Source of the DNA: a virus
Length of the DNA: 32,074 nucleotides
Direction: 5' to 3' (one strand)
IMG/VR virus record: IMGVR_UViG_3300008267_000928
Span: 1-32,074 of that record
Shown here: positions 1-32,074 of the stretch, one piece after another
Layout of the letters: each line of letters opens with the position of its first letter
How positions within the stretch are numbered: the first letter of the stretch is position 1
Program-made: the position numbers and the translations under genes
The notes under the pieces: model-generated
What the model saw: the letters and a program-made list of their open reading frames with translations, nothing else
The model's database searches: none
Told to the model about the DNA's origin: nothing

Positions 1-1
1 G

Positions 2-352
2 GGATACCATCTAATGCTAGACTGCAAGGCATGTGATATTCCCTCAATCATGGATTATGATAACGTCTATAAGTTTGCCAAGCAGCTTGTAGAAGATATC
101 GAAATGGTTGCTTTTGGTGAACCGCAAATCGTTAATTTCGGTAGCGGTAATAAAGCTGGTTTTACTCTCGTACAGCTTATTGAGACATCTAATATTTGTG
201 CTCACTTCTGTAACGAAGACGGTAATACCTATATCGACGTTTTCTCCTGCAAGGACTTCAGTATCGATAAGGTCGTGGGTCTTGTAGAAAAGTTCTTTAA
301 GCCAGCTCGTATTAGAACTACGTTCGTATATCGAGACGCTAACGACGAATAA
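2..352 (+). CDS. speD: S-adenosylmethionine decarboxylase-like protein (5' end outside window)
   Basis: SpeD makes decarboxylated SAM for spermidine synthesis and cleaves itself to create a pyruvoyl cofactor. The reading frame is open to the left edge. The residues before the first ATG (position 14) read G-Y-H-L and continue into MLDCKACD, which resembles the usual SpeD start (G-R-H-L-V-A-E-x-Y-x-C-D), so the true start lies before base 1. Numbered from the ATG at 14, the protein has S59 in TSN, H64 in AHF and C79 in FSC. The Ser-His-Cys spacing of 5 and 20 is the same as S63/H68/C83 of Thermotoga SpeD. The residue before the cleavage serine is Thr instead of Glu, and the one after it is Asn instead of His. 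A related specificity, such as amino-acid decarboxylation, cannot be excluded. Confidence 0.8.
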   Translation, partial: GYHLMLDCKACDIPSIMDYDNVYKFAKQLVEDIEMVAFGEPQIVNFGSGNKAGFTLVQLIETSNICAHFCNEDGNTYIDVFSCKDFSIDKVVGLVEKFFKPARIRTTFVYRDANDE

Positions 353-420
353 TAATATAAAAAACATATTAACGTCTAGATATCAAGTTGCCTATATAGT
401 AGCATTATAGGAGAATTATA

Positions 421-894
421 ATGCTACTACCGTCTTCTAAAAAAGAAGCTATGCATCAAAAAAGTCTTTATTTTTATAATGGTAAACCTTGCAAGTATGG
501 TCATCTCTCTAAGAGAATAACCAGGAGTAGTTTATGTTACGAATGCTCACAAAAAGCAAGCTTGAAGTGTTACTATAGTACTAAGTTAGATTTAAATAAA
601 AGAAAACATCAAATCCTTAACCGATTAAAAAATAGAGCTATTAGAGATGGTGAAGCATACGACTTAACTGTAGATAACGTATATTGGCCTACTCATTGCC
701 CAGTTTTTGGCTATGAGTTATCATATGAAGTAGCTGATAAAGATAGGAGCGTTTCTTTTGATAAGCATGATCCAAAAAAAGGATATACAAGAGAAAACGT
801 AGTTATAATGTCTTTAAGGGCTAATAGAGCTAAGTGGAATTTAAACGTGGACGAAGTAAAGGTGTTATATGAATATCTTCTATCTAAGTCATGA
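421..894 (+). CDS. HNH-type (phage free-standing) endonuclease
   Basis: Probable DNA endonuclease of the phage HNH/His-Me-finger group. The N-terminal half holds a zinc-knuckle-like set C24, H28, C39, C42 (pattern GKPCKYGH...LCYEC). The C-terminal half has the phage HNH signature S-F-D-K-H-D-P-K-K-G-Y-T-R-E-N, followed by N135 in SLRANRAKWN; the usual first residues of the motif (S-x-D-R) read S-F-D-K. A good Shine-Dalgarno (TAGGAG, 408-413) precedes the ATG by 7 nt. The last 26 nt overlap the next gene. Such genes are often mobile homing endonucleases in T4-like phages, and this one stands alone with no intron visible. Confidence 0.72.
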   Translation: MLLPSSKKEAMHQKSLYFYNGKPCKYGHLSKRITRSSLCYECSQKASLKCYYSTKLDLNKRKHQILNRLKNRAIRDGEAYDLTVDNVYWPTHCPVFGYELSYEVADKDRSVSFDKHDPKKGYTRENVVIMSLRANRAKWNLNVDEVKVLYEYLLSKS

Positions 895-1417
895 TCCTAA
901 TGAGTGTGCTCGCTTTCATGTGGATCGACATGTCGTTAAGATGATAGTTGAATATGCGCAGTTAATGTCTACTGCGCATCGTATTTTGGACGGCCAGCAA
1001 TATCAAGGTAAGACTAGGTTGGATAGAAATATTCAACGCTGGCTACTACCTGATGAGCGCGAGGATAAGGTATATAAAGCTTCCCACGTTAAGCACCCGT
1101 CTGGACTATGGCTTAGGCAGTCTAACAATAATTATAATTGGTTGTACTGTCTATTTTGCGAACTAGCAGACGAGTATCAATATAGATATGGTAGAGTTCA
1201 CAAAACTTATGATGAACTCAAAGGTGTCTTAAAAACACCACCTAACAATATTGATGTTGGATATTTTACGCAACCTCCACCTGCTATGCCTGATGAATAC
1301 AAAGTCTCTGCTGACTCAAAGGTATGCTACAAGGCGTATTATAACGGCGCTAAGCGTAGTTTTGCTAAGTGGACTAAGCGTGAAGTACCTGAATGGTTTA
1401 ATAAGGAGATCGCATAA
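869..1417 (+). CDS. Conserved marine phage protein of unknown function (MNIFYL family)
   Basis: A 182-residue soluble protein beginning MNIFYLSHDPNECARFH. I recognise it as a family common in T4-like marine phages, without a function I can name confidently. Visible features are an N-terminal region with many His residues (FHVDRHVVKMIVEYAQLMSTAHR), a central Trp-rich stretch (HPSGLWLRQSNNNYNWLY), an ELADEYQYRYGRVHK helix and a C-terminal KRSFAKWTKREVPEWF. A distant likeness to small DNA-repair glycosylases (T4 DenV type, with K/R-W near the C-terminus) crossed my mind but is not supported by a clear motif. It overlaps the preceding gene by 26 nt and the following small gene by 1 nt (TAATG), so it is probably translationally coupled. 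Confidence 0.65.
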   Translation: MNIFYLSHDPNECARFHVDRHVVKMIVEYAQLMSTAHRILDGQQYQGKTRLDRNIQRWLLPDEREDKVYKASHVKHPSGLWLRQSNNNYNWLYCLFCELADEYQYRYGRVHKTYDELKGVLKTPPNNIDVGYFTQPPPAMPDEYKVSADSKVCYKAYYNGAKRSFAKWTKREVPEWFNKEIA

Positions 1418-1512
1418 TGGCTGCTAGAACTGGTTTGAAAAAGTATGGTAAGGGTCGCCGTAAGATCGGCAGTAAGAAGCGTAAAAACAGAGCAATGAAT
1501 AGGAAGCACTAA
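1417..1512 (+). CDS. 31-residue highly basic protein
   Basis: ATG at 1417 overlaps the stop of the upstream gene by 1 nt, and the TAA at 1510-1512 directly abuts the ATG of the glutaredoxin gene. AAGGAG at 1403-1408 lies 8 nt before the start. The product begins MAARTGLKKYGKGRRKIGSK and ends RKNRAMNRKH. About half the residues are Lys or Arg, there is no acidic residue, and there is no hydrophobic segment. The charge and exact packing between neighbours suggest a real nucleic-acid- or ribosome-binding mini-protein, but no family is recognised. Confidence 0.6.
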   Translation: MAARTGLKKYGKGRRKIGSKKRKNRAMNRKH

Positions 1513-1749
1513 ATGCAAGTAAAGATGTACACTAAGGATAATTGTCCTTATTGTGTAAAGGCAAAAGCATATTTTGCCAAGAAGAATATAACAGTACAAG
1601 AAGTCAAGGTAGGAACTGACATTGCTCGTGATGATTTTATTACTTTGACTGGCATGAAGACAGTTCCTGCCATTTATCTTGAAAATAAGCTGATAGGTGG
1701 CTATACTGATCTTATTGAATATGTAACGGATAATCCAGGAGTAATTTAA
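1513..1749 (+). CDS. Glutaredoxin
   Basis: A 78-residue thiol-disulfide oxidoreductase. The active site C11-P-Y-C14 sits at the end of the first strand, the cis-proline motif T50-V51-P52 follows, and a GG pair lies in IGGYTDL, all as in class I glutaredoxins. In T4-like phages glutaredoxin/thioredoxin supplies electrons to ribonucleotide reductase, which is encoded about 3 kb away (nrdA, nrdB). The start abuts the preceding stop, and the stop overlaps the next ATG by 1 nt (TAATG). Confidence 0.93.
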   Translation: MQVKMYTKDNCPYCVKAKAYFAKKNITVQEVKVGTDIARDDFITLTGMKTVPAIYLENKLIGGYTDLIEYVTDNPGVI

Positions 1750-2057
1750 TGGCTGTAAGTGATGTCTTGCTAGAAGAATATCTTGGCGGTATTGCCATGG
1801 TAACCTTCGTTAAGAAGACAACAGGCGATGTTCGAGTTATGCCATGCACTAAGAATCTAGCTCTTATTCCAGAAGAGTTACATCCTAGTGGTACGGATAC
1901 ACGAAACCTAAACCCTGATATTATTAGAGTTTTTAGCCTAGATAGAAATGAGTGGAGGTCTTTCTATAAGAGCTCTATCATTAATATTGAAAAGCAACCC
2001 GATACAAATGAGCAGGTGAATAATAATGAAGCTAACAATTCTGGACGATCAAACTGA
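1749..2057 (+). CDS. WYL_2 (DUF2693) family SH3-like protein
   Basis: A 102-residue protein with the pattern I associate with WYL_2/DUF2693: VTFVKKTTGDVRVMPCTKNLALIPEE, then DIIRVFSLDRNEWRSF and a final SSIINIE strand. These small beta-barrel proteins are common in T4-like phages and are thought to bind nucleic acid or ligands, with no defined role. The C-terminal 20 residues are Asn/Glu-rich and probably disordered. This tail overlaps the glycosyltransferase start by 32 nt in another frame. Confidence 0.68.
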   Translation: MAVSDVLLEEYLGGIAMVTFVKKTTGDVRVMPCTKNLALIPEELHPSGTDTRNLNPDIIRVFSLDRNEWRSFYKSSIINIEKQPDTNEQVNNNEANNSGRSN

Positions 2058-2985
2058 TATTGCTGCTAATGCAAAAGGTGGCACTGAGATCATGCGAGAT
2101 GGTCTCTTCAGTAGAGTAGATAAGGATCTACTCGATAAATTTCAAATTATCTGCTCTAGACCGAACGTTCTTGATCCAGATAAGATCAAAATTCTCTGGT
2201 GTCATGATCTAGCAGAAGACCCTGCAGTGAGTAGGCTTTCTGAATCTGGTTATCGCGATCAATTTGACCTATTCGTGTTTGTATCGAACTGGCAAATGGA
2301 AAAGTACAAGAACACGCTCGGTATTCCTTATAGTAAGTCCATTGTACTGGAGAATGCTATTGTACCTATTGATAATTGCAATGATAAGAGTAAGGATGTA
2401 ATTAAGATCATCTACACTCCTACCCCTCATCGCGGTCTAGAATTGTTAGTACCTGTATTTGAGAAGCTTTGTGAGAAGTTCGATAATATCGAGTTGGATG
2501 TATTCTCAAGCTTTAAGTTATATGGATGGGAAGAGCGTGACGAACCTTATAAGGCAGTATTTGAACGCTGTGTAGCGCATCCTAAAATTAACTATCACGG
2601 TTCGGTTACTAATGATGAGATCCGTGAAGCTCTAAGTAAAGCCCATATCTTTGCCTATCCTTCTATCTGGCCTGAAACGTCTTGCTTATGTCTTATCGAA
2701 GCCATGAGTGCTCGTTGCCTAGCTGTCCATCCTAATTTTGCTGCTTTGCCAGAAACATCTGGTGGATTAACCATGCAATATCAGTGGTGTGAAGATCCTA
2801 CTCAGCATGCTAATCGCTTTGCTGGTAATCTAATTACTGCTATTCAGATGGTTCAGCAACCTCAAGTAGAGCCTATCTTAGACTTTATTAAGACGTACGC
2901 TGACTTTAAGTTTAACTGGGATCGTAGAGCAGCTGTATGGACAAATATTCTTACTTCACTTGTGAGTGAGAAGAATAGATCTTAA
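2026..2985 (+). CDS. Family 4-type glycosyltransferase (GT-B)
   Basis: Transfers a sugar from a nucleotide-sugar donor to an unknown acceptor. The N-terminal domain has the GGTE loop (residues 18-21) and VFVSNWQ near residue 85. The C-terminal Rossmann domain has IIYTPTPHRGLELL and the donor-binding E-x7-E motif, E217-T-S-C-L-C-L-I-E225, within YPSIWPETSCLCLIEAMSA. Phage enzymes of this type modify phage DNA, virion proteins or host surface glycans, and the acceptor cannot be told from sequence. The start overlaps the upstream gene by 32 nt. The 3' end overlaps the convergent GIY-YIG gene by 35 nt. Confidence 0.85.
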   Translation: MKLTILDDQTDIAANAKGGTEIMRDGLFSRVDKDLLDKFQIICSRPNVLDPDKIKILWCHDLAEDPAVSRLSESGYRDQFDLFVFVSNWQMEKYKNTLGIPYSKSIVLENAIVPIDNCNDKSKDVIKIIYTPTPHRGLELLVPVFEKLCEKFDNIELDVFSSFKLYGWEERDEPYKAVFERCVAHPKINYHGSVTNDEIREALSKAHIFAYPSIWPETSCLCLIEAMSARCLAVHPNFAALPETSGGLTMQYQWCEDPTQHANRFAGNLITAIQMVQQPQVEPILDFIKTYADFKFNWDRRAAVWTNILTSLVSEKNRS

Positions 2986-3406
2986 GATTTGCTTTTCTCA
3001 CTCTACACATAATATGTTCGTTATACCAGTCCGGGGATTCTAAACATCCCCGGACAAACTGTTCTTTAGCTTCAAAATAAGCCATTTCAGATTTATTATT
3101 ACAGAATTTGATAATCTCTCTTTTAAAATTACCTTTACCGAAATGAACAATATCAGCAGAAAGTGCTGGAGAAGAACCGTAATAGTTTCTCCAGTCACTT
3201 TCTGCTTTTTTTACTTTACGTCTTGTTTTGTTCTTTTGTTTTACACGTCTGGTATTAGTAAATATCTTTTTACCAATGTATTTTTTACCATTTAATGTAT
3301 TGGTAATTAAGTATATAAATCCAGCGTATTGAGAGATACAATCTTGTATCTCTTGTTCTGTTAGAGTATTACTATTAAATAGCCAAGGACTGTCTTCAGT
3401 TAACAT
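2951..3406 (-). CDS. GIY-YIG endonuclease (Seg-like homing endonuclease)
   Basis: A 151-residue nuclease-like protein. The GIY-YIG core is seen as G29-F-I-Y and K42-Y-I-G45 in GFIYLITNTLNGKKYIGKK, followed by a Lys/Arg-rich stretch (residues 50-70) and WRNYYGSS near 72-79, the usual position of the conserved Tyr. FKREIIKFC and a Glu in YFEAKEQF continue the family pattern. This layout is typical of free-standing phage GIY-YIG enzymes related to T4 Seg proteins. The Shine-Dalgarno lies in a hairpin (separate entry). It is the last gene of the minus-strand nucleotide-metabolism block and may be a mobile insertion. Confidence 0.78.
   Translation of the reverse strand: MLTEDSPWLFNSNTLTEQEIQDCISQYAGFIYLITNTLNGKKYIGKKIFTNTRRVKQKNKTRRKVKKAESDWRNYYGSSPALSADIVHFGKGNFKREIIKFCNNKSEMAYFEAKEQFVRGCLESPDWYNEHIMCRVRKANLKIYSSHSQVK
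3029..3055 (+). terminator. Strong hairpin after the glycosyltransferase gene
   Basis: Perfect 10-bp stem GTCCGGGGAT (3029-3038) and ATCCCCGGAC (3046-3055) with a 7-nt loop, 44 nt past the plus-strand stop at 2985. There is no long T-tract on either strand. It lies inside the 3' part of the opposing GIY-YIG gene. It may terminate or stabilise the rightward transcript at a convergent junction with no intergenic space. Confidence 0.5.
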
Positions 3407-3407
3407 A

Positions 3408-3428
3408 ATATACCCTTTTCGGGTATAT
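3408..3428 (-). promoter_or_regulatory. Hairpin covering the ribosome-binding site of the GIY-YIG gene
   Basis: Read on the minus strand, ATATACCC-GAAAA-GGGTATAT forms a perfect 8-bp stem with a 5-nt loop ending 2 nt before the ATG at 3406. The only Shine-Dalgarno-like stretch (AAAAGGG) is in the loop and the 3' arm, so folding would hide it. T4 homing-endonuclease genes such as I-TevI are known to be controlled by similar RNA hairpins. Confidence 0.5.
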
Positions 3429-3433
3429 ATTAG

Positions 3434-3625
3434 TTAGTCCTCATCGTCATCAAACAATTCATCATCATCTAGACCGTCATCGTCATCGTCATCATCGGCA
3501 CCGTTATTGATATTCATACCACCACAGAACGGGCAGTAAAATGGCTCTGTTGCCTCGTCACTGTCCTCGATAGTTTCTACGGTAAAAACAGCGCAGCAGT
3601 CTTCACACTCGTATTCTTTATTCAT
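3434..3625 (-). CDS. Small zinc-ribbon protein with poly-Asp tail
   Basis: A 63-residue protein. The N-terminal half carries two CxxC-type knuckles, C7-E-D-C10 (with an extra C11) and C31-P-F-C34, which suggest a zinc ribbon. Residues 44-63 are almost only Asp/Glu (GADDDDDDDGLDDDELFDDDED), a disordered acidic tail that may mimic DNA or bind basic partners. The start overlaps the 3' end of the dCMP deaminase gene by 8 nt. Function unknown. Confidence 0.6.
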   Translation of the reverse strand: MNKEYECEDCCAVFTVETIEDSDEATEPFYCPFCGGMNINNGADDDDDDDGLDDDELFDDDED

Positions 3626-4043
3626 TTGTTAGTTCCTCTACTTCTATATTTGAAGCTTTTAGGAAATTTTTGCCTTCCTCGCTTCTGTAGTTAGTTTTAT
3701 AGTACACATAATTTATACCTGATTGATATATCAGTTTTGCACATTCAATACAAGGCGCATGCGTAACAAACAACGAAGCACCCTCACCACTCTCAGATGA
3801 TCTAGCTAATTTAGCTATCGCGTTCATCTCGGCGTGAATGACTTCTTTGCGAGTAGTCAGCTTACCGTCTTCGTCTACTGATTCGCAATTATTATCCCAC
3901 CCAGTTGGTGTACCATTATAGCCAATAGAGATTACTCTGTTATCTTTGACGATAACAGCGCCAACTTGTAGTCTCTTGGCATAGGAAAGACGGCTGACTG
4001 ACTCAGCCATCTCCATATAAAGTTTCTTAAACTTAAACTTCAT
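3618..4043 (-). CDS. dCMP deaminase
   Basis: Deaminates dCMP to dUMP, the substrate of the ThyX thymidylate synthase encoded nearby. The zinc site is H70-A-E72 (HAEMNAI) with P97-C98-I-E-C101. The substrate/allosteric loop GYNGTPTGWDNNCE (41-54) is the pattern of T4 Cd-type deaminases. Length (141) is slightly short for the family. It starts 1 nt into the end of nrdB, so the genes are coupled. Confidence 0.9.
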   Translation of the reverse strand: MKFKFKKLYMEMAESVSRLSYAKRLQVGAVIVKDNRVISIGYNGTPTGWDNNCESVDEDGKLTTRKEVIHAEMNAIAKLARSSESGEGASLFVTHAPCIECAKLIYQSGINYVYYKTNYRSEEGKNFLKASNIEVEELTNE

Positions 4044-4915
4044 TAAGCTGCCCAGACGCTACCCCATGTACCGGTCAAAGCACCCTTGGCGTAGTCTGTA
4101 GACTTATTCTCAAAGAAGTTAGTATGAGTCGGAGCGTTTAACATTTCTTCAACCCAAGGTAGCGGATTTTTCTTTGCCTTGAAAATGCCTTTCATACCCA
4201 TTGCGATCAAACGACGATCGCAGATATAACGAATATACTTCTTAACCTCATCAGCGGTAAGGTCTCTCATTTCACCCATTGAGAATGCAAGGTCAATGAA
4301 CTTATCTTCTAGTTCTACCATCTTAGTAGCAATGGTATAGATCTCACCTTTAAGCTTATCATTCCAAATATGCTTATTCTCTTCGATAAAGGTTCGGAAG
4401 AGCTTAATCATATTTTCGCAGTGCATAGTCTCATCTACAATAGACCAAGTAATAATCTGACCCATCGACTTCATGAGACCGTGTCGAGGAAAATTCAGAA
4501 GCATGATAAACGATGAGAATAGCTGCATACCTTCAGTAAAAGCTGAGAAAGCAGCAATCTGCTGAGCTACACTTTGCTCATCCTGCGCAGACATCTCAGC
4601 AAAGTATTCATGCTTTTCCTTCATGGCCTCATACTCAAGAAACTGCTGATAAGTCGACTCAGGCATCTCTAGAGTTTCAATCAGATGTGAATAAGCAGCA
4701 ATATGTAGAGCTTCACGAGCAGCAAACCCTGTAAGCATCATACGTATTTCAGGTTGAGGAAAATATGGTAGATAGTTCTTGATATATCCACCAGCTACGT
4801 CAATATCACCCTGAGTGAAGAAGCGTAGAATCTGAGTCAAGAAGTACTTCTCGTTCTCAGTTAACTTAGTATTCCAATCCTTGACATCCTCAATAAAGGG
4901 AAGCTCGGTATGCAT
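4043..4915 (-). CDS. nrdB: Ribonucleotide reductase small subunit, N-terminally short
   Basis: Holds the di-iron/tyrosyl-radical cofactor for class I NDP reduction. Spacing to E. coli NrdB identifies all metal ligands: D37, E68, H71, E128, E162 and H165, with radical Y75 four residues after H71. The C-terminal tail (GTWGSVWAA) that docks on NrdA is present. The in-frame ATG at 4915 gives 290 residues, about 30-40 short at the N-terminus. Codons just upstream read L-Q-H-E-Q-A-H-W in the same frame and still look like NrdB. The best Shine-Dalgarno/ATG pair (GGAG at 4951-4954, ATG 4943-4941) is one base out of frame. The catalytic core looks intact, but the 5' end is rearranged or frameshifted. 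Confidence 0.88.
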   Translation of the reverse strand: MHTELPFIEDVKDWNTKLTENEKYFLTQILRFFTQGDIDVAGGYIKNYLPYFPQPEIRMMLTGFAAREALHIAAYSHLIETLEMPESTYQQFLEYEAMKEKHEYFAEMSAQDEQSVAQQIAAFSAFTEGMQLFSSFIMLLNFPRHGLMKSMGQIITWSIVDETMHCENMIKLFRTFIEENKHIWNDKLKGEIYTIATKMVELEDKFIDLAFSMGEMRDLTADEVKKYIRYICDRRLIAMGMKGIFKAKKNPLPWVEEMLNAPTHTNFFENKSTDYAKGALTGTWGSVWAA

Positions 4916-4947
4916 CCAATGTGCTTGTTCGTGTTGTAGACATGTAA

Positions 4948-5625
4948 TTACTCCGCTACGAAAATGAAATCCGAGACACTTTGATCTACTTGCTTATAAC
5001 CTCTAGCAGTTAAAAAGTCAACTAATTGTACAACATCCGTATCTCTACTATGTTCTGCTATAATAACTGGTTTAAATTTTTCTATTGTATTTACTGCACC
5101 TTTAATAGCGGGATATTCAAACCCTTCTACGTCAAGAAGAATTAAATCACAAGCATTAAAATTAAAACTGTCTATTGACATTATTGGTATTCTACCATCT
5201 ATAGTAGGTTGTACTGTATGTGTGCCCGCATTTGATAAGTCGGATCGTTGTATCTGTACGAACTCATTTTTTTCACCTAATGCTGCGTTAAATTTAATAA
5301 TAGTATCTACTTGACAGTTATTAACAAGACAAAAAAAGTTAAGAGGGTCAGGCTCAAACGTATAAACGAATCTAAAACGATTAGCTAGGAGTCTAGGATA
5401 CATTCCGAGAGCTCCACCTGCTTGAATTACCGTATCGAAGTTTTTAACGTATTTAAAAAACTTTTCACTGTGTGATGATATCCAGTCATTAATAGGTCCG
5501 GTCCATACTCCACCATCAGAACCAGGTTTACCATCCTCACAAATCCAGACCCATCCATCAAGTCCATCTAGAGGATTACTCCTTATATGGACTTGATTGC
5601 AGTAATGATTTAAATTGTAAAGCAT
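4948..5625 (-). CDS. FkbM-family SAM-dependent methyltransferase
   Basis: A 225-residue Rossmann methyltransferase. SAM motif I is FDTVIQAGGALGMYPRLLA (about 63-81), the acidic loop is VYTFEPDPLNF (87-97), and the FkbM signature is DLILLDVEGFEYPAIKGA followed by PVIIAEH. FkbM enzymes O-methylate sugars or small molecules, and the phage substrate is unknown, possibly surface glycans together with the window's glycosyltransferase. It begins 2 nt after the nrdA stop, and its own stop lies within the apparent 5' remnant of nrdB. It therefore interrupts the usual nrdA-nrdB adjacency. Confidence 0.85.
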   Translation of the reverse strand: MLYNLNHYCNQVHIRSNPLDGLDGWVWICEDGKPGSDGGVWTGPINDWISSHSEKFFKYVKNFDTVIQAGGALGMYPRLLANRFRFVYTFEPDPLNFFCLVNNCQVDTIIKFNAALGEKNEFVQIQRSDLSNAGTHTVQPTIDGRIPIMSIDSFNFNACDLILLDVEGFEYPAIKGAVNTIEKFKPVIIAEHSRDTDVVQLVDFLTARGYKQVDQSVSDFIFVAE

Positions 5626-5627
5626 AA

Positions 5628-7403
5628 TTATCCTTCACATGCCAGGCAAGTCTCTTCAGCAAGAGCACGAATATCAATTTCTTCGATAATTTGTCGTTTA
5701 ATTAGCTTCGAGACTTTATCGGCTTTCTTGATCTTCTCACTTCTGCAATAGTATAGAGTCTTTAATCCCTTCTTCCAAGCAAGGAAGTGGGCTGCGTGTA
5801 AGTACTTAACATCTGCAGTAGGTAGGAAGAATAGATTTAGAGATTGACCTTGATCTATATACTCTTGGCGATCAGCGGCTAGTTCGATCAATATTCGCTG
5901 GTCTAGTTCCATAGCAGTTTTAAACACGTTCTTGGTATGTTCGTCAAGAAAGTCTAGTTCCTGCACTGAGCCATCATTTTGCATGATAGTGCTCCATACT
6001 TCGGTGATATCAAGATTTAACTCTTCACACTTACTGCGCAGAATAGCATCTAGGAATCGGTTTTTGTTAAGCCCTGCACCCGAAAGCGTGTCTTGACGAT
6101 AAGCATTAGCACGGAAAGGCTCAATAGAGGGAGAAGTATTACCCATAATGATAGAAGAGCTAGCATTAGGAGCAATGGCAATAAGGTGACTAAACCTAAA
6201 GCCGGTACCAGTAGCATCAGGTGCCTCACCCCGTTCTTTCCCGAGTCTAATATTTGCTTCATTCAAGCGCTTCCTTATATGTTTAAACATAACCCGATTA
6301 GTAATTACTGCTTCGGTGTCTTCGATAGCAATATTATTCTTCTGAAGATATGCGTGGAAGCCAAGCGCACCTACGCCTATAGAGCGCTCACGAGAAGCAG
6401 AATACACCGCTCTATGTACAGTACTAGGTGCATTATCGATAAAGTACTGAAGTACGTTATCAAGCATTTCAGCAACATCTAGTAGGAATAGAGCCTCACC
6501 TTTCCACTCATCGAAATATTCTAGATTTACAGATGATAAGCAGCATACAGCTGTTCTATCTTTATCTGTGGGTAGAATAATCTCAGAGCAAAGATTGGAC
6601 TGACGAACAGAAAGGCCCTTATCTTTGAGCCACTGAGGTAGTTTATTATTACAAGTGTCAATAAACTGTAAGTAAGGCTCACCCGTATGCATGCGAATTT
6701 CAATAATCTTCTGCCATAGAGTCTTAGCAGATACAGTCTTACGAACTTCACGTGTATGAGGGTCCTTTAGTTCCCAGGTATCATCAGCATTGGGATCAAG
6801 CATGCAACGCTCGATAATTTGCATGAACGAGTCTGGAATGGTAATACCGTGATGTAAATTCTGTGCGCGAATATTAGGATCACCGGTAGGCTTACGAATC
6901 TCCAAGAACATCTCGATATCTGGATGATCGATGCTTAGATAAGCAGCATAAGAGCCACGACGAGTAGATCCCTGCTTATAAGCCAAGCAGGATGCATCAT
7001 AGATCTTTAAGTGAGGTAGAATACCCACAGAGCGATCATCAGCAGAACGAATACCAAACCCTACACCTACTCCACCACCTAGCATAGAAAGCCAGTTAGT
7101 TTCAGATAGGGTATCTACTAGACCTTCAGCTGAGTCATCAATCCAGTTTAGAAAGCAAGAGATAGGTAACCCCTTCTTGGTACGTCCGAAAGAGAGAATA
7201 GGTGTAGAATACGATAGCCAATGCTTCGAAGCATACTCATATAAGCGTTGAGCATGATCTGGATTACTACTAAAAGCTGTAGAAACAAACGCAAATCTAT
7301 CCTGCGGTGATGCTTCATCCTCTCTCATATATGATTCACGTAATCTCTTTAATCCTAAATCGTCAAATAATGCGTCACGAGAATAGTCGATCTGAACAGC
7401 CAT
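5628..7403 (-). CDS. nrdA: Ribonucleoside-diphosphate reductase large subunit
   Basis: Reduces NDPs to dNDPs with NrdB. Catalytic residues visible are C83 (PISCFLNW), the N270-L-C272-S-E274 motif carrying the thiyl-radical cysteine, and C287/C288 in VCCLSSVNLEYF, which pairs with C83. The C-terminus ends C586-L-A-C589-E-G, the shuttle pair reduced by glutaredoxin. At 591 residues it is much shorter than E. coli NrdA (about 760) and has no N-terminal ATP-cone, so overall activity regulation by dATP is probably absent. The specificity loop region GGGVGVGFGIRS is present. It is part of a leftward operon with thyX upstream. Confidence 0.95.
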   Translation of the reverse strand: MAVQIDYSRDALFDDLGLKRLRESYMREDEASPQDRFAFVSTAFSSNPDHAQRLYEYASKHWLSYSTPILSFGRTKKGLPISCFLNWIDDSAEGLVDTLSETNWLSMLGGGVGVGFGIRSADDRSVGILPHLKIYDASCLAYKQGSTRRGSYAAYLSIDHPDIEMFLEIRKPTGDPNIRAQNLHHGITIPDSFMQIIERCMLDPNADDTWELKDPHTREVRKTVSAKTLWQKIIEIRMHTGEPYLQFIDTCNNKLPQWLKDKGLSVRQSNLCSEIILPTDKDRTAVCCLSSVNLEYFDEWKGEALFLLDVAEMLDNVLQYFIDNAPSTVHRAVYSASRERSIGVGALGFHAYLQKNNIAIEDTEAVITNRVMFKHIRKRLNEANIRLGKERGEAPDATGTGFRFSHLIAIAPNASSSIIMGNTSPSIEPFRANAYRQDTLSGAGLNKNRFLDAILRSKCEELNLDITEVWSTIMQNDGSVQELDFLDEHTKNVFKTAMELDQRILIELAADRQEYIDQGQSLNLFFLPTADVKYLHAAHFLAWKKGLKTLYYCRSEKIKKADKVSKLIKRQIIEEIDIRALAEETCLACEG

Positions 7404-7417
7404 AGTTAGTTCCTTGA

Positions 7418-8074
7418 TTAATTATTGATAGATGTAATAAAGTCAAAATATAGAGCTAGTTGATCCCAAGCGGACTTGGCAACTTCACGGTGCTCTTTTT
7501 GTGTACCTTCAGTCATACGTAGCTGGCAATAATGAATCCAGGAACGAATATTACCATTCATATACATTCTAGAGATAGTAAGACCTTCGGGTAGCACAGC
7601 ACGTGCTTGCTCTTTGGCGATACCATTATCAATAGCCCATTTATATTCACGCTCTACAGCAAATAGAACTCGCTGCTGTGATCTATACCACTCATTCTGA
7701 AGTAGATTATCGTCAACTTCTATACTGTTTTGACGATTCTTATTATCTTGTAGTCTTGCTTCACGTGTAACAAACCCCAGATCCTTTGTAGGGTCTGCAT
7801 ATCGTTGAGAAAATTCCTGAAACGAGAATGAACGATGGCGAAGTATTTGACGAGCAATGTCACGTGTAGTCTCAATCTCCATAACAACGTTAGACATTTC
7901 AAATACTGACCAATGCGCATGTCTTGCACAGTACTTTAGCAATTTTTCTGACGTAGCAGTATTCATCTGATTCGAAGGATTAGATACGCGTGCTGCATAC
8001 GCTATAAAATCACTAGCTTTTTCTACTCCTTCTATCAGTGGTGAAGTAATAGCAACAATTTTAGCAGAATTCAT
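7418..8074 (-). CDS. thyX: FAD-dependent thymidylate synthase
   Basis: Converts dUMP to dTMP using FAD and NADPH. The ThyX signature RHRxxSxxxxSxR is exact at R79-H-R-S-F-S84-F-Q-E-F-S89-Q-R91. The C-terminal NIRSWIHYCQLRMTEGTQKEH helix carries the conserved Arg/Gln residues. Length (218) is normal. AAGGTGTG precedes the ATG. With the dCMP deaminase and ribonucleotide reductase it forms a dTMP supply pathway for phage replication. Confidence 0.95.
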   Translation of the reverse strand: MNSAKIVAITSPLIEGVEKASDFIAYAARVSNPSNQMNTATSEKLLKYCARHAHWSVFEMSNVVMEIETTRDIARQILRHRSFSFQEFSQRYADPTKDLGFVTREARLQDNKNRQNSIEVDDNLLQNEWYRSQQRVLFAVEREYKWAIDNGIAKEQARAVLPEGLTISRMYMNGNIRSWIHYCQLRMTEGTQKEHREVAKSAWDQLALYFDFITSINN

Positions 8075-8075
8075 T

Positions 8076-9077
8076 TCACACCTTTTTCCACTGAGTAAAC
8101 TTTAGCTTTGCTTGCAGGTGAGTATATGTATTAGCACCGATCATTGACATAACGTCATGCTGTGTCATACCACCCATTACCATATCATTGATATCCTTGA
8201 ATATTAGTGATTCTGGCCAAATTACTACCGAAAAATTTTTTTCGATAGCTTTCTCTACTTTCCTTACAATATCTTTATTTCTAGGTTCGTTATCAAATAC
8301 AAATACAGCATTGTTATTAAACTTCTCTCCAGTATCTGAACCTGCCATGGCAATTGCGTTGTCTAAGAACAAGGAATCTAAAGGGCCTTCTAGTACATAG
8401 AAAGTCTTATCGTAGTTGACAGTATCAAGTCCATATATCTTAGGCTTGGATTCATCCAATACAATAGTTATATACCTTATCTTAGTTTCACTAAGTGCAC
8501 GTCCTTGATATGCGAACATTTCCTTAGTTTCACTAAGTAAAGGTATTACTAGTCTTGATTCATCCTTGTCTGCATTAAGCTTGTTAGGTATCATGCTATT
8601 CGTCCACTCATTAAACTTAGGGGCAAAGAATAGCTTATAATGCATGTTCGACGGTATCTTTCTACCTTCCACATACAGCTTAGCAGGATGATCTATCGGT
8701 AGTTGCGATATTCGTTTGAGTTTATTGAGCGGGCTACCGGCTTGCATAAACTTTGGTCTAGTGAAGTTAAATTGTCCTTCGGGTTCGACCTTTCCAAATT
8801 TTTCAACTATTAACTCTCTATTATACTGTTCAAATAATTCACTATTTACAACTTTTAGAAAACCGCGTAGCGTCATATTTGCCCCGCAGTTATGGCAATG
8901 AATGCGGTAACCTTTACTACTATCAGTAATGAAGTATAGTCTTGCTTTGAATTTATTCGTCTGGCTATCACCGCACAGAGGACAAGAGCAGCGAGCAGTG
9001 TTTTGATTCTGCCACTTAAAATTTCTCACATGAGATGAGAATATATTGATATATTTTCTATCTAACCATTCAGTCAT
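8076..9077 (-). CDS. gp61: DNA primase (T4 gp61-like)
   Basis: Makes RNA primers on the lagging strand. The N-terminal zinc module has C32, C35, C61 and C64 (CPLCGDSQTNKFKARLYF...IHCHNCG), closely matching T4 gp61 (CPVCGDS...KARGW...HCYNCN). A Toprim-like core follows, with FYVLEGPLDSLFLDNAIA (catalytic Glu in EGPLD) and VFVFDNEPRNKDI (D-x-D-like motif). It is the first gene of the leftward replication/nucleotide block. A sigma70-like promoter and an inverted repeat lie just upstream. The thyX start follows its stop with 1 nt between. Confidence 0.9.
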   Translation of the reverse strand: MTEWLDRKYINIFSSHVRNFKWQNQNTARCSCPLCGDSQTNKFKARLYFITDSSKGYRIHCHNCGANMTLRGFLKVVNSELFEQYNRELIVEKFGKVEPEGQFNFTRPKFMQAGSPLNKLKRISQLPIDHPAKLYVEGRKIPSNMHYKLFFAPKFNEWTNSMIPNKLNADKDESRLVIPLLSETKEMFAYQGRALSETKIRYITIVLDESKPKIYGLDTVNYDKTFYVLEGPLDSLFLDNAIAMAGSDTGEKFNNNAVFVFDNEPRNKDIVRKVEKAIEKNFSVVIWPESLIFKDINDMVMGGMTQHDVMSMIGANTYTHLQAKLKFTQWKKV

Positions 9078-9079
9078 AC

Positions 9080-9122
9080 AATACCTCTATTGGTATTATA
9101 TCTGAATCGAAGTAAATATCAA
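9080..9122 (-). promoter_or_regulatory. Sigma70-like promoter with overlapping inverted repeat, driving the primase operon
   Basis: On the minus strand: -35 TTGATA (9117-9122), 16-bp spacer, -10 TATAAT (9095-9100), placing the start of transcription near 9088. An inverted repeat, AATACC (9080-9085) and GGTATT (9092-9097), spans the -10 and start region. It also contains the Shine-Dalgarno of the primase gene (AGAGG). It could be an operator or a translational control site. Confidence 0.6.
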
Positions 9123-9434
9123 CTAGTTTTTAAGGATATGCGAAATAACCATAGGGATTGCAAATCCTACTATGAATATAGCTCCTGATAGGTACCAGCG
9201 CCATTTTTCAAGAGCATCCAGTCTATCGCTGTGCTTCTCGAGTCTTTTTTCTGTTATTGAATGCTTATCTTCAGAATAATCTAATCTGTTCTCTTGAACG
9301 GCTAGCATTTGCTTTACGGAAGTAGATAATTCTGTTATCTTATTAAGATTACTATCCATACGCTCAAGAAGGACCATGAATCGCTCATGATCCCTCTCTA
9401 GTAAAGTAACCTTAGTCTCAAGACTATTTTCCAT
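9123..9434 (-). CDS. Small coiled-coil membrane protein (XhlA-like, lysis-associated)
   Basis: 103 residues. Residues 1-75 are charged and heptad-like (LERDHERFMVLLERMDSNLNKITELSTSVKQ...EKRLEKHSDRLDALEKWRW). One C-terminal transmembrane segment follows (YLSGAIFIVGFAIPMVISHIL, about 81-101). This topology resembles XhlA/hemolysin-type phage proteins. It overlaps the 3' end of the holin-like gene by 11 nt, supporting a lysis or membrane role. No signal peptide or lipobox, so it is not a standard spanin. Confidence 0.55.
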   Translation of the reverse strand: MENSLETKVTLLERDHERFMVLLERMDSNLNKITELSTSVKQMLAVQENRLDYSEDKHSITEKRLEKHSDRLDALEKWRWYLSGAIFIVGFAIPMVISHILKN

Positions 9435-9966
9435 CTTTATTACCAGCTATGAGCTGATCAAGCTGGCTTGACTTTTCTTTAGATCCTACAGAAGAACCAA
9501 AGTAGTAAGCAAAGATACCACCTAGAATAGCGTCTAGTGTACCTAGAGCGCGCATTACCATTTCACGCATTTCAGCAGGAATAATATTACCTGTAATCAA
9601 GTATACCTGTACACCAATGTATAGAGCTACAATGAGGTATGCTAATACTCTTGGCGTTTTATCTTTTGTCTGAACTTCTCTATTACGAGCTGAGTTCTTA
9701 TCTTCGACTTCTAGCTTTGCTAGACTTACATCTAGCTCTTTCATCTTTACTTTGAAGTCAGCTTCTACTTGTTTAATCTTAGAAAGTGTTTCTGGATCAG
9801 CATTAGCTACTGCTGACATAACTTCGTCTTGAGTGGCGTTATCTGATAAACCTAGAGCACTACCAATTTGACGAACTGCGACGCCTGCGAGAGGGCCACC
9901 GAGCGCTGTTGCTACTGTAGGTGCTACCGCCCCTAAGATACCTTTTGCTACGTTTAGTAAATCCAT
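9424..9966 (-). CDS. Holin-like membrane protein (3TM/GTA-holin type)
   Basis: 180 residues. The N-terminal hydrophobic region (VAKGILGAVAPTVATALGGPLAGVAVRQIGSALGL, 6-40) precedes a charged coiled-coil stretch (60-105). Two membrane segments follow: VLAYLIVALYIGVQVYLITG (about 108-127) and AILGGIFAYYFGSSVGSKEKS (about 147-167). The last segment, with its GSSxGSKEKS tail, is what I associate with the three-TM holin family found in gene-transfer agents and T4-like marine phages. No endolysin is visible in the window. Confidence 0.62.
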   Translation of the reverse strand: MDLLNVAKGILGAVAPTVATALGGPLAGVAVRQIGSALGLSDNATQDEVMSAVANADPETLSKIKQVEADFKVKMKELDVSLAKLEVEDKNSARNREVQTKDKTPRVLAYLIVALYIGVQVYLITGNIIPAEMREMVMRALGTLDAILGGIFAYYFGSSVGSKEKSSQLDQLIAGNKDGK

Positions 9967-9972
9967 TGTACT

Positions 9973-10125
9973 CTAACCTTTTAGTTTAGGGGCTTCTTTT
10001 TTATTCTTAGTAATATATTTATTACTGGATTTCTTTGTAACGACTGGTTGATCAGTAGACACAACAGCCCCGGTTACATTGATAGGTACATCAGCTTCTT
10101 TAATAAAGTTTAAAAAGGTTTTCAT
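9973..10125 (-). CDS. 50-residue protein with T4-like capsid-targeting peptide
   Basis: The product starts MKTFLNFIKEADVP, strikingly close to the capsid-targeting sequence of T4 internal protein III (MKTYQEFIAEA, from memory), which the gp21 protease cuts after the Glu. The predicted cut E10/A11 leaves a 40-residue basic peptide ending TKNKKEAPKLKG. The ATG overlaps the stop of the upstream gene by 1 nt (TAATG on the minus strand). It could be a small internal head protein injected with the DNA. It is probably missed by length-limited gene finders. Confidence 0.6.
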   Translation of the reverse strand: MKTFLNFIKEADVPINVTGAVVSTDQPVVTKKSSNKYITKNKKEAPKLKG

Positions 10126-10517
10126 TAGATTGCCTTTAGTAATTCTTTTATCTTATCATCACTTACTATTTCACTCGAATAATAAGTTTTTCCTTGTAGG
10201 CCTACGTTTTCTATTTTATCAGGCATATAGCCTAAAAATTCAAGAATAGGCTTTAAGATATCACCATGTTCATGTAATTTCAAGAATAATAATCTAGTAC
10301 AGTGTACTGGCCCAAAAACATTATAAAGTATAATAATATGATTTATTGCTAAACGCTCTTTAATCTCACCTGTCTCTTTATAACGATTAAACAGTCTTTT
10401 TAGATATTGAAATCGTTTAAGATCATCGTAAAATTCAATAGTATCATAACACTGCGGATTATCGTAGTGTTTTGCAGCGTATAATAAAGCGTTGGTTTCA
10501 TCTAATTTTTCGAACAT
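10125..10517 (-). CDS. Conserved T4-like phage protein (DUF7207-like)
   Basis: 130 residues; the pattern MFEKLDETNALLYAAKHYDNPQCYDTIEFYDDLKRFQYLKRLFNRYKETGEIKERLAINHIIILYNVFG is familiar from T4-like cyanophages and relatives and is, from memory, catalogued as DUF7207. It is largely alpha-helical and soluble, with no catalytic motif. It sits between a structural gene and the small CTS peptide gene, with a 1-nt overlap downstream and 3 nt to the upstream gene, so it is probably co-expressed with virion proteins. Function unknown. Confidence 0.7.
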   Translation of the reverse strand: MFEKLDETNALLYAAKHYDNPQCYDTIEFYDDLKRFQYLKRLFNRYKETGEIKERLAINHIIILYNVFGPVHCTRLLFLKLHEHGDILKPILEFLGYMPDKIENVGLQGKTYYSSEIVSDDKIKELLKAI

Positions 10518-10520
10518 TAT

Positions 10521-10919
10521 TTAAAAGGACGACAATAAAACTCTCTTGGTTGTGTTTGTACCTACAGCGACATAAAGATAAGTGCCGTCATGAAAAATTG
10601 CATTGTTAGTAATTGCTAGAGCGGTGCTATTTGCAGGAGTAGATCTATATGGAATAGCAAGTGTAGTGCTAAACGTACCTATACTACTAGTGAGTGTTAC
10701 AACATTACCTGTAGTAATGTTTACAGTGTTAACAGTTGTTATACCGGTTATTAAAACATTATTTGTTACGGCAACGGTAGTGGAAATGTTACCAAAGAAA
10801 TTAGCTACTGTGATTTTATTAGTCGTCGCTGCACCACTTGGATTAGTAACAGCGACGAGTAATGAATTGCCACTTAGAGTATTTGCAGCGGTTAATTCTG
10901 TAATTTTCTTAGTAGCCAT
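10521..10919 (-). CDS. Virion structural protein, fibre/neck-like
   Basis: 132 residues rich in Thr, Asn, Val and Ala. It begins MATKKITELTAANTLSGNSLLVAV, a start common to phage fibre and adsorption-apparatus proteins, and ends in a beta-rich repeat (SSIGTFSTTLAIPYRSTPANSTALAITNNAIFHDGTYLYVAVGTN). No enzymatic motif and no CTS. The composition and position next to a larger virion protein support a structural role; the exact place in the particle is unknown. Confidence 0.6.
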   Translation of the reverse strand: MATKKITELTAANTLSGNSLLVAVTNPSGAATTNKITVANFFGNISTTVAVTNNVLITGITTVNTVNITTGNVVTLTSSIGTFSTTLAIPYRSTPANSTALAITNNAIFHDGTYLYVAVGTNTTKRVLLSSF

Positions 10920-10935
10920 AATTTAGTTCTTTATA

Positions 10936-11757
10936 TTATGCGTCAGGAAGAACGTTGTCTTCTGCGTCACTGGTGATTGAGCCCATAGCTACTAGAGTCT
11001 CAAAATGAACACGACCAGCGCGACCACCTGTACCTTCTGTACGTACAACCCAACCAGCGTGAGCAGCACCCTTATTCTGAGCACCACCAACTACTGCAGT
11101 TGCAGTGGCTGTTTCACCTGTGAATGAGTGACCAGTTTCTGTAAGACCCTTTGTAAGAGTAATAGCAGCACCGCCACTTGTTGAGGAGATGTAAATACCT
11201 GTTGAGTTACTAGCTTGTACATAATAGCTTGTATTATTAGCAAGGCCGGTTAGAGCAGTATTACCAGCAGCTACCAAGTACTTAATGTAATCGTTAACTT
11301 GATACTTGTTAGATGCAATAGCGATAAATCCGTTTGCATTAACAGCTGTATTGGCATTAAATGTCTGAGCAGCAGGAGCAGCAATTGCTACATCTGGGTT
11401 TGTCTCATAAGAAGAACCAGCTGCAGTAATATTTACGATAGAAATATAACCGGTAGCATTAGCTTGTGCATTAGCGGTAGCACTTGCACCGCCACCACCT
11501 GTAATAGTTACAGCGGCGTTTGAGAAGTAACCAGAACCTGGTGAAGTAATGACGATACTAATAACACCGCCAGCCCCTACACCCATTTCTGTAGTATCGG
11601 CACCATACTGACCAATAATCTCGTTATTAACGAAAGCACCTACAGTAGTGTTACCGAAAAGGGCAGTTTGTGTAGTAGAATTTGCAACTGTATTAAAAAG
11701 CGCTGGTCCCCATAGGACTGAGTTAGCAGCGTTATCTGTCTTACCCCATTGAGGCAT
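10936..11757 (-). CDS. Virion structural protein (marine T4-like type)
   Basis: 273 residues starting MPQWGKTDNAANSVLWGPALFN and ending AHAGWVVRTEGTGGRAGRVHFETLVAMGSITSDAEDNVLPDA. This bipartite frame is familiar from abundant T4-like cyanophage structural proteins. The middle (about 65-215) is an insertion of Gly/Ala/Thr-rich beta repeats (GSGYFSNAAVTITGGGGASATA; GSSYETNPDVAIAAPAA) of the adhesin/fibre kind, which probably forms an exposed domain. A CATAAATA late-promoter element lies 27 nt upstream. Probable capsid or tail surface protein. Confidence 0.68.
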   Translation of the reverse strand: MPQWGKTDNAANSVLWGPALFNTVANSTTQTALFGNTTVGAFVNNEIIGQYGADTTEMGVGAGGVISIVITSPGSGYFSNAAVTITGGGGASATANAQANATGYISIVNITAAGSSYETNPDVAIAAPAAQTFNANTAVNANGFIAIASNKYQVNDYIKYLVAAGNTALTGLANNTSYYVQASNSTGIYISSTSGGAAITLTKGLTETGHSFTGETATATAVVGGAQNKGAAHAGWVVRTEGTGGRAGRVHFETLVAMGSITSDAEDNVLPDA

Positions 11758-11784
11758 AGTAGTATCTCCTTTGAACTCTTTCAG

Positions 11785-11792
11785 TATTTATG
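11785..11792 (-). promoter_or_regulatory. T4-type late promoter element CATAAATA
   Basis: CATAAATA on the minus strand, one mismatch to T4 TATAAATA, 27 nt before the ATG (11757) of a virion protein gene. The presence of gp33 in this window supports T4-style late transcription. Confidence 0.5.
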
Positions 11793-11793
11793 T

Positions 11794-12078
11794 TTATTGG
11801 CCTTTAATTGCCCTGATATAATTTTTAAAGGAGCCACGCATATATTCAGCTGCTTTTGCCTTCTCAAAGGGAGATAGCGAGTTATATTTCGCTAATGCTA
11901 ACTTGGCCATGCTAGGCTCAATAGTACCTACAGTACCATCATCAAAAGTATATTCGCGAGGTTCATTATTATCAATTGCATCTTGTAAGGCTTTGGTTAT
12001 GCGCTTACTAGATGCAATCTTACCAGTGTGTGTAGCAACACCACTTGTTGCTTCATATATGAACCTAGCCTTAAACAT
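11794..12078 (-). CDS. Small protein with capsid-targeting-like start
   Basis: 94 residues. The start MFKARFIYEATSGV fits the T4 prohead-protease motif [L/I]-x-E/A, with predicted cleavage E9/A10. The rest is basic and helical (ASSKRITKALQDAIDNNEPREYTFDDGT...LSPFEKAKAAEYMRGSFKNYIRAIKGQ). No known enzyme motif. It starts 1 nt into the stop of the upstream structural gene. Probably a minor internal head protein, inferred only from the N-terminus and its neighbours. Confidence 0.55.
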   Translation of the reverse strand: MFKARFIYEATSGVATHTGKIASSKRITKALQDAIDNNEPREYTFDDGTVGTIEPSMAKLALAKYNSLSPFEKAKAAEYMRGSFKNYIRAIKGQ

Positions 12079-13334
12079 TATGACATTACGTTGCTAAGAT
12101 GTTTTCCAATATTAGAAACAAAGTCTTGTTTCTGCGCAGGCTTTAGACCGTCATGCATAGATAGCAGCTTGTTAGCATGGTTACGAGTAATATCTTTACC
12201 CATGAACTTTCCACCACCACGGTCAGCAATGCCGCGTAGCTTATTAATAGGATGCTGATTAGCTTCTGTATCTTCACCACTTTCTGGCTTTTCACTTTCA
12301 CCTTCAGATCCACCACCTGCAGCATGCTTTAAAGCAGCAGCAGCATGATCTGGGTTCTTAGTGATATGGAAGTAGGAAGCCTGCTTTCCAGTTAGCTTTG
12401 TGAAGTGTTCTTTAGCCTTAGGATTGTTTAGAACTTGACCTACAACACCTGACTTACGGCCTTCTTCAAGCTCAACTTCTTCATTACGAATAATAGCTTT
12501 GGCGATCTTATGAGCTTTTTTAATAGTGGATTTTTCTAGTGGCGGCTTATCGCCTGTCATCTTCATCGCCTGCTTAGTACCTGTAGCATAAGCCATAGAC
12601 TTATCCATGGCTTCATCGGCCTGCTCTACTTCTTCTTTAGTAACAGGATTCATTTCTACATTCTTATTTTTACCTTTAAGTGCTTTGACGTCTTTCTTAG
12701 CACCTTGACCGGCATCGCCACTCATAGCAGCTTCACTCATACGCTTGCTTTTCTTGTGGACGTGAGTTTCTGATAGAGTGATTTCTAGATCTGATGTAGG
12801 GACGTTTTGTTCAATACCATGTTCAAACATTACGTCATACCAAGCAATATTACCGTCAGCGTCTGGATCAGCATGCATGGTAGGAACTGTTTCACCAACA
12901 CCCCATTGCTCGTGTACGACATGCTTGGCACAATCATGAGAACGTGCATCATCAGCATTATCTTTGTTTAGTTCTTTGGCCTCTTCGACAGGCGCTGAAA
13001 CTTCAACAACCTCGTCAACCTTTTCTGTTACTTCTACAATCTTAAGATTCGAGATAGGAGCGGATTTACGAATCTTGTTATAGAGTGCTACAGCTTGATC
13101 TTCTGTTTCAAATAGAGGTGACTCGTAAGCCTTACCACTGCGATCTACGCCCTCAACCTTATACTTCTTCTTGGCCTTGAGTGCCTTGAAATCCGCAGCT
13201 GTGATTTCATCGTGCGGAGGTGCCGCAGTAGAAATAGCTTTCTGATTAGGGTGAGAGATTTTCTTACCCTCTAGAACTTCCGTGGCTTGCTTTAAAAGGT
13301 CTGCTGGAAGACCTAGACGTTTGGTGAGATCCAT
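12078..13334 (-). CDS. Large hydrophilic virion/core-like protein
   Basis: 418 residues, highly charged, with long Lys/Glu/Ala-rich stretches (about 80-130 and 190-280) and Gly/Glu-rich linkers (about 345-370). A compact KOW/SH3-like module is seen around 135-185 (HVVHEQWGVGETVPTMHADPDADGNIAWYDVMFEHGIEQNVP), a pattern that I have seen in T4-like marine phages. A possible prohead-protease site occurs in VELEEGR. AGGAG precedes the ATG. The composition resembles prohead core/scaffold or internal head proteins, but the exact role is unknown. Confidence 0.55.
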   Translation of the reverse strand: MDLTKRLGLPADLLKQATEVLEGKKISHPNQKAISTAAPPHDEITAADFKALKAKKKYKVEGVDRSGKAYESPLFETEDQAVALYNKIRKSAPISNLKIVEVTEKVDEVVEVSAPVEEAKELNKDNADDARSHDCAKHVVHEQWGVGETVPTMHADPDADGNIAWYDVMFEHGIEQNVPTSDLEITLSETHVHKKSKRMSEAAMSGDAGQGAKKDVKALKGKNKNVEMNPVTKEEVEQADEAMDKSMAYATGTKQAMKMTGDKPPLEKSTIKKAHKIAKAIIRNEEVELEEGRKSGVVGQVLNNPKAKEHFTKLTGKQASYFHITKNPDHAAAALKHAAGGGSEGESEKPESGEDTEANQHPINKLRGIADRGGGKFMGKDITRNHANKLLSMHDGLKPAQKQDFVSNIGKHLSNVMS

Positions 13335-13361
13335 TGTAAATTGCTCCTGATAACTTTATTA

Positions 13362-13369
13362 TATTTATT
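13362..13369 (-). promoter_or_regulatory. Possible late promoter element AATAAATA
   Basis: AATAAATA on the minus strand, 27 nt before the ATG of the gene starting at 13334, the same spacing as the better CATAAATA element at 11785. One mismatch to the T4 consensus, in an AT-rich stretch. Confidence 0.35.
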
Positions 13370-13373
13370 GTTT

Positions 13374-14135
13374 TTACGCTTCTACTTTAGCGCTAGCACG
13401 CCACTGCCTGCAACTCCAGTAACGCGCCTTTGTTCTAGGACCTGGGTTTGCACAGTTATGTCTGGCTCTAAATGACCTGCGACGCGCAGGGTTATCTCTT
13501 TTAATTGATAGGTTAGGATCGCCAAAGCGAACTTTAACTGTATTACCACTATCATTGCGTACATATACAGCGAACTTCTTTCTCTCGCCAGGTGTACGGA
13601 ATGGTTTACCTAAAGGCTTACTATCGCTAGCCTCATCGAAATACGCTCTAAAAATCTTCTTGGCTTTACGGCGACGCAATTCTATTTTATTGTCTTGCGG
13701 TACGTTAGCATCATGCCCTAAATCAAAAGATATCTTCTCTTGACCTGGTGTCATTCTGGAGTATGCAACTCTAATTTCTTTTGTACCAATCTCTAGAGCT
13801 TCACCATAAAAATTCTTTATGAAAGAGCCTTGTCTGAACAGACCAGTATCGCCTTTTCTCTTTGCAAGGGCCATAATCTTAGAACCGTCAGCTCCGTCAA
13901 TTTTATCAGCAGCTTTTGACCCTAAATGTTTAGCTACTAATCTCTTGAACTTGCCTGGATTAGATCCTAGACGCTTGAGGTTAAACTCTTCATTAGCAGC
14001 CCAGATATTATCAACCATATTAGGATACGGTCTACCTGCCGAGCGAGCTCTAGCGCGAGCTTTAGATTTTTGAAGAGGTGTTAGTTTAGAATGTTTCTTT
14101 ACTGGATTGGGCTTTTCCCATACTGGCTTTGTCAT
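13374..14135 (-). CDS. Multi-domain basic phage protein (DUF5872/DUF6321-like modules)
   Basis: 253 residues in three modules. Residues 1-50: MTKPVWEKPNPVKKHSKLTP and RPYPNMVDNIWAA, a short basic module also seen in other phages. Middle: LVAKHLGSKAADKIDGADGSKIMALAKRKGDTGLFRQGSFIKNF. C-terminal (about 170-247): KPFRTPGERKKFAVYVRNDSG, VKVRFGDPNLSIKRDNPARR, FRARHNCANPGPRTKARYWSC, a Cys/His-containing domain I recall as DUF6321, sometimes fused to prohead proteases. Very high Arg/Lys content suggests DNA contact or packaging in the head. Its start overlaps the stop of the upstream nucleotidyltransferase-like gene by 1 nt. Confidence 0.55.
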   Translation of the reverse strand: MTKPVWEKPNPVKKHSKLTPLQKSKARARARSAGRPYPNMVDNIWAANEEFNLKRLGSNPGKFKRLVAKHLGSKAADKIDGADGSKIMALAKRKGDTGLFRQGSFIKNFYGEALEIGTKEIRVAYSRMTPGQEKISFDLGHDANVPQDNKIELRRRKAKKIFRAYFDEASDSKPLGKPFRTPGERKKFAVYVRNDSGNTVKVRFGDPNLSIKRDNPARRRSFRARHNCANPGPRTKARYWSCRQWRASAKVEA

Positions 14136-14740
14136 TATTCTACTTCCATACCTTTACGTGTATCGTGGTAAATATCTCTAGCATGAGATTCGTTATTTCT
14201 TAATCTAGTAGGAAGGTTTGCTTTAAACTGATCGTAGTTACCTTCTTTAGCATGCTTACGCATATCAGAGCCTGAAATACCTTCTTTGCGCTGACCTGTA
14301 CTTACTACTTTAATTGACTTAAAATTATAAAGTACTTTACCGGATCTATCAGCTTGACCGTTATATCTGTTAAGTAGTTTAGAATACTCAGCAGCTCTAT
14401 CTTCACCAGCAGTAACTACGAGATGCTCATAGCCTTGTTTATGAGCTTCTTCTGCATGATGCATAATGGTAGGTTTAGTTTTATCAGCAACTCTAATATT
14501 TACATTAGGAAAAGCGCGCGTTAAATGCTTCATCTTCTGAGTAGGGGACAATGGATTTTTTTCTTTGTCTTGACTATGTGAAGCAACAATAAGATGATCT
14601 GCTTTACTTTTACTGGCTAGCGCTACTGTATTTTTAATATTTTCTTCATGACCTTGCGTCACTGGGTTCATTCTACCGTAGTGCATAACCAGCGTTTTTG
14701 ATTTGATAGCTTCTTTAAGAAAAAATTTAAATTTGATCAT
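14135..14740 (-). CDS. Nucleotidyltransferase-like protein with capsid-targeting start
   Basis: 201 residues from the ATG at 14740, preceded by AGGTGG; a GTG at 14749 would add three residues. The N-terminus MIKFKFFLKEAIKS fits the T4 capsid-targeting/prohead-protease pattern with a cut at E10/A11. The rest is a cytidylyltransferase/NMN-adenylyltransferase-like Rossmann fold: G22-R-M-N-P-V-T-Q-G-H31 (GxFxPxxxGH nucleotide-binding motif), KNPLSPTQK near 62-69, and I155-S-G-S-D-M-R161 (ISxTxxR motif). It would transfer a nucleotide from ATP or CTP; the substrate is unknown, with NAD metabolism one option. It overlaps the upstream gene by 14 nt. Confidence 0.72.
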   Translation of the reverse strand: MIKFKFFLKEAIKSKTLVMHYGRMNPVTQGHEENIKNTVALASKSKADHLIVASHSQDKEKNPLSPTQKMKHLTRAFPNVNIRVADKTKPTIMHHAEEAHKQGYEHLVVTAGEDRAAEYSKLLNRYNGQADRSGKVLYNFKSIKVVSTGQRKEGISGSDMRKHAKEGNYDQFKANLPTRLRNNESHARDIYHDTRKGMEVE

Positions 14741-15926
14741 CGCTACCACCTGCAGGTTTATTGAACTTTAAATTAGAAGTAATTCTGTTGGATACGTCAG
14801 TATGAATAGCTTTTAGCGCATGCCCTCCAACTGTACCCATATACCCCTCTGATTCACGACCTAAACCTCTATCGAGAGCTTTAGTCATAATATCAGTAGC
14901 TGCCTGTAAATGGCTTTGCGTATTGAGAGTATTTTCAATAGTCTTTTTATTTTTAGTAGCTTCAGCAGCTAAGTTATCCCATTTTTCTTTTTTGGATTGC
15001 TTGGCTTTTTCTGTCTTAACCGAGTCAATATCACGTTGTGCTTTGGCGCCAAGATGTGCAATATAGCCTTCATGACTGGGAACTTCTTTGGCTCTCTTCG
15101 TCATGTTAATGTAAGAATTAAGATGCTCGAAATGATTATTGATTACGGAATGTTCTGCAGGTGTTAAAGCTGAGTTTAATTCTTTTGCTCTATCTAAATG
15201 CTTCTGCACTTGCTCAGCTTCACCGCCATGATACGATGCATTACCATTATATCCCGGTGTAGTTACAAATACATCACCACTATGCTTAAGTTTAGAGAAA
15301 TCAGCAGAGTAGTCAGCTTGCAAATTATGAGGCCAGCTCCCTTCACCGGAAGGTTTGTACCCGGTGTGAAGATGAATACCGAACTTGGCTTGCTGTACTA
15401 ACTTACCCTCTGGAGAACTTGCACTATGCGAATATTTAATAACGTTTGGCTGATAAGATACCTTACCAGCACCCTTCTTTACTTCACCTGCTTTAAATAA
15501 TACATCACCCTGCATAAAAGGTGCATCTTTACCTTTACCTTTAGGTAGTATCTTATCAGCATGCTCCAGAGCTTGTTTTAAAGTATCAGCTACTACAGGA
15601 TTATTACTATGATTAGTATCGATATCTTCAGGTGAGTAGTTTAACTTAGGACTCTTGGCAAAAACAGATGTTTTATATCCTACCCCTACCTTACCGGTAT
15701 CGGGATGCCGGTACATAACAATACTGACACCACCATCTTTCTTCTCGGTAAACCCTTCTGGTGGTTTCCCTGAACCCTGAATAAATCCATGCATCTGAGA
15801 TAGGAAATTATGAGACTTATCAAAGTGCTCATTATGCATTGCGATAGAAGAAGCATGATCTAAATGTGATAGTTTAGACGTATCTGTAATGGCTGCTTCG
15901 TATAAAAAATGTTTGAATTTAATCAT
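14727..15926 (-). CDS. Nucleotidyltransferase/ligase-fold-like protein with capsid-targeting start
   Basis: 399 residues from the ATG at 15926 (start MIKFKHFLYEAAIT); more upstream starts exist at 15938 and 15974, but the chosen one matches its neighbours' N-termini and gives an 8-nt overlap. Predicted prohead-protease cut at E10/A11. Residues 60-66 (T-E-K62-K-D-G65-G) fit motif I (KxDG) of DNA/RNA ligases and capping enzymes, followed by VSIVMYR, FMQGDVLF (137-144) and YQPNVIKYSH, a familiar arrangement in T4-like marine phages. The C-terminal 150 residues are Lys-rich and helical. Whether it is an active ligase is uncertain. Confidence 0.62.
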   Translation of the reverse strand: MIKFKHFLYEAAITDTSKLSHLDHASSIAMHNEHFDKSHNFLSQMHGFIQGSGKPPEGFTEKKDGGVSIVMYRHPDTGKVGVGYKTSVFAKSPKLNYSPEDIDTNHSNNPVVADTLKQALEHADKILPKGKGKDAPFMQGDVLFKAGEVKKGAGKVSYQPNVIKYSHSASSPEGKLVQQAKFGIHLHTGYKPSGEGSWPHNLQADYSADFSKLKHSGDVFVTTPGYNGNASYHGGEAEQVQKHLDRAKELNSALTPAEHSVINNHFEHLNSYINMTKRAKEVPSHEGYIAHLGAKAQRDIDSVKTEKAKQSKKEKWDNLAAEATKNKKTIENTLNTQSHLQAATDIMTKALDRGLGRESEGYMGTVGGHALKAIHTDVSNRITSNLKFNKPAGGSDDQI

Positions 15927-16935
15927 TTTGATCAACATTTTTAGAGTTAGGTCTATACTCGCTCGGATACACACCTATACGAGTTTTTTTCATACCAGCA
16001 TCAGATCTATCGCTAGATGGTCTAGCAAGAATTTTCATTCCTGGACCTGTATCAGACTCCGCACTATTCTTCTTATTACTATATGTTTTAGAGGCGTTGA
16101 GAACTAAACTACCATCATCATGGCTGCTTACAGAAATATCTCCTTGATATACTGCATGTACGTTTGATAGTCCATACTCACCTCCATGGTTTTTACCATA
16201 TAGGGATTTTTGTTGTATTTCTCTGTGTTCAGGATTAGATGCATCAAGATCGTAGTGAATAGCTGTAGTTTTATTATCGCTACTCTCTCTATGTTTCTTA
16301 AACAGATCGATAGCTTTCTTTATAACTGGATGATTGGCTAAATGAGATACACCGCCGAATTGCTGGTAAGAGTGGCCTTTTAAAGATACGAAATGTACTG
16401 GCTTATTATTACTATCGTATATAATCATATCTGCTTTTGGTTTATATCCTAAACCTTTATAATCTTCAGGTACTACCTTTCTGGCTCCAGCTGCTTTAAT
16501 GATAGTACCATCTGGCAATTTCATATTTACTTCTTTTTGACCGGTCTTTTCTAGATGCTTGGTGATACCTTCATGTACTGTATTAATTTGATAGTTTTCT
16601 ACTTCTTCTTGACTTTTACCTGCGCGACCTACTTGGGGCTTTTTAATTCTTGTTACAGGTATGGTAGTCTCTTCACCGTGTTCGGTTTTTATATTGACAT
16701 GATGAGTACCGTTTACTTTACCTGCATGCCCCGTAATGACAAATTTAGTACCTGCAGGTAATAACATACCTCTAGTCCTATGAGAGGAGCCCAACTCATA
16801 CGCTGGAGGCTGCTCTTTACCCTTGCTACCACCTGATAGCCAGGGAGCAATATAAGAGTTAAAATGGCGCTCACCCACATCACCTGAGCCGCCAGAAAGA
16901 TTAGCTTCTTTTAAGAAATGTGCAAATTTTAGCAT
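15919..16935 (-). CDS. Possible PD-(D/E)XK-like protein with capsid-targeting start
   Basis: 338 residues starting MLKFAHFLKEANLS (predicted cut E10/A11). A Gly-rich linker leads into a beta-rich domain (about 55-105). A nuclease-like core follows: EEVENYQINTVHEGITKHL (helix with Glu), then GLGYKPKAD169-MIIYDSNNKPVHFVS184-L-K186-GHSYQQFGG. The D...(S/E)xK arrangement recalls PD-(D/E)XK enzymes, with Ser in place of the usual Glu. The last 70 residues are polar and probably disordered. A CATAAATA element lies 23 nt upstream of its ATG. Nuclease activity is inference only. Confidence 0.55.
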   Translation of the reverse strand: MLKFAHFLKEANLSGGSGDVGERHFNSYIAPWLSGGSKGKEQPPAYELGSSHRTRGMLLPAGTKFVITGHAGKVNGTHHVNIKTEHGEETTIPVTRIKKPQVGRAGKSQEEVENYQINTVHEGITKHLEKTGQKEVNMKLPDGTIIKAAGARKVVPEDYKGLGYKPKADMIIYDSNNKPVHFVSLKGHSYQQFGGVSHLANHPVIKKAIDLFKKHRESSDNKTTAIHYDLDASNPEHREIQQKSLYGKNHGGEYGLSNVHAVYQGDISVSSHDDGSLVLNASKTYSNKKNSAESDTGPGMKILARPSSDRSDAGMKKTRIGVYPSEYRPNSKNVDQND

Positions 16936-16951
16936 AGGTTACCTCAGAATA

Positions 16952-17386
16952 TCAGAGATATTTATGGCTTCCGTCATCACAAGTATATACTACCTTCTTG
17001 ATATTGAACGTGGCAATAGCGCGCTTACATCCTTCGCAAGGCTCGCATAAACCTCTCAGGAAGTAGTTCTTCTTATTTTCGTTATATTTAACCCGGCAAA
17101 CATACAATGTTGATTTACTAAGTTGATGTACATCAATCGTACGTAGAGCATTCTTAATAGCATCAGTTTCAGCATGGAGAAAGATCGAACCTTCATGCTT
17201 GGAAAACTTTGCTTGAAATGGATGTGATTTAAGTTTATTACACCCTACAGATACTATTTCGTTTTTATAAACAACGCAGGCCGCGATTCTGGTTCTTAGA
17301 AGGCGACCTTTTCTATTATGAGCAGCTGCAGGTAGAGCGGTAGCTATCTTCTCGAGATAGTTTAGATATTTGTCATCAGACTTCAT
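16952..17386 (-). CDS. Cytidine/deoxycytidylate deaminase-family protein (second copy)
   Basis: 144 residues with the zinc signature H71-A-E73 (FLHAETDAI) and P116-C117-E-G-C120 (CEPCEGCKRAI). It lacks the YNG...CE allosteric loop of the dCMP deaminase at 3618-4043 and has a longer linker (YNENKKNYFLRGLCEPC). It is therefore a different branch, perhaps acting on a free nucleoside, a modified base or RNA. TAAGGAG at the end of the small upstream ORF serves as its Shine-Dalgarno. Confidence 0.78.
   Translation of the reverse strand: MKSDDKYLNYLEKIATALPAAAHNRKGRLLRTRIAACVVYKNEIVSVGCNKLKSHPFQAKFSKHEGSIFLHAETDAIKNALRTIDVHQLSKSTLYVCRVKYNENKKNYFLRGLCEPCEGCKRAIATFNIKKVVYTCDDGSHKYL
16959..16966 (-). 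promoter_or_regulatory. T4-type late promoter element CATAAATA
   Basis: CATAAATA on the minus strand inside the 3' end of the deaminase gene, 23 nt before the ATG at 16935 that opens the run of capsid-targeted genes. Its spacing matches the elements at 11785 and 28799. Confidence 0.5.
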
Positions 17387-17397
17387 AACACTACTCC

Positions 17398-17490
17398 TTA
17401 CGAGAGTGCTTGAATTCTACTTTCTACGTACTGCTTTACGATCTTTAGGATTTCAGGAGATGATGATAGTTTAATACTGTTACTCAGCAT
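17398..17490 (-). CDS. 30-residue ORF between deaminase and SprT-like genes
   Basis: Reading MLSNSIKLSSSPEILKIVKQ-YVESRIQALS, it overlaps the SprT-like gene end by 11 nt and fills the gap before the deaminase. Its stop codon is part of TAAGGAG, the downstream gene's ribosome-binding site. The helical amphipathic character and tight packing suggest a real small gene, but no homologue is recognised. Confidence 0.4.
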   Translation of the reverse strand: MLSNSIKLSSSPEILKIVKQYVESRIQALS

Positions 17491-18124
17491 CAGGTTGATA
17501 TGAAACAGCTCTTCTTCCAGAGCCCTCTTCAGCATAAGTTCCGACGACGACAGCATTAGTATCTCCTTTTTCACATCTCTTTATTTTAGATTCTTTTGTA
17601 TTTTTTTCCAAGTACTTTTTATCGTACTTTGTAATTCTTTCAACTACTAGCGGTAGACTCTTTTCTAGACTTCTATCCGTAATATCATAGTAATCTTTAA
17701 ACTTAATATAGAGCCCTAACTCTCTACCATATGCTTCAATTTCCCAGGGTAAGTCCCAATAGTCTTCCTTATCGATATTGAAGTGCCTCTTACCCCATTT
17801 GAAGGTTCTACGATACTTGTGATCGTAGATCTCACCCTTAGCAAACTGCTTAACATGTACCATTTCGTGAGCGAGAGTCTGTAAGATCTTCCTAAAGTTC
17901 TTTACACCCTTACATAGACTAATTTCGAATTGCTTGGGAAAAACGTTCTTATCCATCCAGTTTGTTTCTGCTTCGAATTCGACTGGTATATCTTTATTAT
18001 AATTGATTGTTACGGTTATTTTTTTATAGAGAGTGGGAAGGAGTTTTTTGCCATAGAATAGCACAGCTGCTCTTATGACAGCTTCTCTATCTGGATCATC
18101 GATGTTGGTGATCTGTATGTGCAT
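17480..18124 (-). CDS. SprT-like zinc metallopeptidase
   Basis: 214 residues. The catalytic motif H86-E-M-V-H90 lies in ILQTLAHEMVHVKQFAKGE, with a further conserved element WEIEAYGRE near 125-135 typical of SprT-like/phage metallopeptidases. The family includes SPRTN-type DNA-protein crosslink proteases; the phage target is unknown. The C-terminus (about 165-214) is polar and basic. The promoter -10 box sits only 6 nt before the ATG, so the mRNA may be leaderless. Confidence 0.78.
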   Translation of the reverse strand: MHIQITNIDDPDREAVIRAAVLFYGKKLLPTLYKKITVTINYNKDIPVEFEAETNWMDKNVFPKQFEISLCKGVKNFRKILQTLAHEMVHVKQFAKGEIYDHKYRRTFKWGKRHFNIDKEDYWDLPWEIEAYGRELGLYIKFKDYYDITDRSLEKSLPLVVERITKYDKKYLEKNTKESKIKRCEKGDTNAVVVGTYAEEGSGRRAVSYQPDAE

Positions 18125-18130
18125 GATTAT

Positions 18131-18159
18131 ATTATACCTGAAATCGCTAAAATAAGCAA
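18131..18159 (-). promoter_or_regulatory. Sigma70-like promoter for the SprT-like gene
   Basis: On the minus strand: TTGCTT (18154-18159), a 17-bp spacer and a perfect TATAAT (18131-18136). The expected transcription start falls on or next to the A of the ATG at 18124, which would give a leaderless or nearly leaderless mRNA. Confidence 0.6.
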
Positions 18160-18197
18160 CAGTTATTTTTGGTTAAAGACGAATTCGGCCTTTTATA

Positions 18198-18226
18198 TTG
18201 CACCGACCCCCGAAGGTGCGTATAAT
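18198..18226 (+). promoter_or_regulatory. Sigma70-like promoter for the rightward gene block
   Basis: TTGCAC (18198-18203), a 17-bp spacer and a perfect TATAAT (18221-18226). An inverted repeat GCACC (18200-18204)/GGTGC (18215-18219) lies between the -35 and -10 boxes and could be an operator. The leader to the ATG at 18308 is about 75 nt. AGAAGG (18296-18301) is the Shine-Dalgarno. Confidence 0.65.
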
Positions 18227-18250
18227 GGGTTGTGCCCTTGAGATTCTATT

Positions 18251-18273
18251 GGTATTTAATACCCCTCGAGGGG
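18251..18273 (+). promoter_or_regulatory. Overlapping alternative hairpins in the 5' leader
   Basis: GGTAT-TTA-ATACC (18251-18263) and the palindrome CCCCTCGAGGGG (18262-18273) share the CC at 18262-18263, so both full stems cannot form at once. They lie in the untranslated leader between promoter and gene. No T-tract follows, so a simple terminator is unlikely. Confidence 0.4.
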
Positions 18274-18307
18274 CTGGTTTAGATATATTGTACCGAGAAG
18301 GTAGGAC

Positions 18308-19399
18308 ATGAAAGATAAAACCGCTCAGATTCGCCAAAAGCGAGAGAAAGTTATCAAGCTTCTTAGTGGGGATGAACCCACTGTAGATCTGAGTAAACCA
18401 TATCCAGAAGCTGAGATGATTCGCGCTTACTCATGGTATAGTTCTAACTATACTGTAGAAGACGGTCGTGAATGGCTTATGAATTATCTTAAGATTAATA
18501 ATCATTCAGCTACTGTAATTGCTAACGTAAAGTCCAAACAGATTCCTATGGTGGTATGTTCTATCGCTAGGATGTTGTCACGTGATATTACGCTACCTGA
18601 AAAGACAATGAAGTTCTTTAACAACTTCATTAATACTCGAGACGAGTCTCCTGTAGAGATTAAGACCAAGAAGATTCAGTATATTAAGCCTCCTACAGTC
18701 GATAATAAGATCGAGATGATTATGACCAATATTGAAGAAGCTACTGATAAGCTTCTCAATACGTGGGAGTGTGATTATTCGTTGTACAACGATATCAAAG
18801 CTCAAGAGATTAAATCTCCTTCAGTTAAGGAAATTCAAACTCGTCTAATGCCCCGTATTAGTCAGATTATTGAGCTTATGGACGGTAATACTGATATTAA
18901 AGAATACTACAGCAGCTATTCCAAAGCAGAGCTAAAAAAGCTTATTGAGTTCCATCGTATGCTTGATAATGATTGTAACAAAGCTCTTCAAGCTACTAAG
19001 ATTGTACGTCAACGTAAGAAGAAGCAAGGTGTAAATGCTGATAAAGCTTTGAAAAACTTCAAGTATAAGAGAGAAGACAACTCCCTTAAAACAGTGTCGG
19101 TTGACCCTGCAAAGATCTTGACTTCATCTACTCTCGTAGTCTATAATACTAAATACAAGCGCATGACAGTGTTTGTAGCAAATGAAGATAGTAAGCTATC
19201 GGTGAAGGGTACAAGTATTTTGAACTATGACGAGTCCAAATCTATGAGTAAGCGTGTTAAGAAACCAGAGGAAGCCATCAGTGCTATTCTGGGTGGTACG
19301 CCTAACTCCATTCTTAAGACGTTCGCAAAGTTCAAGAGTGAATCAAAGGTACCTACTAATCGTATTAATGAAGATACGATTATTCTACGGGCTGTATAA
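18308..19399 (+). CDS. Conserved hypothetical phage protein (363 aa)
   Basis: First gene of the rightward block. A soluble, mainly helical, Lys-rich protein. Notable stretches are PYPEAEMIRAYSWYSSNYTVEDGREWLMNYLK (30-62), a basic linker KIVRQRKKKQGVNADKALKNFKYKREDNSLKTVSVDPAKIL and a C-terminal beta-rich domain (TLVVYNTKYKRMTVFVANEDSKLSVKGTSILNYDE). I have the impression of homologues in T4-like marine phages but cannot name a function. No enzyme motif seen. Its position under a strong promoter and upstream of replication genes suggests early or middle expression. Confidence 0.6.
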   Translation: MKDKTAQIRQKREKVIKLLSGDEPTVDLSKPYPEAEMIRAYSWYSSNYTVEDGREWLMNYLKINNHSATVIANVKSKQIPMVVCSIARMLSRDITLPEKTMKFFNNFINTRDESPVEIKTKKIQYIKPPTVDNKIEMIMTNIEEATDKLLNTWECDYSLYNDIKAQEIKSPSVKEIQTRLMPRISQIIELMDGNTDIKEYYSSYSKAELKKLIEFHRMLDNDCNKALQATKIVRQRKKKQGVNADKALKNFKYKREDNSLKTVSVDPAKILTSSTLVVYNTKYKRMTVFVANEDSKLSVKGTSILNYDESKSMSKRVKKPEEAISAILGGTPNSILKTFAKFKSESKVPTNRINEDTIILRAV

Positions 19400-19737
19400 T
19401 GGTAGCAGATGTAATAAAATTTCCAGGTAAATTTAAGCCTGCTCCTCCTACTCTGGAGGAGATAGAAGCTGCTAATCTAGAACAGATAGAAGAATGTATT
19501 GATAGATCTATTAAAAGTTTTATTATCGATACACTACATAATATACCAAATGTAGATCCTGATTACTTTAATACGGGTGATATGGTTACGCAAAAGATTA
19601 TTGGACTAGTCCGTGAATCCATGCGTGCTACTATTTTTCGTTTGCAAAGTAAACATCATGATCTACAAGACATTGCAGAAGATATTATAGCATTTGATTC
19701 AGACGTAAGAGAACAAATTATTGAGGATGATGAATAA
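19399..19737 (+). CDS. Hypothetical acidic protein (112 aa)
   Basis: Starts 1 nt into the preceding stop (TAATG). The N-terminus VADVIKFPGKFKPAPPTLEE resembles short linear docking peptides seen in small phage and bacterial proteins. The rest is helical and acidic (EEIEAANLEQIEECIDRSIKSFIIDTLHNIPNVDPDYF; HDLQDIAEDIIAFDSDVREQIIEDDE). No function is recognised. Its last 30 nt are part of a perfect 75-bp tandem duplication. Confidence 0.6.
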   Translation: MVADVIKFPGKFKPAPPTLEEIEAANLEQIEECIDRSIKSFIIDTLHNIPNVDPDYFNTGDMVTQKIIGLVRESMRATIFRLQSKHHDLQDIAEDIIAFDSDVREQIIEDDE

Positions 19738-19857
19738 TTCATGAGACTAAGTATATCTGAGATCCTAAAGAGAGCCAATGAAAGAGAACAAATTATTGAG
19801 GATGATGAATAATTCATGAGACTAAGTATATCTGAGATCCTAAAGAGAGCCAATGAA
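19707..19857 (+). repeat. Perfect 75-bp tandem duplication
   Basis: The sequence from 19707 repeats exactly with a 75-nt offset through 19857 (151 nt, just over two copies). The unit joins the end of the 112-aa gene (REQIIEDDE-stop) to the start of the DUF6433 gene (MRLSISEILKRANE). Zero mismatches indicate a very recent event or an assembly effect. Confidence 0.95.
19741..19812 (+). pseudogene. 23-residue chimeric ORF created by the duplication
   Basis: The first-copy ATG opens MRLSISEILKRANE, then continues into REQIIEDDE-stop, fusing the DUF6433 N-terminus to the tail of the preceding protein. It is a by-product of the 75-bp duplication. It might compete for initiation with the intact gene at 19816. 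Confidence 0.5.
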
Positions 19858-20232
19858 TTAGGTACTCTGCAGGAACGTAAAGCCTTTTTATTGCAGAATG
19901 ATAGCCCTGCAATTCATACCATTCTTAAATGTGTATATGACCCTAATGTGAAGTTTCTTCTTCCTAAGGGTAAAGCGCCATATAAGCCTACAGAATTTGA
20001 TAGACAGGAAAGTCGTCTATATGCCGAGATGCGTAAGATGTATCTCTTTGTAGAAGGTGGTAATCCTAATCTATCACAACTAAAGCGTGAGCAGATCTTT
20101 ATTGAGTTATTAGAATCAATCGATCCGCAAGACGCTGAACTTCTTGTATTGGTAAAAGATAAGAAACTACCCTACAAGAACATTAACCGCAACCTTATAG
20201 AGAAAACATATCCAGGCCTAATCCCCACATGA
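19816..20232 (+). CDS. DUF6433-like conserved T4-like phage protein
   Basis: 138 residues starting MRLSISEILKRANELGTLQERKAFLLQNDSPAIHTILKC, then YDPNVKFLLPKGKAPYKPTEFDRQESRLYAEMRKMYLFVEGGNPNLSQLKREQIFIELLESIDPQDAELLVLVKDKKLPYKNI. I recognise this frame from T4-like cyanophages, where it is catalogued as DUF6433 with no established role. It starts in the second copy of the tandem duplication. Its natural upstream context (stop, 3 nt, ATG) is preserved. The next gene overlaps its end by 4 nt (ATGA). Confidence 0.78.
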   Translation: MRLSISEILKRANELGTLQERKAFLLQNDSPAIHTILKCVYDPNVKFLLPKGKAPYKPTEFDRQESRLYAEMRKMYLFVEGGNPNLSQLKREQIFIELLESIDPQDAELLVLVKDKKLPYKNINRNLIEKTYPGLIPT

Positions 20233-20426
20233 GTAAATCTTTTCGTAGCAAGAATCAAAAGCGTGATCATAAAGAATATGACGATGAAGACAATTACTAC
20301 TCGAATCAATCGAGCTACCTACAAAGGCGACAAAAGCGTAGACTAGACAATGCAATACGTTCCAAGAATGTATCGCGTCTTTTGGAACTAGATGATGGTG
20401 ATGATTATGACGATATTCGTGGATGA
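20229..20426 (+). CDS. Small charged hypothetical protein (65 aa)
   Basis: ATGA overlap with the preceding gene. The sequence is basic and acidic in blocks: MSKSFRSKNQKRDHKEYDDEDNYY, then a basic middle (YLQRRQKRRLDNAIRSKNVSRLLE) and an acidic tail (LDDGDDYDDIRG). Low hydrophobicity suggests a disordered nucleic-acid- or protein-binding peptide. The acidic tail codons (GATGATGGTGATGATTATGAC) also supply ATG codons for the next gene in another frame. Confidence 0.55.
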   Translation: MSKSFRSKNQKRDHKEYDDEDNYYSNQSSYLQRRQKRRLDNAIRSKNVSRLLELDDGDDYDDIRG

Positions 20427-20748
20427 TACGAACTGGTTTTACAGTGATGTCGGTGGAATAGATGCTTCGACCGACGACGAACTTACCCCTGAATACTGTA
20501 CCGTTCTAGAAAACGGAATCTATACTGTAAAACTCTTTCATGAAGCTATTGGTATAGGTATGTCCGATAGGTACTACTATCGTATAGGTATGTCCGATAG
20601 GTACTACTATCGAACAGTAGCTGAAGTGTTTAAAGGTAAAGAAAACTATACTGCAAAGCTTGCGGATACTTTATGGATTGAATTACCAATCCATACACAA
20701 GATGATATCAATAAAGTATTGAAATGGGTGTATTCCAATAATGCCTAA
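20392..20748 (+). CDS. Hypothetical protein with duplicated decapeptide (118 aa)
   Basis: Frame begins MMVMIMTIFVDDTNWFYSDVGG. The in-frame ATGs at 20392, 20395, 20401 and 20407 are all possible starts, and MTIFVDDTNWFY (20407) looks like the natural N-terminus. It contains IGMSDRYYYR twice in tandem (exact 30-bp repeat). The rest reads TVAEVFKGKENYTAKLADTLWIELPIHTQDDINKVLKWVYSN. The fold and function are not recognised. It overlaps both neighbours. Confidence 0.6.
   Translation: MMVMIMTIFVDDTNWFYSDVGGIDASTDDELTPEYCTVLENGIYTVKLFHEAIGIGMSDRYYYRIGMSDRYYYRTVAEVFKGKENYTAKLADTLWIELPIHTQDDINKVLKWVYSNNA
20552..20612 (+). repeat. Perfect 30-bp tandem duplication inside a gene
   Basis: 61 nt with exact period 30, doubling ten codons (I-G-M-S-D-R-Y-Y-Y-R) without changing the frame. 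It is the second exact tandem duplication within 0.9 kb. Confidence 0.95.
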
Positions 20749-20983
20749 TTATTCCTTTCGTAACGTTATTGATGGTACTGAATATGAGCTCGACTTGACA
20801 ATGTCAGAGCGTGAACAGTACCTTAAAGATAATAAAGATACTGTTATTCAAATAATTGCTCGGGCTCCTAGTTTAGGTGATTCAGTTAAACTAGGTATTA
20901 GAAAGCCCGATCAAGGTTTTCGTGATGTATTACGTGAAATTAAAAAAGCACACCCTAGAGGAGGAGGCGTTAATACATTTTGA
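20741..20983 (+). CDS. Small conserved phage protein (FmdB-like fold suspected)
   Basis: 80 residues: MPNYSFRNVIDGTEYELDLTMSEREQYLKDNKDTVIQIIARAPSLGDSVKLGIRKPDQGFRDVLREIKKAHPRGGGVNTF. The start MPxYxFR/N...G and the overall frame resemble FmdB-type zinc ribbons but without cysteines; the GFRDVLREIKKAH...NTF end is familiar from T4-like marine phages. Function unknown. It overlaps the upstream gene by 8 nt and the phoH start by 1 nt (TGATG). Confidence 0.62.
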   Translation: MPNYSFRNVIDGTEYELDLTMSEREQYLKDNKDTVIQIIARAPSLGDSVKLGIRKPDQGFRDVLREIKKAHPRGGGVNTF

Positions 20984-21714
20984 TGCTTAAAAGACTAACA
21001 AAAAGAGAACGTCGCGTTTTAAAACAAACTAGTAATCAAACAACTAACGGAGGCTTCAGTACATCACTAAAAGAGTTTTCACCATTAACCGAGAGCCAAA
21101 AAGAAGTTTTCCGAAATTTTGATAACGACGAACATCTTGTGTTACATGGTCTTGCAGGTACAGGTAAAAGCTTTATCTCACTATATCTTGCATTGCGTCA
21201 AGTATTAACCGGCTCATCTGACTTTAATAAGATTGTTATTGTACGTAGTGTAGTACCTACTCGTGAAGTAGGTTTTTTACCCGGTAGTGTTAAAGAGAAA
21301 ATTAAAGTCTACGAACAACCATACGAAACTATTTGTACTGAGTTGTTTGGACGAGCCGATGCTTACAATATTCTTAAAACTAAAAACTATGTTGAGTTTA
21401 TGTCTACTTCCTTCATTAGAGGTATTACACTGGACAATTGCATAGTAATAGTTGATGAAGTACAAAATATGTTATTTGGAGAGCTTGATTCCGTCATTAC
21501 ACGTATAGGAAAAAACTCCAAGTTGATATTATGTGGTGACTTTAGACAGTCCGATCTACAAAAAGATATTGATAGAAAAGGCTTGCTAGATATTTTGAAA
21601 ATTCTGAAAGCAATGGATTATTTTAAATATGTCGAATTTAGTGAGAAAGATATTGTCAGATCTGACTTCGTCAAACAGTACATCATTCAAAAGAGTCGAC
21701 TTGGTTTCACCTAA
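20983..21714 (+). CDS. phoH: PhoH-like P-loop ATPase
   Basis: 243 residues from the ATG at 20983 (TGATG overlap). Walker A is G-L-A-G-T-G-K-S near residues 56-63 in LVLHGLAGTGKSFISLYLAL, and Walker B is CIVIVDEVQNM. The RSVVPTREVGFLPG segment and LILCGDFRQSD (sensor region) are standard for PhoH. PhoH-like ATPases are widespread in marine phages; their role (RNA or phosphate-related) is not settled. GAGGAGG lies 15 nt upstream, unusually far for a Shine-Dalgarno. Confidence 0.92.
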   Translation: MLKRLTKRERRVLKQTSNQTTNGGFSTSLKEFSPLTESQKEVFRNFDNDEHLVLHGLAGTGKSFISLYLALRQVLTGSSDFNKIVIVRSVVPTREVGFLPGSVKEKIKVYEQPYETICTELFGRADAYNILKTKNYVEFMSTSFIRGITLDNCIVIVDEVQNMLFGELDSVITRIGKNSKLILCGDFRQSDLQKDIDRKGLLDILKILKAMDYFKYVEFSEKDIVRSDFVKQYIIQKSRLGFT

Positions 21715-22381
21715 ACAATTTAATATTGTTGGGTACGATAGAGCCAAAGTAGGCTTCTTAGAACAAATAAACGAGGATGGGTCACGCAAGTACGTGACTC
21801 CATCCGGCAATAGATACCCTTCTATTACTTCTGTAATGAGCTGGCAATCTGCAAAAGGTATTGCTGAATGGCGTGCCAGAGTAGGTGCCGATGAAGCAAA
21901 TAGAATTAGTAAAAATGCCACTCGTCGTGGAACTGCCTTGCATGGTATTTGCGAGAACTACCTTCTTAATGAAGAAGTACTTGGCGAGAATGTACCAGTA
22001 GATGTTATGGGTATGTTCAAATCCATTAAGTATATTCTAGATGCTAGTATTGATAACATTCATTGCATTGAAACTCGTCTATACTCTGACTATATTGGAG
22101 TAGCCGGTACAGTTGACTGTATTGCAGAGTTTGATGGTAAGATGAGTGTTATTGACTTTAAAACATCTCGAAAAATAAAAGAAAAGAAATACATCTCTCA
22201 TTACTTCATGCAGACAGCAGGTTATGCTATTATGTACGAAGAGTTACTTGGTATTCCAGTACCTCAGACTGTTATCATTATGGTAAGTGAGGATGATGAA
22301 ATGGTATTTGTTGAGAAACGAGATAATTATGCCAAGCAACTTATTAGCCTTGTTAAAGAATATAGGTTAATAAACGGTTAA
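21629..22381 (+). CDS. RecB-like PD-(D/E)XK exonuclease
   Basis: 250 residues. Nuclease motifs in order: RRGTALH105, E149 (IETRLYS), GTVD163-C-I-A-E-F-D, the catalytic V-I-D176-F-K178-T-S and Q195-T-A-G-Y199, all typical of RecB-family/phage exonucleases that act in recombination or DNA degradation. The only upstream ATG (21629) overlaps phoH by 86 nt. A later non-ATG start (for example GTG at 21641) would shorten the overlap. The stop directly abuts the tmRNA-like gene. Confidence 0.85.
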   Translation: MSNLVRKILSDLTSSNSTSFKRVDLVSPKQFNIVGYDRAKVGFLEQINEDGSRKYVTPSGNRYPSITSVMSWQSAKGIAEWRARVGADEANRISKNATRRGTALHGICENYLLNEEVLGENVPVDVMGMFKSIKYILDASIDNIHCIETRLYSDYIGVAGTVDCIAEFDGKMSVIDFKTSRKIKEKKYISHYFMQTAGYAIMYEELLGIPVPQTVIIMVSEDDEMVFVEKRDNYAKQLISLVKEYRLING

Positions 22382-22545
22382 GGGGTGTAAACAGGATCGA
22401 CGGGACTATGTGTTACCGGACGCCGGGGCAGTGCCGGCACACTCCATTTTGCCTATATACTGTACATGCCAACGACAATTGGAATAATGACTATCGCATA
22501 GCGGCGTAGTCGGGGCTAGCCGGGGCCTTGCAACAGAACCCGGCA
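22382..22545 (+). ncRNA. ssrA: tmRNA coding piece (acceptor half not found)
   Basis: Starts GGGGTGT directly after the recB-like stop, then AAACAGGATCGACGGG, matching the tmRNA 5' end (GGGG...GGATTCGACGGG). A pseudoknot like PK1 is visible: GCCGG (22422-22426)/CCGGC (22434-22438), with GGCA (22427-22430) pairing to TGCC (22450-22453). The tag frame at 22468-22509 reads ANDNWNNDYRIAA-stop, beginning ANDN and ending AA. A hairpin GCCGGG (22519-22524)/CCCGGC (22539-22544) follows. No T-arm, 3' acceptor strand or CCA is seen before the next gene at 22565, nor in the recB-like gene upstream. It thus resembles only the coding half of a two-piece tmRNA. The exact 3' end is uncertain. Confidence 0.78.
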
Positions 22546-22564
22546 CTTTATTCAGGAAAGAAAA

Positions 22565-23080
22565 ATGAATCGTAGACCATTATATTTTGTAAACCGCGAA
22601 AAAGAATACGATCTCATAACTAAATTAATAACAATAATTGACAATAGAACATTTGATCCTAAAGACACAGCTGTCTTAATGGTATCACCAGACTACTCCG
22701 CAACAGTAGCAATGCATTTATGTCATGCATGGTCTCGAGATGGTGAATTAATCAGACCCATAGCAGTAGACGTTACTTTTCCAGATGAAGATACAGCACC
22801 TTTTATTGAGAGATTAAGATCCCAAAGATTAGATATTACTCGTTATAAGAAACTTGTATTAATTGAAGCTGGTATTATTCGAGGTGGTAACTGGACTTGG
22901 ATTCTAGATACTTTGATAAATGATTTTAGTTACAAGAGAGAAGATCTTACTCTCGTTGCTCTTCTAGAGAACATTCACTCTAAAGTTAAATCTGATTATG
23001 TTGGTGAGTACTATGACAACAACAAAGAAGATTTAACTTTCTATTACGAGCGTTTTAATAAACACTGGCCCGTAAATTAG
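22565..23080 (+). CDS. Conserved hypothetical phage protein (171 aa)
   Basis: A soluble protein starting MNRRPLYFVNREKEYDLITK. The segment VLMVSPDYSATVAMHLCHAW...PIAVDVTFPDEDTAPF and KKLVLIEAGIIRGGNWTWILDTL has the rhythm of a phosphoribosyltransferase (a PRPP-loop-like hydrophobic strand, acidic residue, then Gly-rich turn) but lacks the classic DDxxxTG. AGGAAAG precedes the ATG. It follows the tmRNA-like gene by about 20 nt and may be on the same transcript. Function unknown. Confidence 0.58.
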   Translation: MNRRPLYFVNREKEYDLITKLITIIDNRTFDPKDTAVLMVSPDYSATVAMHLCHAWSRDGELIRPIAVDVTFPDEDTAPFIERLRSQRLDITRYKKLVLIEAGIIRGGNWTWILDTLINDFSYKREDLTLVALLENIHSKVKSDYVGEYYDNNKEDLTFYYERFNKHWPVN

Positions 23081-23082
23081 CA

Positions 23083-23111
23083 TTGCCTTTTTACCTCTCA
23101 TAAGATATAAT
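23083..23111 (+). promoter_or_regulatory. Sigma70-like promoter for the gp33/gp59/gp32 block
   Basis: TTGCCT (23083-23088), 17-bp spacer, perfect TATAAT (23106-23111). The start is expected near 23118, about 20 nt before the gp33 ATG. It shares TTGC-N19-TATAAT with the promoters at 18131-18159 and 18198-18226. Confidence 0.6.
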
Positions 23112-23137
23112 TGCATATAATATTAAGAGAGTGTGTA

Positions 23138-23365
23138 ATGATCAAAATTAAAACATCTAATACGGTACTTCGAGAAATCGAAACTATCGCATATGATAAG
23201 CGTATCTCCTATATTGATGCTGCTCTTTACTACTGTGAGAAGAATAATCTTGAACCGGATATGGTTGGTGATATTATTCGTGCTTCACCTATCTTCAAGC
23301 AGAAGGTACAGATTGAAGCAGAGAAGTTAAACTTCCTACCTAAGGTAGCACGTCTTCCTATCTAA
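23138..23365 (+). CDS. gp33: Late transcription co-activator (T4 gp33-like)
   Basis: 75 residues from the ATG at 23138; an upstream ATG at 23117 and an in-frame TTG at 23111 overlap the promoter and are less likely. In T4, gp33 bridges RNA polymerase and the sliding clamp to activate late promoters. The core RISYIDAALYYCEKNNLEPDMVGDIIRASPIFKQKVQIEAEKLNFLP aligns with T4 gp33 (MSYLEATTAFLEENSIPE...IQSEAIDENLL). Shorter than T4 gp33 (112), lacking its N-terminal part. Its presence fits the TATAAATA-like elements in the window. Confidence 0.78.
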   Translation: MIKIKTSNTVLREIETIAYDKRISYIDAALYYCEKNNLEPDMVGDIIRASPIFKQKVQIEAEKLNFLPKVARLPI

Positions 23366-23366
23366 C

Positions 23367-23942
23367 ATGACACCTTTTGATGCTTATACGAAGTATCTTG
23401 CTTTAAAGAATCACTTTACCAGTGACTATGACTATTTTCAGTATGGTGGTAAAGTATCTGCTAGGCAAGATGCGTTCGAAAGGCGCCGCGACAAATATCA
23501 GTTCTATAAGCTTTCCAAGAAGAGAGATGTAGAAGGATTTTTGATCGCTAATTTTATCGATGATAATTCCAACAAATGGATAGGTGATCTAAACGATAAG
23601 GAATCAGAAGACGTCTATAATAAATGGAAAGGTCGTCAGGAATCCATAACTTATCTCTATAAGAACGATCTTGATAAGATGGATGATGATCTAGATCTAA
23701 ATCTCAAAGTTATTGACGGTCAGTATCCCAAGTTACTACAACTTTATCAGTTTGGAACTGTAAGTATCGAAACACTTGTGATACTTAATAAGGTAGTAAA
23801 TTACATTCCACACTGGACTAAAAACATCACTGATCATATAATCTGGCCAGAGCACAGACGGAGGATACTAAAGTATGAACCATTCGTAAAATTTGATCCT
23901 TTTAAGATGAAAAAACTAACTCTTGAACGCTTTACTGCATAA
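23367..23942 (+). CDS. gp59: DNA helicase loader (T4 gp59-like)
   Basis: 191 residues. In T4, gp59 loads the gp41 helicase onto gp32-covered forked DNA. The frame MTPFDAYTKYLALKNHFTSDYDYFQYGGKVSARQDAFERRRDKYQFYKLSKK, then FLIANFI, WIGDL, TYLYKNDLD and SIETLVILNKVVNYIPHWTKNI, matches the gp59 family as known from T4-like marine phages. It lies 1 nt after gp33 and directly before gp32, a typical T4-like replication cluster. Confidence 0.85.
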   Translation: MTPFDAYTKYLALKNHFTSDYDYFQYGGKVSARQDAFERRRDKYQFYKLSKKRDVEGFLIANFIDDNSNKWIGDLNDKESEDVYNKWKGRQESITYLYKNDLDKMDDDLDLNLKVIDGQYPKLLQLYQFGTVSIETLVILNKVVNYIPHWTKNITDHIIWPEHRRRILKYEPFVKFDPFKMKKLTLERFTA

Positions 23943-23945
23943 ATA
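23938..23945 (+). promoter_or_regulatory. Possible late promoter element before gp32
   Basis: CATAAATA, spanning the gp59 stop codon, 76 nt before the gp32 ATG. The distance is longer than for the other late-type elements. The leader between it and gp32 has no gene and no clear secondary structure by eye. Confidence 0.35.
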
Positions 23946-24021
23946 GGATATATTATGCATACAGTGAACAAGAATGACACACGCAATACACAACATACGA
24001 TTTATACGGAGAAAAAATATC

Positions 24022-24903
24022 ATGTCAAATACATTCGCATCACTAAAGCGTGACCGTGCAGACGCACTAAACAAGCTCACGCAAGAACTTTCCAAGCAAA
24101 ATCAAAATCAGGCTAACACTAATTCAGGCGCGGATACTCGCTTCTGGAAGCCTACTGTTGATAAGGCTGGTAATGGTCAAGCCATTATTCGCTTTCTTCC
24201 CGCACCTGTTAACGAAGATGTACCTTTTATTCGCATCTGGGATCACGGTTTTCAAGGTCCCGGTGGTTGGTATATCGAGAAGTCGCTAACGACTCTTGGT
24301 GAAAAGGACCCAGTATCTGAACTCAATACTCGTCTTTGGAATTCAGGTGTTGAGGCAGATAAGGAACAGGTTCGTAAGCAGAAGCGCCGCCTTCATTACA
24401 TCTCTAATATCTACGTTGTTAAAGATCAAGCCAATCCCGATAATGAAGGTAAGGTTTTTCTTTTCCAGTACGGTAAGAAGATCTTCGACAAGATTACGGA
24501 CGCGATGAATCCTGAGTTCGAAGGCGAAGAAAAGATCAATGCTTTCGACTTCTGGGAAGGTGCTAATTTCCGCTTGCGCATTCGTCAAGTAGACGGTTAT
24601 CGTAACTACGATAAGTCTGATTTCGATACTAAGCGTCCGCTAGCATCCGACGATGAGATGGAAGCTATTTGGAAGAAGCAGCATTCACTAAGTGAGTTTC
24701 TCGATCGTAAGAACTTCAAGACTTATGATGAATTGAAGGCTCGTTTGGATAAGGCTCTTGGTCTTACTAATCAGGCATCTCAGCCGCGTACGCAACGTGC
24801 TGCTGATGTATCCCCTCCTTGGGATGAAGCACCTGCTCAGCAGGCGAGTTCTGATGAAGACGAAGATATGAGCTTCTTCAAGAAGCTAGCTTCTGACGAC
24901 TAA
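24022..24903 (+). CDS. gp32: Single-stranded DNA-binding protein (T4 gp32-like)
   Basis: 293 residues from the ATG at 24022 with GGAG 10 nt upstream; an in-frame ATG at 23974 is less likely. The N-terminal basic region (MSNTFASLKRDRADALNKL) serves cooperativity. The core shows IRIWDHGFQGPGGWYIEKSLTT, NIYVVKDQANPDNEGKVFLFQYGKKIFDKI and FWEGANFRLRIRQVDGYRNYDKSDF, all closely like T4. The acidic C-terminal tail (SSDEDEDMSFFKKLASDD) binds partner proteins. The T4 zinc-binding segment is replaced by TTLGEKDPVSELNTRLWN and the protein has no cysteine, so it does not bind zinc in the T4 manner. Confidence 0.93.
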   Translation: MSNTFASLKRDRADALNKLTQELSKQNQNQANTNSGADTRFWKPTVDKAGNGQAIIRFLPAPVNEDVPFIRIWDHGFQGPGGWYIEKSLTTLGEKDPVSELNTRLWNSGVEADKEQVRKQKRRLHYISNIYVVKDQANPDNEGKVFLFQYGKKIFDKITDAMNPEFEGEEKINAFDFWEGANFRLRIRQVDGYRNYDKSDFDTKRPLASDDEMEAIWKKQHSLSEFLDRKNFKTYDELKARLDKALGLTNQASQPRTQRAADVSPPWDEAPAQQASSDEDEDMSFFKKLASDD

Positions 24904-26904
24904 TTAACGTATACCCAACGCCTGCGTAGCTGCCTGCGCAGGCGTACTCGGTATTGGACTTACAGTAGCATTATTTCGAGCACGTGCTCTAGCTACTTGT
25001 CCATTATCGCTATTACCTCCAGCTCTATTACTTTGTGGAGCTGGAGCAGCTGCTGGAGCAGCAGAAGGTACGACAACTACGTTTGGTTGATTAGCGCCCT
25101 GAGTTATAGTTTGTGCTCTGTTATCAGGCACAGGTAAAGCCTCTGCAGGTGCAACATTATTACTTACAGGTCTGTTTATATTATTGTATTCTGAAGTAGC
25201 AGTTTCTCTTGCTTGCTGCTCAGACATACCCATCTGCATTAACTCATCTATTCTATTCTGAATAATAGGATTTTGAGTATTTGAAGCAGGTGCAGCTGCA
25301 GGGGGCTCACTAGGTACTCTTTCTGGTACGGATTGTGTAGCGTTAGTAGATACCCTATTAGCTCTATTCCGCCTATCTTCAAGATATTGATTTAATTCAG
25401 GCGGTATAGTCAAACCACCACCTGACGCACGTTCAGTGCGCTCTAGTTCTCTTAACTGAGCATTTAACCTTATACGTTCTTGTCTTTGTTCCTGAGTTTC
25501 ACCTTCTTCAGGATTTTCGAGCGCTTCTTGTATATTACCTAGCTCTTCACTACTTACATTTCTGCTTTCTACCATTCGTCTAGCTGCCGTCTGGCCAGGA
25601 CCCGCCCCTGCTAGCTGCCTAGGATTCATATTAGCTAGGTTGTTCAGTCTTTCTTCATCACCTTCGCGCGCAGCCTCTTCTAATTCTCGACGCCTTCTTC
25701 TGAATCGATCTAGAAAGTCCCTAAGAGTATCTGTAGCCCATCTAAAAAATCCAGTAATAGTACTAACAATACCACCTAGAATATTTTGTAAGGCTTCAGT
25801 GCCTGTATCCCACCATCTCTTTAAAGTTTCTAAAGAGGTGTTAATAATATTCTTAATAGTATCTTTATCAATTATACCAAACGTTAAATCACTACCTATA
25901 CCTGCTATTAATTCTGTAACGGCAGCGCCTAATCCATTTCTTTCATACTCTTCCATTGCACCTTCAATATTAAGAGCAATTAATATAAGTGGGCCAATAT
26001 AAGGTATTTTAGTAAATATAGCACGTGCAACAGTACTAACAAGGCGGCGTATTATAGCGCCTATACCAGCACCTCCAGCTCCTCCACCGAAAAGATTGCC
26101 TAATCCACCAAATAATGAGCCTATGAGGCCCATCAGACCTCCTCCACTGCCACCCTCTTCGCTTTTACCGCTTTTAGATGCAGCTTTAGTACCTTCTGTT
26201 GGAGCTATAGTATCTACTATTTTACTAACGTTGGTCTCTATCTTGGCGAGAGAACTTCTTACTGAAGACATATTAGTATTAATACTGAAAAGTAATCTCT
26301 CTACACTACCACCAGATATACCACCTGAGGCTTGCTGTGGATTAGTATTTACTTCTCTTGTAGTATTTGGATTACTGCTAGCACTAACTTCTCTTACAGC
26401 GCGTCTATCCATTGCATCAAAATCGATTAATGATGCTCCACGGCCTTCGTCTCCATTTGCAGCTCTATTAATACTACGTATAACACCTAATGGACCTAGA
26501 GCGCCGATTGCACGTGCACTTCTAGTAATAGCAGAACCCATTCTTTGCAGACGAGAAGGTCGTTGATACTCATTAGTCTGTTGGGGTGATACATCAGACT
26601 CTTCTATATCTGATTCTTCTTGCTGACTAGCTTCCCATTCTTTGACAGCTTGTATAACATCATCTGATATAAAACTACCACCAGGCTTTACTTCTTGCCC
26701 ACTAGTACTTCTTATTACCGTACCGGCTCTATATCTTGGACGACCTGTACCGGAATGATTTCTAATAACCTCTAATACTTCATCAGAAATAAAACTACCA
26801 CCAACCTTTACTTCTTCACCAGTACTACTTCTTATGGTAGTACCAGCTTTGAATCTAGGCCTATTGTTTAAGCTAGGTAGTGGCTTTTTAGTAGTATCTG
26901 ACAT
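24904..26904 (-). CDS. Probable tail tape-measure protein (gp29-like position)
   Basis: 666 residues. Two degenerate 40-residue repeats open the protein: RFKAGTTIRSSTGEEVKVGG and RYRAGTVIRSTSGQEVKPGG, each followed by SFISDEV/SFISDDV. The middle has a Gly-rich hydrophobic block (about 255-330: GLMGLIGSLFGGLGNLFGGG, IPYIGPLILIALNIEG) and a second one near 375-395. The last 250 residues are Gln/Asn/Ala/Pro-rich and coiled or disordered. Hydrophobic centre, low-complexity flanks and position directly after a frameshifted chaperone pair are the marks of a tape-measure protein. It is short for a myovirus, so a baseplate-hub role is possible. Confidence 0.6.
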   Translation of the reverse strand: MSDTTKKPLPSLNNRPRFKAGTTIRSSTGEEVKVGGSFISDEVLEVIRNHSGTGRPRYRAGTVIRSTSGQEVKPGGSFISDDVIQAVKEWEASQQEESDIEESDVSPQQTNEYQRPSRLQRMGSAITRSARAIGALGPLGVIRSINRAANGDEGRGASLIDFDAMDRRAVREVSASSNPNTTREVNTNPQQASGGISGGSVERLLFSINTNMSSVRSSLAKIETNVSKIVDTIAPTEGTKAASKSGKSEEGGSGGGLMGLIGSLFGGLGNLFGGGAGGAGIGAIIRRLVSTVARAIFTKIPYIGPLILIALNIEGAMEEYERNGLGAAVTELIAGIGSDLTFGIIDKDTIKNIINTSLETLKRWWDTGTEALQNILGGIVSTITGFFRWATDTLRDFLDRFRRRRRELEEAAREGDEERLNNLANMNPRQLAGAGPGQTAARRMVESRNVSSEELGNIQEALENPEEGETQEQRQERIRLNAQLRELERTERASGGGLTIPPELNQYLEDRRNRANRVSTNATQSVPERVPSEPPAAAPASNTQNPIIQNRIDELMQMGMSEQQARETATSEYNNINRPVSNNVAPAEALPVPDNRAQTITQGANQPNVVVVPSAAPAAAPAPQSNRAGGNSDNGQVARARARNNATVSPIPSTPAQAATQALGIR
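24918..24945 (+). terminator. Strong hairpin after gp32
   Basis: Perfect 9-bp stem ACGCCTGCG (24918-24926)/CGCAGGCGT (24937-24945), 10-nt loop, starting 15 nt after the gp32 stop and inside the 3' end of the opposing tape-measure-like gene. There is no T-tract. The two convergent stop codons touch (TAATTA, 24901-24906), so this hairpin is the only visible candidate for an end signal. Confidence 0.45.
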
Positions 26905-27074
26905 TAGTTATTATTCTTTTTACTTTCTAGATAGTTAATTAATAAACCAATGTAGATATCACGCTCAAAAACTATCATATCTTCTATTTCGGATATCGAA
27001 TATTTATGATGCTGAGCCAAGGCAAAGATATTAGCATAATAATACTGTAATTCAGTGTGGCTCAGCAGTACTAA
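26904..27074 (-). CDS. gp51: gp51-like frame, expressed by -1 frameshift from the gp26-like gene
   Basis: A 56-codon open frame with no ATG at its start. It begins at the T8 slippery run at the end of the gp26-like gene, reads LVLLSHTELQYYYANIFALA and continues through SISEIEDMIVFERDIYIGLLINYLESKKNNN. It ends at 26904-26906, overlapping the tape-measure ATG by 1 nt. The SHTELQYYYANIFAL pattern matches small gp51-like hub-assembly proteins of T4-like marine phages. A CTG start (27068 or 27065) is the alternative to frameshifting. Confidence 0.68.
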   Translation of the reverse strand, partial: LVLLSHTELQYYYANIFALAQHHKYSISEIEDMIVFERDIYIGLLINYLESKKNNN

Positions 27075-27784
27075 AAAAAATCCTCTAACCGTGTCAATTC
27101 AATATTGACATCCTCTCCTTTTGAGTTCTTAAACGAAACTTTATGCTTAAGAGTAGGTATATTTTTAAAGAATGATTCTACCTTGGCAAAGGACTCAACA
27201 CTAAGACTTTCCATGAAGTCAGATAACTCATTTTCAGAATAATCCGAAACATTATATGTCTCTTCGGAATCAAAAATATAATCAATACTGTTTCTAATTA
27301 CATCAAAACTAACATCTACTACATTAATATTCTCTTGCGATGTACTAGGTAGATTTTTTGTCATACTAAGTGTGGGCATTTTAAATGTTATACCCAGATT
27401 ATCACTAAGCATTACTTTCGGGTTAAAACTATCAGGTATTTCTATTTTTATTTTAGAAACGTCAATTTCAACATCATGAGTTATTTTTCTATCATAGGTA
27501 TCATAGTACTTCAAATTAATTGTACTACCTATTGATCTTGCTCTAATATTGATAAAAATATACTCAAACTCTACTAATGGAATACTCCAGATATCAATAT
27601 TAGTATCTACGAGGCAGTTGTTAACAACTGCTGCTACGTTATTGATAATATCCTCATATTCTTTACTTTCTTTAGCAAGTAAGAGCATTTTTTCCTCTCT
27701 AACTACCATCGGCCTGTATTTGATGGTTTTCTTAGATAAAGGCAAAAATAGAGAAAATATAGGTTGTTGAATCTTGGGTAGCAT
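27071..27784 (-). CDS. gp26: Baseplate hub assembly chaperone (T4 gp26-like, T4_baseplate family)
   Basis: 237 residues beginning MLPKIQQPIFSLFLPLSKKTIKYRPMVVREEKMLLLAKES, then IINNVAAVVNNCLVD, FEYIFINIRARSIGSTINLKYYD and VEIDVSKIKIEIP. This is the frame I associate with PF12322 proteins (T4 gp26 and relatives), which assist baseplate-hub/tail assembly. It ends RLEDFF-stop on a T8 run. A -1 shift would give a 293-residue fusion with the gp51-like frame, a layout like tail-assembly chaperones G and GT. Confidence 0.8.
   Translation of the reverse strand: MLPKIQQPIFSLFLPLSKKTIKYRPMVVREEKMLLLAKESKEYEDIINNVAAVVNNCLVDTNIDIWSIPLVEFEYIFINIRARSIGSTINLKYYDTYDRKITHDVEIDVSKIKIEIPDSFNPKVMLSDNLGITFKMPTLSMTKNLPSTSQENINVVDVSFDVIRNSIDYIFDSEETYNVSDYSENELSDFMESLSVESFAKVESFFKNIPTLKHKVSFKNSKGEDVNIELTRLEDFF
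27073..27080 (-). promoter_or_regulatory. Slippery T8 run, candidate -1 ribosomal frameshift site
   Basis: Zero frame reads GAT-TTT-TTT-TAG. A -1 slip on T-TTT-TTT avoids the stop and continues TTA-GTA-CTG-CTG-AGC into the gp51-like frame. The position, just before a tape-measure gene, is where lambda-type G/GT frameshifting occurs. Confidence 0.65.
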
Positions 27785-27804
27785 AATATTTCACCTTAAA
27801 AATA

Positions 27805-28776
27805 TTAACCTGAAATGTACCTCACAACAGATGAGGCGTTACGAACTGTATTAAAGATATCAGCAATGCCTGTTGGCTGCCTCAGTAAGCTACTTAGCGT
27901 CGTAGCTGCAGTTCCAATTCGTATGAGTGCACTACCTAATGATAAATTACGGAGCGAATTTCTATCAATAGTGGCAGGTGTTAGGTAATTGGACGTCCAA
28001 CTTTTATATGCTATAGCAACATCTAGTATTGCTAGCTGATCACTTGAACCCCAATCTAATCTTACCTGCCCTACATTGACAGGGAAGGCTTCATGCAATT
28101 TAACATGTAGTACACGTGCAGATGCTGAATCAAAAACGTAAATATCAATAGTAGTCGCATACTCTTCCATATACGAGACTTCACCGTAAAACGCACCACT
28201 AGTAGATCTAGGGCCTGTTGCGTTTACGTCAAAATTGATAATTTTTTGAATCCATTTAGTAAAGAAATCCAATGCAACACTGGTATTATCCATATAGTAT
28301 TGCATTTGTATGTTTTCAAAAGTAGGGCGTAAAGGTCTAGGCTGTGCTATACCGTAACCATAATGAGGTACAGATGCTGTTACAATTTGCATACCAGGAA
28401 TTGCTGATCCTGAGCATATAAAAGGTAATATTTTTCCAAAATTATTAAATTCTCTTGTCTCACTAGTCGCACTTCGTAGCCATTTTGGTGGAGTAATATA
28501 AACCATAAAGTGCGATGGATTAATAAACCCTGATAGTTTTGCTGTAGTGGAAATAAAAGCTTTGAGATCAAAGCCTTCAGCTGCTCGAGGATTTCTATTA
28601 TTAAAACTGTTAAGAACGCCACCTAACTGAGTTAGTAGCGCACCACCAATAGCTACTCTGTTACGTGAATTTAAACCGCTATTGAAAGTACTCTGAGCAG
28701 TACCCGCAATACCAGCAACCGCGCCTGCGCGCGTTAAATTCTGTGCTGATAGAATATCTGAAATAGTCTGTGACAT
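27805..28776 (-). CDS. gp54: Baseplate-tail tube initiator (T4 gp54-like)
   Basis: 323 residues, close to T4 gp54 (320). A helical N-terminal region (SDILSAQNLTRAGAVAGIAG...) precedes the tube-like beta domain: HFMVYITPPKWLR, ICSGSAIPGMQIVTASVPHYGYG, RPLRPTFENIQMQYYMDNTSVALDFFTKWIQKII, YATTIDIYVFDSASARVLHVKLHEAFPVNVGQVRLDW, ILDVAIAYKSW. The tail IADIFNTVRNASSVVRYISG recalls the gp54 C-terminus. Gp54 sits on gp48 and starts polymerisation of the tail tube. A perfect TATAAATA late element lies 22 nt upstream. Confidence 0.78.
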   Translation of the reverse strand: MSQTISDILSAQNLTRAGAVAGIAGTAQSTFNSGLNSRNRVAIGGALLTQLGGVLNSFNNRNPRAAEGFDLKAFISTTAKLSGFINPSHFMVYITPPKWLRSATSETREFNNFGKILPFICSGSAIPGMQIVTASVPHYGYGIAQPRPLRPTFENIQMQYYMDNTSVALDFFTKWIQKIINFDVNATGPRSTSGAFYGEVSYMEEYATTIDIYVFDSASARVLHVKLHEAFPVNVGQVRLDWGSSDQLAILDVAIAYKSWTSNYLTPATIDRNSLRNLSLGSALIRIGTAATTLSSLLRQPTGIADIFNTVRNASSVVRYISG

Positions 28777-28798
28777 TAAGTAAACCTATAGGGTAATA

Positions 28799-28806
28799 TA
28801 TTTATA
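28799..28806 (-). promoter_or_regulatory. Perfect T4-type late promoter TATAAATA
   Basis: TATAAATA on the minus strand, identical to the T4 late consensus, 22 nt before the gp54 ATG at 28776. It lies just past the stop of gp4. Confidence 0.6.
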
Positions 28807-29253
28807 TTAGAACTTGATACCTAATTCCTTTTCTGTTAGAATAAGAAACTTCCACTTTCTATCGAGACAGAACTGATAAGCCGCTTTCCATTTTGCTTCG
28901 TTTATCGAATAAGTAATTGCTTCTGAAATAAACTGCTTATTCTTCTTACCTTTAAGTATTGGTTCTCTCGTTTGTTTACTAGGTTTAATCTCAACCATTA
29001 AAACATCCAGGGTATTATCTTTATTTTTTTTCTTTACGATAAAATCTGGAAAGTATCTATGCAATTTTCTATCAACCGGGCTGATATAAGGTATGCTAAG
29101 CTCTTCACTAGCCCATGAAATTACATCTGGATGGTCGTCTAAATATCTCATAAACTTAAACTCCCAGAGTGACCGATAAATAATATTATTACTATCTCCG
29201 AGATATTTCTGGGGATTTTTAGGTTTAAACATACCTTTGTAAGAAGAGGCCAT
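28807..29253 (-). CDS. gp4: Head completion protein (T4 gp4-like)
   Basis: 148 residues from the ATG at 29253 (an alternative start at 29271 adds six residues). The frame MASSYKGMFKPKNPQKYLGDSNNIIYRSLWEFKFMRYLDDHPDVISWASEELSIPYISPVDRKLHRYFPDFIVKK...VEIKPSKQTREP aligns well with T4 gp4, including the D...ExK-like element PDF...MVEIKPS that gives the family a nuclease-like fold. Gp4 finishes packaged heads before tail joining. The ATG overlaps that of the divergent gp48-like gene within CATG. Confidence 0.88.
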   Translation of the reverse strand: MASSYKGMFKPKNPQKYLGDSNNIIYRSLWEFKFMRYLDDHPDVISWASEELSIPYISPVDRKLHRYFPDFIVKKKNKDNTLDVLMVEIKPSKQTREPILKGKKNKQFISEAITYSINEAKWKAAYQFCLDRKWKFLILTEKELGIKF

Positions 29254-30241
29254 GGCTGTACAAAATATCACTAGTGCAAGAAGTTTAATGCTACAAGCCA
29301 GGTCTAATACGACCGGGTCTCTTAATATATTAAAATTTCCTGACGACCTAGAATCTGTCCCTCATAAGATGTTAATAAACATACGCTCCTACACTCGTGC
29401 AGGTGCTGGTAGATTATCTATCCCAACCGGTTCTAACACTAAGGCAGCAATTGCTTTACCTGTACCTAGAAATGTAACAGAAAGTTATAATGTAACTTAT
29501 AATAATGCCGATCTAGGTATTCTAGGTAATGCTTTGTCTAATGCTATAGACTCTGCAATTAATACAAATGAGAACCTTTTAACTACTCTTGGAAATTTTG
29601 GGCGCGATGTATTAGGGGTAGGTAGAGAATCAGGTACCCCTATAAGAAGTAGTATTCTTAATATAGGACAAGCTATAGCCTATCAAGGTGCAATTGCAGC
29701 TACGTCAACTGCTGCAGCTGCTGTAGGGCTAAGCGGTACCACAGCAGCTATTCAAGCAGGAACAGGTCTTGTATTCAACCCTCATACTACTGCTATTTTT
29801 AGTAGCGTAAACATAAGAACAATGATCTATCAATGGACACTAGCCCCTAAAACTGAAAAAGAAAGTAGAAATATTGAAGAGATTGTTCGTACTTTAAGAA
29901 ACGCAATGCTTCCATATAGAGGTACAAACGAACTCTTTTTAAGATTTCCCGATCAAATCGAGTATAAAATTTTAGGTGCAGAGCCTGATTATGATATGCC
30001 TACCACACCCTGCGTAATAACAGGTATTGACTTAAACAGATCACCTCAAGGACCTGTATTCTTTGCAAAAACTGGTGCACCTGTTTTATATGGATTAACG
30101 ATTAATTTATCTGAAATTCGCGCCCTTACAAGAGATGATTTTACTACTACTAACTTACCGCCTAGCAATCCAACTAATCCAGTTATTGTACCACCCGCAA
30201 CCGGTAATGTTGGATTTGTCGAAGAAAATCCAAATTCATAG
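29252..30241 (+). CDS. gp48: Baseplate tail-tube cap protein (T4 gp48-like)
   Basis: 329 residues (an internal ATG at 29288, after AAGAAG, would give 317). Typical segments: SLNILKFPDDLESVPHKMLINIRSYTR near the start, a Gly/Ala-rich middle (about 80-180), then FNPHTTAIFSSVNIRTMIYQWTLAPKTEKESRNIEEIVRTLRNAMLPY and FLRFPDQIEYKILG. This matches T4 gp48, which caps the baseplate and receives gp54. The C-terminus is Pro/Asn-rich. It starts a rightward baseplate operon with gp53 and the hub gene. Confidence 0.8.
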   Translation: MAVQNITSARSLMLQARSNTTGSLNILKFPDDLESVPHKMLINIRSYTRAGAGRLSIPTGSNTKAAIALPVPRNVTESYNVTYNNADLGILGNALSNAIDSAINTNENLLTTLGNFGRDVLGVGRESGTPIRSSILNIGQAIAYQGAIAATSTAAAAVGLSGTTAAIQAGTGLVFNPHTTAIFSSVNIRTMIYQWTLAPKTEKESRNIEEIVRTLRNAMLPYRGTNELFLRFPDQIEYKILGAEPDYDMPTTPCVITGIDLNRSPQGPVFFAKTGAPVLYGLTINLSEIRALTRDDFTTTNLPPSNPTNPVIVPPATGNVGFVEENPNS

Positions 30242-30250
30242 TAGGTAAAA

Positions 30251-30772
30251 ATGTCACTAGAATATTTCGATAATTTTCCAGCTATTCAGTATAAGAATAC
30301 AGAAGCAAAAAATCTGTTAGTTAGAGTAGGTGTACGCGAAAGTACGCTTAATAATAATATATTGTACCTTCCATTAACAATCGATGAATTTGAAAGGCCT
30401 GATACGGTATCTAACGATCTGTATAATAATAGCGCCTACGATTGGTCTATCAGACTCGTTAACAAACAAGTAGATCCATACTTTGACTGGTACCTATCAA
30501 CTGAACAGTTCGAGAAATATATTGCTAAAAAGTATGGTAGTTTGAGATCAGCTCAAAATACAATTGTACATTATAAAGATGTAACTAATAGCATAATAAT
30601 TAATAATACTACGTATGATTTACTTGATGCTGGAGATCAAGCTAGCTATACAGCTATTACCGCGTATGATTACGAACTAGAACTAAATGAACTTAAAAAA
30701 GTTATAAAAGTTGTTTCTCCAAGTGCTATTGAAGAGATGGCTAAAACTCTGGAAAAGAAGCTGAATGAATAA
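30251..30772 (+). CDS. gp53: Baseplate wedge protein (T4 gp53-like)
   Basis: 173 residues with the gp53 frame: EYFDNFPAIQYKNTEAKNLLVRVGVRE, LPLTIDEFERPDTVSNDLYNNSAYDWSIRLVNKQVDPYFDWYLSTEQFEKYIAKKYGSLRSAQNTIVHYKDV, then a coiled tail (YELELNELKKVIKVVSPSAIEEMAKTLEKKL). In T4, gp53 clamps neighbouring wedges and the hub; its N-terminal LysM-like domain is conserved here. The next gene overlaps by 8 nt. Confidence 0.88.
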   Translation: MSLEYFDNFPAIQYKNTEAKNLLVRVGVRESTLNNNILYLPLTIDEFERPDTVSNDLYNNSAYDWSIRLVNKQVDPYFDWYLSTEQFEKYIAKKYGSLRSAQNTIVHYKDVTNSIIINNTTYDLLDAGDQASYTAITAYDYELELNELKKVIKVVSPSAIEEMAKTLEKKLNE

Positions 30773-32074
30773 TAATGATATTCTTAATGACCCATCAGCA
30801 GTCATTATTAATAAAATAGAAGTTGAGAAGTTTGACGGTTCCAAGAAACTAGACATAAAAGCACTTCTAGTATCTCTTAACCTTAATAGTAGTATGACTT
30901 TTCCTTCCGTGTTTGCATACATGCTTATAGGTGATACTAATAACATACTAGATAATGAAGACTTCTCTTTTGTTGGAGAAGAGTTTGTTACGGTTTATAT
31001 TAAACAGCCTGCACTAAGTGAAACATTGCCTAGTAAAGAGTTAACTTATAAATTTGTAGTTAATAAAATCGATACAGAAATTCCTAGTGAGGATACAGGA
31101 GGTTCTCTCTTTAAGCTTGAATTAATAAGTGTTGATGCGTTTATTAACGCAGGTGCAATGAAGAGTAGAGGCTACTCAAATACTTCAACTAACATAGTTA
31201 AGACTATTCTTGAGAATGAACTTAAAACAGAAATACCACTAGTACACTTTGAGGATACTGTAGGTACAACTCAATATGCTTTTGTAGAATCAAAACCTTT
31301 TGAGAAGATCGTTATGGTAACTGCACAAGCGTATAATAATAGAGAGTACGTAACATCGACGTTTTCTTTCTATGAAAACTTTGAAGGTTATAACTTTGAG
31401 TCGTTTGAGAATATGATTCAGCGAGGAATAGAAACACCCCCTCGTAAACTAACATATAAGATGACTGTATCAAACGATAGAGAAGGCTATAACTCTATTA
31501 TTGCATATTCTAACCCTCTAAGATTTCATACCAGTCTAAAAATGTCGCATGGGTACTATTCTACTAGAGTAATATCATATAATCTATTTGAGAAAAGAGC
31601 TGAAGAAGAAGCAATCATTTTACCAGAAAAACTTAAAGAAGCTACTAATAGACTAAACAATGTGGATGTTAGAAACTCAGATACCTTTATAGACAAAATA
31701 AAAGAATTGGGTAGCCTCACTTACCTTATACCATACGCTCCACCCCAGGCCTATAATAATCCTGAGCGGATAGATAATGCAAATAAAGCTTTTTTATATT
31801 CTAGCCCATTTGCTGCCTTGATGAGAGAAAATACTATTATGTTTAAAAGTTATGGAGCTCTAGATTTAGATGTAGGTAAAGCAGTAGAACTAGAATTTCC
31901 CGATACATTATCAACAGCAAATGATAATAAATCTAGTGATAAAGACCTCTCAGGTAAGTATATAATAACTGATATATCTCATGATATAAGCTTGTCTGGC
32001 AGATCTAAGTTTGAATTTTATACTAATTACGTATGTGTTAAAGAGAGTTCTCTACGTAGAGCTACTTTCTATAA
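30765..32074 (+). CDS. gp27: Baseplate hub protein, gp27-like (3' end outside window)
   Basis: Open to the right edge; 436 residues visible from the ATG at 30765 (MNNNDILNDPSAVIINKIEV). The N-terminal beta domain (FDGSKKLDIKALLVSLNLNSSMTFPSVFAYMLIGD, LTYKFVVNKIDTEIP, LFKLELISVDAF) and helix FVESKPFEKIVMVTAQAYNN fit hub proteins of the gp27 type. The region GALDLDVGKAVELEFPDTLS...GKYIITDISHDISLSGRSKFEFYTNYVCV corresponds to the gp27 second barrel. Overlap of 8 nt with gp53 suggests coupling. It is already longer than T4 gp27 (391). Confidence 0.72.
   Translation, partial: MNNNDILNDPSAVIINKIEVEKFDGSKKLDIKALLVSLNLNSSMTFPSVFAYMLIGDTNNILDNEDFSFVGEEFVTVYIKQPALSETLPSKELTYKFVVNKIDTEIPSEDTGGSLFKLELISVDAFINAGAMKSRGYSNTSTNIVKTILENELKTEIPLVHFEDTVGTTQYAFVESKPFEKIVMVTAQAYNNREYVTSTFSFYENFEGYNFESFENMIQRGIETPPRKLTYKMTVSNDREGYNSIIAYSNPLRFHTSLKMSHGYYSTRVISYNLFEKRAEEEAIILPEKLKEATNRLNNVDVRNSDTFIDKIKELGSLTYLIPYAPPQAYNNPERIDNANKAFLYSSPFAALMRENTIMFKSYGALDLDVGKAVELEFPDTLSTANDNKSSDKDLSGKYIITDISHDISLSGRSKFEFYTNYVCVKESSLRRATFY

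Follow-up and report, generated by a model that had tools for sequence, protein, structure and literature searches.

An 80-bp loss at the 5' end of a phage nrdB gene, very probably introduced at an assembly join

The nrdA-nrdB locus

The window, i.e., the whole stretch of 32,074 nucleotides analyzed here (positions 1 to 32,074 of the virus record IMGVR_UViG_3300008267_000928), derives from a tailed, apparently T4-like phage. Its genes for the two subunits of ribonucleotide reductase (RNR) and the features discussed below are the following:

5628..7403, minus strand: nrdA, ribonucleotide reductase large subunit, intact (PF02867 and PF00317)
4948..5625, minus strand: FkbM-family methyltransferase-like ORF between nrdA and nrdB (PF05050, E=1.6e-13)
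4941..4954, minus strand: GGAG (4954-4951) and ATG (4943-4941), assigned as the true nrdB start signals from the same SD/ATG and an intact nrdB in the contigs L082-L085
4938..4939, minus strand: junction at which 80 bp are absent according to the alignment to four near-identical contigs, with 1-bp microhomology (C at 4939)
4913..4918, minus strand: TGG (conserved Trp), directly followed by ATG 4915, from the alignment with relatives and 2ani
4043..4939, minus strand: remaining nrdB, class I ribonucleotide reductase small subunit (PF00268; PDB match 9dws_A, E=7.8e-90)

The remaining nrdB matches PF00268 (Ribonuc_red_sm; E=4.5e-67) from position 18 to the last position, 281, of the profile. Profile positions 1-17 have no counterpart in the window record, which agrees with the absence of the N-terminus from the window's NrdB. 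An earlier note, made from the sequence alone, had described the metal ligands and the radical Tyr as intact. At the sequence level this is borne out, as the segments REALHIAAY (E, H, Y) and VDETMHCE (E, H) align with solved R2 proteins.

The open nrdB frame reaches back to 4993, and the sole in-frame ATG ahead of the NrdB protein body is located at 4915-4913, where the upstream stretch AACACGAACAAGCACATTGG contains nothing SD-like. NrdB-like residues, LQHEQAHW, are nevertheless encoded upstream of this ATG, at 4939-4916. The GGAG and the ATG at 4943-4941 are out of frame with the nrdB body; as read in the window, translation from this ATG yields MSTTRTSTLDAYRASLY and then a stop, 17 codons in all. 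The earlier note had concluded from these same observations (a poor ribosome-binding site at the only in-frame ATG, NrdB-like residues ahead of it, and a good GGAG/ATG pair running out of frame into an early stop) that the 5' end of nrdB is broken, and on the minus strand each of them holds.

The methyltransferase-like ORF is 100% identical in G002-G005 and occurs in the more distant relative L003, too. It was rejected as the cause of the nrdB break, since intact relatives have the same ORF. The same ground, together with a search for structured RNA families (Rfam) that found none in the window, led us to reject a split of nrdB by an intron or an inserted gene.

Conservation of the NrdB N-terminus

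We compared 80 viral contigs carrying close NrdB relatives, 78 of which have at least 120 bp of upstream sequence. In all 78, the frame continues to a conserved N-terminus, with about 19-29 residues N-terminal to the break point. An N-terminus of the type ...ERSYFKPFxYPWAYDAW precedes the LQHEQAHW segment in the relatives, and the motif F[KR]PFx[YF]xWAY is found in strict form in 72 of these 78 contigs and as obvious variants in the other six. The possibility, raised earlier, that NrdB naturally starts at MHTEL in related phages has no counterpart here: none of the relatives examined begins there. Their nrdB is a single uninterrupted frame, and a recoding arrangement is not conserved among them. 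By this sequence comparison, the break in the window exceeds chance.

A Trp of the W48 type lies in frame at 4918-4916. It aligns with position 51 of the Chlamydia trachomatis R2 chain 2ani, and the Trp preceding ATG 4915 is kept in 80 of 80 relatives. W51 of C. trachomatis corresponds to W48 of E. coli (PMC4118035), and mutation of W48 inactivates RNR (PMC4686667). Initiation at ATG 4915 would drop this residue, so that the metal ligands and the radical Tyr alone would probably be insufficient for activity.

Comparison with near-identical contigs

Four contigs from four different datasets (L082, L083, L084, and L085) represent practically the same phage as the window. All four contain 80 bp that are absent between window bases 4938 and 4939, and upstream of this junction all are 100% identical to the window. 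L082, L083, and L084 show zero SNPs in 1462-4938 and L085 a single one, at 3523, while L083 shares 100% identity with the window over 4939-15196 (10,258 bp). In these contigs an intact in-frame nrdB starts from the ATG equivalent to 4943, with the same SD/ATG; the protein begins MSKKTELKLTDERSYFKPFRYPWAYDAWLQHEQAHWMHTEL, and its N-terminus is MSKKTELKLTDERSYFKPFRYPWAYDAW, ahead of LQHEQAHWMHTEL. A complete, translatable NrdB N-terminus is thus present in L082-L085 and absent in the window record, in which only the start ATG and the base or bases next to it remain of the first 28 nrdB codons. The nrdB body in the window is intact and identical to the intact copies, and the flanks show no other decay.

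As judged by alignment, the SD/ATG at 4954-4941 is the true nrdB start, severed in the window record from its own coding sequence. Since 80 is not a multiple of three, the pair looks out of frame, with start and body one base out of register. The earlier note correctly placed the break at the 5' end and correctly allowed for an error or a recent mutation. Its suspicion of an error was right in kind, but the size was not: 80 bp are absent rather than one base.

In comparison with L082 and L083, SNPs occur only in 196-298 and 868-1461, on either side of an insert of about 515 bp (about 352-866), which is absent from both contigs and harbors an HNH/endonuclease VII-like ORF (421-894). From the sequence, the pattern in 196-1461 resembles a homing event accompanied by a co-conversion tract. 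A strain chimera at the nrdB junction, considered upon a first BLAST comparison (100% versus 99.25% identity), was rejected, as the SNPs relative to L082/L083 all fall into 196-1461 and none into 1462-4938.

Further join-like changes in the window record and in other contigs

The record from which the window is taken (G000) is a scaffold of 36,106 bp with 23 N at 32075-32097, just beyond the window end. At this N run (12075-12097 in L103), L099 and L100 both hold 129 bp, so the gap size in G000 is underestimated by about 106 bp. Two additional features are private to the record:

19707..19857, no strand: private exact 75-bp tandem duplication, absent in L095, L096, L097, and L098
20552..20612, no strand: private exact 30-bp tandem duplication, absent in L095, L097, and L098

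L095, L097, and L098 are mutually identical over their overlaps. Like the 80-bp junction, each duplication shows 1 bp of extra identity, and both are probably join artefacts. They leave the reading frames unbroken, however, and could therefore be real variation. The 30-bp duplication doubles IGMSDRYYYR in the ORF 20392-20748.

A search for the junction 28-mer among viral contigs gave no hits. A separate contig, L086, exactly equals window 1-4939 and ends at the junction base, which makes the junction a contig boundary in another assembly. Small private changes of a similar kind also occur in contigs whose dataset numbers lie nearby (L082/L104 and L101). L082 has private deletions of 67 bp (window 113-179) and 19 bp (window 4057-4075), probably similar assembly errors, and L104 and L101 differ from each other by duplications or deletions. 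Neither L082 deletion is a multiple of three; the longer one lies within a SAM-decarboxylase-like ORF, the shorter one close to the 3' end of nrdB. L083-L085, L095, and L097-L100 show zero private small indels of their own.

Origin of the nrdB break

We consider it very likely that the phage carries an ordinary nrdB and that the 80 bp were lost at an assembly join at 4938/4939, in scaffolding and not in the phage. The change is private to one record, its flanks are identical in independent contigs, and the record is itself a scaffold with a mis-sized gap. Most simply, two assembly contigs would have been abutted at 4938/4939 with their gap or overlap misjudged; the 80 bp between them would have been dropped, and with them most of the first 28 codons of nrdB from the record. 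NrdB of the real phage would then start directly from the SD/ATG at 4954-4941.

Alternatively, a real 80-bp deletion may segregate in the phage population, having arisen by illegitimate recombination at the 1-bp microhomology that does exist at 4938/4939; its non-functional nrdB allele would survive on the host RNR or as a transient mutant. The end of L086 exactly at the junction base would fit an assembly-graph fork between two alleles, the deletion being a real minor one. The deletion allele, however, is found in no other viral contig, and its record also contains a run of N and another two private changes that look like joins. The flanks show no further decay, and the nrdB body is undamaged and equals that of the intact copies. 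We therefore regard a rare real deletion allele as very unlikely. A hairpin- or repeat-driven deletion likewise finds little support, as the microhomology is limited to 1 bp and the folding of this region, inspected by eye, shows nothing remarkable. A real deletion would probably create a null allele, judging from the conserved Trp that initiation at ATG 4915 would lose, and would mean that a phage is able to lose its own RNR small subunit. That such a null allele is present at noticeable frequency in a nearly clonal population, with the phage-encoded RNR dispensable there, is very improbable.

The proposal of the earlier note, an indel of one base or a sequencing error near 4925-4940, would account for an SD/ATG that is offset by one base from the LQHEQAHW frame. 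It is refuted by the alignments to L082-L085, which, with their 100% identical flanks, give 80 contiguous bases at one point and no single-base indel at the junction; the 78 relatives with enough upstream sequence also all carry the additional N-terminal residues. Expression of nrdB as it stands, whether through a programmed frameshift in translation from ATG 4943 or through inefficient initiation at ATG 4915 or ATT 4948, would agree with the intact and strongly conserved remainder of the gene, but is extremely improbable given the missing SD and the loss of the invariant Trp at ATG 4915, the uninterrupted frame that makes recoding unnecessary in the relatives, the negative Rfam search, and an SD/ATG at 4954-4941 that starts an intact nrdB in relatives.

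The finding is an ordinary one: a known gene with what is very probably an assembly artefact at its start. As a caution, broken genes, shifted frames, or short tandem repeats that the window record seems to show should not be taken as biology.

Comparison with known systems

The window's NrdB shares 62.6% identity over 298 aa with that of the Alcaligenes phage vB_Af_QDWS535. The locus resembles the class I RNR small subunit (NrdB/R2) loci of this phage and of Pelagibacter phages in having nrdA upstream on the same strand, and the protein has the ferritin-like domain with E-x2-H-x3-Y and D-E-x2-H motifs of known NrdB/R2. It differs from known NrdB/R2 in lacking its first 28 codons at the join, in the window record only, and from known loci in the FkbM-type methyltransferase ORF between nrdA and nrdB. 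The join itself is like the scaffolding and gap-size errors of short-read metagenome assemblies; it shares with them private deletions and exact tandem duplications where pieces are joined, as well as a mis-sized run of N within one record. Compared with such errors there is nothing distinctive about it; here, the join happens to strike a gene start.
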